64,000 nucleotides of DNA, from positions 10,759,501 through 10,823,500 of the forward strand of contig NC_091673.1 of the NCBI RefSeq assembly GCF_042453785.1, given 5' to 3'. A program made the position numbers and the translations under genes. The notes under the pieces are model-generated. The model made no database searches. It was not told the DNA's origin and worked only from the letters and a program-made list of their open reading frames with translations. Each line of letters starts with the position of its first letter. Position 1 is the first letter of the stretch. Shown one piece after another: positions 1 to 64,000 of this stretch. The DNA is from Malus domestica (lineage: Eukaryota; Streptophyta; Magnoliopsida; Rosales; Rosaceae).

Positions 1-29
1 CAGAATTATTTAACATCAAGTTTGACAAT

Positions 30-800
30 ACATGTCATTATATGCTCGGATCCCAAGACATGACCAAAAACACACCAATAGTTCAACCGCATATGAACTT
101 TTCATTTATTTTGTGGCTACACCTAACCTTAGGTTTAGACTACCTACTTGCCCTGTGAAGGGATCAAGCTAATTGTACTTTGTTGGAGTTTGAATGTGGA
201 CGAAAACCGGTGAAAACTGCCATGGAAGCCAAGGGTGGCCGAAATAGTCGCCACTTCGCCGCAATCGCTTCGATGGCTGGTCTGATGTTTGGGTTTTGTA
301 GGCCAAACCCAAGTGAGTGTCTTGGTGGTGGGTGATGTATGGGTAGTCGTAGATGGAAGATCATTGGCTGGGAAGCTTGAGAAAAAACGGCGGTTTCAAA
401 CCGCCACGAACTGAAACCAAACGAAACAAAGGTTGTTGGATTGTGATTGTGAGAGGGAGACGAACCGAATGGTGGTGGTAACGACAATTTTTGTCGTCTG
501 ATCTGTCGGAAACGGTGCCTGAAAAGCTGCCCAGTGACCAGGTCGAACGTGGGTAGAGGGAGCCATTTTTATATAGCATTCCAAATGATGAAATTGCCTC
601 TACCTTTGCTTGCTTATTTTTCTTTCGTTACAACTCCGATTCATGCACAATTTTCGCCTGCATGTTCGTGGATCAAGCTCTATTCAAAAATTTTAAGAAT
701 GACTCGAAAGGTCTATGGATTTTTAATGACTAATTACAAAAAACCAAGCTTTGTAACTCTTAAATTAACGAAAATTAAATCAAATTCCCAAAAATAAGAA
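30..800. repeat. Unclassified dispersed repeat R1, copy 1
   Basis: Two blocks of this stretch recur elsewhere in the window. The first (about 40-175, with 'atgacaaaaa' and 'ggatcaagc' words) recurs near 2285-2420 and 12780-12890. The second (about 640-795, with 'tttttaatgacta' and 'aattcccaaaaat') recurs near 13005-13165. The segment between the blocks (about 180-580) has no counterpart in the later copy. No terminal repeats or target duplication could be defined. It is probably the non-coding part of a retroelement, but the class is not established. Nothing here looks like a real protein gene. Confidence 0.45.
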
Positions 801-954
801 ATACAAAAAATTTGGATACTGAAATCCGGGGACAGGGACGCGATTTCACACTTCTCTTCAACCATGGAAAGCAATCAAAGAGATGTATATATGGAAACCA
901 AAATACTTCTGCTCGAGTCTTCCAACTCAAGAGGATATTGCTGCACTTCAAGAG

Positions 955-1135
955 GAAAGTAAGTTTTGTTCTGCTCAAAAGGGTTGAAGAAGATAAGATC
1001 TTGCAATTATTGGCTAGTTTAAACTCAGACTATGAAGATCTTCGCATTGACTGAGCTTCTATCATTTGCAACTGTTTGTGCCATAAGTCCAAGAGAAGTA
1101 CTACGCAGAAAGTTATGAACATGGGGAATCAAGGT
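955..1135 (+). mobile_element. Ty1/copia gag fragment (fossil)
   Basis: The translation has the plant copia Gag (UBN2-type) pattern of an acidic residue pair, then LxxLxSxYEDLR, then a stretch like SFATVCAISPRE and RRKVM. In intact elements this lies in the N-terminal half of Gag. Only this scrap remains. It is broken and no flanking LTR is recognisable. A Cassandra element begins about 50 bp downstream. Confidence 0.6.
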
Positions 1136-1186
1136 GAGTGGTTCAGAAGCTGGAGCATGTTTATATAAAAAAACTAGGATTGCAGG

Positions 1187-1652
1187 TGTCACATCCCAGT
1201 CTCGATTCTGCCGTAGTACGATATTGTCCGCTTTGGGCCCCAGCCACACCCTCACGGTTTTGTTTTTGGGAACTCACACGAGAACTTCACAGGGGATCAC
1301 CCATCCTAGGAATGCTCTCGCCCGAACTCGCTTAACTTCGGAGTTCCAATGGAATCCAAAGCCAATGAGTTCCCAAAAAGTATCGTGCTATATAGAGGTG
1401 GGCATGTACATATAAGACACATCACCCTCTTTCCGTTGGTCGATATGGGATGTTACAATCCACCCCCCTTAGGGGCCCGACGTCCTCATTGGCACACTCG
1501 CACCGAATGGCATAGTGGCTCTGATACCATTCTGTCACATCCAAGACAGGCTCCGTCGTAGCACGATATTGTCCTCTTTGGGCCCGGCCACGCCCTCACG
1601 GTTTTGTTTCTAGGAACTCACACGAGAACTTCCCAGTGGGTCACCTATGCTT
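1187..1652 (-). mobile_element. Cassandra TRIM retrotransposon, 5' truncated (fossil)
   Basis: A non-autonomous terminal-repeat retrotransposon in miniature, read on the minus strand. The full 3' LTR is 1187-1457 (271 bp), begins TGTAACATCCC and ends TGTGACA. The 75-bp internal part (1458-1532) has a purine tract next to the 3' LTR and a primer site, complement of tctgataccatt at about 1518-1530, that matches initiator tRNA-Met. The 5' LTR is only partly present (1533 to about 1652). The LTR holds a 5S-rRNA-like block at about 1286-1345 (AACTCCGAAGTTAAGCGAG and GGATGGGTGA on the minus strand), which is the diagnostic mark of Cassandra. It encodes no protein. The element is incomplete. Confidence 0.9.
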
Positions 1653-1739
1653 TGCTGTCAACTTTTTCTTTTTTGTTTTTCTCCTTTTTTTTCTTTCAAT
1701 AATAACCCTCGCTCTAATGAAAATGTACGAGAACTTCAT

Positions 1740-2115
1740 ACCGGCTGATGAGGCTCTCGCTGTGCTTGAGGGTTGTTTTCTAGCTCGGCAAGAAAATTTG
1801 ACCTAGGTTGTTATGGAATCCAACTTTATGTCTATCATCACTTGGTTAAAGGAATCAATTAGCAAAGCGACTTGGGAGGCTTTCCATGTGCTAACTCGTG
1901 TGTTAGACATTGGTGCCTCAATGCATACATGCAGATGGTCCTGGATACCAAGATTGAGAAATGATGCGGCGGATTTTGTTGCGTCACACCAGGTTCCAGA
2001 GATGCGCAACTCTGTCTGGGTAAATAAGCCCCTATCTTTGTTTGTAAGAATTCTAAATAAAGATGGTTTACCTTGCGCCCCCCCCCCCCCCCCCGACTTA
2101 GTTTATTTTGTGTGA
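1740..2115 (+). pseudogene. LINE/RNase H-like (RVT_3) domain fragment
   Basis: The translation resembles the plant RNase H-like domain found in LINE-derived genes. It shows an EALAVLEGCFLAR-type helix, a VxESNFxSII strand with the usual Asp replaced, then WSWIPRLRNDAADFVAS and PEM..SVWVNKP, and ends DGLPCAPP. An in-frame stop lies near 1804 just before the second strand. The reading frame ends in a pure C run (about 2079-2094). The catalytic Asp of the second strand is missing, so it is not expected to be active. No reverse transcriptase lies upstream. Confidence 0.55.
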
Positions 2116-2284
2116 GGGTAAGGTCAGACTCTTGCTTTTTGTGGCGGTGTCATTTGTTTTCTCTGTCCTCATGGCTGTGTACCTTTGCTTGCCAGTTGCC
2201 GGCTTTCCATGTTTCCTCAACCTTATGGCTTTGTTTATGATATGATCAATTGCAAAACAAAACAAAAAAAAAAAATTAGATATC

Positions 2285-2420
2285 ATTAAAGTTGTCACGC
2301 TCCAATCCCAAAGCATGACAAAAAACAAACTAATAATTCAACAGTGTAGAAACCTTTCATTTTACTTTGTTGTGCACCTAACCTGTGAAGCAATCAAGCC
2401 AATCGTAGTTCATCATTTTG
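2285..2420. repeat. Dispersed repeat R1, partial copy 2
   Basis: Resembles 40-175 and 12780-12890, sharing 'catgacaaaaa', 'aacaaactaat', 'cacctaacct' and 'caatcaagccaatc'. Its ends are undefined. Confidence 0.45.
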
Positions 2421-2665
2421 CCAATTGAAAGTTTTGGGAATTTTGAAGCTCACTGATCCCAAATCCAACCAGAAATTTCTGCGAATTTTCTGTCATTGCA
2501 GCCCAAAACCGAAACCATCTTCGAACTGGTACTGAACGGTTCCACACACATTCGGTTCCACCCCCATACACCGTATTGTACCGGTACCAAGATTTGTTTC
2601 GGTTTCGGTTTTGGTTCCACCTCTATCTCGAACCGAACCGTACTGTGCACAGGGCTATTTGTGAC

Positions 2666-3165
2666 TACTGTTCTAAAAATCCCCGCCTAGCACCGCCTAG
2701 GCGCTAGGTGGCTGGCCACCGTCCCGATTAATGTCTAGACATTTGAAAATTAAGAAATGGTGCCTAGACCAACTGAGGTGCCCACCTAGACCGCCTAGGC
2801 ACCCGTCCAGACCCATCTAGGTTGCGACTCACGTAGACAGAAAATAAATAACTTTTAATTTGCATTTAATTTTTTTAATAAGTTGTAAGAGATTTGTCAA
2901 ATACTTAAATGAGCACACATTATATGCTTGTTTCCCGTGTTTTCATTATGTTTCAATACTTCATAATACATATGTCATTCTATTTTGTAGTTTATGATAA
3001 AATTATATATATTAAGTATAAACAGAGAATTATTTACACGAAATATAATGGATTTATTTAAATCTGTCTAATCCGCCTAGGCGCCCGCCTAGACCCCGCC
3101 TAACCGCCTAGGCGCTACGCCGCAGTCCGCTATCCGACTAGTGCCTAGCGTCTTTTAGAACCTTG
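2666..3165. mobile_element. Non-autonomous hAT element, 500 bp
   Basis: Flanked by an exact 8-bp target duplication, TTTGTGAC, at 2658-2665 and 3166-3173. The imperfect 13-bp terminal inverted repeats are TACTGTTCTAAAA on the left and, read inward from the right, CAAGGTTCTAAAA. Subterminal regions are rich in the motif CGCCTAGGCG in both orientations, typical of a very common plant hAT family. The core is AT-rich and without coding capacity. The 8-bp duplication fixes the superfamily. The termini differ at several positions, so it is not a fresh insertion. Confidence 0.85.
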
Positions 3166-3369
3166 TTTGTGACAATCAAGCACCAATGCACATTGCCTCC
3201 ATGCCGTCAAAATTGGCAATGAGGAGAGAAGCATCAATTTATAGTATATCAAGGTTAAAATAATAACAAAGAAACATAAAATAAGTGAAGATGCCAAATT
3301 GTTACATAAGCCATCAAATTTTAATTTGATGTTTTAAATTCAACATCTCCCTTGGAGATGCTCTAAGCA

Positions 3370-3800
3370 TATCAAAGTCAATTGTCATTCATTCGAAAGA
3401 AAGTTTAATCCCAAACGATTCAAACTCATTATCCTCGCAACCATGATCAACTTGTTGATGTTCTCACCAAGGCCCTACCCATGACTCAATTTCATCGACT
3501 TCTATCCAAGCTTTGAAACAGTCAATCTCCTTGATCAGCTTGAGGATAAATTTTTCCTTGTGATGGGAATAAGGGTGGTACACCACGTGTTTTTATGTAA
3601 GTGGTGGGAAATTTTATTTTTTAAGTTATTAACTTTTTAACACATATATCTCATCATTTATATAGTAACACGTGGTGTACTACCTCGTATATCGGTGACA
3701 TTGACAAATCTCTCCAGCCTGAGGGGAGTATTAGAAGTCAACTTCAACTTTTTCTTTTTTGCTTTAACTTTTTCTTTTTGATTTTCTCCTTTTCTCTTTC
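3370..3800 (+). mobile_element. Ty1/copia tail: end of RNase H plus start of 3' LTR (fossil)
   Basis: The translation near 3445-3515 gives HDQLVDVLTKALPMTQFHRL, the standard C-terminal signature of copia RNase H. About 200 bp on, a purine-rich tract (cctgaggggag) is followed by TATTAGAAG at about 3729, where the 3' LTR begins. The LTR start resembles fragments near 1655 and 12627 (ttcaactttttcttttt). The element is a broken fragment. A short stretch between the coding tail and the LTR looks unrelated. Confidence 0.65.
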
Positions 3801-4638
3801 ACTCATTGCCCAGTAATTCGGCCTTCAAAGACTCATCGTTGGAATTTGTAGTCCCTAAATTCTAATAGAAGCAGCACCAGTTTTGAACACGACGCATCTT
3901 ACCTGCAGCTTGGTCAAGGCTACCCTTGATGTGAAGAGGTTAGAAACAATAGTGTTGAATTTGTGTTTGCAGTTGAAAAATAAAAAACTGCTATCTTCTT
4001 TGGTTTGGGAACTTTAACGAAAAGCTTTTGGTACTGTTCACTTTAATGAAAAACCACATTTTTACACTAAAAAGTCAATCTTTATACTATTCACTTTACC
4101 CTTTATTTTGTTTTTATCGTTAAAACTCAAAGTTTTCAAGTCATTTTTATTAGTTTTCCTTTTTGGTTTTTGCTCAGGAAATATTAACTCGTTAATTGAT
4201 TGAGACAGAGAATGAGCTTATCCTTGAAACTTGGTTTATTGATCTCTGGTAGATTAGTTTTGCTTCCCTATTCTACACCCGCAAATATTACAAAAAAAAA
4301 ACCCTTTTTAGACGAAAGGATTTCATCGGGTCAAACACTATTTCGTCACCCAGGTTTTACCTGGCAAACATTCGTCGGGTCAAGTTCGTCGCATAAAACC
4401 CGTCGCTGAAACATTTGCTCGATAAGACTTTAATTTTCATTGCTTAAAGTGCGTTTACCAACTTGACCCGACAAAAATAATGTGCTCGACGAACTAGTCG
4501 TCGGGCAGTTAATTTAAAGAAAAATAAATAAAAATACATGCTCGACGAACGTATCATCGGGCAAAAGGTTTAATTTTTTAAAAAAAAATCTTATTTAAAT
4601 TATATTAATCTACAAATCTAAAAAATATTTAATTATAT

Positions 4639-4802
4639 ATTTTTTTTTTGAACAAACGATAATATTTACACTAAGGGGAGGGGTGGGCTTAGCCTCACAA
4701 TGTGCTAGCAATAATGTGGTTCAAATTCGCCTTTGGCGAGAATCGAACCTAATATCTCTCACATACAAGTGAGAGAAATACCACTAGACAGTACTAAGTG
4801 GC
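4639..4802 (-). mobile_element. tRNA-derived SINE with 15-bp target duplication
   Basis: Flanked by the direct repeat AATATTTAATTATAT at 4624-4638 and 4803-4817. On the minus strand it starts with a tRNA-like head (box A-like around TGGTATTTCTCTCAC, box B GGTTCGATTCTCGCC) and ends in an A run. A diverged copy of the same family lies at 26530-26690 on the plus strand. The exact duplication suggests a relatively late insertion into the surrounding CACTA-like sequence. Confidence 0.8.
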
Positions 4803-4859
4803 AATATTTAATTATATTAAAACTGAAATATTCGTGCAAGTGTATGTAAAATATTCTAA

Positions 4860-5227
4860 ACTAACTACCAGTGGGGTGGCTCATGGATGCCGGCTGAAGG
4901 TCATCAGAGGATCGGGGGCGCGAATGCCAAAGGCTGTTATGCTTGGGCTATACTAGAAATGTAGCTCTAAAGCTCCTTCTCTCAATGGCACGCCGCTTCT
5001 TCCCAAGCTTCTTCTCTCAGGTGCGCTTATTCTGGCTCGCAGGCAACTTCTTGTTAGCTCACTAACTCCATCTCCAACTGTTACAGTCTAGAAGACGTCG
5101 TGCTTGGAAGTTGAAAGCTAGATGAAGAAGATCTCTTGAGGTCCCGAACCCGACCCGCTCATAGGCTACGTAATTCTTTGCATTTCCGTCGCCTAACCCC
5201 GTCCATCAGTAACTGTAGAGACACCTG
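4860..5227. other. Intergenic/repeat stretch, unrecognised
   Basis: No open frame, RNA gene or repeat end could be supported here. It lies inside the CACTA-like element and is moderately GC-rich compared with its surroundings. Confidence 0.4.
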
Positions 5228-5905
5228 TTAATGTTGGGCACTTTTAGACTCACATAATGGTGTAGGTCGGGAGAGAAGCCACATAAAGCCCAAGGGAGAT
5301 CAAAAAGTCCAAGGTCTAGTGGGCTTAGGAGAGGATGTTTCTAAGCGCTAAAGCCAACCGCCTATAAGTTCAGCTCGACTAGGATATGTAAAGAACTTTT
5401 CGACCTCCAGGGGCACATGGGCAGGCTGACAGCTTTATGATATAAGTCTCCAAGGACAAGCCTACCCAGAAGTTAACCAAGGCACGTGACGGATCACATT
5501 TAGTGCCAAAGACCTAAGATATGACGTAAAGTTCAACGCTCGAAAAGATGGGGTTGGATAACCAAGGCAAGTAGGGCTCTCGACCTGCATCATTCTAAAA
5601 GTACATGCAATCTCGACCAAACACATGTCACTTCATCTCCGAATGTCTAGTTGATAGGTGAAAATGTGTTAGTATGCTAGGCTATGTAGGTGGCACATTA
5701 AATGCCAAGTTGGGAAGACCAAGATTGTGGGGGAGGGGAGGTTCATTGAGGGCCTATATAAAGGGGCAGGAACCTCCTATATTGGGGTTAGACGACTGAA
5801 GGGGGAGAGAGTTCATGTATTAGCCGAGCCCTATTTTAGTCTTGAAATCAATATAATTCAAGCAACATAGTGGATGTAGCCCAGTTTTGAGGGGTGAACT
5901 ATTTA
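5228..5905 (+). mobile_element. Solo or partial LTR, probably Ty3/gypsy (fossil)
   Basis: Starts near TGTTAATGTTGG. Contains a promoter-like GCCTATATAAAGGGG at about 5754-5768, then a downstream part with ttgaaatcaatataa (5842) and gtggatgtagccc, the arrangement of a plant LTR U3-R-U5. No internal region or second LTR is next to it. The right end abuts the inverted-repeat element at 5910. Broken, age unknown. Confidence 0.5.
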
Positions 5906-5909
5906 AATC

Positions 5910-6776
5910 AAAAGACTGTTTACTACCCTCATGTTTCGTGGTTTTCAACATTTAGTACATCAAGTTTTTTTCGTCTCAGAGTCATACCTAAAGTGTAAAT
6001 TTTGGGACAGTCTCATACATCTGTTAATCAAAGTGTTAAGTATTCCGTTAACTGATGATGTGGCGCCCACGTGGACAATGACTGGGTGCCACCTGTCAAT
6101 AAGGGGTCCACTTGGAATTCAAAATTCAAAAAAAATATTGAAATAATTACTTTTAAAAATATTATATTAAAAAAAAGTCCAAAACCAACCCAGAACCCCC
6201 TTCCTCCATCCCCACCCGACACCCCTCATCCCCTCCACCCCTTTCATCTTCTCCACCCGACCCCTCTCTCTTCTCCCTTCGTTCTCCCTCCCTTCTATTC
6301 GCTGCACATCCATCGGGCCGAATCGATTCCTTCAACTTCAAAACCAGAAATCTCGCCTCAACGACGAGCTTCAACCCACATAAATCCTCAACCACCACAT
6401 TCAAATTCCCCAAATCGCACCCAAATCCAAACCCATTCATGGCGTTAAAGAAATCGGGGTGGTGGGAATGAGTTGCAAATCTGGAGGAAGGAGTTGCATA
6501 TCTGGGTGGAAGACGGGCCGCCATGAAAGGAGGAAGGAGTTGCAGATCTGAAGGAAGAACTTGTGGGTGAGTTGGAAGGCGAAACAGTTGAGGTTCGAGT
6601 GGAGATGTGACTCGGGCGAGTTCTGTTGAATGGTGCAGACCCGGAGGAGGTGGGCCTGGTCAACCGGGGATGGGGTGGCGGCGGCGACTTGGGTGGGAGC
6701 AGAGGAGAGAATGGAAGGAGATGGGAGGGAGGGTCATTTGGGGAGGGGGGTTCAGGAAGAAGACAACTTCTAAAAA

Positions 6777-6810
<34 letters not shown>

Positions 6811-7063
6811 TTTTTAAAATTAATTATTTTAATATTTTTTTGAATTTTTAATTCCAAGTGGACCCCTTATTGACACGTGACGCCTAGTCATTGTCCACGT
6901 GGGCGCCACATCATCAATTAACAGAAAACTTAACAGTTTGACTAACAGATGTATGAGATTGTCCCAAAATTTACACTTTAGTTATGACTCTGAGACGAAA
7001 AAAACTTGATGTACTAAATGTTGAAAACCACGAAACATGAGGGTAGTAAATAGTCTTTTACCC
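5910..7063. mobile_element. Mutator-like/foldback element with long terminal inverted repeats
   Basis: About 265 bp at the left (5910-6175) recurs as an inverted copy at the right (about 6800-7063), at roughly 90% similarity by eye. Shared words include AAAAGACT, tttactaccctcatgtttcg, gtcattgtccacgtg and its complement, and ccaagtggacccc. The direct repeat TTAAATC flanks it at 5903-5909 and 7064-7070. Mutator-type elements usually make 9 bp, so the class is provisional. The middle (6180-6770) is GC-rich, with pyrimidine-rich then purine-rich halves, and lacks a recognisable protein. It may be acquired sequence. Confidence 0.7.
6783..6808. repeat. (AT)n microsatellite
   Basis: An A run followed by about 12 AT dinucleotides, at the inner edge of the right inverted repeat of the Mutator-like element. 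Confidence 0.9.
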
Positions 7064-7845
7064 TTAAATCTTGGAGTCCATTTCATTGTAGTCCATATCC
7101 TAAGCCCACCAAAGGTTTAGTGTTTTAATATATTAACCTGTAAATTTTGAGCGGTAGCAACACCTCTAGATCAGGTGTCAGCTCCTCCATTGGCGTGTCG
7201 GGTTGTAGGAGATATTGGCAAGGTACTCGTCCTTCTTCTGCAACACAGAAGCCTACAAAACAAAAACAAAAACAAACCCAATTAAGATTATCAATCCATA
7301 ATTTTTAAAATTTAAGTAAATGAATTTTGAAATTTCCCAACGAAATGTAAACTCTAAACCCTAAGTCACCAAGAAAAAGGAGAATTGACCAATGAAATAT
7401 TTAATGAATTGGGATTTGTCTGATGACATGGTTCGTCAGGTAAAGATACCTTCGCCAACGAATTGTTGTTCTGTCAGGCAAAAGTTAGACATTTTTCCCT
7501 TGGCACATAATTTTTGTCTGGCGAATTTACTTTGCTCGTCGAAATGTTTCAATCGCCTAAAGCCTCTGAAAAAATTTAAAACGTTGATCATTTTTACCCG
7601 ACCAATGTTTTTAGGGAAAATTTGAAATAGGTCCAATTTTATATGCCTACTTTTGAAATAGGTCCAATTTTTAGTGACTTTTGACTTTTGAAATAAGTCT
7701 AATTTTTAGTTACTTTAGACCCATATCAAAATACCCCATGTTTTAATTCCATTGAGTAAAGGCACTTTGCTCAACGAAATTTGGTTCGTCGGGCGATTGG
7801 TAATTTCTGGTATAGCAGGCATTTTTTTACTATTTTACAATTTGG

Positions 7846-9680
7846 CTATAGTGCGCTAGTAATTCCATGGACAGTGACCTCTGCCTCCACGAAGCATGTA
7901 TCCTTCAACACAAACGCCATGCCTACCTGATTGAAAAGACTCAGTGTAATGAATCTCCACCATCCCCACTCTAAATTTGAAGCACTGAACCAGTAATTTA
8001 CTACAAGCACCAAAAGTTTTATAAGTTTACGAGTATCTTGGAATCTAACGCACAAAGACGCTACGAACTTTTCATAAAAAATAGAACTAAATGACCCTAA
8101 ACAACAGATTATATTGTTGTCTATGTATTATCGTCCTTTTAGTGTTACTCAAAACATTCAGTTGCTTTCTACTAAAAGCCCAACAAGAGTCAACATTTCG
8201 CAAGAACCAACCACAAATTGTGAACACTTTCAGTAGGTTACAAGCATAAATTATCAAACAACCTTCCACAGAACTCAAGTTCAATAGTAAGCATCACCAC
8301 GTTGTATCGTATGCCATCAAGATTCAAACGCCACAAAGAACTCGAGCGTCGTCGTCGTTCATGGGGTGAATTTCATAAGAGGCCGGCAATAAAACATCCT
8401 TAATTTTGAAGTTTATAACATTTTCATATCCTTATTTCCTCATATGATTATGTAGCAATTGGATTAAGCAAATCTTTACCTTTACCAAACTGATGTCTGG
8501 CATGCACCTGGTCTAGGAGGCATAGGCTAAACTCTGCATATATTTTACAGTCAGGAGGAAGAGATTTTGGTTCGGCTAACGCCCAATAAAGAGCCAGATG
8601 GGCACCAACTCCATTGCCTTTTTAACTTGGGATAGAGCTGTATCTTCCTGCAAAACAACCAAAACATTTACAAAATATTTAGTTAAACCGTGCTTAAGCT
8701 TCCGATGTCTTCGAGAGAAATTTATTACAGAGGGAGAGAAGTCTAACAAGTTTAGGGTTATATACCATTTCAGGTCTTCCGCAGTAAATACTTTTGAGTC
8801 GTAGGATTCGGCGTCTAGCTCTGAGAAGTTGTCAATCCTCCAAGTATTCTTGTACATAACAGGATCCTTTACCACATTGATAGACATTGTCCTTTGCCTG
8901 TGCTTCGCTCTGTACAAACAAAGACCTCCTCTCCGAACACACAGGTGTCATCAATGAGGAATCCATTGGAAGCTTCAGTGAAAGCTTTGTGGGAGAGAAA
9001 TTGATCGAACCCCAAATCGAATTTCATCCCATGAAAGGGCCTTTCCTTTTGTTCAAAGCAATGGACGGGGAAAACATACAAGAAAATGAGACGATGCTTT
9101 GCAAATATGAGAACTATAAGCTTCTTGATTGTTTGAATTGAATGAAAGAAATAGTACCTTGAAAAACAAAGTAGTGGCTGTTCTGATCAAGCAAAAACAA
9201 CCTGAAAACAGCATACACTTCTGAAGAAATCTGGGGGGCATTTATTCCTGACATTACCAAGTAGAGAGAGGTTCTTTCACATTCATGTTCTTGTTTCCGT
9301 TTGGATAGAAAACCAGTTTCCTGCAGCAATACAACAAATTATACTATTATAAATTAAGCAGCTCGAAAATAAGAAGAAAATACTAGTAATTGATGGAAAG
9401 TTTATGAAAATAGAAATAGTAAGAATTTGTTCTTAGAAACTGAGAGAAAGGATTGTACCATTTGTATCTTCAGTTCTAGAATAAAATATGTTTTCCCGCT
9501 TTTATAAGGAAAAGTTAAAGGTGTTATTCCTAACATGAAACCTTTTAAAGATTGAATTGTTATGCTTTGCTTCAAAAAGGTTGCCTTTGTTTCGTTGAAA
9601 AGGTATCCATCACCTGCTTGTGGGTGCTTCGAAACACATTCTGCAATTTTAATTCTTATGCAAAGGAACAATGTTTACGG
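7846..9680 (-). pseudogene. Double-MATH-domain gene, pseudogene A
   Basis: Minus-strand exon remnants match, in order, the exons of the intact neighbour at 9985-11722. A worn first exon lies around 9450-9600. Exon 2 is 9172-9320, with KLVFYPNGNKN and FLLDQNSHYFVFQ. Exon 3 is about 8767-9055, with ASNGFLIDDTCVFGEEVFVC and WRIDNFSELDA. Exon 4 is about 8480-8640. Exon 5 ends at 7846, with FVLKDTCFVEAEVTVHGI. Frame changes of one base break exon 2 (near 9275), exon 3 (near 8895) and exon 4 (near 8625), so no functional two-domain protein can be made. MATH domains are TRAF-like peptide-binding folds. Its 3' end is about 30 bp from the end of the CACTA-like element. Confidence 0.8.
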
Positions 9681-9984
9681 TGTAGCATTTTCAAACAAGT
9701 TAAGGTTAGACTAACCAAACAAAGTTTTTAGCTAAACACAAGATAAGCTACTTTAAAATAACTGGTCAAGACTCGGCATATGTCTCACAGGACGGATTTT
9801 TTAAGAAAACAGGTCCTATCAAGATACACTTCAATCACAAGTCATTTGGTGGAAAGGATTGCAGCTCTAGGGTTCTACAGAACGCCACTTTTAGGACAAA
9901 CCATATCGCGGATCCAGAACTACATTCGTATTCATAAGTCAATTAACATCATTTTCACAATATCCGAAATCAAATACAAGCTGA

Positions 9985-11722
9985 CTATAGTCCTTCCGCA
10001 ATTCCATGGATAGTGACCTCTGCCTCCAATATGCAAGTATCGTTCAACAGAAACCCCTTGTGTGCCTGATTGAAGGTTTCCAGTTTAAGGAACGTAGACC
10101 AACCCCAATCCCGAGTTGAGTTACTGAACCAGTTGTTAGCTGCACATAATACACCCTGAGGTTATGAAGGATTCATACAATTAAACACTGAAATTGGACA
10201 ATCTTTACCTATAAACCACTCATGTTTGGCATGCATTTGATCTACAATGCGCAGGGAAAACTCTGCAAAGACTTTGAAACCAGGAACTTTTTCCGGATCA
10301 TCCAATTCCAGGAAAAGAGAAATATGAGTACCCTTTCCATCGCCATTTCCCTCGGGATAGAGCAGTATCTTCCTGCAACGTTGGTAAGAATATGATAACT
10401 TTTTATTACGTATCTCTCGTTAATTGGGATGGGACCCTATTCACCTCACCTCTTTGGGTTTGAATTAAAAGAGCAAAGCCCTACATTGGAAGCAAAAATT
10501 CAACATGTTTTACAGTGATCGACCACATCTAGTGCGAAAGTTGTGTAGTTAAAATTGCATATATAGTTTGATACTCAAAAACCATATGCTTGTTTGGAGG
10601 AAAATTGACTTTAGCTAACAAGGGTGATTAGTACTCTCTATTATCATGCAGGTAAAACAAGATGAGTGATACGAGATTATACTGTGGATTAAAAATTAAA
10701 AATTCTCTTATTAAGGGCATTAATATAAAGGGCCTAGAAGAGATACCATTTTCGTTCTCCGGCAGTGAATGGTTCTGATTCGCAGCAGTCAGCACTTAAC
10801 TTTGAAAAGTTCTCAACCTTCCAAACATGCTTGCACATAACACCAACCTCGATCATTGATATTGACTCTCCTTTGCCGGCTCTTTTTTCTTTACAGACAA
10901 AGACCTCAGCTCCAATCACACAGGAATCATCAATGACATATCCATTGGAAGCATCAGTAAACGATTTAAGAGCGATAAGCTTATCAAATCCCGAATAACG
11001 CATCATCCCATGGAAACATATTTCCTTTTTATTGGCATCTATGGAAGATGTAGGGTAAAAAATAATATCAGCAAATGAGCAGTGAGCATTGCAATTTGCA
11101 AACAAGAAATTTTTCTTGTCTATGAATATGTTCACCTGATGAGAATTAACTTTTGAAGTTGGTATAATGTACCTTGAAGAACCAGGAACGTGCCTTTATT
11201 CTGATCAAGCAAAAAGAACCTGAAATCAACATATACTTCGCATCCCGTCTGAAGTGAATCAGCTCCAACCATTTCCAAGTAAACAGAGATGTGGCCTTCC
11301 ACATTTTTCTTCTTGTTGCCATTCGGGTAGAGCACTAGTTTCCTGGGAGCAAACATACAGTATGGGGCGTATGGCTAACATTTTATTTTTAACCAGCTTA
11401 CACAGCACATGATACACGAAACACATTATTGCATTACAGAGAAAATGTCATAGAACTAGTGTCTGACAGTGAGTGTGAAACATAAGTTTGCACAAGATGA
11501 TATTAAACTAAAACTTTAGCAGATGATATAATGGGAGATTCACCATTTGTATCCTCCAGCTTCAAATCCACCCGACTCATATTTGTCCGCAAAAATTTCG
11601 GTTAGCCATGAAAATGACCCGATTTTTATAGTGTAATGAGTTGGAGCTGAATCTGAATACGATGTTAAAAACCCTGAAACAAAATAGTGTTGATGAAAGC
11701 GTATATCAGGCATCTCTGGCAT
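9985..11722 (-). CDS. Intact double-MATH (TRAF-like) domain protein, 319 aa
   Basis: Five exons on the minus strand (11722-11544, 11342-11173, 11038-10747, 10372-10209, 10139-9985) with GT/AG ends sum to 960 nt, an exact 319-codon frame plus TAG. The first MATH repeat (about residues 20-155) has [43 protein letters not shown] and [19 protein letters not shown]. The second (about 175-315) has [47 protein letters not shown] and [20 protein letters not shown] folds bind short peptides; MATH-only plant proteins resemble the substrate-binding part of UBP12/13 and are often in tandem arrays. The specific partner is unknown. The start Met at 11722 is the first in frame, but a later Met (11713) is possible. 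It is the only unbroken member of the local cluster. Confidence 0.85.
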
Positions 11723-12626
11723 ATAACAATATCCTGAAATCTGAAAACCGCTAATATAAAGCAGATAAGTTATCTAACCATTTTGTCGAAGGGGATTACA
11801 AGCCATGGCAATAAAATTGGAATTGATTAACAAACTGTTAAGGCTAAACTGTTATCTTTTGCTTCAAGAGGAGCTTACCTATATATATAATGCCATTAGA
11901 GAAGGAAGTACGGGCATCCAATGAAAAGATTTTTCAGTGTGCCCCAAATAGTGTGGTATGCCACATGTCATTATACACTTAAAAAAAAAAAACTTCTTTC
12001 CAATTGTATGATGATATGTGATGTATCACTCTGTGTTTTGAACAGACTAAAAAATCTCACCACACAATGGGCTTGCTGCAGATTGAACGATATGTGTCTT
12101 TTCATCTCTCTATACTGTATTCAATAGCTTCATACACTGGATATACCTTCGGTTTGGTAAATTTGAAAGTGAAAAGATTGTATAAAGGAAGACGCGTATA
12201 CTTTAATCTTCACACCACACAAAGGTCTTTCTTCACCAACACAAAGCACTCAAACCTTTCTTCCCAAGCAAAATGAGGCAATATTGATGCCCATTAAAAT
12301 GAAAATTTGGAACTTTAAATTAGCAACATAACTTGAACCCGAGGCTACTATCTAGAAGAATATGAAAAGGTTCTTGTTAGTGCTGTTGCGATAATAGATT
12401 TAGGGACCGGTTTGCAGCTCCATTGAGAGGATTTGAATCCCATCTGGATCCTCTTTGTGAGGATTCATATTCATTTATTACGATTATAAATTATTTTTAT
12501 TTTTTTATATAAAATTAAACACAAATAATATTTAAAAATAACTAACCGCACAATGTATAAGATGCTAGGATATCTGAGATCTTCGTAAAAAGGATTAGGA
12601 GAGAATCCTTATCCCCATTGAGAAAT

Positions 12627-12770
12627 ATTGGAAGCCAACTTCAACTTTTTCTTTTTAGCTTTAACTTTCTCTTTTTTTCTTTGTTGTCAACTTTTTCTTT
12701 TTGCTTTTCTCCTTTTTTTTTTCTTCAACACACATAGTCCTCACCTTATGGTAGAGGTAAGAGCACTTAA
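12627..12770. mobile_element. Copia LTR fragment (fossil)
   Basis: Shares ttggaagccaacttcaac, ctttttagctttaac and cttttctccttttttt with the LTR start at 3729 and the scrap at 1655. No internal region is attached. Broken. Confidence 0.45.
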
Positions 12771-12774
12771 TACC

Positions 12775-13200
12775 TAAGATCCGATACTATTAAAGTTGTC
12801 CCACTTTGATCTCGAGACATGACAAAAATAAACTGATTATGTACATGCGAAAGGGATCAAGCCAATCATAATTCACCATTTTGTTAATCTAAAAAAAATT
12901 GTATTTGCAATGACTTCCAAAAATTCTCATGGCATTATCTAGGAAGACATAGCATTCTAGACAACTCACAATCAACAACAAATAACATTTCAATAACTCT
13001 GATTCGCATACAGTTTTTGCTTACGTGTTCGTGGGATCGAGATTTATTTGAAAACATTAAGAGTGACCCAATACGGATTTTTAATGACTAACTATGAAAA
13101 ACCGAACTTTGTAACTCTAAGATTGATAAAAAATAAATTAAATTCCCAAAAATTCAAACCTAAGAGTCAATGAACCTATGTAGAAGATTTAATGAGCCTA
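12775..13200. repeat. Dispersed repeat R1, copy 3
   Basis: Matches blocks of 30-800 in the same order: the 'atgacaaaaataaactgat' block, then 'tgttcgtgggatcgag', 'tttttaatgacta' and 'attcccaaaaat'. It lies between MATH gene B and fragment C and interrupts the cluster. Confidence 0.5.
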
Positions 13201-13299
13201 TTTGTTCAACGGGCCTAAATAACACTCACCCTCAAGTTGTTTTAACATATTTCCACGAATGATGGTTCAAGGCTTCCAGCGACTTTTGTAAGAGAAGAG

Positions 13300-13770
13300 A
13301 GGGTTTTAACAGGTTCCTTTAGATCATCCAATTCTAAGTGGAGAGAAATATGAGTACCCTTACCTTTCTGATATCCCTTAGGATAGAGCAGTAGCTTCCT
13401 GCAACAGCCATCACATGAAGAATAAGATTACATTTCAAGACATGAACATCCTACTTTAATTAAAACAACAGTTTTATACACATTGAAGAAAAAATTTAGC
13501 AACCCATTGAAGAAAAAAAATTAACAAAGGTGATTTAGCTCTATTATGATAGGAGGATAAGAGATTCGACGCTCGAGTAAGATTAACAACATTTTCTATA
13601 AAAGGTATTGATAAGATGGTGAATGACTTTTCGAGAGTTAAATATCTTATCATCAAATATACCACCTCAAGTCTTCAGCAGTGAATGCTTCCGAGTAGTA
13701 GCACCCAACATATGCATCTAACTTTGACAAGTTCTCAACCTTCCAAACATGCTTGTGCATAACGCGTTGT
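13300..13770 (-). pseudogene. MATH-domain gene fragment C
   Basis: Two exon pieces on the minus strand match the cluster's second MATH repeat. The first, about 13762-13661, reads [17 protein letters not shown] and EAFTAEDLRW. The second, about 13401-13310, reads [19 protein letters not shown] and ELDD. Exons 1, 2 and 5 are absent. It is a truncated duplicate that cannot make a full MATH protein. Confidence 0.8.
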
Positions 13771-13904
13771 TAATCAAGTTCTCAACAAGAACTTAATTAT
13801 ATCCCATAGTAAATCACTTCTACCCTCTTTGCACTGAATAGCTACTGAATAACTATTAATGTTGCTTTCTATAACCAAATATCATAATCCAAACAAAGTT
13901 TTTT

Positions 13905-14056
13905 GGGTAATGCTAAGGAGACTAAATTTGTAGACAAAATTTTGTAAACTCAATGATATGGAAGTTGATAATTGGATTATTACTCAAATGTTGATTAACG
14001 TGTTTATTTCTTATTGATGATACATCTTTGTAAATTTAGTCTACTTAGCATTACTC
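13905..14056. mobile_element. Mutator-type MITE, 152 bp, exact 9-bp TSD
   Basis: Flanked by the exact 9-bp duplication AAGTTTTTT (13896-13904 and 14057-14065). The terminal inverted repeats are GGGTAATGCTAAGGAGACTA on the left and, inward from the right, GAGTAATGCTAAGTAGACTA. The core includes ttgataattggatta and gtttatttcttattgatga, shared with copies at 45273 and 61068. A 9-bp duplication points to the Mutator superfamily. Confidence 0.85.
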
Positions 14057-14636
14057 AAGTTTTTTTATACTAAACACTAAGATGCTATACTGAGTGACAG
14101 ATTTTTTATTTTTGTTTTTGTTATAAGCAACACTCTACATCATTCAACACTGAAGGGAAGGGGAGGGTTTGAAATTTGAACCGGCCGGGACACGATTTAA
14201 TAGATGATACATGAATGTTGAACTGTTTCTTTTGGCTGTTTCTAAAAAGGCATTATTACGTAAATGTTAAGGTTATATCAATCTTAAATAACCTCACACG
14301 ATAAGGTGACATGTTAAAAATGTGCATGTCAATGGCTCAATATGTTTAACGCATTACACATTTTAAAAGAAGAAAAGGGGCCTTTCAATTCACAAAAGTA
14401 ACAAACTTCACCCTAAATTTATTACAAACATCAAAATACTCTTCAATAACAAGTCATTTGGTGAACAAGGACTTTAGAACTGGGGTTTGATAAGCCACAT
14501 TTAGACATGTGCTTTTACAATTTCATGGACTAACATGCCTTCCCTTAATCAAAACATCATTTTAGCAAATCAAACATTTGTCCCTTCATTCGTAACATCA
14601 TTTTAGAAATAGCAAAATTAACATACGAAGTGCCGA

Positions 14637-16047
14637 CTACAATGCTGTTGCAGTTCCACGGATTGTGACAACGGCCTCCGTTATGCAAGAATCCTTCACG
14701 GAAAATCTTCTGTCCGAATTATCGAGAGTGTCCAGTGAAATAAAGCTAGGCCAACCCCAACTGGTAGTCGAGGAACTGGACCATATTAGCTGCACAGAAT
14801 AAACCCACATGTTATAAAGGATGAATAAATTAAACACTAAAATAGGACAATCTTTACCTTTAAAGCTCTCATGTTTGGCGTGCAATTGAACGACAATGCG
14901 CAGGGAAAACTCTGCAAACACGTTGGAACCAGGATATTTTTCCGGATCATCCAATTCCAAGTGAAGAGAAATATGAGTACCCATTCCAGCGCCATTTTGC
15001 CTTGGGATAGAGCACTATCTTCCTGCAACAAGATGAGTGATAAGAGATTATATAGTGGATTAAAATTTTGAATAGATCTTAAGGTAATAATATGAAAGTC
15101 CAGGCAGAGATACTATTCCCGGCAGTGAAGGGTTCTGATTTGTAGAGGTCATCACCTAACTTTGAAAAGTTCTCAACCTTCCAAACATGCTTGTGGATGA
15201 CAGCATCCTTGATCGTCAATATAGACTCTACTTTGCCATCTCTTTTTTCGATACGAACAAAGACCTCAGCACCAATCACGCAGGAATCATTAATGACAGA
15301 ACCGTTGGAAGCATCGGTAAATGATAAAAGATAAGCTTATCAAATCCCGAATAACGCATCATCCCATGGAAGCATTTTTCCTTTTTGGCATCTATGGAAT
15401 ATGAAAAGAAAAAAAATAATGATCAGGAAATGAGTAGGACTAGAGAGCATTGCAATTTAACAAGAAAAATTTCGGGTCTATGAATATGATCACTTGATTA
15501 TTTTTTTTTTCTTTTTTTTCTCAAAGAATATGATCACTTGATGGGAATTAGGTTTTGAAGTAGATATAATGTACCTTGAAGAACAAGGAACATGCCTTTA
15601 TTCTGATCAAGCTCCTTCAGCTCCAACCATTTCCAAGTAAACAGAGATGTAGCCTTCCGCAATTTTCTTCTTGTTTCCATTCGGGTAGAGCACTAGTTTC
15701 CTGAGAGCAAACACACAGTATGGCAAAAAAAAAAAAAATTACCAGCTTACACAGCACGTAATATAAAAAACACATTCTTGCATTACCAAAAAAATGTCAT
15801 AGAACTAATGCCAAACAGTGAAATTGAAACATAAGTTTGCAGAAGATGTTATTAAACTCAAACGCGAGCAGAAGATATAATGAGGGTTTAACCATTTGTA
15901 TCCTCCAGCGTCAAATTCTCCCGTCTCGTATTTGTCCGCCGAAGATTTGTTAAGCAATGAAAACGACCCAATTTTTAGAGCGTCATGCGTTGGAGGTGAA
16001 TATGAATATCTAACCATTTTGTTGAAAGGAATAATAAGACATGGCAA
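14637..16047 (-). pseudogene. Double-MATH-domain gene, pseudogene D
   Basis: All five exon positions of gene B can be traced. Exon 1 (16047-15892) has [14 protein letters not shown] and [14 protein letters not shown]. Exon 2 (about 15702-15577) has [12 protein letters not shown] and [11 protein letters not shown], with an internal deletion of about 50 nt. Exon 3 (about 15390-15110) has [16 protein letters not shown] and [14 protein letters not shown], with its 3' end lost. Exon 4 (about 15022-14857) has [17 protein letters not shown] after a frame change near 14990. Exon 5 (about 14790-14637) has WGWPSFISLDTLDN. Several lesions make it a pseudogene. It is the closest relative of gene B, and its upstream flank (about 16090-16290) also resembles that of B. 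Confidence 0.85.
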
Positions 16048-16359
16048 TAAAATTGAAATGGATTGACAAATGTAAAGGCTAACCTATATAATGTCATTAG
16101 AGGAGGTAACCTATATACAATGTCATTAGAGAAAGGAGTATGAGCATGCAATGAGCTTGTTGCACGTTGGACGAGATATGTCTTTTCATCTCTCTATAAT
16201 GTATTAAATTTAATAAATTCGTTGTTCAATCTCTTCGTTTTTCGATTTCATTAAAAAGAAAACTACTGAATAGCTTCATACACTCTGAATTTCGATAAAG
16301 AAAGAGAGTAATTCAATATAATTCATATTAAGTGTATTTTTGCTAACCACCCTCCATTG

Positions 16360-16420
16360 CTCATCCTTCTTTCTTTACAAACAAAAACCTCATCTCCCTC
16401 CCGAAATTTAGATGAATTTA
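16360..16420 (-). pseudogene. MATH exon 3 scrap E
   Basis: On the minus strand about 16 codons read GDEVFVCKERRMS, resembling the [15 protein letters not shown] segment of gene B exon 3. No other exon is recognisable nearby. The match is short. Confidence 0.45.
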
Positions 16421-17329
16421 GTGTAGATTATCATATCGTGTCACAAAAAAAAATGAGCCTCACAAGTAGTCTCCATTTCTTACAAAACATAGAGAATATC
16501 TTCGTTAATGTCCAACATTGCCTTTGGAAATAAAGAAACTTATCAATTTCAATCCTGACGAATGGTAGAATTAATGGCATGTTCTTTCTAGTTAGTGCAT
16601 TTGTCCCTAATCTCCCTATCGCCTCATTTGGCAGCTAAAATTGGATTGGATTAATGGCATGTTTAATTACTTGGCATACGAGGTTGGAAAAGAAAGTGAC
16701 AAGAAATCCGCACGGTTTTGTCATGTGCAGTGCACATATAAAGCACATCACTTCCTTTACCCCAAGTGAGTGAGTGGGATTTGATGCCAATGCAGTCATC
16801 ATATCTCTCTTGTTCCTACAAGGGCGGCTTGCACAGCATGAGCTGAATTATGAATTGAATGGCATCGGTAACATAAGTCTGGATGCCTATCCAGTGCAAT
16901 CTAAAGCCAAATTTTTGGTAGTGGAAGGAATAGGATGAGAAAGAATGAGTACGAGATAAACAATCATCGCCATAGCCATGGCCATGGCCATGCAAGTCAT
17001 CAATTTCTACAATCAACAATACAAAAAGTTGGCAATGAAAACGTACAAGTCTCCGGTTGGAAGTTGGATTCTTAATCATAAACATCAGAAACTCATAAAC
17101 TATGGCTTCCTTCCTGGAAATACTTTGCAATCAATAAAAAAAAAATCTAAAACCGACAGAACTGGTCGCCCCCCAACTGATACGCGTATACCTGTATAAG
17201 CACAACATAGCGTGCGAAAAGTGTCAACTTTACGACTATAATCAGACTAGTAAGGGTTCCAACGACACTTCACAGCTGTAACCAGACTAGTAATCATTCC
17301 TCATACCCAGAAGGATCAAAAGTCCCCAG
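16421..17329. other. Intergenic, no gene seen
   Basis: Contains a small CATGGCCATGGCCATG palindromic run near 16976-16992 and A/T-rich sequence. The open frames here look like chance frames with no domain signature. Confidence 0.5.
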
Positions 17330-18635
17330 CTATGACGACACTCCTCCGGACCTTGGCCTTGTGTACCCAAGGTTGATTAGCTTCTGAACCAACAATTTTT
17401 CAGCATCTGCCTGAAATCACAAAAAGAAGGGGCAAATGATTCGGTGAAAATAGCTAACAAAATGTGCAAACACGAACAATCCATTCCTGTGTATATGCAA
17501 ACGACATCAGATAGTCTTATGTTCACGTGTGTTTCTCTATGTGTTCAATGACAGAGGGTACAGACCTCAAGCATGGGACTATTCTTAGGAATGTTGCAAG
17601 CCAGGATTATGTTAAGTCCAGTCTTTAACACTGAAAATAACGGCATGTCAGACGATGGAGGAGGCAGAAAAAACTACAAAAATAAAAAGACGATGACAGA
17701 CCCAAATTTATGTGAACAAAATTGATAACCTACCTAATCTTCGAGCAATGCCCGAACCTGTATTATCAGAAGCCCCTCCAAGTATGGATGTAACACCCAC
17801 TGTATTCTGTGGCATCAATTGTAATGATTGTAGTTAAAAAAATGTAATCCCAAGCAGCACAAAGAGGTCAGAATTCACAAGTGTAAAGAGAGATTAATTT
17901 TAGAAGAAATTTAACACAAAATTACCAACTTACAGGTCTCATAGGTGCTGCTGCATACAAATGCCCAATTTTTGCAGAGTTGCAACCAATCCATGCATAG
18001 ATCTACACTCATAATAATCAGAAATTTTAACCCAATTCAGATTTTGTTCAGAGTTTCAAACTTCTGACTCTGAGAATCGATCCATGTTTAACAACACGTG
18101 CAAATAACCGCCTACATTTTTCTAAGCAGAAATAAAAAAACCCCAATTTTGGCAGATTTGTGAACCGATCCATGCATATATCTACACTCAAAATAATGGA
18201 AAAGATTTACACAATTCAGAAGTTGATCAAAGTTTCAAACTTCTGAAAGTTATTTAACCACATCTGCAAATAATCACCTAGATTTTTCCAAGTAAATAAA
18301 GAATTAACACCAATTTTGCAAAGTTGCTATCAATCCTTGCCAATAATTACAGTCAAATTAATGACCAAATTTTGACTTGGGCAGTTCAATTCAGCATTAA
18401 ATTGAACAAACAAGAGGAGAGATGTGGATGGAAGACGAACCTGCTTGGGAAGGCGGATGATTTGGAGGTGGAAGGCGGTTTCGTTGACGACCTCACTGAA
18501 GCACCTGATTTGCAAACCACCGGCATCGCCGTCGTCGTTGGTGTAGCTCGGACCAGTCGGTTCTTCGTGTTTGGAAATTTGAGCGGAGCTAAACGCGTCG
18601 TTTAGAGCGCCGAGGTCTAAATCACTCCGCGCCAT
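17330..18635 (-). CDS. PSMG4: Proteasome assembly chaperone 4-like protein, 160 aa
   Basis: Five exons (18635-18441, 18002-17934, 17806-17734, 17630-17566, 17410-17330) sum to 483 nt, a 160-residue protein. The N-terminus is MARSDLDLGALNDAFSSAQ. The centre reads AFHLQIIRLPKQ, IYAWIGCNSAKIGHLYAAAP and TSILGGASDNTGSGIARRL. The end reads TGLNIILACNIPKNSP, EKLLVQKL and the stop after RSGGVSS. This matches plant PAC4/PSMG4-type proteins, small cytosolic/nuclear chaperones that act with PAC3 in assembling the 20S proteasome alpha ring. Assignment is from the recognisable core; the role in this species is inferred. All exon borders are GT/AG and the gene looks intact. Confidence 0.85.
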
Positions 18636-18779
18636 TGCTCACCGGAAACGAGCAGAGTGGGACACAGAAGGTCACAAGGCAAGGGCTTTAGATGGGCTAA
18701 GCGGGCTTTTCACTTTTACGTTTAAGGTAAAAGTGGTTAATCATCATATTTCTACGCTTTTTTTAATTTTGGTAATATA

Positions 18780-19110
18780 CATGAGAAAGTTAAAAACACA
18801 CAATAATGCACCACTTTTTTTTACAAGTGTATTTTAACAATTCAAATCGTTCATTTTTTAGAAAATTATTCATAGATTATCTTTGCAAAAAACAATTTAA
18901 ACAAATCCAAAACCATTAAGACATTCATTTGTATTGAAGAAAATGAAAGAATACGGTTCTATAAAGATCCCTAATCCAACATTCATATAACTTCAGATTT
19001 GAGTGATTTTTTATAGACACAATTTTTGAGGAAAGATCTAAAACAGAAGATTTGAATCATTGAAGTATATTACAAAATAAGCTTCACAAAAATGTGCATT
19101 ACAAAATATG
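18780..19110. repeat. Dispersed AT-rich repeat R2, copy 1
   Basis: About 300 bp resembles 44960-45260. Shared pieces include 'caattcaaatcgt', 'attattcataa', 'gacattcat', 'tgaggaaagatctaaa', 'gaatcattgaa' and 'aaaataagctt'. Ends and class are undefined; it may be a MITE relic. It occupies most of the gap between PSMG4-like and GFS12. Confidence 0.5.
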
Positions 19111-19400
19111 TGAAAATGTGATATCACAGATCCGTCCCCTGTTATAAATACCCATTACATATATATTCTTTAGTGTAAAACAAAAATTTGCACAATTATT
19201 TAATACAAATAAATATTTCTAACTACAATCAATGCATTACAATGAGAATATCTAGAGCAACCCACCCTTTTCTTCACTCAACAGTCTCAACCTAAGGAAA
19301 AAGGATATAAACTTAAAAGACAACAAAAATGAATAAATTTCAATAAAAACAATGGATACAGAATGTACAGCAGAATTTGAAAGGAAACTAATAGCCCGCA

Positions 19401-22400
19401 TCAGCAACATATTCTTAGGTAGCCATCTTCAGTTCCAACCAGGAACAACCTTGAGAAGGGTAAAATACTTATGCTTGACAACACCGAAAAATTTCTTGCT
19501 CCGTGATCTGCCATGTACAGTTTTTGACATGTAACAGCCTGCTGTCCGTCCTGAGAAATGATAACCACAACCGTCTATCTGTTAGTCTTAAAAAGAAAAT
19601 GTGAGCGAGTGCAAATCATATATGTGCGAGACATGGTGATAAAAGTTCAGCGACATTTACATCATCGGAGGATTTAGACAGAGAAGAAATTCCAATCTTA
19701 TTTCTGGAAATTGAAATAACGTCTTGGCCCCACACGGAGAATGAAGATACACCGTCTGTGTGACCCTGAAGAATTGTGGGCTGAGATGGCCAATTCCTGC
19801 ATAAGGAGTTGACAAGTTTAGAGAGAGCTGGATAGTGTATGTATTCGTTACAGAATGTCTGGATCTGGAATTACCTTCTCAAGTCCCAAATTCTTAAAGA
19901 CCTGTCAAGAGAGCTGGACACAAGTAAATGGTCCTCTGGTGCAGCCAACTGCACCCGTTAAACGGTAAATTAGAAATGAATTTGATTTAAAATGAAGATT
20001 TTCTCTGGCTTTTTCTGCAATACCTTTGTCACATATCCATCATGAGCCTTCCAAGAGGATATAACATTTCCGCTCCTTGCATCAAATAATCTACAATGAC
20101 CAGAACTCAATCCAGCTGCAATCCAAGAGGGTGAAGAAGCTCCATCCGGCTGCATTTTATCAGACCCACAGGAGCATATGGAAGAAATAAGAGAAGGATA
20201 TCCAGACTCCATAGAATCCCCCCTCCAAAGGTGAAGCTTTTGTCCTCGGACAACATCAATGAACCTGTAAGATTCAAGGAACATTAAAAAAACCGAAGCT
20301 GCGTGAAACATTATCTCATCTACACCAGCTTGTAAGGGGTTATATGTACAATACTATTTATCTACCTGAGTGAACCATTTCCAGTGCCAACTACAAGCTT
20401 TTCACCAAGTTCTGTCTGATGCATACAAGTATACAAGCTCCCATCAAATGCCCCAGTCAATATTCCACTTGACTGTGCATTGGAACTGAGCATATTAACC
20501 TGGTCAAGATTGGCCCTGGAGGAAGAAGATGGAGGGCTTGCAACATGTGCAGAATCCAAAGATGGTTCAGAGTATACTGCAATTAATTTTCCAGTTCGGC
20601 TACTCCAAACATGTATCGTTCCATCACAGGATGCAACTCTTCCACTAGACGATAAGACACAAATATCATTCACAACCTAGGAACAACAAACAATAATCAT
20701 TGTGATTACTAGGAATACAGTAAAAAAGGTTTCAATTTAACAAGGTATAAGCAAACCTCCTCGTGGCCATAGTATCCCGAAACACAATTGATTCTAGCCA
20801 GCTCCCATTTTTGAACAGTCCCTTTGAACCCTGCACCAATTCCTGCTGTAAAAACCGTACATTCATCTGGGCAGACAGCTAAATACCTTAAGGCCCCAGG
20901 GTGCGCACGAACTGAGTATATAACAGATGCTCTGATCTTCCATGGATGTTCATCCTTCACACCCCCAGCACGGGCCAGAAAATCAGGCCCATCCCAGCTA
21001 GAAGCTGGACTAGGGAACCAAAACCAGGGCTCGAATTTAAAATTTGATGGATGCATTTCAGCTGAACTCTGATGCATTTCAGAGAACCGTTTTTGAGGCA
21101 TCATGTTTTTGGCACCTCTAGTTCCTTGTGATTGTGGAATTGACCATCCAACCCCATTAAGCAACAGCTTAGCAGGACTGTATTCAGGAGTTGAGCGATT
21201 GCTGAATGCAGATCTTTTACTGAGTATAGTGTCTGAACCACTTCGAGACAATTCTCCTGTGTGTTCCCACTGAATCACGACAGGTTCAGAATATGAAGTG
21301 CAAAATTTTTGGATATGTTTCAGGTACCCCTATAACTTATCTGTGTCTATGTGTGTGTATATCTGTCTTTGAGAGAGAGAGTGCATGTGAAAGAAACACT
21401 ACTGTACCTTCCAGTTATGATATTGTAGAAGATACTGCTCAAGTAATAACCATGTTGTACAACACTGACGAAGCTTCTCTATCCCAAGAAGGTATGCAAA
21501 AGAAGGATACAGAAGCAACCTGCCAACAACCTAGTAATTCAACACATATTTGAGGCAGGCAATAACATGTTCAAAATTTATATTCCAGCGTAACCTAGTA
21601 ACTAAGCAGGGACAATGAACTGTAAAAAGAACTCACGCAAGGTCCATACGACTTTCAATCAGACCCCCTCCGTCAATTATTGGCTTTGAACTCTTCAGCC
21701 TTCTGCCAAAGGAAGTAGAAGCATTAGCTTTTCTCGGTGAGAAAGCAAGCTCATCAAATAGCTCTTTAAGTTGTGGCAAAACATGCAATGCTGTCAAATC
21801 TGGTCCTATCCGTTCACAAACTGCCATTAGGGTAGTAGCAGCAACCTGGACAAGAGAGGTATTATAGCATTACTGGAAACTGTAACGCAATGGCTAGTAT
21901 GTGAGAAATTGCAGCCCTTGCAACTGGGTGACAATCATTGGATTTCTGAAACAAGTGTAAATGCATGCACAAGCATCACCTGAAGCACTCTATGTTCAAA
22001 ATTTGTCTCCATAAGAACCAGAACCTGTGGGCAACTTTTATCCTGTATAATATAAAAATTCAATTATTTCCAAGAACACTCCTAGTTTTCACATTGAATT
22101 AATAAGGAAAGAAAATCGCATACTTCAACTAGCTCCTTCGCAACCACCTCCCTTGGCAAAAATGCAACAAGGCCATCTATTGTCGTCAAACAATCAATAA
22201 GAGCAAAAGCACTCCAGCTGTGGACAGGCTCAGGCTTATTCATACGTGAAACGCCTATACAGGAATGAAACACATGTTTTAGCAACGGCAGCATCTGTCT
22301 GACAATGAAGTTCTCTCCCAATAGACCACCTGAAATTTGAGAACATAAAAGAATTAGAAGAAGAACATACCAATTCGAGAAAAAATCACATCAAAATTTG

Positions 22401-25400
22401 TTGAACAAGAATACCAATTCGAACCAGCACGTCAATTCCATCACTACTGAGACCTTTCCCAAAGCATTGAATCAGGGGCAAGATTGTCTGGTGAAAGAAT
22501 AATGGTTAGCTGGAGTATTGTGAGTTTTTGTTTGTCCATTTCTAAGACAGATTCGCACAATTTTAATTTTGTGAAGTCACAAAGGCAAGAATACTGGGTT
22601 GGTTTAACCTGATGAATGGTAATAGGTATACCAAGTTCTTCACTTGAGCAAATAAGCAGCACGGAAGCAGCGGTTGCTGAACTATTATGAGCGGCAGTAT
22701 ATAAGTTCAATATAACAAGAGGATGTACAGTTTCAAGATATACTTGTTTGCCAGTTCGATTCCATATCTCTCGAACAAAGGAGTCTTGTAGAATAGAAAC
22801 CTTTAGATGTGAATAAACTGTAGTCTGAAACAAAGATGTCTATAAGAAACAGTTCAAGAAGATATTCCCAATAAAACTGAAAAAAAATAAATCTCAAAAC
22901 TAACCTGTAAAATCTTCTGGATGGCAGGCAAGACTAATGTCTTCACTGCTTTAGGGGTCAAACTTTTGATGAATTCTTTCAGTAGTATATAAGCCCATTC
23001 GGCTTCAGTATCTGATAAGGGAGTCACCACAAATGATAAGCAATAAGGAGCACACATTTCCGCAGCAAATGTTCCCATTGCCTTGAGGACTCCTTGCTTT
23101 GCAAAATTTGCAGCATACTGAAGGCAGGATCCACCTTTAGCCAGCAGCTGGAGAGGGGCCAGAAATAAGTAGGACGCCTTAACCGTAGTAGGAAAATATG
23201 GTGATTCCAACAGACACTTAGCCGATGGTCTCCTAATTTGTGTTACCCAGAGAGAGAGTGAGAGAGAGCAAGGGAATAACATACAGTATTTTATTTAAAA
23301 ACTGAGAAATGAAAACGAATACCTCATGCAATCCTTTTGAATGCAAGCTTCAACAAGTAATTTGGTGTGAGGAGGAAGTTCATGCATCAATCCAGGTAAT
23401 ACACCACTGTCCAAGTACATGGTCAATGAGCTTGGGTCAAAAAGTGGCTTCCTCAAATGAAGTTCTGCTAAGAGACAACCGACAGAAAATATATCCCTTG
23501 CAATTTCTTCAGAGAACATCTTTAAACAAGATGATTTTTCCCTCCAAAGAAATAGCTCTTGATATCCCCGGGAACCTTCATCCTCCACTTCAATATGCTC
23601 AAGTAGATAACTTGTATCAATGTGTAACCGTGACAACTGGTTTTTCTTACTGTCAGATGACAGAGGTATACTTTTGTTAACATTCTCACCTGATGACTCT
23701 TGTACAGGAGAAATGTCCCTCACAAAGTCTAGATGGTAGCCATAGAGGGGACTTAAATGCATAGCATGTTCACAAAAGGAAGATGCATCTTCTAATTCTT
23801 GCAAGTAAGCAGTTTCAGATAGGACAGAACTCTCACTCCTTAATTCATGATGCAAAGTTGATTCATTGGTGCTATCACATGGTTTCCGCACTGCACCTCG
23901 ACGCATAGGGTGAGGTTGAGTGAACAGCTGACGGCGTCCTGCAGACCTCGGCATCATAGGTTCTGATGAAGGAAGCATTACATTCTTTGCAGAAACAGCT
24001 GCCTCACCTGACATCTTGTAGCCAAAGGTGATATCAATCCAGTGATGGAGTTCACGTGAGACCCGTTCGCTTTCTAAAGCATCACGATGCAATTTAATGA
24101 ATTCCTCAGGACCATCTGCCCATGAAGGTACCGCCAAGTCAGTCATACCAGCATGAAGTGAATGAAAAATTTGAGGATTGCAGTAAAACTCCGGAATACA
24201 CTCATCAGGGGTCCACTGATAAAGTCTTTGCATGGTAGAGGGATATTCATTAGGTTCATAGACTGAGCGAACAGCCATACGTAGAACACTCAAAGGTAAC
24301 CTCCTAGCTTTATAACTGCAGACAGCCAATTCAGAAAGACATTCATCAGATACGTGATGTGGGAACTCCGATGTTGAATAGGTGAAGTCCAACTGTTCAT
24401 CACCTTTAGCCAACCTCCATTTACTCTTTTTTAAATCCCGCCACCCTGCATCTGAATTCTCATCAGGTTTCGTGCTAAAATCTATTACCCAAGGCATCAC
24501 TGTATGAAATGTGTGGTCACCCCACCTTCGCCCAGCTAATCTATTCAAGATGAGAAGATACTCAAAATTACTGATCTCTCCTCTCCACCATTGGTTGAAG
24601 TCACGATGCCAGTCTATAGATGGGGAACGCTTCAAATCAGCATAAAGACCTTGAGAGGGACAACCAGCTTCTGAGCAACCTACCTTTTCTGGTAAGGTAC
24701 TTGTGCATCCCTTGCCTCTTGAACTTGAACTAAATCCTACCCCGGGCTTATCAAAAATGGACAGCCAAGACCAGCATGATTCAGTAAGCATTACACTGGA
24801 TGGACATATATTGCCATGGGCAACCCCTAAACCATGAATATAAGCTAGAGCCGAGAGCAACTGGTATATCAGAAACCTTATATGCCAGTCAGATTTTAAG
24901 GCTTCGGGACTGTAATGGAGAATGTTTTCCAATGTGTACGGAGTTTTTGGAAGAGCTACATCTATATAATGGGATGCTTTAACCATCATAAGTACGGGAG
25001 CAATATTTGGATGCCTTAGGGAGCCAGGGAACTGATTCTCATCAAACGACGGTATCCCAAGTAAGTTAAGAAAATTTACACTGTCTCTCCCTGAAGCTTT
25101 CCCTTCAATCAAGAGACTAAGCGAGTTCAATATGTGATCTTCCAAAGACCCGGTCAAAGAGTTAACAGCAAGCTCTTCAAAAACTGAGTCTGAGAAATTG
25201 CCAACATAACTAACCGGTACCAATGCACTGATAACCCTCGAGCAAGAAAACCTAGTGGAATGCTTACAGGTAGAACTATGTAGCAATATTTCTGTGCCAC
25301 CATTTGACAAACACTTAGGCTCATTCATTAAAGAATCTGACTTTGGTTTTTCATTACTGTAAACATCAGAACTAATTTCTTCTTCATCCCGAGTTACTCC

Positions 25401-25985
25401 AACTGAAGCGATCCTACCATCAATCCCATTATCACTGCAGCCTTCAGCATTGTCCAGGACATATTCATTACTGGAAAAAACAAAAAACAAAAACCCGAAT
25501 CTATCTTCATCCTCCATCATTTCAGCAACAGAAAATCATCGATTATGTTCGAATTTCGATTCATATTATACATAACCAATGTGGGGTTATTACATACTGA
25601 TCAAAATAAACTAAAAAATCTGAAATTTGTGACAAAAATGAGTAATTAGAGTTAGCTTAAGGGTCTTACACATATTTAGTCAAGCAATCGTTTGGATGAC
25701 TGGGTAGAAATTTGAGCAAAAACTGAGGAGCCGAAGCAGCTTCCCCACTTGAATTACACAACTACAAACACCAACTGCTTCAGCATTTGAACGTTTTGAA
25801 ATACAAAATGCACAGAGATGAGAAAGAAAGAGAAGGAGTGAGAAGGTTTGAACTTTGACCTGGACGACGGCGGAGGAGCCGAAAGGGAAGGCGGAATCGG
25901 AGAGGCCGTACGAGAAAACGAGTTTGCCGGAGAAGTCGCAGTGAATCCGGCGTTGGAGGCAGTCGAAGCACATTTGCTGCGCCAT
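19401..25985 (-). CDS. GFS12: GFS12-type pseudokinase/BEACH/WD40 protein
   Basis: A multi-exon gene. Exon 1 (25985-25860) encodes MAQQMCFDCLQRRIHCDFSG. The long exon 2 (25470-23333) encodes a kinase-like domain (LLSALAYIHGLGVAHGN...) followed by a BEACH domain (NFEYLLILNRLAGRRWGD, TPDECIPEFYCNP and WADGPEEFIKLHRDALES). Then come helical HEAT-like exons (about 23232-21650) and C-terminal WD40 exons (about 21280-19401), for example CDGTIHVWSSRTGKLI and GHCRLFDARSGNVISSWKAH. The stop after YLRICC is at 19401. This order is that of Arabidopsis GFS12, a BEACH protein known to act in trafficking to protein storage vacuoles. The kinase loop reads HGN-x-C where HRD-x-K is expected, so it is probably a pseudokinase. 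A Met at 26003 is an alternative start. No break was seen in the exons read. Confidence 0.88.
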
Positions 25986-26229
25986 TTGATCGTTCGATTT
26001 CAAGATTTCAAGGATTTGCTTGGAAAGTTTCTCTCCATTTTTGTTTCTTTGTATCGAGAGCTTTCGTGTGAGTCTTTGGTCTTACCAGTTTACCACTCAA
26101 CGCTTTGATCGATTGGTGCGCGCTACCGAACTAACTGGAAAAATCCCCCAAACGCTTCAACGCCTCGTCACTTCTGCAACAAGTTTTTCGGGATTTTTTT
26201 TCTCTCACTTTTTTTTTTTAAATGTTTTC

Positions 26230-27370
26230 GTCTCGTTTACTAATTCATAAGGAATTGAGGAAAAATTAGATTGATAAGGAATTGAAATGAGATTAAATCA
26301 AAATCAGATTTTTGTTTAAATTATTTACTAAAATTTCTTACAATCGGAGGAATCATATTTATTTATATAAGTTATTTACTTAAATACATAAATCGAAATA
26401 AAAACTAATGTAATTACTAAATTGTCTGTATTCCAAGTATATAATTTTTATATTTTTTGATAAATTTAAAAATAAAATAAAAACTATATGAAAAAGTTTT
26501 ATAAAGCATTTATAAATTAACTCAGTATTACGATTTAGTTGTACTTCTCTTCACTTATAAGTGAGAGATGTTAAGCTCGATTCTCGCCAAAAATGAGTTT
26601 GAACCATATTATTACTAGCTTATTGTGAGGTTCAGTTCACCGTTCTTCTTAATGTAGATATTATTTGCTCAAAAAATAAATAAATAATTGTACAGTTTAT
26701 CTTTTTTTTTTTTTTTTTTTTGTAATGTCCAAAGGATATTTGTGTAGTTAATGTTAAAAAAAAATGGAAAACCAACTGAGAGCCATGCTTGCTCTGCTTC
26801 CCCATCCCTCAATTAGTTTTCTTCTCCTGAAGCCCTAAATGCACCCCATTGCCCAGTTATTTTCAGCCATCCCCCAACTCCTTTCAGCCTCCCCTTCTTC
26901 TGATTCTTCCCTTCTTCTTCTTGCTCCCTTCTGATTCTTCTTCTTGTTCTCTTCTGATTATTTTTTCTTTCTCGTGAAGACCGCACCGCACCCCATTCCC
27001 CAATTCTTTTCAGCTTCTCCATCTCTTTTTTCCATCTTATTCTTCTTCTTCCCTTCTGATTTTTCTTCTCCTTTGATATTGGTCACTGCCCGCAGAGACA
27101 CAGAAAAGCAGGGAAAGAGGTGGAAGGGAGACGAGATAAGGGTATTTTGGATATAAAAATGGGATTTCAGATAGAGGCTTTCTCTCGGAATTCAAATCTC
27201 ATCTATTGCTCGGGAGACTGATTCCGAATATATTGGGAGTCTGATTCCCCATATTAGATGGCCCCATGTACATTTCATTCCCTCAAATGTTGGTAAACAC
27301 TTGAATAACCTGGGAGGAGTGCAATTCCCATTCCTTTTGTCCCACTCCTCTTACGTAAACGCATGCGCCA
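26230..27370. other. Intergenic; SINE plus possible diffuse transposon
   Basis: No gene is supported. The left edge (about 26230, 'cgtttactaattcataaggaat') and right edge (about 27330-27362, complement 'cgtttacgtaagaggagt') are weakly inverted and could be ends of a worn element. A pyrimidine-rich stretch spans 26800-27070. Confidence 0.3.
26530..26690 (+). mobile_element. tRNA-derived SINE, diverged copy
   Basis: Same family as 4639-4802 but on the plus strand. It has box B-like gctcgattctcgcc, then gagtttgaaccatattatta, attgtgaggtt, aatgtagatattat and an A-rich tail at about 26670. No clear target duplication, so an older insertion. Confidence 0.6.
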
Positions 27371-27853
27371 TAAGAATAATAATTCCTCCTAGCATTACAT
27401 AAGTCATAATAACTTGAACATCTTAGATTCGAATTAAAAACATGTGAATTCTAGATTTTCTTCTTGTCACCTAAAAAAGTTACTAAAATTTGTTATGAAA
27501 AAATTGAAGTCAAACAGGAGAGATGGATTATTTTTTTATTTTCTTTACTACGTTAGTCGGGAAAATGAGCATATAAAACAGTAATATTACATGAGCATTC
27601 AGATAATATATAGAGCTCTTAACGTGCAAAAGTTTACGGTACCAATTAATGCATATTGAAGTCATGCCTTAAAACAGGGTTCGTATATCAGAGTAAGTCA
27701 CAAAAGTTGAAAAGACTGGAAAACTGAAGTCGTCCTGTGGTCTCATCTTGCCAAGACAAACTCACAGTTCACACTTTTTGCCTTTTTGGCCAAACCATAA
27801 CACGCACTTCGAGCCTCGAAAACTCGTTCAAAAGTCTGCAAAATAAGAAACTT

Positions 27854-30601
27854 TTAAGCTTCACCCATGATGCACTCAATTGCTTGCTTGCAAATTCCCG
27901 TCATTGTTGCCTCAGGGCCATAAACCTGCATTGAGAAACGACGTCAGGCTTGCAGTTGAGAGCACGCAACTTAAGAATTTAACGGTCTTCCAGGATAAGG
28001 CTTGTTACTAACTGATATATGTCAAAACCAGAAAGTCATCACATACCTCAAGCGGAACTCCAAGTTCTTCTCCCAATGCGCGCATCTTTGCCAAACCAGT
28101 TTGATAGTTTGGACCACCCCTTCTCACAAAAATATGCATTCTTGCTGCTTTTAGCTTGGATTCCTTTGATATCACAAAAGAGAAATCATTTGAGCATACA
28201 AAACAAAATAAAACCAATTAGGCCAATCTCTCGTTTATGATATGAATGTCAAAATGTGGTGGTACCTTCTCCTTGAGGGCTCTAATAATTCCATTGAATG
28301 TAGCAGCTACGTCTGTGAAATTAGCTATGCCACCTCCAATTATAAGTGCTCTTTTACGACCATCTGGATCAGCCGTTGCACACTGCAATACAAGAGATTT
28401 TTATTGGCAATTAGTGTATGCCACATGTAATGGTTGCAACTTGAGTAGTCAGACGAAGTAAATATGAGTGGAAGGGTGTGTGTGAGAGAGAGAACGAGAG
28501 AAAGAAAGAGCTTTTCGTAAAAAGGAAAGCTTCTTACATCGATCACAACTCTTGCATACTGCAACACCTCTCCCTCATTTGGAGCTCCACTATACTCTGC
28601 ATAATTTCCAAGTTCTGAAGCATAACCCAAATCTCCAACCTAATTCCCAAAAAGATGCCGGAACATTAGGACAGGCCATGGTGTGAGTTAAGGGTTCCCA
28701 ATGTTCAAAGAAACAGAAGGGAGACACAATGAATTAAAGCCAAAAATGGAGATCCAAAGTTTTGAAAGGGCTGCTACAGGGACACTAAAGCCATATGGTG
28801 GTAATAGATCAGGTTACTCACAGTATCAGCATAAATAACACTCGCACCGCCTCCAGCTACCATGGTCCAGATGCGTCCCTTTGGGTTCAACACAGTGAAT
28901 TTTAAGGATGCACTTGTCTGCAACATATATGTTGGACTTTAGTTTGAGCAACTCTTAAAAAGTGCCACGATCCTCATAGTACATTGAAATATATCATAAC
29001 AGTTCGGTTTTTACCTTTTCATCCAGAGAATGAATAAATGTTTCTGTAGGACTTAAGACTCTGCCGAAAGGCAATGGAAACTCCACGTTGCCCCATCTGA
29101 ATAGTATTTAGAAATATCGTCAGAAGGACAAATCAAACTAAAAGTAGTAACAAGAAACAGGTAGTACTAAAGTTTGGAAAATCTTCAAGAGAAGCATACT
29201 TATTGAAGTTCTTGAAGGCAGCAGTGTCATCTAGCTCCCCCCTCATATCTAGTGGATAAGGTTCACCATCAACCAAGGTAAACGGGTTCATTTCCAGGAA
29301 ACTAAAATCCAAATCTGCAAAAGAAAATCAGGAATGCGAACAACCTCAGCAACATGAGCATGTACCTAACTAATAATTACATAGCTAATCACAGTATTAC
29401 ACTGAACTATAGCATTTAGTAATCTATCTAAGGACATTGCGTACCCTGGAATACAGCAAATACGCCCTTTATGAAATCTCCAATTTTGCCTCTGACCTGT
29501 AACAGCACAATACATTAAGCATATGCCCTAAAACCGACAAAAAACTTGAATGCGCAGAGCACAGTTGAAATAAAATGACGGTAATCAAATGGATTCACAA
29601 GAAATATAGCAAAAAAAAACTGGTTCCCTTTGCACTAACAGACTTCAATCTACAATTGTATCTTAACGTTATAGTGCAAGAAGTAAAACATATTATTCTC
29701 CAGTGGTTTGGTTTCGTATTCACACTCGAACAGTCCATGTCCGTGTTGCGAGCCTAAACATATATGCTCAGGTTGATTCTTATAACAACGCATTAACTTG
29801 CAAGAACTGAAGTTCGAGCTTAACTTGGAAATGCACACAAAAGAACAGTATGAGTCTATGACACACACCTCCAATGGAAGAGTGGCAATCAGTGGAGCAC
29901 AAGCATCATTCGTCATAGGCTTCTCGGTCGGAAGAAATATAGTCTTAACCTGCACAACATCAAAAACAAACATCATAGTAAATTACCACCTAAAACCAAG
30001 CAGAAAATACCATCCTAATTCCAACACTCAAAACAAACACAAATTGACAATACCTTGTCCCAATTCTCTTCAATTTCGATCCCTCCACACTCCGAAAAGC
30101 TCACGGTTGATCCGAGCCTTTCGGACACAATTGAGAGGTAAAATTCTTGATCATGGGGCATGAACGGCTCCACTATAAACGTCGTAATCGGCGCCTTGCA
30201 TCCTCCCATCTCAACCTTTTCCAAAATTTACACAAAACCCATCAAACAAAACATCCAAAAATCCAATCTCAAAATCTCGGGTTTCCAAAAAACGATTCAA
30301 ATCATACGAAATGGGATTCGATTACCTCCTTACCGAGTCGCTGCTTGACGAACTCGGCGACCTGAGCCATGTCCAAGTTCAGGGCGACGAGGCCGCTCTT
30401 CCCGCGCTTCCCGAACAGCATGTCGGGCTTCACCACGAGGCGCGTAGACGACAGCCATGTATGCTCGTTCGACAACTCGGAGAAGTCCGTCGACTCGGTC
30501 ACCAGAGCTGAGTTGATCTGGAGGTCGATTCCGGCGAGTCGTTTCAGGTGCTGTTTGAGCAGCCTCTTGGAGTCGTACTCTCTGATCTTCTTGCGGGCCA
30601 T
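27854..30601 (-). CDS. ACLA: ATP-citrate lyase, alpha (A) subunit, 423 aa
   Basis: Eleven exons from ATG at 30601 to TAA at 27854 sum to 1272 nt (423 residues, the usual length for plant ACLA). It starts [18 protein letters not shown], the conserved N-terminus. Later segments include [90 protein letters not shown] and the end [14 protein letters not shown]. With the ACLB subunit (which carries the phospho-histidine) it cleaves cytosolic citrate with ATP and CoA to acetyl-CoA and oxaloacetate, feeding wax, sterol, flavonoid and fatty acid elongation. The A subunit is the ATP-grasp, succinyl-CoA-synthetase-beta-like half. Exon 1 is GC-rich, the rest AT-rich. The gene looks intact. Confidence 0.95.
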
Positions 30602-31320
30602 CGGGTCGGGTTTTGTCGGATAACGCTGGCGTCCCCGGAGACGGAGAAGTCAATTCGGGTCGGGTCGGGGTCTGGTGTTGTGTGGTGGATTGGAGTGGCA
30701 AATGATGTTTTATTGGGTATGGGAAGTGCGCAGTTGGCACTTGGCAGGTGGGCTGATGATGAGTGTGCTGCTATATTTGGATTAGATTGTGAAGGCACAC
30801 GCGCGGAAATGGTTCACGAGAGGCACGCGCCAGTGGAGTGGTTAGAATGGAATGCATGAAGTGTGGCGCGTATTCTTACATGTGGTTGTTGGCAAGGCAT
30901 GGGAAGCTTAGCGGGTACTTTAAGGCTGATTCTGTCATTTTCTTGGAAGATCAGTTCAACGATTTTCAACAACAATGATTTGTATGGGCGATTTGTACAG
31001 GCGATTGATTCCTGATCGTTGATGTATTTGAAATTTCTTATGAAATTTATATTTAGAGTCAAAATTATTCGATCACGTTGGTGGTTGAGCACATCAATGA
31101 TTTTTTATTAAGAAAAAATTAGGTTCATATTCTTTTTTTTTTTACCCTATTAATTAAAAGAAAAATTAATGAAAAGAGTTTCAAAATTTTAAGTTTTAAT
31201 CAAAAACTACCTACTAACTTTATTTAATGATAATGACAAGAGAAAGAAAAAAAATAAAAAAATACATAACAAAAATTTGGTGCGGCCCTACTTACTACGC
31301 CAAGCAAGTATCTAAAGCAT
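30602..31320. promoter_or_regulatory. Upstream region of ACLA and intergenic
   Basis: The first 250 bp upstream of the ACLA start are GC-rich and fit a 5' UTR and promoter. No clear TATA box was picked out. The remainder to 31320 is AT-rich and shows nothing recognisable. Confidence 0.35.
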
Positions 31321-31321
31321 T

Positions 31322-31435
31322 ATGTCTGTAACAATAGAGTATCCTCAAATACATACCAAACCTATAATCTTTCACGGTGATATAAAGTCCAATAACATTC
31401 TTCTTGACCACAAGTTTGAATCCCGTGTTAGAATT
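31322..31435 (+). pseudogene. Receptor-kinase catalytic-loop fragment
   Basis: The translation includes HTKPIIFHGDIKSNNILLD, the protein kinase catalytic loop of receptor-like kinases (HRDIKSxNILLD with Arg replaced by Gly), and continues HKFESRV. The homology stops where the truncated LTR begins (about 31436). No further kinase sequence is seen upstream. It is a scrap and is not expected to be functional. Confidence 0.6.
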
Positions 31436-31686
31436 TCTATAAAATGGACTCCTCACCCTCATAATGAGGAGGAGCCTCCTCACCCCCAGAGGCCTCACCT
31501 CCCCTCTCATATTCAGAGCAAAACTCTCATCCTCTCAATCCTCTCACAAACAGAGAAATACAATATCAGTGTGGACATAGCCCAAACATTGGGGTGAACC
31601 ACGATACATATTGTGTTATTTACATTTCTTGCAGATTCACGGTCAGATTTACGTTGTTCCAAGACCTCTGGTTTTGTGCATCAACA
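31436..31686 (+). repeat. LTR element 1, truncated 5' LTR
   Basis: Matches the last about 250 bp of the 3' LTR at 35012-35262, including tctataaaatggactcc, gtggacatagcccaaac and the end gtgcatcaaca. Confidence 0.85.
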
Positions 31687-32072
31687 TTTGGCGCCGTCTG
31701 TGGGAAACGACACGAAAAGCTATGTAAGTTCTTTTTCATTTTTTCATCTCACCACCATGAATCTGCAAAATCACAAAAACCCAAAACAAAGAGAAACAAA
31801 CGCTTCCAAATCCAAATTCCATATTATGATCTCACTCACTCTCACTCCCTCTCTTATCCACCGCACAACCTCCGCTGTCGTCTTCCTCTTCCCGATCCCA
31901 AACCCAACAAGGGTGCACCCTAGCAGTAGCACCAGCCCCTTCAGGACCCGATGCTCTTCTGCTGGCTAAGGCTTGCAGGAGACACCCAAGTCTTTCAAGA
32001 AGAGGAAATTGAGCTCCGATCTCTACTCGTCGGTGCCATCCCAGGCGGAAAGAGAGGGACGGAGGGTGGAGA

Positions 32073-32538
32073 ATGTCGAAGGCGATAGGTCTGGCGCGGC
32101 AGGGTCTCAAAGCTCTCAAACAATCCAACTTGCTCAAGGCTTTGCAATCCAAGATACAATACAAACTTTCCTCTAATCCCTTTCAGGAAAGATGAAGCTC
32201 CTCGTTGGGTGATTTTGTGGTGGAGTGGGATTCACCACGATCCCAAGATGTGGTTTTTGGGAGGAAATTTGATAGCGGTGAGGAGGTTGTTGTTTCTGCT
32301 TTGTTGGGTCCCTTTCACTCTGAGGAAGACTCTGTTGAAAAATACAACGAGTATCTAGGGGAAGCTTTGATGAAGGTATGTGTGAAGAAGCCTGGTTTGA
32401 GCTCAATGCTACAGTTCGATTGCAGTGTTTTTGAGATTATCGGTTCTGGGTCCGTATTCAACATCCATAATGCCCATATTCTTCAACCATCAGCTGGTCT
32501 TGGCCCTTCTGTCGACAGAGGCCCCGCATTCAAATGGA
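32073..32538 (+). pseudogene. Captured p32/MAM33-like mitochondrial glycoprotein fragment in LTR element
   Basis: Translations of this stretch match the plant mitochondrial glycoprotein (MAM33/p32) family: MSKAIGLARQGLKALKQSN at the start, then GDFVVEWDSPRSQDVV, SALLGPFHSEEDS, LMKVCVKKPGLSSMLQFDC and FNIHNAHILQPS. The normal protein is a mitochondrial matrix trimer. Only about two thirds of the gene is present; the conserved C-terminal end is missing. The piece lies between the primer site and the repeat arrays of the element, as cargo. It is a broken copy. Confidence 0.7.
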
Positions 32539-32657
32539 GATATCTCAGCATGCATCAAGACCAGATCTCTCTCTACTCAAACAGTGCGGGAAAAGCTGGT
32601 GAAGAATCTAGCTCCACCTCCGCCAAGCAGCAAAGATCCTGGCCTCTGCTGAGATGA

Positions 32658-32747
32658 GCTCCTTCAGTACCCGACTCTGCTAGCGCCGATGGCCATGGAC
32701 GCCGTGCTCTCTGTGGTGAACCCCGTGAAGCTCGATCTCGTTAATGG
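32658..32747 (+). pseudogene. Captured CCT4 (TCP-1 delta) chaperonin fragment in LTR element
   Basis: About 27 codons read QYPTLLAPMAMDAVLSVVNP followed by VKLDLVN. This resembles the conserved QYSTLLAPLAVDAVLSVVDP segment of the delta subunit of the cytosolic TCP-1/CCT chaperonin. The match is short but dense. A segment of unknown origin (about 32540-32657) joins it to the MAM33-like piece. Confidence 0.6.
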
Positions 32748-33282
32748 CTGGCTTTTCACCGGAGGATGGGCTAAACGTGGGTTGTAGAATGATGTTGTTG
32801 AGAGAATATTTCAAAAAAAGCATTAAAGGAAGAAGATTAAAAAAAATAGGTCTGGAGGTGGAAAGAGACAGAGAGAAGTGCAGCAGAAAAGAGAAAATAA
32901 GGAAGCAAAAGCAAAGCAAAAAAGCAAAAGCAAATCAGAAAGAAAAGCAGAAAAGCAGTGGGAAACAAAGCAAAAAACAGAAACAAAAGCGAAAGCAAAG
33001 CATAAAAAACCGAGAAAAGCCAGAAAGCAAAAGAGAGGCTTTCCTCTGCGATAGCACATGGCGACACTGCAAAAGCAAGGAATAAACACCCCACCAAAAT
33101 GATGTGATTTACTTTCCTTATTTTTGAATGATGTAATTTATTTTTCGTATATTTCGGAGATATCTGTATAACCCCATCAGAGGGTAATAAAAAAAAACGG
33201 CAAGCCCAAAATAATAGGCTGCAATGTTATGTGAAAGGCGAATGCCCATACGCCCAAAAGAGCTAGGCCATATGACTCTAAA

Positions 33283-33612
33283 TTTATTCAGCACCCTGCC
33301 GCTATTATCACCAACCAGGTGATCAAAAGTACGCCCAGTACTTCCAAATTTATTCGGCACCATGCCGTTATTATCACCAACCAGGTGATCAAAAGTACAT
33401 CCACTACTTTAAAATTATTCGGCAGCCTGCCGCTATTACCACCAACCAGGTGATCAAAAGTACGCCAGTACTCCAAAATTATTCGGCACTCTGCCATTAT
33501 TATCACCAACCAGGTGATCCAAAGTACGCCCAGTACTCCACAATTAATCGGCAGTCTGCCGCTATTATCACCAACCAGGTGATCAAAAGTACTCGAGTAC
33601 TCCAAAATTATA
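33283..33612. repeat. Five tandem repeats of about 65 bp
   Basis: Five units of about 65 bp, each with ttattcggcaNcctgccg, ctattatcaccaaccaggtg and atcaaaagtacgcccagtac. Units differ by a few bases. One to two units of the same repeat occur in the sister element (37250-37345, opposite strand). Confidence 0.9.
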
Positions 33613-33925
33613 CATGAGCATCACTCATGTCAATCATACATAAACATTCATGAGCATCACTCATGTCAATCATACATAAACATTCATGACCATCATTCAT
33701 GTTGAGCATCACTCATGTCAACATTCATGAGCATCACTCAAGTCAACATTCATGAGCATCACTCATGTCAATCAACATAAACATTCATGAGCATCACTCA
33801 TGTCAATCAGCTTCGAAAGCTTCATTTACAGAGCTCCAGCTTCAAAAGCTTCATTTACAAAGCTTTAGCTTCAAAAGCTTCACTTGCAAAGCTTCACCTA
33901 CAAAGCTTCAGTGCAAGGTATACAA
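33612..33925. repeat. Two short tandem-repeat families
   Basis: First, five or six irregular copies of 'catgagcatcactcatgtcaa' words (33612-33810). Then alternating 'agcttcatttacaaagct' and 'agcttcaaaagcttc' words (33810-33920). Both sets recur in inverted order at 36940-37240. Confidence 0.85.
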
Positions 33926-34049
33926 ATACCACCTCCGAACAACCGACACTTCGGCCCATACATGAATTCAACTTGAAGTCTTCAGCCAACAGACCCTATT
34001 GACTGAATACTTGGGGGACTACATTATGTACCATATTCCATATATTAGG

Positions 34050-34710
34050 CTTCAACTGGGCCTCATGAAAAATACTTAGGGGACTTAGCCCATTATTTAT
34101 GTACTGAGGAGCGAGCCCTTATTCTATAAAAGGGACTCCCTCACTTTCATTAAAGAGCCCTTTATTCTATAAAAGGGACTCCATCACTTCGGCCCATACA
34201 TGGATTCAACTTGAAGTCTCCAGCCAACAGACCCTATTGACTGAAGACTTGGGGGACTACATTATGTACCATATATTGGGCCTCAACTGAGCCTTATGAA
34301 AAATACTTGGAGGACTTAGCCCATTATTTATGTACTGAGGAGCATGTCCTTATTCTATAAAAGAGACTCCTTCACTTTCATTATAAAGCACCCATTATTC
34401 ATGTACTGAGGAGCGATCCCTTATTTTATAAAAGGGACTCCATCACCATCATTAGAGAGTATCGCCGCCTGCTGAGCAACTACCTCGCCGCGAGCATCAC
34501 TTCTAACTCATCACTTATGTATTGAGGAGCGAGCTATTATTCTATAAAAAGGACTCCATCACCATCATTAGAGAACATCGCCACCTGCTGAGCAACCGTC
34601 TCGCCGCGAGCATCGACTCTAGCCCACCATTTATGTATTGAGGAATGAGCTCTTATTCTATAAAAGGGACTCCCTCACTTTCAAACTCCGCAAGCCGAGC
34701 CAACTAAGGC
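34050..34710 (+). repeat. Array of TATA-bearing repeats
   Basis: Six irregular copies, spaced roughly 35-190 bp, of a unit with tactgaggagcgagc, then ttattctataaaaggg and actccatcacc. TATA-like cores lie near 34124, 34166, 34354, 34425, 34541 and 34657. The same core is in the LTR (about 35010), so the array looks derived from LTR promoter sequence. Confidence 0.8.
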
Positions 34711-34895
34711 AACATAAGCCACAAGCAGAGCAGCCTCGCAACATGTGCTACTTCTAGTTGAGTATCACTTCAGATTGAGCACCGCCTCATATCGAGTATC
34801 AGTTCAAAATGACATCTAGTTACTTCGGCCCACACATAGCTGAATTTCAAGTCTCCAGCCAAAATACTCTCTTGACTGAAGACTTGGGGGACTAC

Positions 34896-35262
34896 TGTTT
34901 GTATCATACTTAGGGCCTCCGTATTTAGACCTCGTATAAATACTCGGATAACTCAAATGTAATTATATAATAAAGGAAAGGGCAAATATGTAATAAGTGA
35001 GAAACCCTTATTCTATAAAAGGGACTCCTCACCCTCACAATGAGGAGGAGCCTCCTCACCCCCAGAGGCCTCACCTCCCCTCTCATATTCAGAGCAAAGC
35101 TCTCACCCTCTCAATCCTCTCACAAACAGAGAAATACAATATCAGTGTGGACGTAGCCCAAACATTGGGGTGAACCACGATACATCTTGTGTTATTTACA
35201 TTTCTTGCAGATTCACAATCGGATTTACGTTGTTCTAAGACCTCCGGTTTTGTGCATCAACA
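34896..35262 (+). repeat. LTR element 1, 3' LTR
   Basis: 367 bp, TGTTTGTATC...CATCAACA. TATA-like ctataaaagg near 35015. Closely similar to the LTRs of element 2 in reverse orientation. Confidence 0.9.
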
Positions 35263-35753
35263 AAAATCATATTCATTTTCATTTTTTGATCAAGGTTCTT
35301 GGGTATTAATAACATCATTAATTATTTGAATAATAAAATATTTTTATTTTTAAATATATTCATTTAGTGTTAAAAATGTTACAATTAGTATATTTATATT
35401 TATGGCCAATTTTTTTATCATATATTTTTATTTTTAGTTTGTACCTATTTTTAATTTGCAAATATTTTTTAATTTGTACCAATTTTCTTTTCATCCATAT
35501 ATTATTTTCTTTTTGTGCCCAATTTTTTAAAGTTTTATTTGTGTTTGTACCCATGTGTATACCGTCACGTGACATTGTATATTTAATCAATAATAGAAAA
35601 ATTACATATGGTATGTTTATGTTTTATGCCTAAACTTTGTATCATATATTTATATTTTTAGTTTGTACCCACTTTTAATTTGCAACATTTTTTTGTTATA
35701 ATGTACCCATTCTTCTTTATTAATGTACCACTTTGTTATATGTGAAATGTACA
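35263..35753. repeat. AT-rich spacer with repeated gtacc-attttt words
   Basis: About 490 bp of AT-rich sequence with recurrent 'tgtaccNatttttaatttgca' words. Similar words resume at 39281-39320, so element 2 appears to have inserted into one older AT-rich repeat of unknown class. Confidence 0.5.
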
Positions 35754-36122
35754 TGTTGATGCACAAAACCGGAGGTATTGGAACAACATAAATCCGACCG
35801 TGAATCTGTAAGAAAGTAAATAACACAAGATGTATCGTGGTTCACCCCAATGTTTAGGCTACGTCCACACTGATATTGTATTTCTCTGAGAGGATTGTGA
35901 GGGATAGAGCCTCTGTAATGTGAGTGAGGCTTTGAGAGGATGAAGGGGCTTGCTCTGAATATGAGAGCCCATCCCCATTGTGAAGGTGATGAGTCCATTT
36001 TATAGAATAAGGGCTCCTCACTTATTACATATTTGCCCATTCCTTTATTACATAATTACATTTAAGTTCCCCGAGTATTTATACGAGATCTAAATACGGA
36101 GGCCCTAAGTATGGTACAAACA
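35754..36122 (-). repeat. LTR element 2, 3' LTR
   Basis: 369 bp; contains a 23-bp segment (near 36030-36052) absent from its partner at 38935-39280. Confidence 0.9.
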
Positions 36123-36339
36123 GTAGTCCCTCAAGTCTTCAGTCAATAGAGTCTTTGGCTTGAGACTTGAAATTGAGTTCATGTGTGGGCCGAAGTAACT
36201 AGATGTCATTTTGAACTGATACTCGATATGAGGCGGTGCTCAAAGTGAAATGATGCTCAACTAGAAATAGCATATGTTGCGAAGCTGCTTAGTTTGTGGC
36301 TTATGTTGCCTTGGTTGGCTCGGCTTGTGGAGTTGAAGG

Positions 36340-36790
36340 TGAGGGAGTCCATTTTATAGAATAAGGGCTCATTCCTCAATACATGAATGATGGGCTAGAG
36401 TTGATGCTCGCGGCGAGGCGATTGCTCAGCTGGCGACGATACTCTCTAATGATGGTGAGGGAGTCCCTTTTATAAAATAAGGGCTCACTCCTCAATACAT
36501 GAATGATGAGCTAGAGTTAATGCTCGCGGCGAGGCGATTGCTCAGCTGGCGACGATGCTCTCTAATGAAGGTGAGGGAGTCCTTTTTATAAAATAAGGGC
36601 TCGCTCCTCAGTACATGAATAATGGGTGCTCTCTAATGAAAGTGAGGGAGTCCCTTTTATAGAATAAGGGATCGCTCCTCAGTACATGAATAATGAGTGC
36701 TCTCTAATGAAAGTGAGGGAGTCCCTTTTATATAATAAGGGTTCGTTCCTCAGTACATAAATAATGGGCTAAGTCCCCCAAATATTTTTC
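36340..36790 (-). repeat. TATA-bearing repeat array in LTR element 2
   Basis: About five units carrying the complement of ctataaaagggactccctc (near 36355, 36468, 36585, 36655, 36725) with aatgaaagtgagggagtcc. Counterpart of 34050-34710. Confidence 0.8.
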
Positions 36791-37829
36791 ATGACGCCCA
36801 GTTGAGGCCCAATATATGCTACATAATGTAGTCCCCCAAGTCTTCGGTCAATAGAGGTTGTTGGCTGGAGACTTCAAATTTAATCCATGTATGGGCCGAA
36901 ATGGCGGTTGTTCAGAGGTGGTCTTTGTAGACCATGCACTGAAGCTTTATAGGTGAAGCTTTGCAAGTTGAAGCTTTTGAAGCTAGAGCTCTGTAAATGA
37001 AGTTTTCGAAGCTGGAGCTTTTGTAAATGAAGCTTTTGAAGCTAGAGCTCTGTAAATAAAGTTTTTGAAGCTGATTGACATGAGTGATGTTCATGAGTGT
37101 TTATGTTGATTGACATGAGTGATGCTCATAGATGTTGACATGAGTGATGCTCATGAATGATGGTCATGAATGTTTATGTATGATTGACATGAGTGATGCT
37201 CATGAAATGTTTATATATGATTGACATGAGTGATGCTCATGTATAATTTTAGAGTACTGGACGTACTTTTGATCACCTGGTTGGTGATAATAGCGGCAGG
37301 TTGCCGAATAATTTTGGAGTACTGGGCGTATTTTTGATCACCTAGTTTGTGGTATTTTGGGCTTATGGGTCTTCGCCCTCCACATAACATTCCAGCCCAT
37401 TTATTTTGGGCTTTGCCGTTTTTTTTTTTTAGTACCCTCTGATGGGGTTAAACAGATGTCTCCGAAAAATAAGAAAAATAAATTACATCATTCTGGTGGG
37501 GTGTTTATTCCTTGCTTTTGCAGTGTCCCCATGTGCCTCCCTTTTGCTTTCTCTTTATTTTTCTTTCTTTTGGCAGATGACAGACAAGGGAATAATGCCA
37601 TTTCCTTTTTTTGCTTTTGCTTTCGTTTTCTCTTTTCTTTTCTGCTTTTGTTTCTCCCACTTCATTTCTTTGCCCACCCATGTTACCCATCCCTGTCTGA
37701 TGTGCAGACACGCTGAAAGATCAAAGGGAAATAGCAAATAATAACATTCATCACTGCAGCTATGAATCTTACTGTTCTTCAAGTACTGGGTATGATCCAT
37801 CGCCGCCGTCTCCGAAGAGCCTCCACATT

Positions 37830-38135
37830 TTTCCGGAAAGTAGAGCAGATCTTGCTGTCAATGAGACAGCTCTTGATCTTGTTCCAGTTTTTTGGTGCTG
37901 TTAACCCTTTTCTGGAGCCACTGCGACTAGTCCCCGAGCCTGTACTCCTTGTACCCTTTCCCGGAAAGTACTTTTCCGGCGCCTTTGTTGGTGACAGCGA
38001 AGGCGAAGATGGTGACTGCGAAGATGACCACGATGAGGAGGAACATGACGAGGAGGTTGACCCACAGTAGCCACGAGACTTAGCAGCAGACGCCAATTAG
38101 GTCGGCCAGCGACACCAACATGAGGAAATACGCCG
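37830..38135 (-). pseudogene. Captured tetraspanin fragment in LTR element
   Basis: Minus-strand translations give [47 protein letters not shown] and NWNKIKSCLIDSKICSTFR. These match the second and third membrane segments and the start of the large extracellular loop of plant tetraspanins (TET8 type). The first membrane segment and the C-terminal part are absent. Cargo within the element; broken. Confidence 0.7.
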
Positions 38136-38213
38136 AGGATGATGACGATGCTCGGCAGAGCTCAGCAAAGGTGTTGAAGAAGTTCCAGAAGGAGGTGTTG
38201 TCTTTGGGGCTTT

Positions 38214-38348
38214 GTTCTTGACAGCAACTTTTGTCTTGTCGCTGAGAATCCCACTGTAAACAATACCGTACCCTCCTTCCCCAATCACATTCTCCTCACG
38301 CAACTTATTCGTCGCCGCCTCCAGCTCCCTCAGAGTGTACCATCTCAT
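38214..38348 (-). pseudogene. Captured receptor-like kinase fragment in LTR element
   Basis: 45 codons read [30 protein letters not shown] and KVAVKN, the start of the kinase domain (glycine loop and VAVK lysine) of plant receptor-like kinases of the GPK1/At3g17420 type. It ends right after the VAVK motif and is joined directly to the BRX-like piece upstream. Confidence 0.75.
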
Positions 38349-38670
38349 TCCCCCATAGCTTCGGGGTCAAATTGGATCTCCCCGTTCGCCTGTACGAGCC
38401 GTGGAAACCCGACGATTCTGAGTTAGCATCGGAGTCGGCATAGCTTTAGTGACGGTTGTCAGTGCATGACCGTGAACAGGGCTTGCATTTTTTGTAAGCT
38501 CCTGGGGCCTTCAATGCTATATCCTTGATCTGGGCAGTGAGGGCCTTGATGACTTGCTTGGTCCTAGGAGTCCCGGCGACAGCGTCGTTGTCGTCGTCTT
38601 GGTGGTGGAGAGATCCATCGTTGAGCTGCTTGGAGCATGATGGTAAATGGGGTCTAGTGGGTACACTCAC
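38349..38670 (-). pseudogene. Captured BREVIS RADIX-like fragment in LTR element
   Basis: Minus-strand translations give TKQVIKALTAQIKDIALKAP, GAYKKCKPC, DSDANSESSGFHGSYRRTGR and WGNEM. This is the N-terminal conserved block of BREVIS RADIX family proteins (usual form AVKALTxQIKDMALKASGAY and RWSYRRTGS...WGKEM). The two BRX domains proper are missing. The piece lies close to the 5' LTR of the element and is broken. Confidence 0.7.
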
Positions 38671-38934
38671 GGAGAGACAAAGAGATGATATCTATAAAGA
38701 CCCAAATTTCTTGGTGTAGTATGTAGTGTTTCCAGAAACGTAAAGAGAGAAAGATGAGAACTTTCTACCGAGAGACAGAGAGAGTGGTGTTCTTGGTTTT
38801 TGTGATTTTTTTTTCTGGGAAAGTTTTGGGTTATTGGGTTTTTATTTACAGATTTTGCAGATTCACGGTGGAGGTGAAAAAATGAAAGATAACTGACACA
38901 ACTTTTCGTATCGTTTCCCACAGACGGCGCCAAA

Positions 38935-39280
38935 TGTTGATGCACAAAACCGGAGGTCTTGGAACAACGTAAATCCGACCGTGAATCTGCAAGAAAGTAA
39001 ATAACACAAGATGTATCGTGGTTCACCCCAATGTTTGGGCTACGTCCACACTGATATTGTATTTCTCTGAGAGGATTGTGAGGGAGAGAGCCTTTATAAT
39101 GTGAGTGAGGCTTGGAGAGGATGATGGGGCTTGCTCTTAATATGAGAGCCCCTCCCCATTGTGAGGGTGAGGAGTCCATTTTATAGAATAAGGGCTCCTC
39201 ACTTATTACATAATTACATTTAAGTCCCCTGAGTATTTATACGATATCTAAATACGAATGCCCTAAATATGGTACAAACA
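38935..39280 (-). repeat. LTR element 2, 5' LTR
   Basis: 346 bp, TGTTTGTACC to TCAACA on the minus strand, followed by the primer-site-like sequence at 38936-38917. Confidence 0.9.
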
Positions 39281-40360
39281 ATACCAATTTTTTTGTAAAA
39301 TGTACCAATTTTTTTAACACTATGGATACATTCTTTTGCCATTTATTATTTCTTATTTTTACATAGTTTTTATCCATTTATTAAATCAAAATGTTTGAAT
39401 TTTTTTATTATAACCGTTTCTAATAGTATTATAATGAGAGATTTTAAATTTATAGGATTATAAATCTCAATGTACTACGTTAGTAGCACTTCATAGTCAT
39501 TTTATAATTTATTAAGAGAATTGTTATTAGCGCTTAATAAATCTTATATACTCTTCACAAGTATATTTTTCTTTTTAATTATAGAAAGCTTGGAATGCAA
39601 AACGAGATGTTTGGAGTGCCAATAACAATTATCTTTATCAAATGTATTTGCTAATAATTCTTACATTTTGTGGCACTCTAAGTTAGATTTATTACAAGAG
39701 ATCTTATAATTAAATCTAGTAAACAACAGTGGTTGAATAGAACTAATTTGGACAAATGATTGTTGTTTCAAAGCTCATCTCAATCCAACAAATGTAAAGA
39801 TTCGATTCAATTCAATTTTGGCTTGTAAGTAGGAGAAATTCTTGCACTAATTTACACCTTTTTGCCTATTTTTATATCTAATTCTCCTTCTTCTCCTTCT
39901 TCCCAAAAAAAAAAAAAAAAAAAAAAAAAATCCAATTCTCGATTAAGTTGTTCAGCTTTATGGTTAATGTAGTGCAAATGTAAACGTGAATTCATATGAA
40001 AATCTCATGCTCATCATGTCATTAATTTAATGAATGATCAAACAATCAATCGAATCAAAAGTATTGAACCCAATTTAAATAAACTCATGGTGTAAAATAA
40101 GAAAATTAAAATTTCATGACTCATTCCTTAAATCTATCTAGTTACCATTCACAAAGTTAAGATAGCTAATCATTTAACTAGCCTGTTAAAACTTATTTTT
40201 TCTGCATTTTTTTTGTTAAAATGGCCGAAGACCCTCATTTAGCGAGGCTGTTAGAGATGCTCTTACCTGTTTATGAAAGTCGGGTTTACAAGGCCAAGCC
40301 CAACCCGAAATAAAAACGGGCCTGAAATATTGAAGGAGACATAGAAGCCCGAATTATTGG
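39281..40360. other. Intergenic, AT-rich
   Basis: The first part resumes the gtacc-attttt repeat seen at 35263-35753. A run of about 25 A lies at 39906-39930. No gene seen. The last part (40340-40512) is probably the first non-coding exon of SRP19. Confidence 0.5.
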
Positions 40361-40970
40361 CCATTGGCATTAAAACTCAGGTCGGAGAAAAACCGTACAC
40401 TCTTTCCTACCACGCTGTGGACGGTCCCCGTCGTCGAAACTCCATTCCAGTCTCAATCTCTCGCATATCACGGCTTGCTCTTCAAATCCTCCGTTGCTTG
40501 TTTTTCAACTTCTGGTAATTTCTTCAGATCACGCTTTCCATTCGATTCATTTGGCTCGAATTGTTTATTTCTTTGGATTTTTCCCTAATTTCTCAAATTT
40601 TCAATTGCTTTTCTGTCTGGTTAGTTCATTGATTCATTCCCTCGTGAATTTTCTTTCTGTCACTTGAATTTTAGGGCTTCATTGATCTTTATGTTGGTGC
40701 TTTACATCTGTGTTTCTTGTTTCTTTTATTTATTTATTTTTGGTTTTTTTTTTTTTTGGGGTTTTGAATTATAAATGTTTAACCAATGAGTATTTAGCTG
40801 TAATTGGGATTTGGGATTGATCTTCGTCTTACTTATAGCATATTCGTGTGCACATAATCCATTTAATTTATCATTAATTTTTCGTACATTTGTGTTTAGG
40901 AAGGAAAGCGGTGTAATGGGTTTGTGTTGTAATTTTTTTTTTTTTGTGTAGGATATTTAGTAGGCGAGAC

Positions 40971-42300
40971 ATGGATAAAGAGACCCCCAATATAAAGAAA
41001 TGGATTGTGCTTTATCCGGTTTATATTAACTCGAAGAAAACTATGGCGGAAGGGAGACGAATCAGTGTCGCGAAAGCGTGCGAAGGTCCTACTTGTGCTG
41101 AGATTGCTGATTGTTGCAGCTACTTCAAACTCCCATTTGCAATTGAGGTTTGTTATTCCTACATTTGCACCCTCTGTGTCGTAAGGTTTGTGTAGAAATG
41201 GGTGTAAGTTGTGCTAATATATGCGGTGTGTTGGACTACTGTAGATAGATAAGGCTTATCCGCGCGATTTCATGCAAATTGGGAGAGTGAGGGTCTTGCT
41301 TAAAAGGGAAGATGGAACTCCATATAATCCAGACATTACTTCCAGTAAGTGTTGCTTTATTATGACTGTACTTACCCTTAATTCTGTAACCTTCTCAAAA
41401 GTATCTTAGTATTTGTTTTTGGTGAAACATCATAAATAATGTATCAGTTAATGCGAGATTTTAGGAGCGGATAGTTATAATTGTTTTCAACTAGCCCATT
41501 TGTCTTTCCTTGACTGCTTATAATCCATGGTGAGAGGGAATATTGTAGAGAGAATCTCAATTATTGAAATAAAACTTAACGTGGTAGCAAAGGTATCCGG
41601 TTAAAATAGTCTCTCTATACGAGCAAAAACTATTGTCATATTTGGCAGTGTCTCGCTGTTTTTCTCCTTTTCGACAAAATTTTCTAGAGTCCCACAAGTT
41701 TACTCTCACCTTATATCATAGTCTCCTAATCTGCGAGTAAAGCTATGAGCTGGGGTGGGTAATGGGGAATGAATAAGATATAGGGTATAGAGATCCTTGT
41801 TTGTAACAATGTGGGCATATCCACTTTTTGCTGTGCTCATCTTTGAACAGTGGATGTTTAACGTTGTCAACCTTTACAAAGATAGTTCAAGTCAGAATAA
41901 CTTGGTTCTTGACTTTCATGTATTAATAGGGTCAAGTTTAGACAAATGGACTTTGTTTTTGAAGTTGTTTTAGTGAGCCCTTGCAAGGGATTCCTTGTCC
42001 GATTATGTCATTAACCCTACGAAGGGTGTCGCCGTGTTCTTCAACTCAACTGTTTGCGCTATTTAGTTATTAAACAGAAAACAAAGATTTGTCCTTGATT
42101 TTGGTGTGTCTTTTGATTTGTACATGTATATATTGATTATTCGGTTTTGTTTTGACTAAATTGCAGGGAAACAGCTGATGCTGAAAGTTGCGGAGATGGT
42201 TCCCAGACATCCTGGGAGGACTAGGAAGCAGGAGCCCGCCACATCCACATCAAGTGCTGGACCTGCCAAATCTGGGAAACATGGAAAGAAAAAGAGATAG
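40971..42300 (+). CDS. SRP19: Signal recognition particle 19 kDa subunit, 136 aa
   Basis: Three coding exons (40971-41147, 41245-41344, 42167-42300) sum to 411 nt. The protein starts MDKETPNIKKWIVLYPVYIN, continues TMAEGRRISVAKACEGPT and AYPRDFMQIGRVRVLLKRED, and ends in a lysine-rich tail, SGKHGKKKR. SRP19 binds helices 6 and 8 of 7SL RNA and lets SRP54 join the particle that targets secretory proteins to the ER. The length fits plant SRP19. A 5' UTR intron is likely (donor gtaatt at 40514, acceptor near 40951). The gene looks intact. Confidence 0.93.
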
Positions 42301-43199
42301 CTCCGCTCCAGTCTCACAAATCACTCACTCTCAGCTTAGACATTTCATGTTGTATACCCTAGTTATGTTTGAAAATTCATACATGATATCAACCATCATG
42401 TTTGAGGACGATTCATTTGTTTTGGTTTGAACCCTTTTGGAAAGTTGGAGATCATTTTTCGTGTCGCTTTTGCATTCATGGAAACAAAAACAAAAAACAA
42501 ATGGAAAAAGAGAACGGCGTTCACTCATGAAAAAACATGTGCAAGGGAATGTTCACTCATGAAAAAACATGTGCAAGGGAATATTTCCGTTGGCATTATG
42601 CGAAAGAGCATTCACTCTTACATCTAAGGATCGAGTTTGATTCTCCCACCCCAATATCTCTTGTACAAAAAAGTGAGCATTTCCACCCGCTTGGTGGATT
42701 TGCTAATTGTGAATAGTAACTGTTGTTGAGCTGGAATTGGGGTTAGAATTGCCATGGCTGCTGCCAAGCTCAACCAGCCATGGCTTGGACTTGGAGGAGA
42801 TGGGTGAGAAAGGGGGTTTGGAGTGGATTTTGGGTTTATTAGCATGTTTCATGGGTGGAAATGCTCTAATATACAGTCATAACATAAAAAGGTGACTCTG
42901 ATGGTGACGATTTCTGTCAACGAACTGAGTCTGATTCAATCATGTGCTTTGCTTGGACTTCTTTGTCTTTTTTAGCGTAGCAACTTGTTTTTATGTTTAC
43001 CTCGTGTAACATCTGTAATATCTTCTTGTATCACTAAAATTTATGTTTGAACAAAAAACAAAAAAAAAACATATAAAAGGGGTTAAAATGGGGAATTGCA
43101 CAATATCCATGGTGTCACTAACTAACTGCTGTTAAAATAGAAACTGTAAATTACAGTGGCAAATTTCCAAAGAAACTACAGGGAAGGAACATTAGTTTT
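42301..43199. other. 3' flank of SRP19 and intergenic
   Basis: Contains a perfect tandem duplication of about 29 bp (ttcactcatgaaaaaacatg with gtgcaaggga) at about 42519-42578. Otherwise no gene or RNA was recognised. Confidence 0.5.
42519..42578. repeat. 29-30 bp direct tandem duplication
   Basis: Two adjacent copies of ttcactcatgaaaaaacatg + tgcaagggaa, identical over the unit. Confidence 0.85.
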
Positions 43200-44622
43200 T
43201 CAATCTGATTTCTTCATGTTCACATAATGATTTGCTGCTTCTCCAAACAACTCTCTCACCTCTTGCAATTCTCTCTTACCTCACCCAACAAATGAAACCA
43301 TCCAATTAAATTGTAATATTTTCTATTTGCGCATATTTCTCGGAAGACTGACCTGCTGCTTCCAGTTGCTTCTCAAGTTGTTAGCCCACGGTATCGTTCT
43401 CGGCCTGCAGCTGAGCAATCCTCTTCAACTGAGTTTCCTCGCCTCCCTCTGACAACGGCAGCGCCGCCACCAATGCATCTAATTGCACCAATGAATATTA
43501 AATTTAATTAATAAAAAACAAATCAGATGTCACGTCATCAAACTCAAAGCCGACCTGCTTAGACCATCTCCAACCAATCCGACCAGAGAGCCATAGGGCT
43601 AAAAATAGCACGAAATGACACGAAAACCGTCTCTAACAGAGGGCTAGGCCAAATGGCTCGTGGGCCCCACCGGGCTAAAATTGTGCAATCACACCAACCG
43701 ACTGGCCCGAACCAGCCAGCCAACCAGTCACAGGCTGGCCCAAAATTCAAACCCCACGGCTACCTGATGCCAGGTGACTGTTGGATTTTAATTTTTTTTC
43801 CTATAACTACCTAAGTCATTAAACAACAATAAACAACACAAAACAACATTAAACAACACAATCTCCACCCTAGTACTACTTGGGAGAGTTATTCAAACTT
43901 AAACAACATGAAACCTAAAAAATTATCTAGTTTTCAAAACAAAAAAAAAAACTTAAAAAATTATCTTGAATCCAAATGTAAATTAGGCCCATCATATATT
44001 TTTGCACAAGCCTTCCTTGACCTATTTGGATCATCTTGGTCATCATCAGACTCTCTATCAATATAGTCATTTTGCTTATCTTCCACAATCATGTTGTATA
44101 ATATGATGCACGACATCATAATGAAGTTCAATTTATCCGAAAAATTATTGAGATTATATCTCAATAAATTATTGAGGTAATTTAATTTAAGTAACCCTAT
44201 TAATTTAGTTTAAATAATAAATTATGTTTGGCCATGATTTTTTGTTACATGGCTATGTTTGGTCTATGACCATTTGGCCCCCTCAGTTGGAGATGGTAAG
44301 AAATATAGCATGACACTATTCATTAAAATATTAAGTTATTGGAGAGCTATAGGGCTAAAGAGAGCCTTATGGCCCTCATTCAATTGGAGATGGCCTTATG
44401 CTTTCACTAGATAAGAACTCATGAGCTTGGGTTGCTTTGCGAACTCTATGTCACTGTTCAGAGTTGAGTTCTTATTGGGATTGAGATCCGGAGCCAGTAC
44501 GGGTCTGGCTTCTGGGTAATTGGGGGAGATTCAGGCGCATCCCATTGCAATGTTCCGATGGTGGTGAAGGCAATTGTCGCGATCGTGTTCACCTTTTCTT
44601 GCAACTGGCTGATTGAGTCCAT
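43200..44622 (-). pseudogene. MED21: MED21 (Mediator subunit 21) pseudogene
   Basis: The N-terminus at 44622 reads MDSISQLQEKVNTIATIAF and GTLQWDAP, the conserved MED21 start. A frame change in the Pro-rich part (near 44500) leads to FAKQPKLMSSYLVKA, where a Harbinger element (43562-44395) interrupts the exon. Homology resumes at about 43491 with DALVAALPLSEGGEETQLKR, then IAQLQAENDTVG, a stop codon in place of Gln, and QLEKQLEAA. The last exon (about 43270-43200) reads KRELQEVRELFGEAAN and NMKKSD. MED21 is an essential small Mediator middle-module subunit, so a working copy must lie elsewhere. Introns are retained, so this is a duplicated gene and not a retrocopy. Confidence 0.85.
43562..44395 (-). 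mobile_element. PIF/Harbinger element, deletion derivative, in MED21 pseudogene
   Basis: Flanked by TTA (43559-43561 and 44396-44398), the TWA-type target of PIF/Harbinger. Terminal inverted repeats are GACCATCTCCAAC on the left and GGCCATCTCCAAT read inward from the right. On the minus strand, 44160-43965 encodes FIMMSCIILYNMIVEDKQND, the conserved end of HARBI1-like transposases (MxxCIILHNMIVED). The rest of the transposase is missing. Confidence 0.85.
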
Positions 44623-44959
44623 CACTTTAGTGTTTGTCCCCAAAACACAGGAAGCAACCATCTTCAAAGGAGAATATCCAGTAATACGGCCAAAGTTATG
44701 TAGTTTTAGCAAAGTTGAAGAAAGTTGAGATTCAATCATAAATCTAATTAGCAATATAAGGAGTAGCTCAACCTCTTATAAGCCATTACAAGGTTTATCC
44801 TTTCACCAATGTAGAACTCTTTTACCTTCACATTCTCACAAAAATTACCCTCTTACTACCAGATGATGTGACGATTCGCATGTCATATGTTCGATCAATA
44901 TTTAACAAGATAAAATCATTTATTAGAGTTCCCCTTCCGTTGAGAGATTATTTGAGGAA

Positions 44960-45262
44960 TACCTTATAGTGTTTATTTTATAATTTTTTTCAACAGTTCA
45001 AACCGTCTATATTTTAGTACATTATTCATAAACTATTTATAAATAGATTAGACAAATTCAAAATTTTAAAGACATTTAATTTTAGTGAAGAAATAAATTG
45101 ATATAGTTTTAAAAAAATAATTATTTGACCACATGGTTTCGGTTTTGGATATTTATGGGATATTTTTTTTAGATATAATGTTTGAGGAAAGATCTAAAGA
45201 ATGAGGGTTGAATCGTTGAAATACGTGAAGTAGACTCTACTAAAATTCTATAAAATAAGCTT
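44960..45262. repeat. Dispersed AT-rich repeat R2, copy 2
   Basis: Resembles 18780-19110 (shared tgaggaaagatctaaa, gaatcgttgaaat, attattcataa). It abuts the MITE at 45273. Confidence 0.5.
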
Positions 45263-45272
45263 ATTTGAAAAA

Positions 45273-45429
45273 GGTAATGTAGGGAGACCAAATTTTTTAA
45301 ACCAAATGATGTGGTTGTAGATAATTGGATTTTTAATTAATTGTCAATTAACATGCTTGTTTCTTATTGGTGGCACGTAATTTGGTTCTCAAATTTGGTT
45401 TAAAAAATTCGATCTCCCTAACATTACCC
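45273..45429. mobile_element. Mutator-type MITE, 157 bp
   Basis: Target duplication TTTGAAAAA (45264-45272) versus TTCGAAAAA (45430-45438), one mismatch in 9. Terminal inverted repeats are GGTAATGTAGGGAGACCAAA and, inward from the right, GGTAATGTTAGGGAGATCGA. The core shares gataattggattt and tgtttcttattggtgg with the copy at 13905. Confidence 0.8.
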
Positions 45430-45539
45430 TTCGAAAAATCCCTTCATGAAAGGGGATTGTCATTTATTTATATCATGTTTCACATATTATTTGTCACATG
45501 ATACAAGTATGTAGTAAGGCTCATATCACTCTAGTTTAA

Positions 45540-46375
45540 ACTTAAACTCACTCCTTTATTTTATCTCACTCCTCCCCTCTCCCTCCAAATCTATCTCTCT
45601 CTCTTCTTATTTCTCTCTCATTTTTTTTACTTTTTTGTCTCTCATCCAATCCGCTCTTTTCATTCTCTCGGTTCTTTCTCTCACTCATTTATCTCTCTAT
45701 CTCCTCCGATCTTCTCTCTTTTTTCTCTTTCCTTCAATCATCTCTTATTTTCTTTCCTCATCTCTCCTTTTTCTTCCTCTCTCCTCTTTCTCCCTCTCTT
45801 GCGACCCACTCTTTTTAGATTTATTTGTCTAGTTTAAGTCGTAAGATTTAAAAATTTTAAATTGCAAACCAATCAAGTTTTTGAGTCTTAAAAAAAATAT
45901 TTTCAAGAAATGTTCTTAAAAAATATTTTGAGAAATGATAAAAAAATTCAAATATGATACCAAACAGATCGTAAATTTGCAAACTAAATAATATGTCATT
46001 AATAAGAATAAACACGTTTATCAACGTTTAAGTAATAAATTAATCATCAACTTTTATATATTTTTTCTAATTTTTTACAAATTTAATTTTTTTAATATTA
46101 ACCTTTAATAAAATATAATTTCATATGAAAAAGTTAAAATGCATTCGTGCGTTATAAGCATAAGAGGCCACATTCAAGTGTAAAGTCACTCCCCATTCCA
46201 AACTTTAACCCTCGGGCACGTGGCAATCTCAGGAAGCCGCTTAAGGGAAATGACATTAATGCGCATGTGCAATCATAGCATCACGCGCGAGCGCATCAAC
46301 GACAAACCCAAAAAGAAACCAACTGAAGATTGAAGAACAAACGAACAGTGAAGACTCCGTGAGAGAGAGAAAGAG
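45540..46375. other. Pyrimidine-rich tract, MITE relic and upstream region of methyltransferase gene
   Basis: 45545-45830 is an almost pure C/T tract on the plus strand. 45965-46075 resembles the core of the Mutator-type MITE family (aaacacgtttatcaacgttt) without intact ends. The last 150 bp before 46376 are less AT-rich and fit a promoter and 5' UTR; no definite TATA box was picked. Confidence 0.45.
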
Positions 46376-48204
46376 ATGACGATGGGAACGACGACGACGA
46401 CGCAGGCGTACGGCGAGCCGTGGTACTGGGACAACCGCTACGCCAACGAATCAGGGTCGTTCGATTGGTACCAAAAGTACCAATCTCTGGCTCCGCTGAT
46501 CAATCTCTATGTCCCTCGCCATCCCAACCAACGCAACCGCATCCTTGTCGTCGGCTGCGGCAACTCAGGTACGTGCTCTGCCTTCTCCCTGCACCCGCAC
46601 TCACCCGATCAGATCTCCCATTTGATTCACATTCCAAAGGAATTGGTTCCCAAAACGCAGCGTTTAGCGAGGGGATGGCTGATGATGGGTACGAGGAGGT
46701 GGTTAGTATTGACATTTCATCTGTGGTCATCCAAGCTATGCAGACCAAGTACTCGAATCGTCCGCACCTCAAATGTACGTATGTTTTTTTCTATCATTTA
46801 AATTTGATGTTTTTATGGCTTATTTATTTGTATTTTGGTTAATTTTCCCTTAATTTTGTTTATTAATAATTAATTAGATTTGCAAATGGATGTTCGAGAT
46901 ATGAGTGCTTTCGAAACTGCTTCCTTTGATGCAGTTGTTGACAAAGGTACTTCATTTTTCTTCTAATCGTAATTTGTTAATTATATTTTCAATACATTTT
47001 TTGTTACGAGCGATATTCGACTTTAAACTAATCTAAACTGCTAGTATTATTGGAAGTCGGTAGCACTTCCCCTCTAGGCAATGTGGCCACTCCCACGTCT
47101 ACCTCTGCATTTGTTACAATAACATTGCCGTCCAAACATAATTGAACATTCATTTTTGCGAAATAATGCTGATTTTGATTTTTTTCTCGCAGGAACTCTA
47201 GACTCTCTTTTGGTAAGTGCTGATAACCCGTCTGCTTCGTTCTTGTTTGTTTTATCTTTGTTGAGGATTTTTATTTATTTTTCTGTTGTATCGATTTTTT
47301 TTGTGCCAAGTGCGGAAGTAATTCGCGGCAAAATGCTACCGAGATGCTTGAGGAAGTTTGGAGGTGCGTTAAGACTGTTTAATCGGTAAATGGAATTGTT
47401 CTAAGCTTTTGGTTTTGTTTATTTTCTTGATTTCGTTCACCATATATTGAAGCAGTTGATACAAATTATAGGGTCCTCAAGGATAAAGGAGTCTACGTTC
47501 TGGTAATGTTGCTTGTTCTTTTGTTCTCTGCCTATGATTTCGATATACCTTCCCTTCCCCCTTCCAGCCCGCCCGCCCGCCCGCCCTCTTTTTTCGTATT
47601 CTTGTTTTGCATTTTGTGTGTATCCATAACTTGTCTCAAACATGCTGCTGCAGATCACATATGGTGCCCCGTTGTATCGTTTGCGTTTGTTGAGAGAGTC
47701 ATGCTCGTGGATGATAAAACTCCATGTCATAGGTTTTGATTAAGTCCTAACTTTACTTGTAATGTCGTTTTGCAATAAAAATGTTTTGTGACGTTTGGTC
47801 TTTTTGTTAGATATTGACTGTTGATTTCTCTGTACCATGTATGCAGAGAAACTTTCCTGCGAAGATAAATCAGAACCTCCAATTTGGGATCTGACCAATC
47901 CTGTTCCTCTAAATGATGATGGAAGCTCAACGGAGGAATTGCTGGGAAACAACCCTGATGTCCACTATATTTACGTTTGTACGAAGGTTGGTAGAAAGAA
48001 ATTTCCTATCTTAGCACTTTAGAAATTGCTTTTCAGTTGCTTATTACGAACATAAAAGACGTGGCTTTTCAGTTCTGATTCTTTAGTTTTGTGTACACAC
48101 AGGCATGAGAGAAGTTTAGTTCTTTAAGATAGGTTTGAGGTGTACATGTGACTATAATTTGATTTCATTTCCCTTCTTCTTTTGGTCAGGATGATTCTTT
48201 GTAA
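46376..48204 (+). CDS. EEF1AKMT4-like methyltransferase, 237 aa
   Basis: Nine exons (46376-46568, 46661-46774, 46878-46946, 47193-47212, 47311-47363, 47472-47502, 47654-47732, 47847-47986, 48190-48204) sum to 714 nt, 237 codons plus stop. The N-terminus is Thr-rich, then YGEPWYWDNRYANESGSFDW. The SAM-binding motif is ILVVGCGNSAFSEGM, followed by VVSIDISSVVI, MDVRDMSAF, FDAVVDKGTLDSLL, ATEMLEEVWRVL and VYVLITYGAP. This is the class I methyltransferase family whose animal members include EEF1AKMT4, the N-terminal half of ECE2 read-through transcripts and METTL13. A lysine methyltransferase acting on elongation factor 1A is the best guess; the plant substrate is not established. Exon 4 is only 20 nt. 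Confidence 0.85.
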
Positions 48205-50075
48205 GCCAGGCCTTAAGCATGAACTGTCAGTCGATTGAGGAAGACGAGAATCTTCAACCTCGTACGATTCCTTTCCCTGTACCTGTATCATTACATATAT
48301 TGAAACTGATGATTACAGCTTCTACTATGTTGTCTGTATAATGCTGGACCATAAGCCGAGCGTCTAATTCGTCATAACTTGTCTGCAATTCTTTGATATC
48401 TTGAAGTTAATATATTGAAACTGGGAACACTAAACAATGTACGGTGAAGTATTTCATTATTTTCTACATGATTTTGACAGTGGAAAAAAATTATACGAAA
48501 CTCTGTGCTGGTTTGGTTTCTTACTTGAGATGAGTTTCCGTAGTTACTACTCGGTTAACAAGAGCGGAAAACCCGACTCAGTAGTCAACGGAATGCCCAA
48601 AATTTAGCTGAGGTTTACAGTACAGGGGAGCCATGGCTGCCCTAACCCATGACTGCTGCAACTTGCAGTCGTGGCTTGTGATACGAGCATTTTATTTGGA
48701 GTAGGATTCTCTCCCCTCCTCTTCTTTTTGAACCGTCATGATTAAGCCGCTTAAGTTGAATTTTCAGTTAACAGCTTGTTCTTATCTTCAGTAGCAGTTG
48801 AGTTTTCAGTTACAAGATCTGGTGAAATTGACAGTGACTTGTTGGTTTGGTTTTTTGCTTTAAGACTTTTTGGTCTGTAACCTACAAGTAAAATAAAGAG
48901 CATGTGAAGAAATTGAAATAAATGGAGAGTGAGAATTTTTGCCGTTCACCGGATCCTCGTGTTTACTTATTAGCATTTATTATGTGATGAGTGATACATA
49001 TCGAAGGGATATAGAATTCTCTGACGAGGAAAAGACCCTCCACAAAAGTATTTAGAACGGAATCAACTCTCAATCCTGTGAAACGAGAGTAAAAATAACA
49101 ATAAGGGGCAGATTAAGAGCTAGCTTTTGGAGAGAGGTTTCGAAGTTGTCACCTCTTTCAGCATTGAAATATAAGTACCGCTAGATTAAGAGCTAGTTGA
49201 TAATTTTTTATGAATTAAGACGTAAATTTGAAAGTGACAAGATATTACCACCAATCAAGCTCGATCCAGGCACTCATCTAACTAGTACTTAATAAAGAAA
49301 ATGACTTCTTTTTTTTCCACCTCTTTATGTCTAACGAATCTTCGTCGAACTATAGCATTCCCTTTTACTTTCTAGTTAGAAACGACACGGACTCAATCTT
49401 CATACTATCCTTTCCTTGGTTTTTCTCAATTCAATCATTGTAATTATAAAAGCACAAAAGATTTGAAAAACAGCAAAATAAAATTACCAATAAGATATTC
49501 CATTTCGATTCATTCGATCTGACTACCAAAAATTGAAAGGTAAAAATGAGTGTGGATTATACACCAGAACCCAGACACTCTTGTTAATTTTTGTCATTTT
49601 CTTGAATTCATTCGATCTGACAATCAAAAATTAAAAAAAAACAATGTAAAAAATAAAAATAAGGATGTGGATAATACAATTCTAGAGTAACAACACGCGT
49701 CGTGCGAAAACCAAAGAACACGTCGGATTAGTGTAAACGCAAAGCCATTCCACATTGACTTCCAATCCCTATCTTTCTCTCTCCCTCGCTCCGATTCGTT
49801 TCTCTTTCCTTTTATTTTATTAGTGCTTTTCACACGCTTCGCTTTCCCTCTCTCTCTGCCAAGGTACGTTTCTTGAACCGAAACCTCATTCCCCAGTCCC
49901 TCCCTCCCCCCCTCTCTCTCGCGACTGATTGGCTGAAAGCATTCGCCATTTCTCCCTTTCGGTTCTTGTTTTTCGATTTTGTTTGCGAACAGAGCAGAAA
50001 TTGATTTTCTGCAATTTCTGGATTTGTATTTTGGTTTTGCGTTTTGTTGTGCGTGGATTGGTGGTGGTAATCACA
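48205..50075. other. Intergenic and CAMTA upstream region
   Basis: No gene recognised. From about 49780 the sequence becomes C/T-rich and fits the CAMTA 5' UTR. A possible 5' UTR intron has its donor at 49864 (aag/gtacgt) and acceptor near 50110 (ctag/ggttt). Confidence 0.45.
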
Positions 50076-50096
50076 GTCTCTCTCTCTCTCTCTCTG
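50076..50096. repeat. (CT)n microsatellite in CAMTA leader
   Basis: About nine CT units, 35-55 bp before the CAMTA start codon. Confidence 0.9.
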
Positions 50097-50129
50097 TCTC
50101 ATGAAATCTAGGGTTTATGCGAGCTCGTC

Positions 50130-53100
50130 ATGGCTGATACCAGGAGATACGCCCCCAATCAGCATCTAGGTCAGCTTTCTCTCCGTCTTCTCTTCATTTC
50201 AAGTTTTGTTCTGTCAATTTTCTTTATGTTTTTTTGGTTTAAAATTCGGATTTTTCAATTTTTTTTTTCAATACTTAACTCGACAATAGTTGTTTTCATG
50301 AATGGCTGTGATTTTTTTGTTTATTGGAATAATTATTGGGCGTGATCATTGATTGACACTTCATGCATGCGTGTAGTACTTTCAATTTTTCGTATTTGAT
50401 GAAAGAATTAGTGTGGATGGATTAACCGAGTGAGTAATCTTGTGATGGAATGCTATTGCAAACGCCGGAAGTAATCTTGTATTGCATTGTAAGTGCATTG
50501 AGTTGTATCGTCTCTGTGTCGCATTTCCTCAGGTGCATCAAGTGTATTTGCTTATGAAATTGGGATTCCGAAAGTGTTTGTTTATGTCTAAGTAGTTGCT
50601 CGGCTTCGTTTCTTCCCCTGTATTTGTTTTTATTATTTTAGTTTTTATGATCTTTTAATCTGTTGGTACTTTTGGGAATTTGACAGACCTTGCCCAGATA
50701 TTGCAAGAAGCAAAGAACCGTTGGCTTCGTCCAGCTGAAATTTGTGAAATACTTCGCAACTATCGGCATTTTGAATTGACCACAGATCCGCCCGTCAGGC
50801 CTCCAGGTTGACCCTTGCATGTTTGTTTTCTGAATGATTCTTGATGACTATGTATTTTGTTTGAATTTGTTAAGCTCTATCTTCAGTTAGTTGGGCTGTT
50901 ATATTTTTTCTTTGGTTTTACTTATTTTCTAGTTAAAGTAGGAAAACCATTTTATGAATTTTTCGGAGATGTGCTTCATTTACTTGTAGAATATGAGAAG
51001 GCCAGATACTGCCATAAGAAACATTTTTTGGTTGATGAAACATTTCTTTTTCAGTTTTCCCTGGGGTTACACATTCTGTTATTTTCTTTTCGTTCCCAGT
51101 TATGTTTAAAGTACTCGTTATTGCTCAATTATCATTATTTTTACTATTTAGTATGGGTTAAGATGTGAAACAGTTGGACTGGTATTTTCTGTTTCTCATA
51201 TACATAATGCAGGTATTCCACATGTCATATCTTAAATTGCTTCATTTAATTATCTAATTCTTCCTTTACCATTGTATGCCTAGAATCATCCCAAATGATC
51301 ATTGGTCATTTGGGCATTTGTTACTTCAGATGGATCACTGGTATTCTTTCTTGGTATATGCAAACAGAAGCTAAATTATGTTCGCTTTTTACAGCTGGTT
51401 CTTTGTACCTGTTTGATCGAAAAGCACTTCGATATTTTCGTAAAGATGGTCATCGCTGGAGGAAGAAAAAGGATGGAAAGACAGTAAAAGAAGCCCATGA
51501 AAAGTTGAAGGTGTGCTGTTCAATCTATTATTAGTAAGTACACCTTTAGGGGTTGGTCCTAAGAGATAGGGTTGAGTCGTTGTCTGGTTTATGTCTTCCG
51601 TACCCGGATCCTCTGTCTTTTGGTGGTCGTAGTTTGCAGGTAACATAGATACCACAGAAGTGATGGATCAATACGTAGGTTTCATCGTACATTTTGTTGG
51701 TACGGCAATGTTAGTCACTTTAATAGACTATTTTTAATTTTAAGACATGATTCATAATTCTATTTTGTAATTGCAAAGATCAAAGTAAGTAGAGCATCCA
51801 TGGGTCATATGTTATGATTATTGCTTTCAACTGTTCAGAGTTCATTGAGCATTGAATGTTTCTATAGTAGACCTTAATTTGGGGTCACTTGAGCACCCTT
51901 AGTTTTTAAGAAAATAAAACTTATAAAGAATAACAATATTTTTTCTGAATCCAGTGCTGGGTGTTGCAAATGTGACACAAATGGTAAATTCTTAATTTAT
52001 CTACTTTGGAAGCTGTTGGTCATTTAGGTTGTTTTATCCCCGTGTTTAAACATTCTTTTTTGTTTTCATTTGTTCTTTTAATAGGATAATGTAAAAGGTT
52101 ATTTAGTTTCTTCTCCCTTTATCTATTTAGATATCAATAAGTTTGTCTTTCTGGTGCTCAAATTTTTATATTCAAGGCTTTATTGTTAGCTATGATTTGA
52201 CCATTTCAATTTTTGTGCATTGGAAAACTGATAAACTTTCTTCTGTAGCGAGTTTAGTCGCTTCAATTATTTTGGCTTGTATGGTCATTGGTATTGGTAC
52301 TGCTTGATATTTAGCTCTCTGTTGGTTTTTGACATTTTTTAGGCTGGCAGTGTAGACGTACTTCATTGTTACTATGCCCATGGGGAGGACAATGCAAATT
52401 TTCAACGGCGGAGTTATTGGATGCTTGACACGTGAGTTTTCTGTTTGAAGCTGTAAATTAGGTTTCGATTAGGTTGCATAAATTCCATTAACCACCCCTC
52501 TGGGAAAAAAAATAAATCATTCATGCCCAAGAACTGATGTTTAAAATTGCAATCTCAATATATCTTCAAGTCATAAGGATAAGTTATTGTTGGCCAATAA
52601 ATACTCTGTTTTCTTTGTTTGCAGGCATTTACAGCACATTGTTCTTGTGCATTACAGAAATGTGGAAGAGGTACGTACTCCTACAGTTTTTTTTGTTTAA
52701 AATTTGTGCATGTGTATCTGCGCACACATTGCAGATAGGATACAGATGCCCAGACAGTTATTATTATTTTTGGTTTTTAAAATAAGACTTGCTGTCCCTC
52801 CTTGCTCTTCACAGGCAAACTCAGCTGCCCGTATGGTTCAAACATCCTTTGGTTCAAGTCCACTTCAAACATCCTTTGCTTCAAGTCCAGTTCATACATC
52901 CTTTGCTTCAAGTCCAAACAGAGTTGAATTGGGTGGACAAACATTATCGAAAGAATTTGAGGATGTGGATTCTCGGAGAGATGCAGGAACTTCATCTGTT
53001 GAGCAACCGATGTTTGGTTCCTTTTCTCATAATGCTTCTTTGCTTCCTCAACAAGTTGGAGGTAAAATGCGTAGCTGCAGATGCCTTTTCGTTTGTGTTT

Positions 53101-56100
53101 GATTCGTTCAATCAGTTTTTGACATTTTTTAGAGTCTTGCAATATCTTTTCTGTTTCTACTTTTACTCATTACTGCTGGACATTCCATGGTTCCATTTTG
53201 TTAAAAAAAAATGATATCATCGCATTTTTTTCTTTTCTGTTTCCTGATCACATTTTACTGCCTCTGGTCTTTTAACAGTAACATGCACGATCCATTTTAT
53301 CAAACTCCGCTTCTAGACCTCTTTTAGGTCCTATTTTCATGTTGTGGTTTTTTCCATTTTATAGACGAAACTCATTGAGTAATGCTGTTTTTTACGCATA
53401 TAAAAATCGTATTTGTTTCAATGATTTTGATTTATCTTTTGCAATAATAAGTTTCCAAAAATGAAATATGTGACCAGGTGTCTCTGGTGCTTTTCAGGAT
53501 TTCCTGAGTCATTCAGGGATCCCTCTAGTACATGGTATGGTGGACCTAAATTTGATCATGGTGCTGGATTATCTGCCTGGCAAGGAATGGATAGCTCAAT
53601 GAGAAATGAGCACATCATGCATGGCCAAAACCTTTTTGTTGAAGAACCTAACAGAGCTGACTTTATAACTCTTAAGCTAACAGATGCTAAAGTGGATGCT
53701 CATAGTGGAGTCAAAGATGTAACTTGTGAAGATAGGTTGACCACTAACATAGATGTCCAAATTGTCTCAGCACCTTCTCAAAGAGAAGATCAGGTCTGTT
53801 TTCTACAGTCACTTTCCTTCCCACTGTCTATACCTAATTAATTTAGTTTCCTAAATATCTTATATTGCATTTTATGAGATAGTGCTATGTTGTAGAATAT
53901 GCATCTTTATTTTTGAGATTGATGAGTAGAATTTAAATTTCAACAGTATTGTAGTATTAGACTATTAGTTGACAACTTGACAGTAATATATATGAATGTG
54001 AACACTCACACTCACACACTCAGAACCCCCTTTAGTAGCATAAGTTACCACAATAGACTACTACACTGTTGAAGAAAAACGAGACCTAAATCCTAAATAT
54101 TTCAATTTGGATAGCTAATTGAACTTAAAACTTTTAATAATGCAAGTAATGAGAATTGATTTAAGCCAACCAGGATTTTTCATTGTGTGGGGTAAGTGGA
54201 GTACCTGTCCCTATTACACAGATCATAATGATCCATGTACGAGGAAAATTGTTATCTAATGCTATCGTGTGCATTTTAGAATGCCTCAGAAGTTGATAAC
54301 AAGTACAGTCATGCACACTTTTTCCTTTCCCTCTCTTTACTCAGTGACTGATGTGATGTATAAACATGTATTGTCATATGTCTTGGAAACATTGACTATA
54401 CTAATGTGTATGTTCTATTAGGTTGCTTTTGAAAGTCAAGTATCAGATTGTCTAAATTTATTTTTCTTGTACTATTTCTCTCTCAATTTATGCACTTCAC
54501 TTTTTAAGGTTAGTGTTTCGTGTGGTGGGAATTTTCTTAGTGATACTTGAACCTTCTTGCAGGTGCCAAAGGAGCATGACTTCAATGTGCTTCATCCTCA
54601 GGTTCAAGATTATTCTGATCCTCAGATTGTAGTAACTCCTTCCAACCAAGTTGAAGAGAATAGAGATTGTCGTGTGCGTAATGAACCAGTGGAACTGAAG
54701 AAACTAGACAGCTTTGGGAGATGGATGGATAAAGAAATTGGTGTGGATTGTGATGATTCCTTGATGGCTTCCGACTCTGGTAATTACTGGAGTACATTTG
54801 ATGCTGAGAGTGGTGATAAGGAAGTGTCCAGTTTATCACACCATATGCAGTTGGATATAGAGTCACTGGGTCCTTCTCTTTCCCAAGAACAACTATTTAC
54901 TATTTCTGATTTTTCACCAGATTGGGCTTATTCAGGAACTGAAACAAAGGTATGTATACAGTTCGTATTTTTGTTATAATTATTTATTTATTTCTATAAA
55001 AAAAAATGTACACAATACATAAGACATTGACATTGTTCAGTTTTTGCCTCTCCTCCTTTTCAGGTTTTAATAGTTGGCAGTTTTCTTGGAAGCAAGAAGG
55101 ATTGTGCTGAGACTAACTGGGGGTGCATGTTTGGTGAAATAGAAGTTTCTGCTGAAATTCTATCTAACAATGCCATTAGATGTCAAACTCCTCTGCATGC
55201 TCCTGGGCGTGTTCCATTCTATGTGACCTGCAGAAATAGGTTAGCCTGCAGTGAAATTAGGGAGTTTGAATACCGTGAAAAACCCATTGGAATAGCCATC
55301 AACAGGTTAAGAGATGATGAATTACGCTTTCAGATACGACTAGCAAAATTGTTGAGCTTGGGCTCAGAGAGGAAGTGGTTGATATGTGCTGTTCCAGATT
55401 GTGATCAATGCAAGCTCAAAAGTTCCATATTTTCAATGAGAAGCAACAGTGAAAGTGATTGGGAAACAATTGATGGGGCTTCTGTGGCATGCGAAAGTGA
55501 CCACTTGAGCCGTAGGGATGTCTTGATTCAGAATTTGTTGAAGGATAGACTCTGTGAATGGCTAGTATGTAAAATTCACGAAGGAGGCAAAGGAACACAT
55601 GTTCTGGATAATGAAGGCCAAGGTGTTCTACATTTGACAGGTGCTCTTGGTTACGAGTGGGCCATAGGTCCCATAATTGCTGCAGGTGTCAGTCCCAATT
55701 TCAGAGATGCTCACGGAAGAACAGGGCTTCACTGGGCATCATATTTTGGAAGGTACGGTTGCTGTTATAGATTCTTCTCTTTTATATGTCCAATCATATT
55801 CATCATCTACTTGCAATATATATGGAGTGATCAGTATTAAATTCAAATACTGCATTTCTAGGCTCATTGTTCTCTTGATATTGCTTTAGTATATAAGATT
55901 AAGTGAATAGAGGTCGCACTTGGTGCGATGGCAAGTGCCTTCGCCCATGAGCGGTAGGTCTCGGGTTCGAGACTTGGGAGCAGCCTCTCCATAAATGGGG
56001 GTAAGGCTAGCCGACATTCACCTCTCCCAGACCCTGCGTAAAGCGGGAGCCTTGTGCACTGGGTACGACCTTTTATATAAGATTAAGTGAATGTTATCTT

Positions 56101-57657
56101 ACCTTTTCTGAGGATGGGTAAAAGGGTCAGCTATGCCATCTTAACGCTTTATTTATGCAACATGGATAGATCTCTATGTAACACTAATCTCTTAATTTTT
56201 TTGAATCCTTTTATAGAGAGGAAACTGTCATTGCGTTACTTCGATTGGGTGCCGCTCCAGGAGCCGTCGAGGACCCAACATCTGTGTTTCCTGGCGGACA
56301 AACTGCTGCTGATCTAGCCTCGAGTAGAGGGCATAAAGGGATTGCTGGATATTTGGCAGAAGTGGATTTAACCAGTCACCTGGAGTTGTTGACCATGAAT
56401 GAGAATAGAATGAACAATGTTACAGCAACTATTGCAGCTGAGAAGGCCAAACAGACAGCAGAAGTTTCTGCATCTGATGTTGCAGTAGATGAGCAACATT
56501 TTCTCAAAAACCCTATAGCAGCTGTTAGGAAATCAGCTCATGCGGCTGCTCTAATTCAGGAGGCTTTCAGGGCTCGTTCATTTCGTCAGAGACAGTTAAC
56601 CAAGAGCAGAACAGATATTTCTGAAGTTCAGTCTCAGGACCTTGTTGCACGTCGTTCCTTGAAGAGAGTCCAGAAGTTCGCTCACTATGAGGATTATCTG
56701 CATGTCGCAGCAGCTCTGAAGATCCAACAAAACTATCGTGGATGGAAGGGAAGAAAGGATTATCTGAAGATTCGTGACCGTATTGTTAAAATTCAGGTAC
56801 CTCATCTTTTTGCTACTAATTGCGCATCGCATGCTTAGTTATGTTCCAGACTAATGTTTTTCAATTGTGGGCACGCATTGACTGCACAATGCGTTTTCCA
56901 ACCCTGCATGTTCACAATACAATGTGTCACAGTTATCTATTCTTTGAAATACTGTGACCATTTGAATTTTTGTTTTTGTGGGACTTGGGTGTACCTTCAC
57001 AATACAATGCGTTTTCCAACTCTGTTTGTTGCTTTTAGGCTCATGTGAGGGGACATCAGGTTCGGAAGAATTACAAAAAGGTTTTGTGGTCTGTTGGTAT
57101 ACTTGAAAAGGTTATACTGCGTTGGAGGCGAAAGGGAACTGGTTTGCGAGGATTTCGGGTGGAAGGGCCTACTGAAGATGCATCTTCAGAGGTTAAGAAA
57201 AATGATGACTATGAATTTCTTAGTGTCGGTCGGAAGCAGAAATTTGCTGGGGTTGAGAAAGCTCTCGCAAGGGTAAAGTCCATGGCTCGTCAGCCTGAAG
57301 CGCGTGAACAATACATGAGGCTACTTTCAAACTTTGAGAAACTTGAGGTAACCTTTCATTGTATATGTATTCAAAAATATACATGCGCAAATGCAAATGT
57401 ATAGATAAATCTTCAAAATTCGAAATGCGGGGGGACTTTTCATGGAAACTGGAAGAGCTTCCTCCTGTTTTTTTCAGGAATAATTTCTCCAACGTAGATC
57501 GTGCGCACTATAATGTTTTCCTGTTTATTCGAAAGCTGATGTATATTTTCATTATCAACAGATGGCGGACGGGGAGAACCAGGCCTCGAATCAAAATGAA
57601 AGTTCCGACGAAAAAGTTATAGATGAAGTTCTGCGTGCACTCAATGAAGGTCAATGA
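50130..57657 (+). CDS. CAMTA: Calmodulin-binding transcription activator, 1004 aa
   Basis: Twelve coding exons (50130-50169, 50687-50806, 51395-51510, 52343-52431, 52625-52670, 52815-53061, 53498-53793, 54563-54949, 55064-55752, 56217-56796, 57039-57347, 57562-57657) sum to 3015 nt. The CG-1 DNA-binding domain is at residues 15-140 (RWLRPAEICEILRNYRHF, LRYFRKDGHRWRKKKDGKTV, DVLHCYYAHGEDNANFQRRS). Then come FGRWMDKEIG (about 370), a TIG domain (about 430-520, FTISDFSPDWAYSGTETK and CQTPLHAPGRVPFYV), ankyrin repeats (about 640-740, GRTGLHWASYFGR), IQ motifs (IQQNYRGWKGRKDY, IQAHVRGHQVRKNY) and the calmodulin-binding helix (VILRWRRKGTGLRGF). CAMTAs bind CGCG-type boxes and link calcium to cold and immune responses. 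The protein fits the CAMTA1-3 clade; the exact orthologue is uncertain. Confidence 0.93.
55909..56073 (+). mobile_element. Au SINE with perfect 19-bp target duplication
   Basis: Lies in the CAMTA intron between the TIG/ankyrin exon and the IQ exon. Flanked by TATATAAGATTAAGTGAAT at 55890-55908 and 56074-56092. The tRNA-derived head carries GGTGCGATGGCAAGTGCC (box A region) and GGTTCGAGACT (box B). The body has gggtaaggctagccgac, and the end is a short T run, all as in the angiosperm Au SINE family. Same orientation as the gene. Confidence 0.92.
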
Positions 57658-58490
57658 TCAACTTCCACCATGTCAAGTAATTGAATGGAGTAAACCAAAG
57701 GCTGTATGGCACTATTTTTGTCGCCCTACCCGTAATATTTTCGCCTGTATTTAACGGCCGTCGTGGTTTTTTTACCGGGGAAATTTTGTCAATTGCAGGA
57801 AGGATGGGAGAAATGGGAAAAAGCATAATTGTATATGGCACAGATTTCCTTTTTCCTTGCTTAACCAGTAGTCAAGTTTGATCTGACCTAGTTTTCTAGG
57901 GTTTTTATGAAACGTGGGCAGCTGATGGTCAAAATTTCAGAGTAGTTGACAGGTTTAAAGTTTACCAATGGTGCTATATTTTACAGTTACCATGGGTTTG
58001 TTTTCCATAAATTATCGTAAAATTACAACCCATTTGGTGCCGTATAGTTTACACTAATTAATCTAAATTGCGAGCACATTGCAATAGCTAACTCGGCTCA
58101 GTTTAGGTTTACAATTCAATTCTTTTTCCATTAACCACTTTTTTTGTGACAAAATATTTAGTGGGAGGGGAAGTTATCTCATCTCAGGGTCAGGGGTGAA
58201 CCATAAATTTCTTTGAGGACATAAGGAGTTTTAGCTTTTTTTGAATGAAAAACGTTGCAGACTCTGAGTCGTTGATAAAAGTTAATATTAGCTCAATAGA
58301 CGATCCAAATTCAGAGTTTAAAAATATAAATATCGAGCTAGTGGTCCTTTACCACATTGGTGGAAATGTGTTGTGCTTTTGTTTGACAGCGTGGATTCAA
58401 ATTTCATCGGTGGTTAATATAACATCTAACTTACTAACGCGCTCGACTCAAAAAAAAAAAAAAAAACCAATATAAACATCGAAAATGTAT
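57658..58490. other. CAMTA 3' flank and intergenic
   Basis: No gene recognised. An A run of about 18 lies near 58449-58466, downstream of 'ctaacttactaacgcgctcg'; it may be a SINE or retrocopy tail, but no head was identified. Confidence 0.4.
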
Positions 58491-59110
58491 AAAAATTGAT
58501 GAGCCTACCACATTGTCTTGTGAAATAGGAGGAAGTTGAGCAGAGGCAGAGAGACCCTTCAGTTTCGGTATCAAACCCACAAGTCCCGCCGGACTGCGCT
58601 CACCTCTCACACGGTCACACCCGGTATCCGGCACGGCGAAGCTCAGCTTAATCCCGTAGATCCAATCCAACGGCCCTAACCCTTTCAGTTCGTCTGTATT
58701 CGTCACGCTCGTATAATGCGTGCAGTCCAAGATACTCATGCCCATGAACTTCACCGTATCGTATCCCGTAAAACAACACGGTGGAGAAACAGTAGCAGCA
58801 GCAGCAGTCGTACTAGTACTATTAGCACCGTTGGTTAAAAATCCTCCTGGATTGGGGGTAGGAGTAGCCAATCCGGAACCGGAACGGAAAATCCAAAAGG
58901 CGTTGCAGGAGTCGCAAAGCTCGTCGCAGGCGTGGCCGGAGAAGTTGAAGCAGAGGGACTTGTAGTTGTTGAGGACAGGGGAGTCGACGGAGCAGTTGAG
59001 GAGGGTGAAGACAGTGTCGGAGGTGGGCGGGATAGGAGAAGAGAGTGAGAGTGGGGAGGAGTTGGAGGTGGAGGGATAGGAAAAAGAGGTTGACTATGGA
59101 GATGAGTGGT
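58490..59110 (-). pseudogene. Decayed Cys-rich receptor-like extracellular-domain gene
   Basis: The minus strand encodes a Cys-rich domain: SDTVFTLLNCSVDSPVLNNY, CFNFSGHACDELCDSCNAFW, then after a Gly/Ser/Thr/Ala-rich linker CCFTGYDTVKFMGMSILDC and LDWIYGIKLSFAVPDTGCDR. This resembles the cell-wall-binding (GUB_WAK/WAK-associated) domain that precedes receptor-like kinases. The putative signal-peptide region (about 59100-59045) is in another frame, with a stop in the domain frame just upstream. After TGCDR a further frame change is needed to reach SGGTCGFDTETEG. No kinase follows. I read it as a pseudogene; family assignment from memory. Confidence 0.5.
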
Positions 59111-59159
59111 TTTGACTGAGACCATCACATTTTCGATGCGTGTGAAAAATGAAAAGATA

Positions 59160-60318
59160 GGCCATCTCCAACCGATCAGGCCAAAAGATTATAGGGTTAA
59201 AAATAACTTGTTTTAATATGAAAATTATCTCTAACCGAGAGCTAGGCCAAAAGGCTCATGGTTCCTACCTGACAAAAAATGGGAGAACCGGCCAAAGGGC
59301 TGGCCAAGAGCAGTCAACCTTTCAGGCCTACAGCCCAGCCCTCTAGCACCAGAATGTGAAGCTTTACATTTTGTCAGCTCTTCAATTTAGCCCATTTGAA
59401 TGGCAACGGCTAGCTGCTTGTCATGTTTTGAATTTTTTTTTTGACGAATTTAAAAAAAAAATTCTTATTTTTTTCCTATAAATAACTAAGCCATTCCTAC
59501 ACCATTTCTCACATATTTTTCACCATTCCATATTATCTAACCTCATTTTATTTCAATTCTTCACATTCTATTCTCTTACCTCTTTCAACAATCTTTCCTT
59601 TAATTTTTTCAATAATTTTCATGTAGCCACATCTGCAATGAAAGGAAGGGCTTGGACCTAAAAAGAAGATGAAGCTCTTTGCAGAGATTATAGATGGGTC
59701 TCAGAACATAGTGTCAATGGTAGTTCTAAAAAAAGTGAAGGTGTATGGAGGTGTGTGAATTCTAACCCAATATCCAGCCAATTTATTAACATTGGAAACT
59801 GAAGATAAGAAGTATCACGTAGATAAGAATCCTATCTAAAATGTGCACAACCAATTACATCTCGACACGTGGCACTCAAAATCATATCCGAAAAATTATT
59901 AAGAGTACATAAAGATAAGAAATCTCGAGAGTTACTCACTTTAGTGATACATATCACTCAAAATCCTATCCAAAAAATTATTAAGATTATATAAATATAT
60001 GAAATCTGAAGGCTTATTCATTTGGCGACAAGTGACACTCAAAATATGTCCAAAAACCTTATTTTAATATGGTAGTTTAATTTAAGTAACCATATTAATT
60101 CAATTAAAATAATAAATTATGTTTGGCCTATGATCCTTTGGCCTCTACGGTTGGAGATGATTTTTTGTCAAAGCGCTATGCTTGGCCTATGACCCTTTGG
60201 CCCCCTCGGTTGAAGATGGTATAAAATATGGTCTTAACACTTTTCATTAAAATATAATTTCTTGCAGGATTATAGAGCTAAAGGAAGCCCTTTGACCCTT
60301 CTTCGGTTGGATATGGCC
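59160..60318 (+). mobile_element. PIF/Harbinger derivative 2
   Basis: Terminal inverted repeats are GGCCATCTCCAACCGA on the left and GGCCATATCCAACCGA read inward from the right, with TTA on the right flank and ATA on the left (one mismatch to TWA). The subterminal regions match those of 43562-44395 ('gagagctaggccaaa', 'atgaccctttggcc'). At 59636-59755 the plus strand encodes a SANT/Myb-like piece resembling the second Harbinger protein (DYRWVSEHSVNGSSKKSEGV), broken. It interrupts no recognised gene. Confidence 0.8.
59800..60060. repeat. Three tandem repeats of about 80 bp in Harbinger 2
   Basis: Each unit has 'aagataagaaatct', 'cacgtggcactcaaaat', 'atccgaaaaattattaag' and 'attacataaa'-like words. 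Units are diverged (roughly 75-85%). Confidence 0.7.
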
Positions 60319-60816
60319 TTAGTTACTGTGGCTGTGATGGGATCCACAAGTTGAAAAACAGGGAAGAAAGCATAGCGGCTTCAGCGAGGACATGGAGTGA
60401 GATTGGTAGTGTGAGTTTATAACTAGACAAAGTACGTTATTATGATAATTGGTTGTATCGAGAATTTGAGTTTGGCTCTCGACTCAAGGTTAAGTGACAA
60501 ATAACAAATGATTTGTTAAGTTCTAGGGTAAAAGGTTTTGTCCAAACCACTCAAACCGACCAAATCAAATTCATATTCAAAGAATTATTTGGTTTGATAT
60601 TAACACTAGAAACGTGTAATCTTGAGCCAAATCGGATAAAAATGTGATTTTATTGCTTTGGTTCGATTTGAAACCACCTTAACTGAATTGAATGCATAGG
60701 GTTAGGGACGTTAAAAGGAGAGATGTTAGCAGCGTGGTCTGAATTTAGAATCCACTTGCGCTTCAAATGTAAGACTAAAAACATGGCTTTGGGGCCCTTA
60801 AAAATCATAGAAGAAA

Positions 60817-60841
60817 TGCGGTGAAGGTGGATCGAACACCT

Positions 60842-60884
<43 letters not shown>

Positions 60885-60889
60885 CCCGC
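60817..60889 (-). tRNA. tRNA-Phe (GAA)
   Basis: 73 nt on the minus strand with a full cloverleaf. Acceptor GCGGGGA/TCACCGC, D arm GCTCAGTTGGGAGAGC, anticodon arm CAGACTGAAGATCTG with anticodon GAA, T arm AGGTGTTCGATCCACCT, discriminator A. It matches plant tRNA-Phe except for two paired changes in the T stem (AGGTG/CACCT for GCGTG/CACGC), which keep pairing. A T run on the minus strand (60799-60803) about 15 nt downstream could terminate Pol III. Confidence 0.95.
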
Positions 60890-61067
60890 CACTTGCTAAG
60901 TTCTACATAAACTTATTTTATAACACTTTGCATTACACTTTAACCCCTCACCCAATAATACTCCCACAACCAAATGCTAGCTTTTCTGTGTTGTCAATGC
61001 TGGCTTCTAAACTAAAAACATGATATGCTAGGCACATATTTATCTTAGTATTGATATTTAGAATAAA

Positions 61068-61262
61068 GAGCAATGCTAAGGATACTAAATTTGAGAGATA
61101 CTAAATTTGAGGACTAAATACGCAAACAAAATGATGTGTCAACAATAAGAAAAACACGTTTATCAAAGTTTAAATAATCAACAAATCAATCCTTAATTTT
61201 CAAAACTTTGTCTCCAAATTTATAATTTTCAAAACTTTGTCTTCAAATTTAAAGCATTACCC
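61068..61262. mobile_element. Mutator-type MITE, 195 bp, exact 9-bp TSD
   Basis: Flanked by TAGAATAAA at 61059-61067 and 61263-61271. Termini are GAGCAATGCTAAGGATACTA and, inward from the right, GGGTAATGCTTTAAATTTGA. Internal duplications of 'gatactaaatttgag' and 'ttttcaaaactttgtct' are present. The core has 'aaacacgtttatcaaagttt' as in 45965-46075. Confidence 0.85.
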
Positions 61263-61527
61263 TAGAATAAAAGATCCAAGAAATAAACCAATTAAGCTTA
61301 ACCAGTAGAACTCACCACCCCCTCCCTCATGGGCATGAAAAACACACAGAATCGATCCGCACACATGATATTATTGATAATATGCTTCATTACTTAATTA
61401 CACAAAGGGTAGCAGCAGCCACAGAAGCTACTACATATTTAGGCACCAGTCACAAACAAAAGGCACATACTTCATGTTACACACTACTCCTTCATTCTTT
61501 CGGATATCTCCACAGTATTTAACATTA

Positions 61528-62510
61528 TCAAACGTCTGTGAAGCGAAGGTACCCCTTCTTCGACGGGAGGTCCATAGTCTTGTAGCCCTGAGGGAACGTC
61601 TTCTTGGCCTCCTCCTCAGACACCGACGGAGAAATGACCACCGGATCCCCCGGCTTCCAGTTCGCCGGGGTTGCCACCTTGTGCTTGTTCGCCTTCTGCA
61701 GCGACTCCAACACCCTCACCACCTCGTCCATGTTCCGCCCCGTGCTCGCCGGGTACAGAAAGCTCAGCTTCACCTATAACCAAACAAATTAATTAACCCC
61801 AAAGTTTAGCCTTCGTACACACAATTACACATAATTAAGCTTCCATTGGGCCTAAGTACCTTCTTATCAGGCCCCACGATGTGAAGAGCGCGCGAGGGAA
61901 CTTGGTTTCCTGAGGAGTCCTTGACATCCGGCTCCACCATGTTAAGTTGCTTAATGATCTCTCGTTTCGGATCTGCCAGAATCGGGTAGTCCACCTTGCA
62001 CCCGGACTGCATAACACAAAACACACATATGTATGTGTGTGTGTATATGTATATATATATAAACCACCCTTGCATATATAACATAACCAAAAAATGAGTG
62101 TTGGAAACACTAGCCAAAATTAGAGCGTCAATCGAACATATTGAATAATCAGAACTTACGTCGTAGGCTTCGATATCCTTGATCCACTCGAGGTGAGAAG
62201 GCACATCGTCGCATGACAAACCCACAAGCTTCACTCCCTTCTCTCGAAACTTGGGAGAATACTCGGCCATCTTCCCGAGCTCCGTAGTGCAAACCGGCGT
62301 GAAATCGCCTACACGCATGCACATGCAACCACATAATCAAACTAATTAAGCAAATTAACAAGAGGAATTAGTAAGTAATTAAGGTTAATTACCGGGGTGG
62401 GAGAAAATGATGGCCCAGCTGTCGCCCAAGTAGTCGTAGAGCTTGATCTTTCCATGGGTGCTTTCAGCTTCAAGGTCTGGGATGGTGTCTCCAATGGTGA
62501 GTCCTGGCAT
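61528..62510 (-). CDS. PER1: 1-Cys peroxiredoxin, 219 aa
   Basis: Four exons (62510-62393, 62308-62160, 62006-61860, 61773-61528) sum to 660 nt. The protein starts [20 protein letters not shown]. It has the peroxidatic Cys in [16 protein letters not shown], then [35 protein letters not shown] and, in the C-terminal Prx domain, [16 protein letters not shown] and DPVVISPSV. There is no resolving Cys motif, as expected for the 1-Cys (Prx6) class. In plants these reduce hydroperoxides in embryo and aleurone nuclei and cytosol and mark seed desiccation and dormancy. Length is typical. The promoter carries seed and ABA motifs (see 62581-62720). Confidence 0.95.
62018..62062. repeat. (TG/TA)n microsatellite in PER1 intron 2
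   Basis: Alternating tatgtatgtgtgtgtgtata then tatatatata. Confidence 0.9.
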
Positions 62511-62580
62511 CTTCACAACTAGTAACGGACGCAAACTGCAACTCTCTGTGCTTTGTGAGAAAAAGGAGACATGTAGGGAC

Positions 62581-62720
62581 TATATAAAGACTTGTGGGAC
62601 CATTGCATGGGGAGAACGTGGCTAGGGAGTTGTCGCAGTTGGCCCCATGGCACTGGTTTTGGGATGTTGCCACGTGTCCAATATGAAGACAACGTGGCCA
62701 TTGGTTTCTGGATTAATGAG
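62581..62720 (-). promoter_or_regulatory. PER1 promoter with TATA, RY and ABRE/G-box motifs
   Basis: Read toward the gene on the minus strand: an ACGT core at about 62691-62698, a G-box/ABRE GACACGTGGC at 62669-62678, another ACGTTCTC/CCACGTT-type core near 62612-62621, an RY core CATGCAA at about 62603-62609, and TATA box TTTATATA at 62581-62588, about 70 bp before the ATG. RY plus ABRE is the usual seed-maturation (ABI3/ABI5) combination. The function is inferred from motif content. Confidence 0.6.
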
Positions 62721-62793
62721 CGCATGGCAATCTCTTGAATTTTCATTATTCTTATTTTTATGTTATACATGTTATTTCGGTATCCTCAGCAAC

Positions 62794-62855
62794 GGAGATG
62801 TAGCTCACATCGCTTTGCATTCGAGAGGTACGGGGTTCGATACCCCGCATCTCCA
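62794..62855 (+). pseudogene. tRNA-Ala (TGC) pseudogene
   Basis: 62 nt resembling plant tRNA-Ala. Acceptor GGAGATG/CATCTCC pairs perfectly, the loop TTTGCAT carries anticodon TGC, and the T arm GGGGTTCGATACCCC is intact. About 11 nt of the D arm and anticodon 5' stem are missing and the anticodon stem has mismatches (ATCGC against TCGAG). Not expected to fold as a tRNA. A tRNA-derived repeat is the alternative reading. Confidence 0.75.
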
Positions 62856-62934
62856 TAAGTTTACAAATTTCTTTTATTTTTTGGCTTTTTTTGGCTTTCC
62901 TTTCCGGCGCAATATCTCACTTTTTCACTTACTC

Positions 62935-63073
62935 GGTCGCAGCTCAAATCGCTCAGCTGCTGAACGAGACACTCAGCCACGACTGCGGCGCCGTCCACAC
63001 GGCGACTGAAGCACTCGATTGCCTCTCGTAGCTCCCCCAATTCCCTTACTATTTCCTCTCCATCTCCACCGGT
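62935..63073 (+). pseudogene. Importin-beta-like N-terminal exon remnant
   Basis: The frame reads AAQIAQLLNETLSHDCGAVH, then TATEALDCLS, a TAG, then LPQFPYYFLSISTG, and ends at a good splice donor (ggtaatt). This resembles the N-terminal HEAT repeat of plant importin/exportin-like proteins of the IPO11 type (QIAQLLNxTLSxD...TATxALDRLS). There is no Met start in frame and the internal stop breaks it. No following exon is visible before the copia element at 63159. Confidence 0.4.
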
Positions 63074-63158
63074 AATTAAGCTTGCAACTCATGATAATAC
63101 GCGATTTATGGCTTCTTAGTGGAAAATTGGGTCGATTTGTGTGTTAATTTGATACCAA

Positions 63159-64000
63159 TGTTGATTATTGGCTCAAACAATAGTCAAAAGTGAAACAATA
63201 CTTTCGGCTACTTTTGTGGGTGTTGGTTGGCATGCTGCATGTGGGAGACAAACAAAAATGGATGCACTTATGCCTAATTCTTTTGACTTGATGAGCGGCC
63301 TTTGACCATTGGTTTCTTTGAGGAGCCATTTTCTTTGGCTTTAAAAGGAGAAGCAGGAGCAGCCCGTAATATATGAGAGGAAAAAGAGCAAGAAGCCATT
63401 CGGTAGAGAAAAGAATTTTCTCAAATTGTTTTGCTTTGTATTTTTTGTTTTTTCCCTTCCTATGATAAACACGATTGTATGTTCTCATTGATTATAGTGG
63501 AATACTCCGTGGTCTCCAAACTGGATGTAGGCATTGCCGAACCAGTATAAATCTTGGTATTCTTGTTGATATTTTTTTTCATTTATCTTTTGTTAGTTAT
63601 TGTGGTTTATTTTTTCACTCACACTTGGTTGACGCTACCGCACAACAAGTGGTATGAAGAGCCCAGTTTCTTGAACAGTGAACTGCTACAGTATCTGTGA
63701 ATGGTATTGTACCTGTGAAGAGTGCCGGTTTTGTGAAGAGTGCCAAGTAGATGGCTGGAGATAAAGATGAATTTGTGAAGAATAAGGAGTCAGGATCGTC
63801 TTCATCGACACCTACATCCAATAAACATCCAACTACTACTACAAGGTTAGAGGTTGATAAAGTCAATGGCTCTAATAATTTTGGTATGTGGCAATGTGAA
63901 GTTATGGATGTGTTGTATCAACAAGAGTTGGATATGGTTCCGGAAGATAAACCAGAAGATATTGATGACAAGCAGTAGATGCGAATTAATCTTCATGCTT
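63159..64000 (+). mobile_element. Ty1/copia retrotransposon, 5' part (runs off window)
   Basis: 5' LTR 63159-63647 (489 bp, TGTTGATTAT to CACAACA), followed at once by a primer site resembling initiator tRNA-Met (agtggtatgaagagccc; the usual form is TGGTATCAGAGC). The gag frame begins at 63751 (MAGDKDEFVKNKE), with the copia Gag N-terminal pattern EVDKVNGSNNFGMWQCEVMD, and reaches a stop near 63976. The rest is outside the window, so its state and age cannot be judged; the visible gag appears broken. Confidence 0.8.

Follow-up and report, generated by a model that had tools for sequence, protein, structure and literature searches.

A tail-to-tail pair of related non-autonomous LTR elements with unlike internal cargo, part of it resembling host genes

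Pack-MULEs are DNA transposons with inverted ends. They are described in PMC4717578 as containing introns as well as exons. Gene capture has also been published for LTR elements, namely for Bs1, for GmaRetroS15 and in surveys covering maize, rice, sorghum and pepper. GmaRetroS15, a soybean TRIM, is described as carrying fragments from three host genes in which only exons are represented (PMC4717578), and Bs1 of maize as an LTR element that holds segments from three different host genes (PMC13317346). In maize B73, 425 gene-bearing elements from 81 families are reported with at least 189 captures, about 20% of which are found in elements outside the assigned families (PMC2774510). From these counts, we infer that capture is repeated, with different cargo within families. 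In pepper, about 72% of the retroduplicated NLRs are reported inside elements without gag or pol, and two or three genes within one LTR-R were also seen (PMC5664825). As for the Retand/Tat elements, about half of the recently active Retand elements are described with arrays between pol and the 3' LTR (PMC11963269), and 97% of the Retand clusters with an antisense TRP28 (Transposase_28) ORF. Retand/Tat elements are also described as using non-Met tRNA primers, tRNA-Asp being among those of the non-chromoviruses, and some members as non-autonomous (PMC11963269, PMC6317226). The path from mRNA to cargo in LTR gene capture has so far been mostly inferred. In the part of the literature covered by our search, no statement of one family with swapped multi-gene cargo was found, and for Rosaceae or apple elements only PMC4717578 appeared relevant, as judged from the search results.

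We looked at a 64-kb stretch of DNA (the window) in which the first-pass annotation had described two LTR elements of one family in opposite orientation, with their 3' LTRs 491 bp apart. This description held, and its coordinates were right to within one base. Element 1 (31435-35262, plus strand, 3,828 bp) and element 2 (35754-39280, minus strand, 3,527 bp) lie tail to tail on either side of an AT-rich spacer of 491 bp (35263-35753), which contains an internal duplication (141 columns, 77%). Paired LTRs, TG...CA ends, a primer binding site (PBS) 3' of the 5' LTR and a polypurine tract (PPT) 5' of the 3' LTR were present. The LTR matches are not due to chance, with E-values such as 5.8e-142 and 9.8e-114.

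On the plus strand, element 1 starts with a truncated 5' LTR (31435-31686) that is 95.6% identical to 35011-35262 over 252 ungapped bp; 115 bp of U3 are missing, homology starts at the TATA box, and because of this truncation the TG end is absent. It is followed by the PBS (TGGCGCCGTCTGTGGGAA at 31689) and leader (31687-31784), an A-rich AAAGC block (32806-33053, 55% A) and three arrays detected by TRF, with units of 65 bp (33275-33611, 5.2 copies), 36 bp (33613-33753, overlapping rows to 33774) and 29 bp (33807-33910). Next come an array of 231-, 71- and 116-bp units (33947-34683), the PPT ACTTGGGGGACTAC (34882-34895) and the 3' LTR (34896-35262, 367 bp). Element 2 reads on the minus strand from a 5' LTR of 346 bp with one 23-bp deletion (38935-39280) through the PBS and leader (38834-38934) to an A-rich AAAGC block (37537-37700, 49% A in sense). 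A block of arrays (36957-37354) then comprises 65-bp units (37243-37354), a 37-bp array (37072-37241) and a 29-bp array (36969-37072), the last two detected by TRF. A stretch resembling the PPT and U3 start (36804-36900), an array of 71- and 116-bp units (36334-36768), the PPT ACTTGAGGGACTAC (36123-36136) and the 3' LTR (35754-36122, 369 bp) complete the element. The internal regions measure 3.2 kb in element 1 and 2.8 kb in element 2. LTRs, primer site, leader, A-rich block and four arrays had been given as common to the two elements, and this was borne out except for the 65-bp array, which in element 2 comes to about 112 bp and did not register as an array. The flanks of element 2, GTACA and ATACC, agree at 3 of 5 positions, short of a perfect 5-bp target duplication.

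Several signals were seen in both elements. The PBS TGGCGCCGTCTGTGGGAA may resemble the 3' end of tRNA-Asp, and the leader can pair with U5 to form a stem around this primer site; such complementarity was equalled by 0/1000 shuffles for element 2 and by 2/1000 for element 1. The TATA module of the LTR recurs within the final arrays, with six internal copies in element 1 and five in element 2, and PPT-like copies are found within the 3' arrays, including that of 231-, 71- and 116-bp units in element 1. The internal TATA-module copies, the PPT-like copies and the U5-leader stem are new details of this locus. The PBS string did not occur in the literature covered by our text search, and the exact 32-base LTR-PBS pattern gave 0 stretches in viral_contigs.

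Kinship was assessed by comparing the two elements part by part. The LTRs of one element are 95.6% (element 1) and 94.5% (element 2) identical to each other (K2P 0.045 and 0.057), and LTR pairs across elements show 80.4-85.0% identity. The own LTRs of each element group together at 31/31 informative sites and in 1000/1000 resamplings. Between the elements, the leader is 90.6% identical over 96 columns, the 3' blocks 87.9% (231 columns) and 91.4% (210 columns), and the A-rich block with the stretch that follows it 72.4% (330 columns); for the A-rich block, the global alignment score was 91, and 200 shuffles peaked at 43. Besides the LTRs, a query with the LTR against the window (E 1e-3) gave only short matches inside the arrays of the two elements. 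The pair consists of two independent insertions of one family.

To look at coding capacity, 63 stop-free pieces of at least 45 aa, from both internal regions and both strands, were scanned with Pfam. No match to gag, protease, reverse transcriptase (RT), RNase H, integrase or Transposase_28 was found in 63/63 pieces, a scan that remnants shorter than 45 aa or heavily frameshifted would escape. At this piece length, the elements lack gag and pol as had been proposed, and no gag/pol or antisense TRP28 remnant was retained. The following sub-cut-off matches were taken as chance: MCP1_TM (0.006), NagA_N and InaF (both 0.0092), Cys_rich_VLP (0.022), YqzE (0.057), Mpo1-like (0.067), U9-ORF and CUX1_N (both 0.072), DUF7645 (0.079), CTD10 (0.093), zf-CCCH (0.094) and YTH (0.098).

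Between the leader and the A-rich block, each element holds about 1 kb that is unlike that of the other. When the two cargoes were aligned, the score was 25, which 13/100 shuffles also reached, in agreement with the earlier proposal of unlike internal sequence. The names proposed for this cargo fared unequally. In element 2 (minus strand), the fragment at 38476-38571 matches the BRX N-terminal domain (Pfam PF13713, E 5.7e-17, 61.6 bits for a cut-off of 24.5), a firm assignment, and the fragment at 38214-38354 resembles the kinase domain start of a receptor-like kinase, a good one (phmmer against PDB, BAK1, E 2.4e-8); among its 20 PDB matches at E <=0.001, 18 are kinases or kinase receptors and two are labelled hypothetical protein, and in Pfam its E is only 0.015. 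As judged from these profile and sequence matches, element 2 holds host-gene fragments. The tetraspanin name given to 37930-38079 (TM3 region) is near chance: its Pfam PF00335 match has an E of 0.0033 and 17.5 bits for a cut-off of 32.1, barely better than the chance matches to MCP1_TM, NagA_N and InaF, and no PDB match was found at E <=1. Four weaker sub-cut-off Pfam matches of this piece were also taken as chance. In element 1 (plus strand), the resemblance of 32662-32730 to CCT4 (the T-complex delta subunit) is weak, with a best E of 0.097 by phmmer against PDB; 9 of its 10 PDB matches at E <=1 are CCT delta, and there was no Pfam match. The segment at 32073-32525, with one stop near its start, may be MAM33-like (plant mitochondrial glycoprotein family). 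This name found no support from Pfam at E up to 10 and no credible PDB match, seven NAD kinase sequences at 0.09-0.10 being taken as chance, and its single-sequence model (pLDDT 49.9) was too poor for a fold search. Host genes would be the source of the element 1 cargo as we read it. A search of the window for donor genes detected none: with the two cargoes as blastn queries, there were only self-matches and one 22-bp match (E 0.017), and tblastn of the five cargo peptides only self-matches and one tetraspanin match (E 0.39).

Our best reading is that both are non-autonomous, trans-mobilised, Tat/Retand-like LTR elements, now decayed; the Tat/Retand link rests on the primer site, the PPT and the 3' arrays, an RT domain being absent. 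They represent two insertions of one such family in a plant genome, in which cargo was probably acquired by template switching onto host mRNAs before both decayed. The elements retain what trans-mobilisation would use, namely LTRs, a TATA box, a tRNA-type PBS in a U5-leader stem, a PPT and a repeat-rich 3' end, and at the position expected for gag-pol they have about 1 kb of other sequence, at least partly sense-strand host-gene fragments, different in each member. Most likely, the reverse transcriptase of a related autonomous element left the element RNA at the A-rich block, continued on host mRNAs that had been packaged with it and returned to the element RNA at the leader; the resulting chimeric cDNA would then have integrated, both copies decaying after insertion. 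The helper element, the template switching and the mRNA origin of the cargo are put forward as the likely route. Against this reading, element 1 has no firm host-gene match, and there is no intact target duplication.

Capture at the DNA level, by gap repair, nested insertion or a Helitron- or MULE-like process, is a rather unlikely alternative to template switching. DNA transposons too are described as joining fragments of several genes, by transduplication (PMC13317346). Against such a route, all five named fragments have the sense orientation of their element, a weak point since support is weak or lacking for three of the names, and a count that leans to sense since names were read by eye in sense frames only while antisense pieces were scanned with Pfam; for the firm fragments, BRX and receptor kinase, it is 2/2. 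Nor was a TIR- or Helitron-like nested element noticed in passing. The two members are compatible with independent capture, with replacement and also with differential loss, in which a larger ancestor held all of the internal sequence and each lineage kept a different part, so that nothing was swapped. The cargo occupies the same position in the two elements, from leader to A-rich block, without overlap, and only two family members are visible in the 64-kb window, as this would allow; however, complementary losses sparing the leader and the A-rich block would be needed, and no shared cargo is detectable beyond the level of shuffled sequence (13/100). We consider differential loss unlikely.

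The proposal that the inverted pair could yield double-stranded RNA was also considered. In the predicted fold of a transcript across 34890-36130, 329 pairs form between the LTR arms (-592.5 kcal/mol), and the arms could pair in this way. However, the 5' LTR of element 1 lacks the upstream U3, and since the cargo is unlike between the arms, a hairpin would be made of LTR and array sequence and would not extend to the donor genes. That the pair works as a dsRNA source silencing its family or the cargo donor genes is doubtful. An origin of the pair from a single element, by inverted duplication or misassembly, is extremely improbable: the inverted arms are long and 83-99% complementary among the 25 pairs listed of 56, but the nearest relative of each LTR is its own partner at 31/31 informative sites, which rules out inverted duplication, and the internal cargo differs.

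Under the template-switching reading, the family might have a standing cargo slot, with a fixed leader and primer stem on one side and the A-rich block and PPT-U3-TATA arrays on the other favouring repeated jumps, a tentative extension to which we give a low probability. If it were true, most members would each contain their own set of several mRNA pieces joined in a string, and the family as a whole would be an RNA-based equivalent of Pack-MULEs; the internal TATA arrays may also add transcription starts near the 3' end. The locus alone amounts to two decayed copies. Since the skeletons of these two sister copies can be aligned and their cargo is unlike, the capture site is pinned between two short landmarks, and a genome-wide comparison of the family could show whether capture recurs there and proceeds by template switching.

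The two elements resemble Retand elements, as described in the source consulted, in the repeat arrays 5' of the 3' LTR, and differ from them in lacking RT and the antisense TRP28 ORF (63/63 pieces) and in their internal regions, given as 7.4-12.9 kb for Retand. Like GmaRetroS15, they are non-autonomous LTR elements, with fragments of host genes at least in element 2. However, gene-bearing TRIMs are given as 1,172-1,449 bp long (PMC4717578), a size that 3,828 and 3,527 bp exceed; most are described there as having at least two copies with the same acquisition, and Tat-like 3' arrays, present here, are not mentioned for them in the part of PMC4717578 consulted. The segments of Bs1 are described as forming a transcribed and translated chimeric gene (PMC13317346), whereas the cargo reading frames are broken in both elements here. 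In the maize B73 survey, as far as consulted, more than one standard nuclear gene is not reported for any single element (PMC2774510), and element 2 holds at least two, BRX and receptor kinase; the pepper study is centred on NLR genes as cargo (PMC5664825). With Pack-MULEs, the pair shares common ends around host-gene fragments, but these ends are direct LTRs, without terminal inverted repeats. As an LTR counterpart of Pack-MULEs the pair is not new in kind; it is an example of the known pickup of gene fragments by plant retrotransposons.

We compared the LTR at 35754-36122 with the whole window. Its match at 38935-39280, on the same strand, is 88.6% identical over 369 columns, among them a 23-bp gap; on the opposite strand it matched 35262-34896 (84.0%) and 31686-31435 (79.4%), while the remaining matches at E 1e-3 were short and all lay within the arrays of the two elements themselves, that is, the tandem repeats before each 3' LTR. 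Element 1 occupies 31435-35262 (+, 3,828 bp) and element 2, of the same family, 39280-35754 (-, 3,527 bp), and the opposite-orientation pair proposed in the first-pass annotation, with 3' LTRs 491 bp apart, was borne out by these matches and by the spacer. The spacer contains an AT-rich direct duplication at 35355-35718 (77% over 141 columns). The 5' LTR of element 1 lacks 115 bp and begins at the TATA box, and at E 1e-3 the window yielded no relative of 30700-31434, which lies on its 5' side. Element 2 is flanked by GTACA and ATACC, with the same base at three of five positions, which falls short of a perfect target-site duplication.

In a four-LTR alignment, each element's own pair was the closest (95.6% over 252 columns for element 1 and 94.5% over 346 columns for element 2, against 80.4-85.0% for cross pairs). 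Own LTRs were grouped at 31 of 31 informative sites when the three possible pairings were compared over 245 gap-free columns, and in 1000 of 1000 resamplings. Judged from these LTRs, elements 1 and 2 are two insertions. Their K2P distances are 0.0453 and 0.0571, giving ages of about 1.7 and 2.2 million years with the 1.3e-8 per site per year used in the available text of PMC5664825, a borrowed rate that may not fit this plant.

The plant-type genes and elements point to a flowering plant as host, probably one of the Rosaceae. The family was sampled through these two members, plus the literature. They align along the leader to about 31784/38834 (90.6%, 96 columns), and again from the A-rich (AAAGC) block via the arrays up to the 3' LTR: the A-rich block and next stretch at 72.4% (330 columns), and the 3' blocks at 87.9% (231 columns) and 91.4% (210 columns). 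Between these tracts lies the cargo, and 31800-32869 showed no similarity to 38825-37721 (local score 25, shuffle mean 21.9, matched or exceeded by 13 of 100 shuffles). Common ends, leader, A-rich block and arrays enclosing different insides, as first annotated, are therefore confirmed. The claimed absence of gag and pol also held: among 63 stop-free pieces of at least 45 aa taken on either strand of the two elements' internal regions (31 from element 1, 32 from element 2), Pfam found no gag, protease, RT, RNase H, integrase or Transposase_28, and the sole piece above its cut-off was BRX_N.

Signals for replication are retained. The primer site TGGCGCCGTCTGTGGGAA, which we take to resemble tRNA-Asp, starts two bases past the 5' LTR in both elements. 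It is enclosed by a U5-leader complementarity (31600-31784; 38834-39010), whose score was reached by 0 of 1000 shuffles for element 2 and 2 of 1000 for element 1, and whose stem is present in the predicted folds of both. The 22-base TATA-box module of the LTR, CTTATTCTATAAAAGGGACTCC, occurs 14 times in the window at up to 4 mismatches (3 in LTRs, 6 inside element 1, 5 inside element 2) and nowhere outside the elements on either strand. TATAAAA is kept in 11 of 11 internal modules, these copies being chosen by likeness to a module containing it. Besides the true polypurine tracts (PPT), similar copies at up to 3 mismatches number 4 inside element 1 and 2 inside element 2, followed by an LTR-start-like stretch in 2 cases and 1 case, respectively, and 36804-36900 is 81% identical to 36099-36194, which spans the PPT-LTR joint of element 2. 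Because of these internal modules and PPT-like copies, the array that precedes the 3' LTR appears to consist largely of diverged copies of the element's own PPT-U3-TATA segment. The arrays with such copies lie at 33947-34683 and 36334-36900 (6 and 5 TATA modules), and possibly provide extra promoters or are the outcome of repeated strand switching. In the accessible part of PMC11963269, arrays occupy the corresponding place in about half of the Retand elements that were recently active.

The five cargo names first proposed fared unequally. In element 2, the BRX N-terminal domain was recovered by Pfam (5.7e-17, 61.6 bits, cut-off 24.5), and the receptor-kinase piece matched BAK1 in the PDB at 2.4e-8; 18 of its 20 PDB matches at E 0.001 or below are named kinases or kinase receptors and 2 hypothetical protein, with a Pfam E of just 0.015. 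The tetraspanin piece was weak (Pfam 0.0033, below cut-off, barely better than matches taken as chance at 0.006 and 0.0092; no PDB match at E 1 or below), as was the CCT4 piece of element 1 (best PDB E 0.097, CCT delta in 9 of 10 matches, no Pfam match). The presumed MAM33 piece of element 1 found no support in Pfam even at E 10, no credible PDB match and a poor single-sequence structure model. Hence host genes are firm in element 2 alone: by sequence similarity it firmly carries pieces of at least two, while in element 1 none appears established beyond doubt. Both cargoes are partly unnamed (e.g., 31800-32072, 37721-37860), and their reading frames are interrupted by stops. All five named fragments lie on the element sense strand, the one strand whose frames were read by eye; antisense pieces were covered by the Pfam scan alone. 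No donor gene turned up in the window: blastn of both cargoes gave self-matches and one 22-bp match (E 0.017) at the leader end of element 1, and tblastn of the five peptides gave self-matches and one tetraspanin match (E 0.39).

Elsewhere in the window, the Pfam scan took in 10 of the 48 ORFs. MATH-domain pieces lie on the minus strand at 8576-8914 (2.3e-5, below cut-off), 10734-11132 (6.5e-15) and 14637-14981 (1.6e-11), three separate pieces that would form a local cluster of genes or pseudogenes (8576-14984). One piece at 23295-25517 (-) combines BEACH (4.8e-42) and kinase (4.5e-9) domains and resembles the plant GFS12 type. A peroxiredoxin piece (61806-62321, -; AhpC-TSA 1.3e-17) lies near a tRNA-Phe gene (60817-60889). 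A 5S rRNA-like match at 1271-1381 (-; Rfam 38.4 bits, gathering 38) sits in a stretch starting TGTCACATCC at 1187 and ending GGGATGTTACA at 1457, whose first part is repeated at 1533-1651 (83%); 1187-1651 looks like a TRIM with 5S sequence in its LTR, which we assume to be of Cassandra type.

Template switching would best explain why pieces of genes are lined up between two conserved landmarks. A related autonomous element could transcribe, package and copy both elements, and gene pieces would be added through switches between the element's RNA and other RNAs that are packaged; abnormal template switching is described in the available text of PMC13317346. Capture of the cargo at the DNA level, and differential loss rather than swapping as the source of the unlike cargo, seem to us less likely alternatives. 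As for double-stranded RNA, if one transcript spans 34890-36130, its LTR arms would pair (329 predicted base pairs), but since the cargo differs between arms, it would not itself become double-stranded.

Host-gene capture by LTR elements is already published, and elements 1 and 2 belong to a known kind. In the parts of these papers available, Bs1 captured three genes (PMC13317346) and GmaRetroS15 three, exons only (PMC4717578); captured genes number 672 in rice and 1,343 in sorghum (PMC3726574), and about 72% of retroduplicated NLR copies in pepper lie inside elements without gag or pol (PMC5664825). In maize (PMC2774510), 425 elements of 81 families go back to no fewer than 189 captures, which implies to us that one family can capture repeatedly, although about 20% of captures are in elements outside families. 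As far as the accessible text of that survey goes, no element held more than one standard nuclear gene, which places element 2, with fragments from two or more host genes, on the unusual side.
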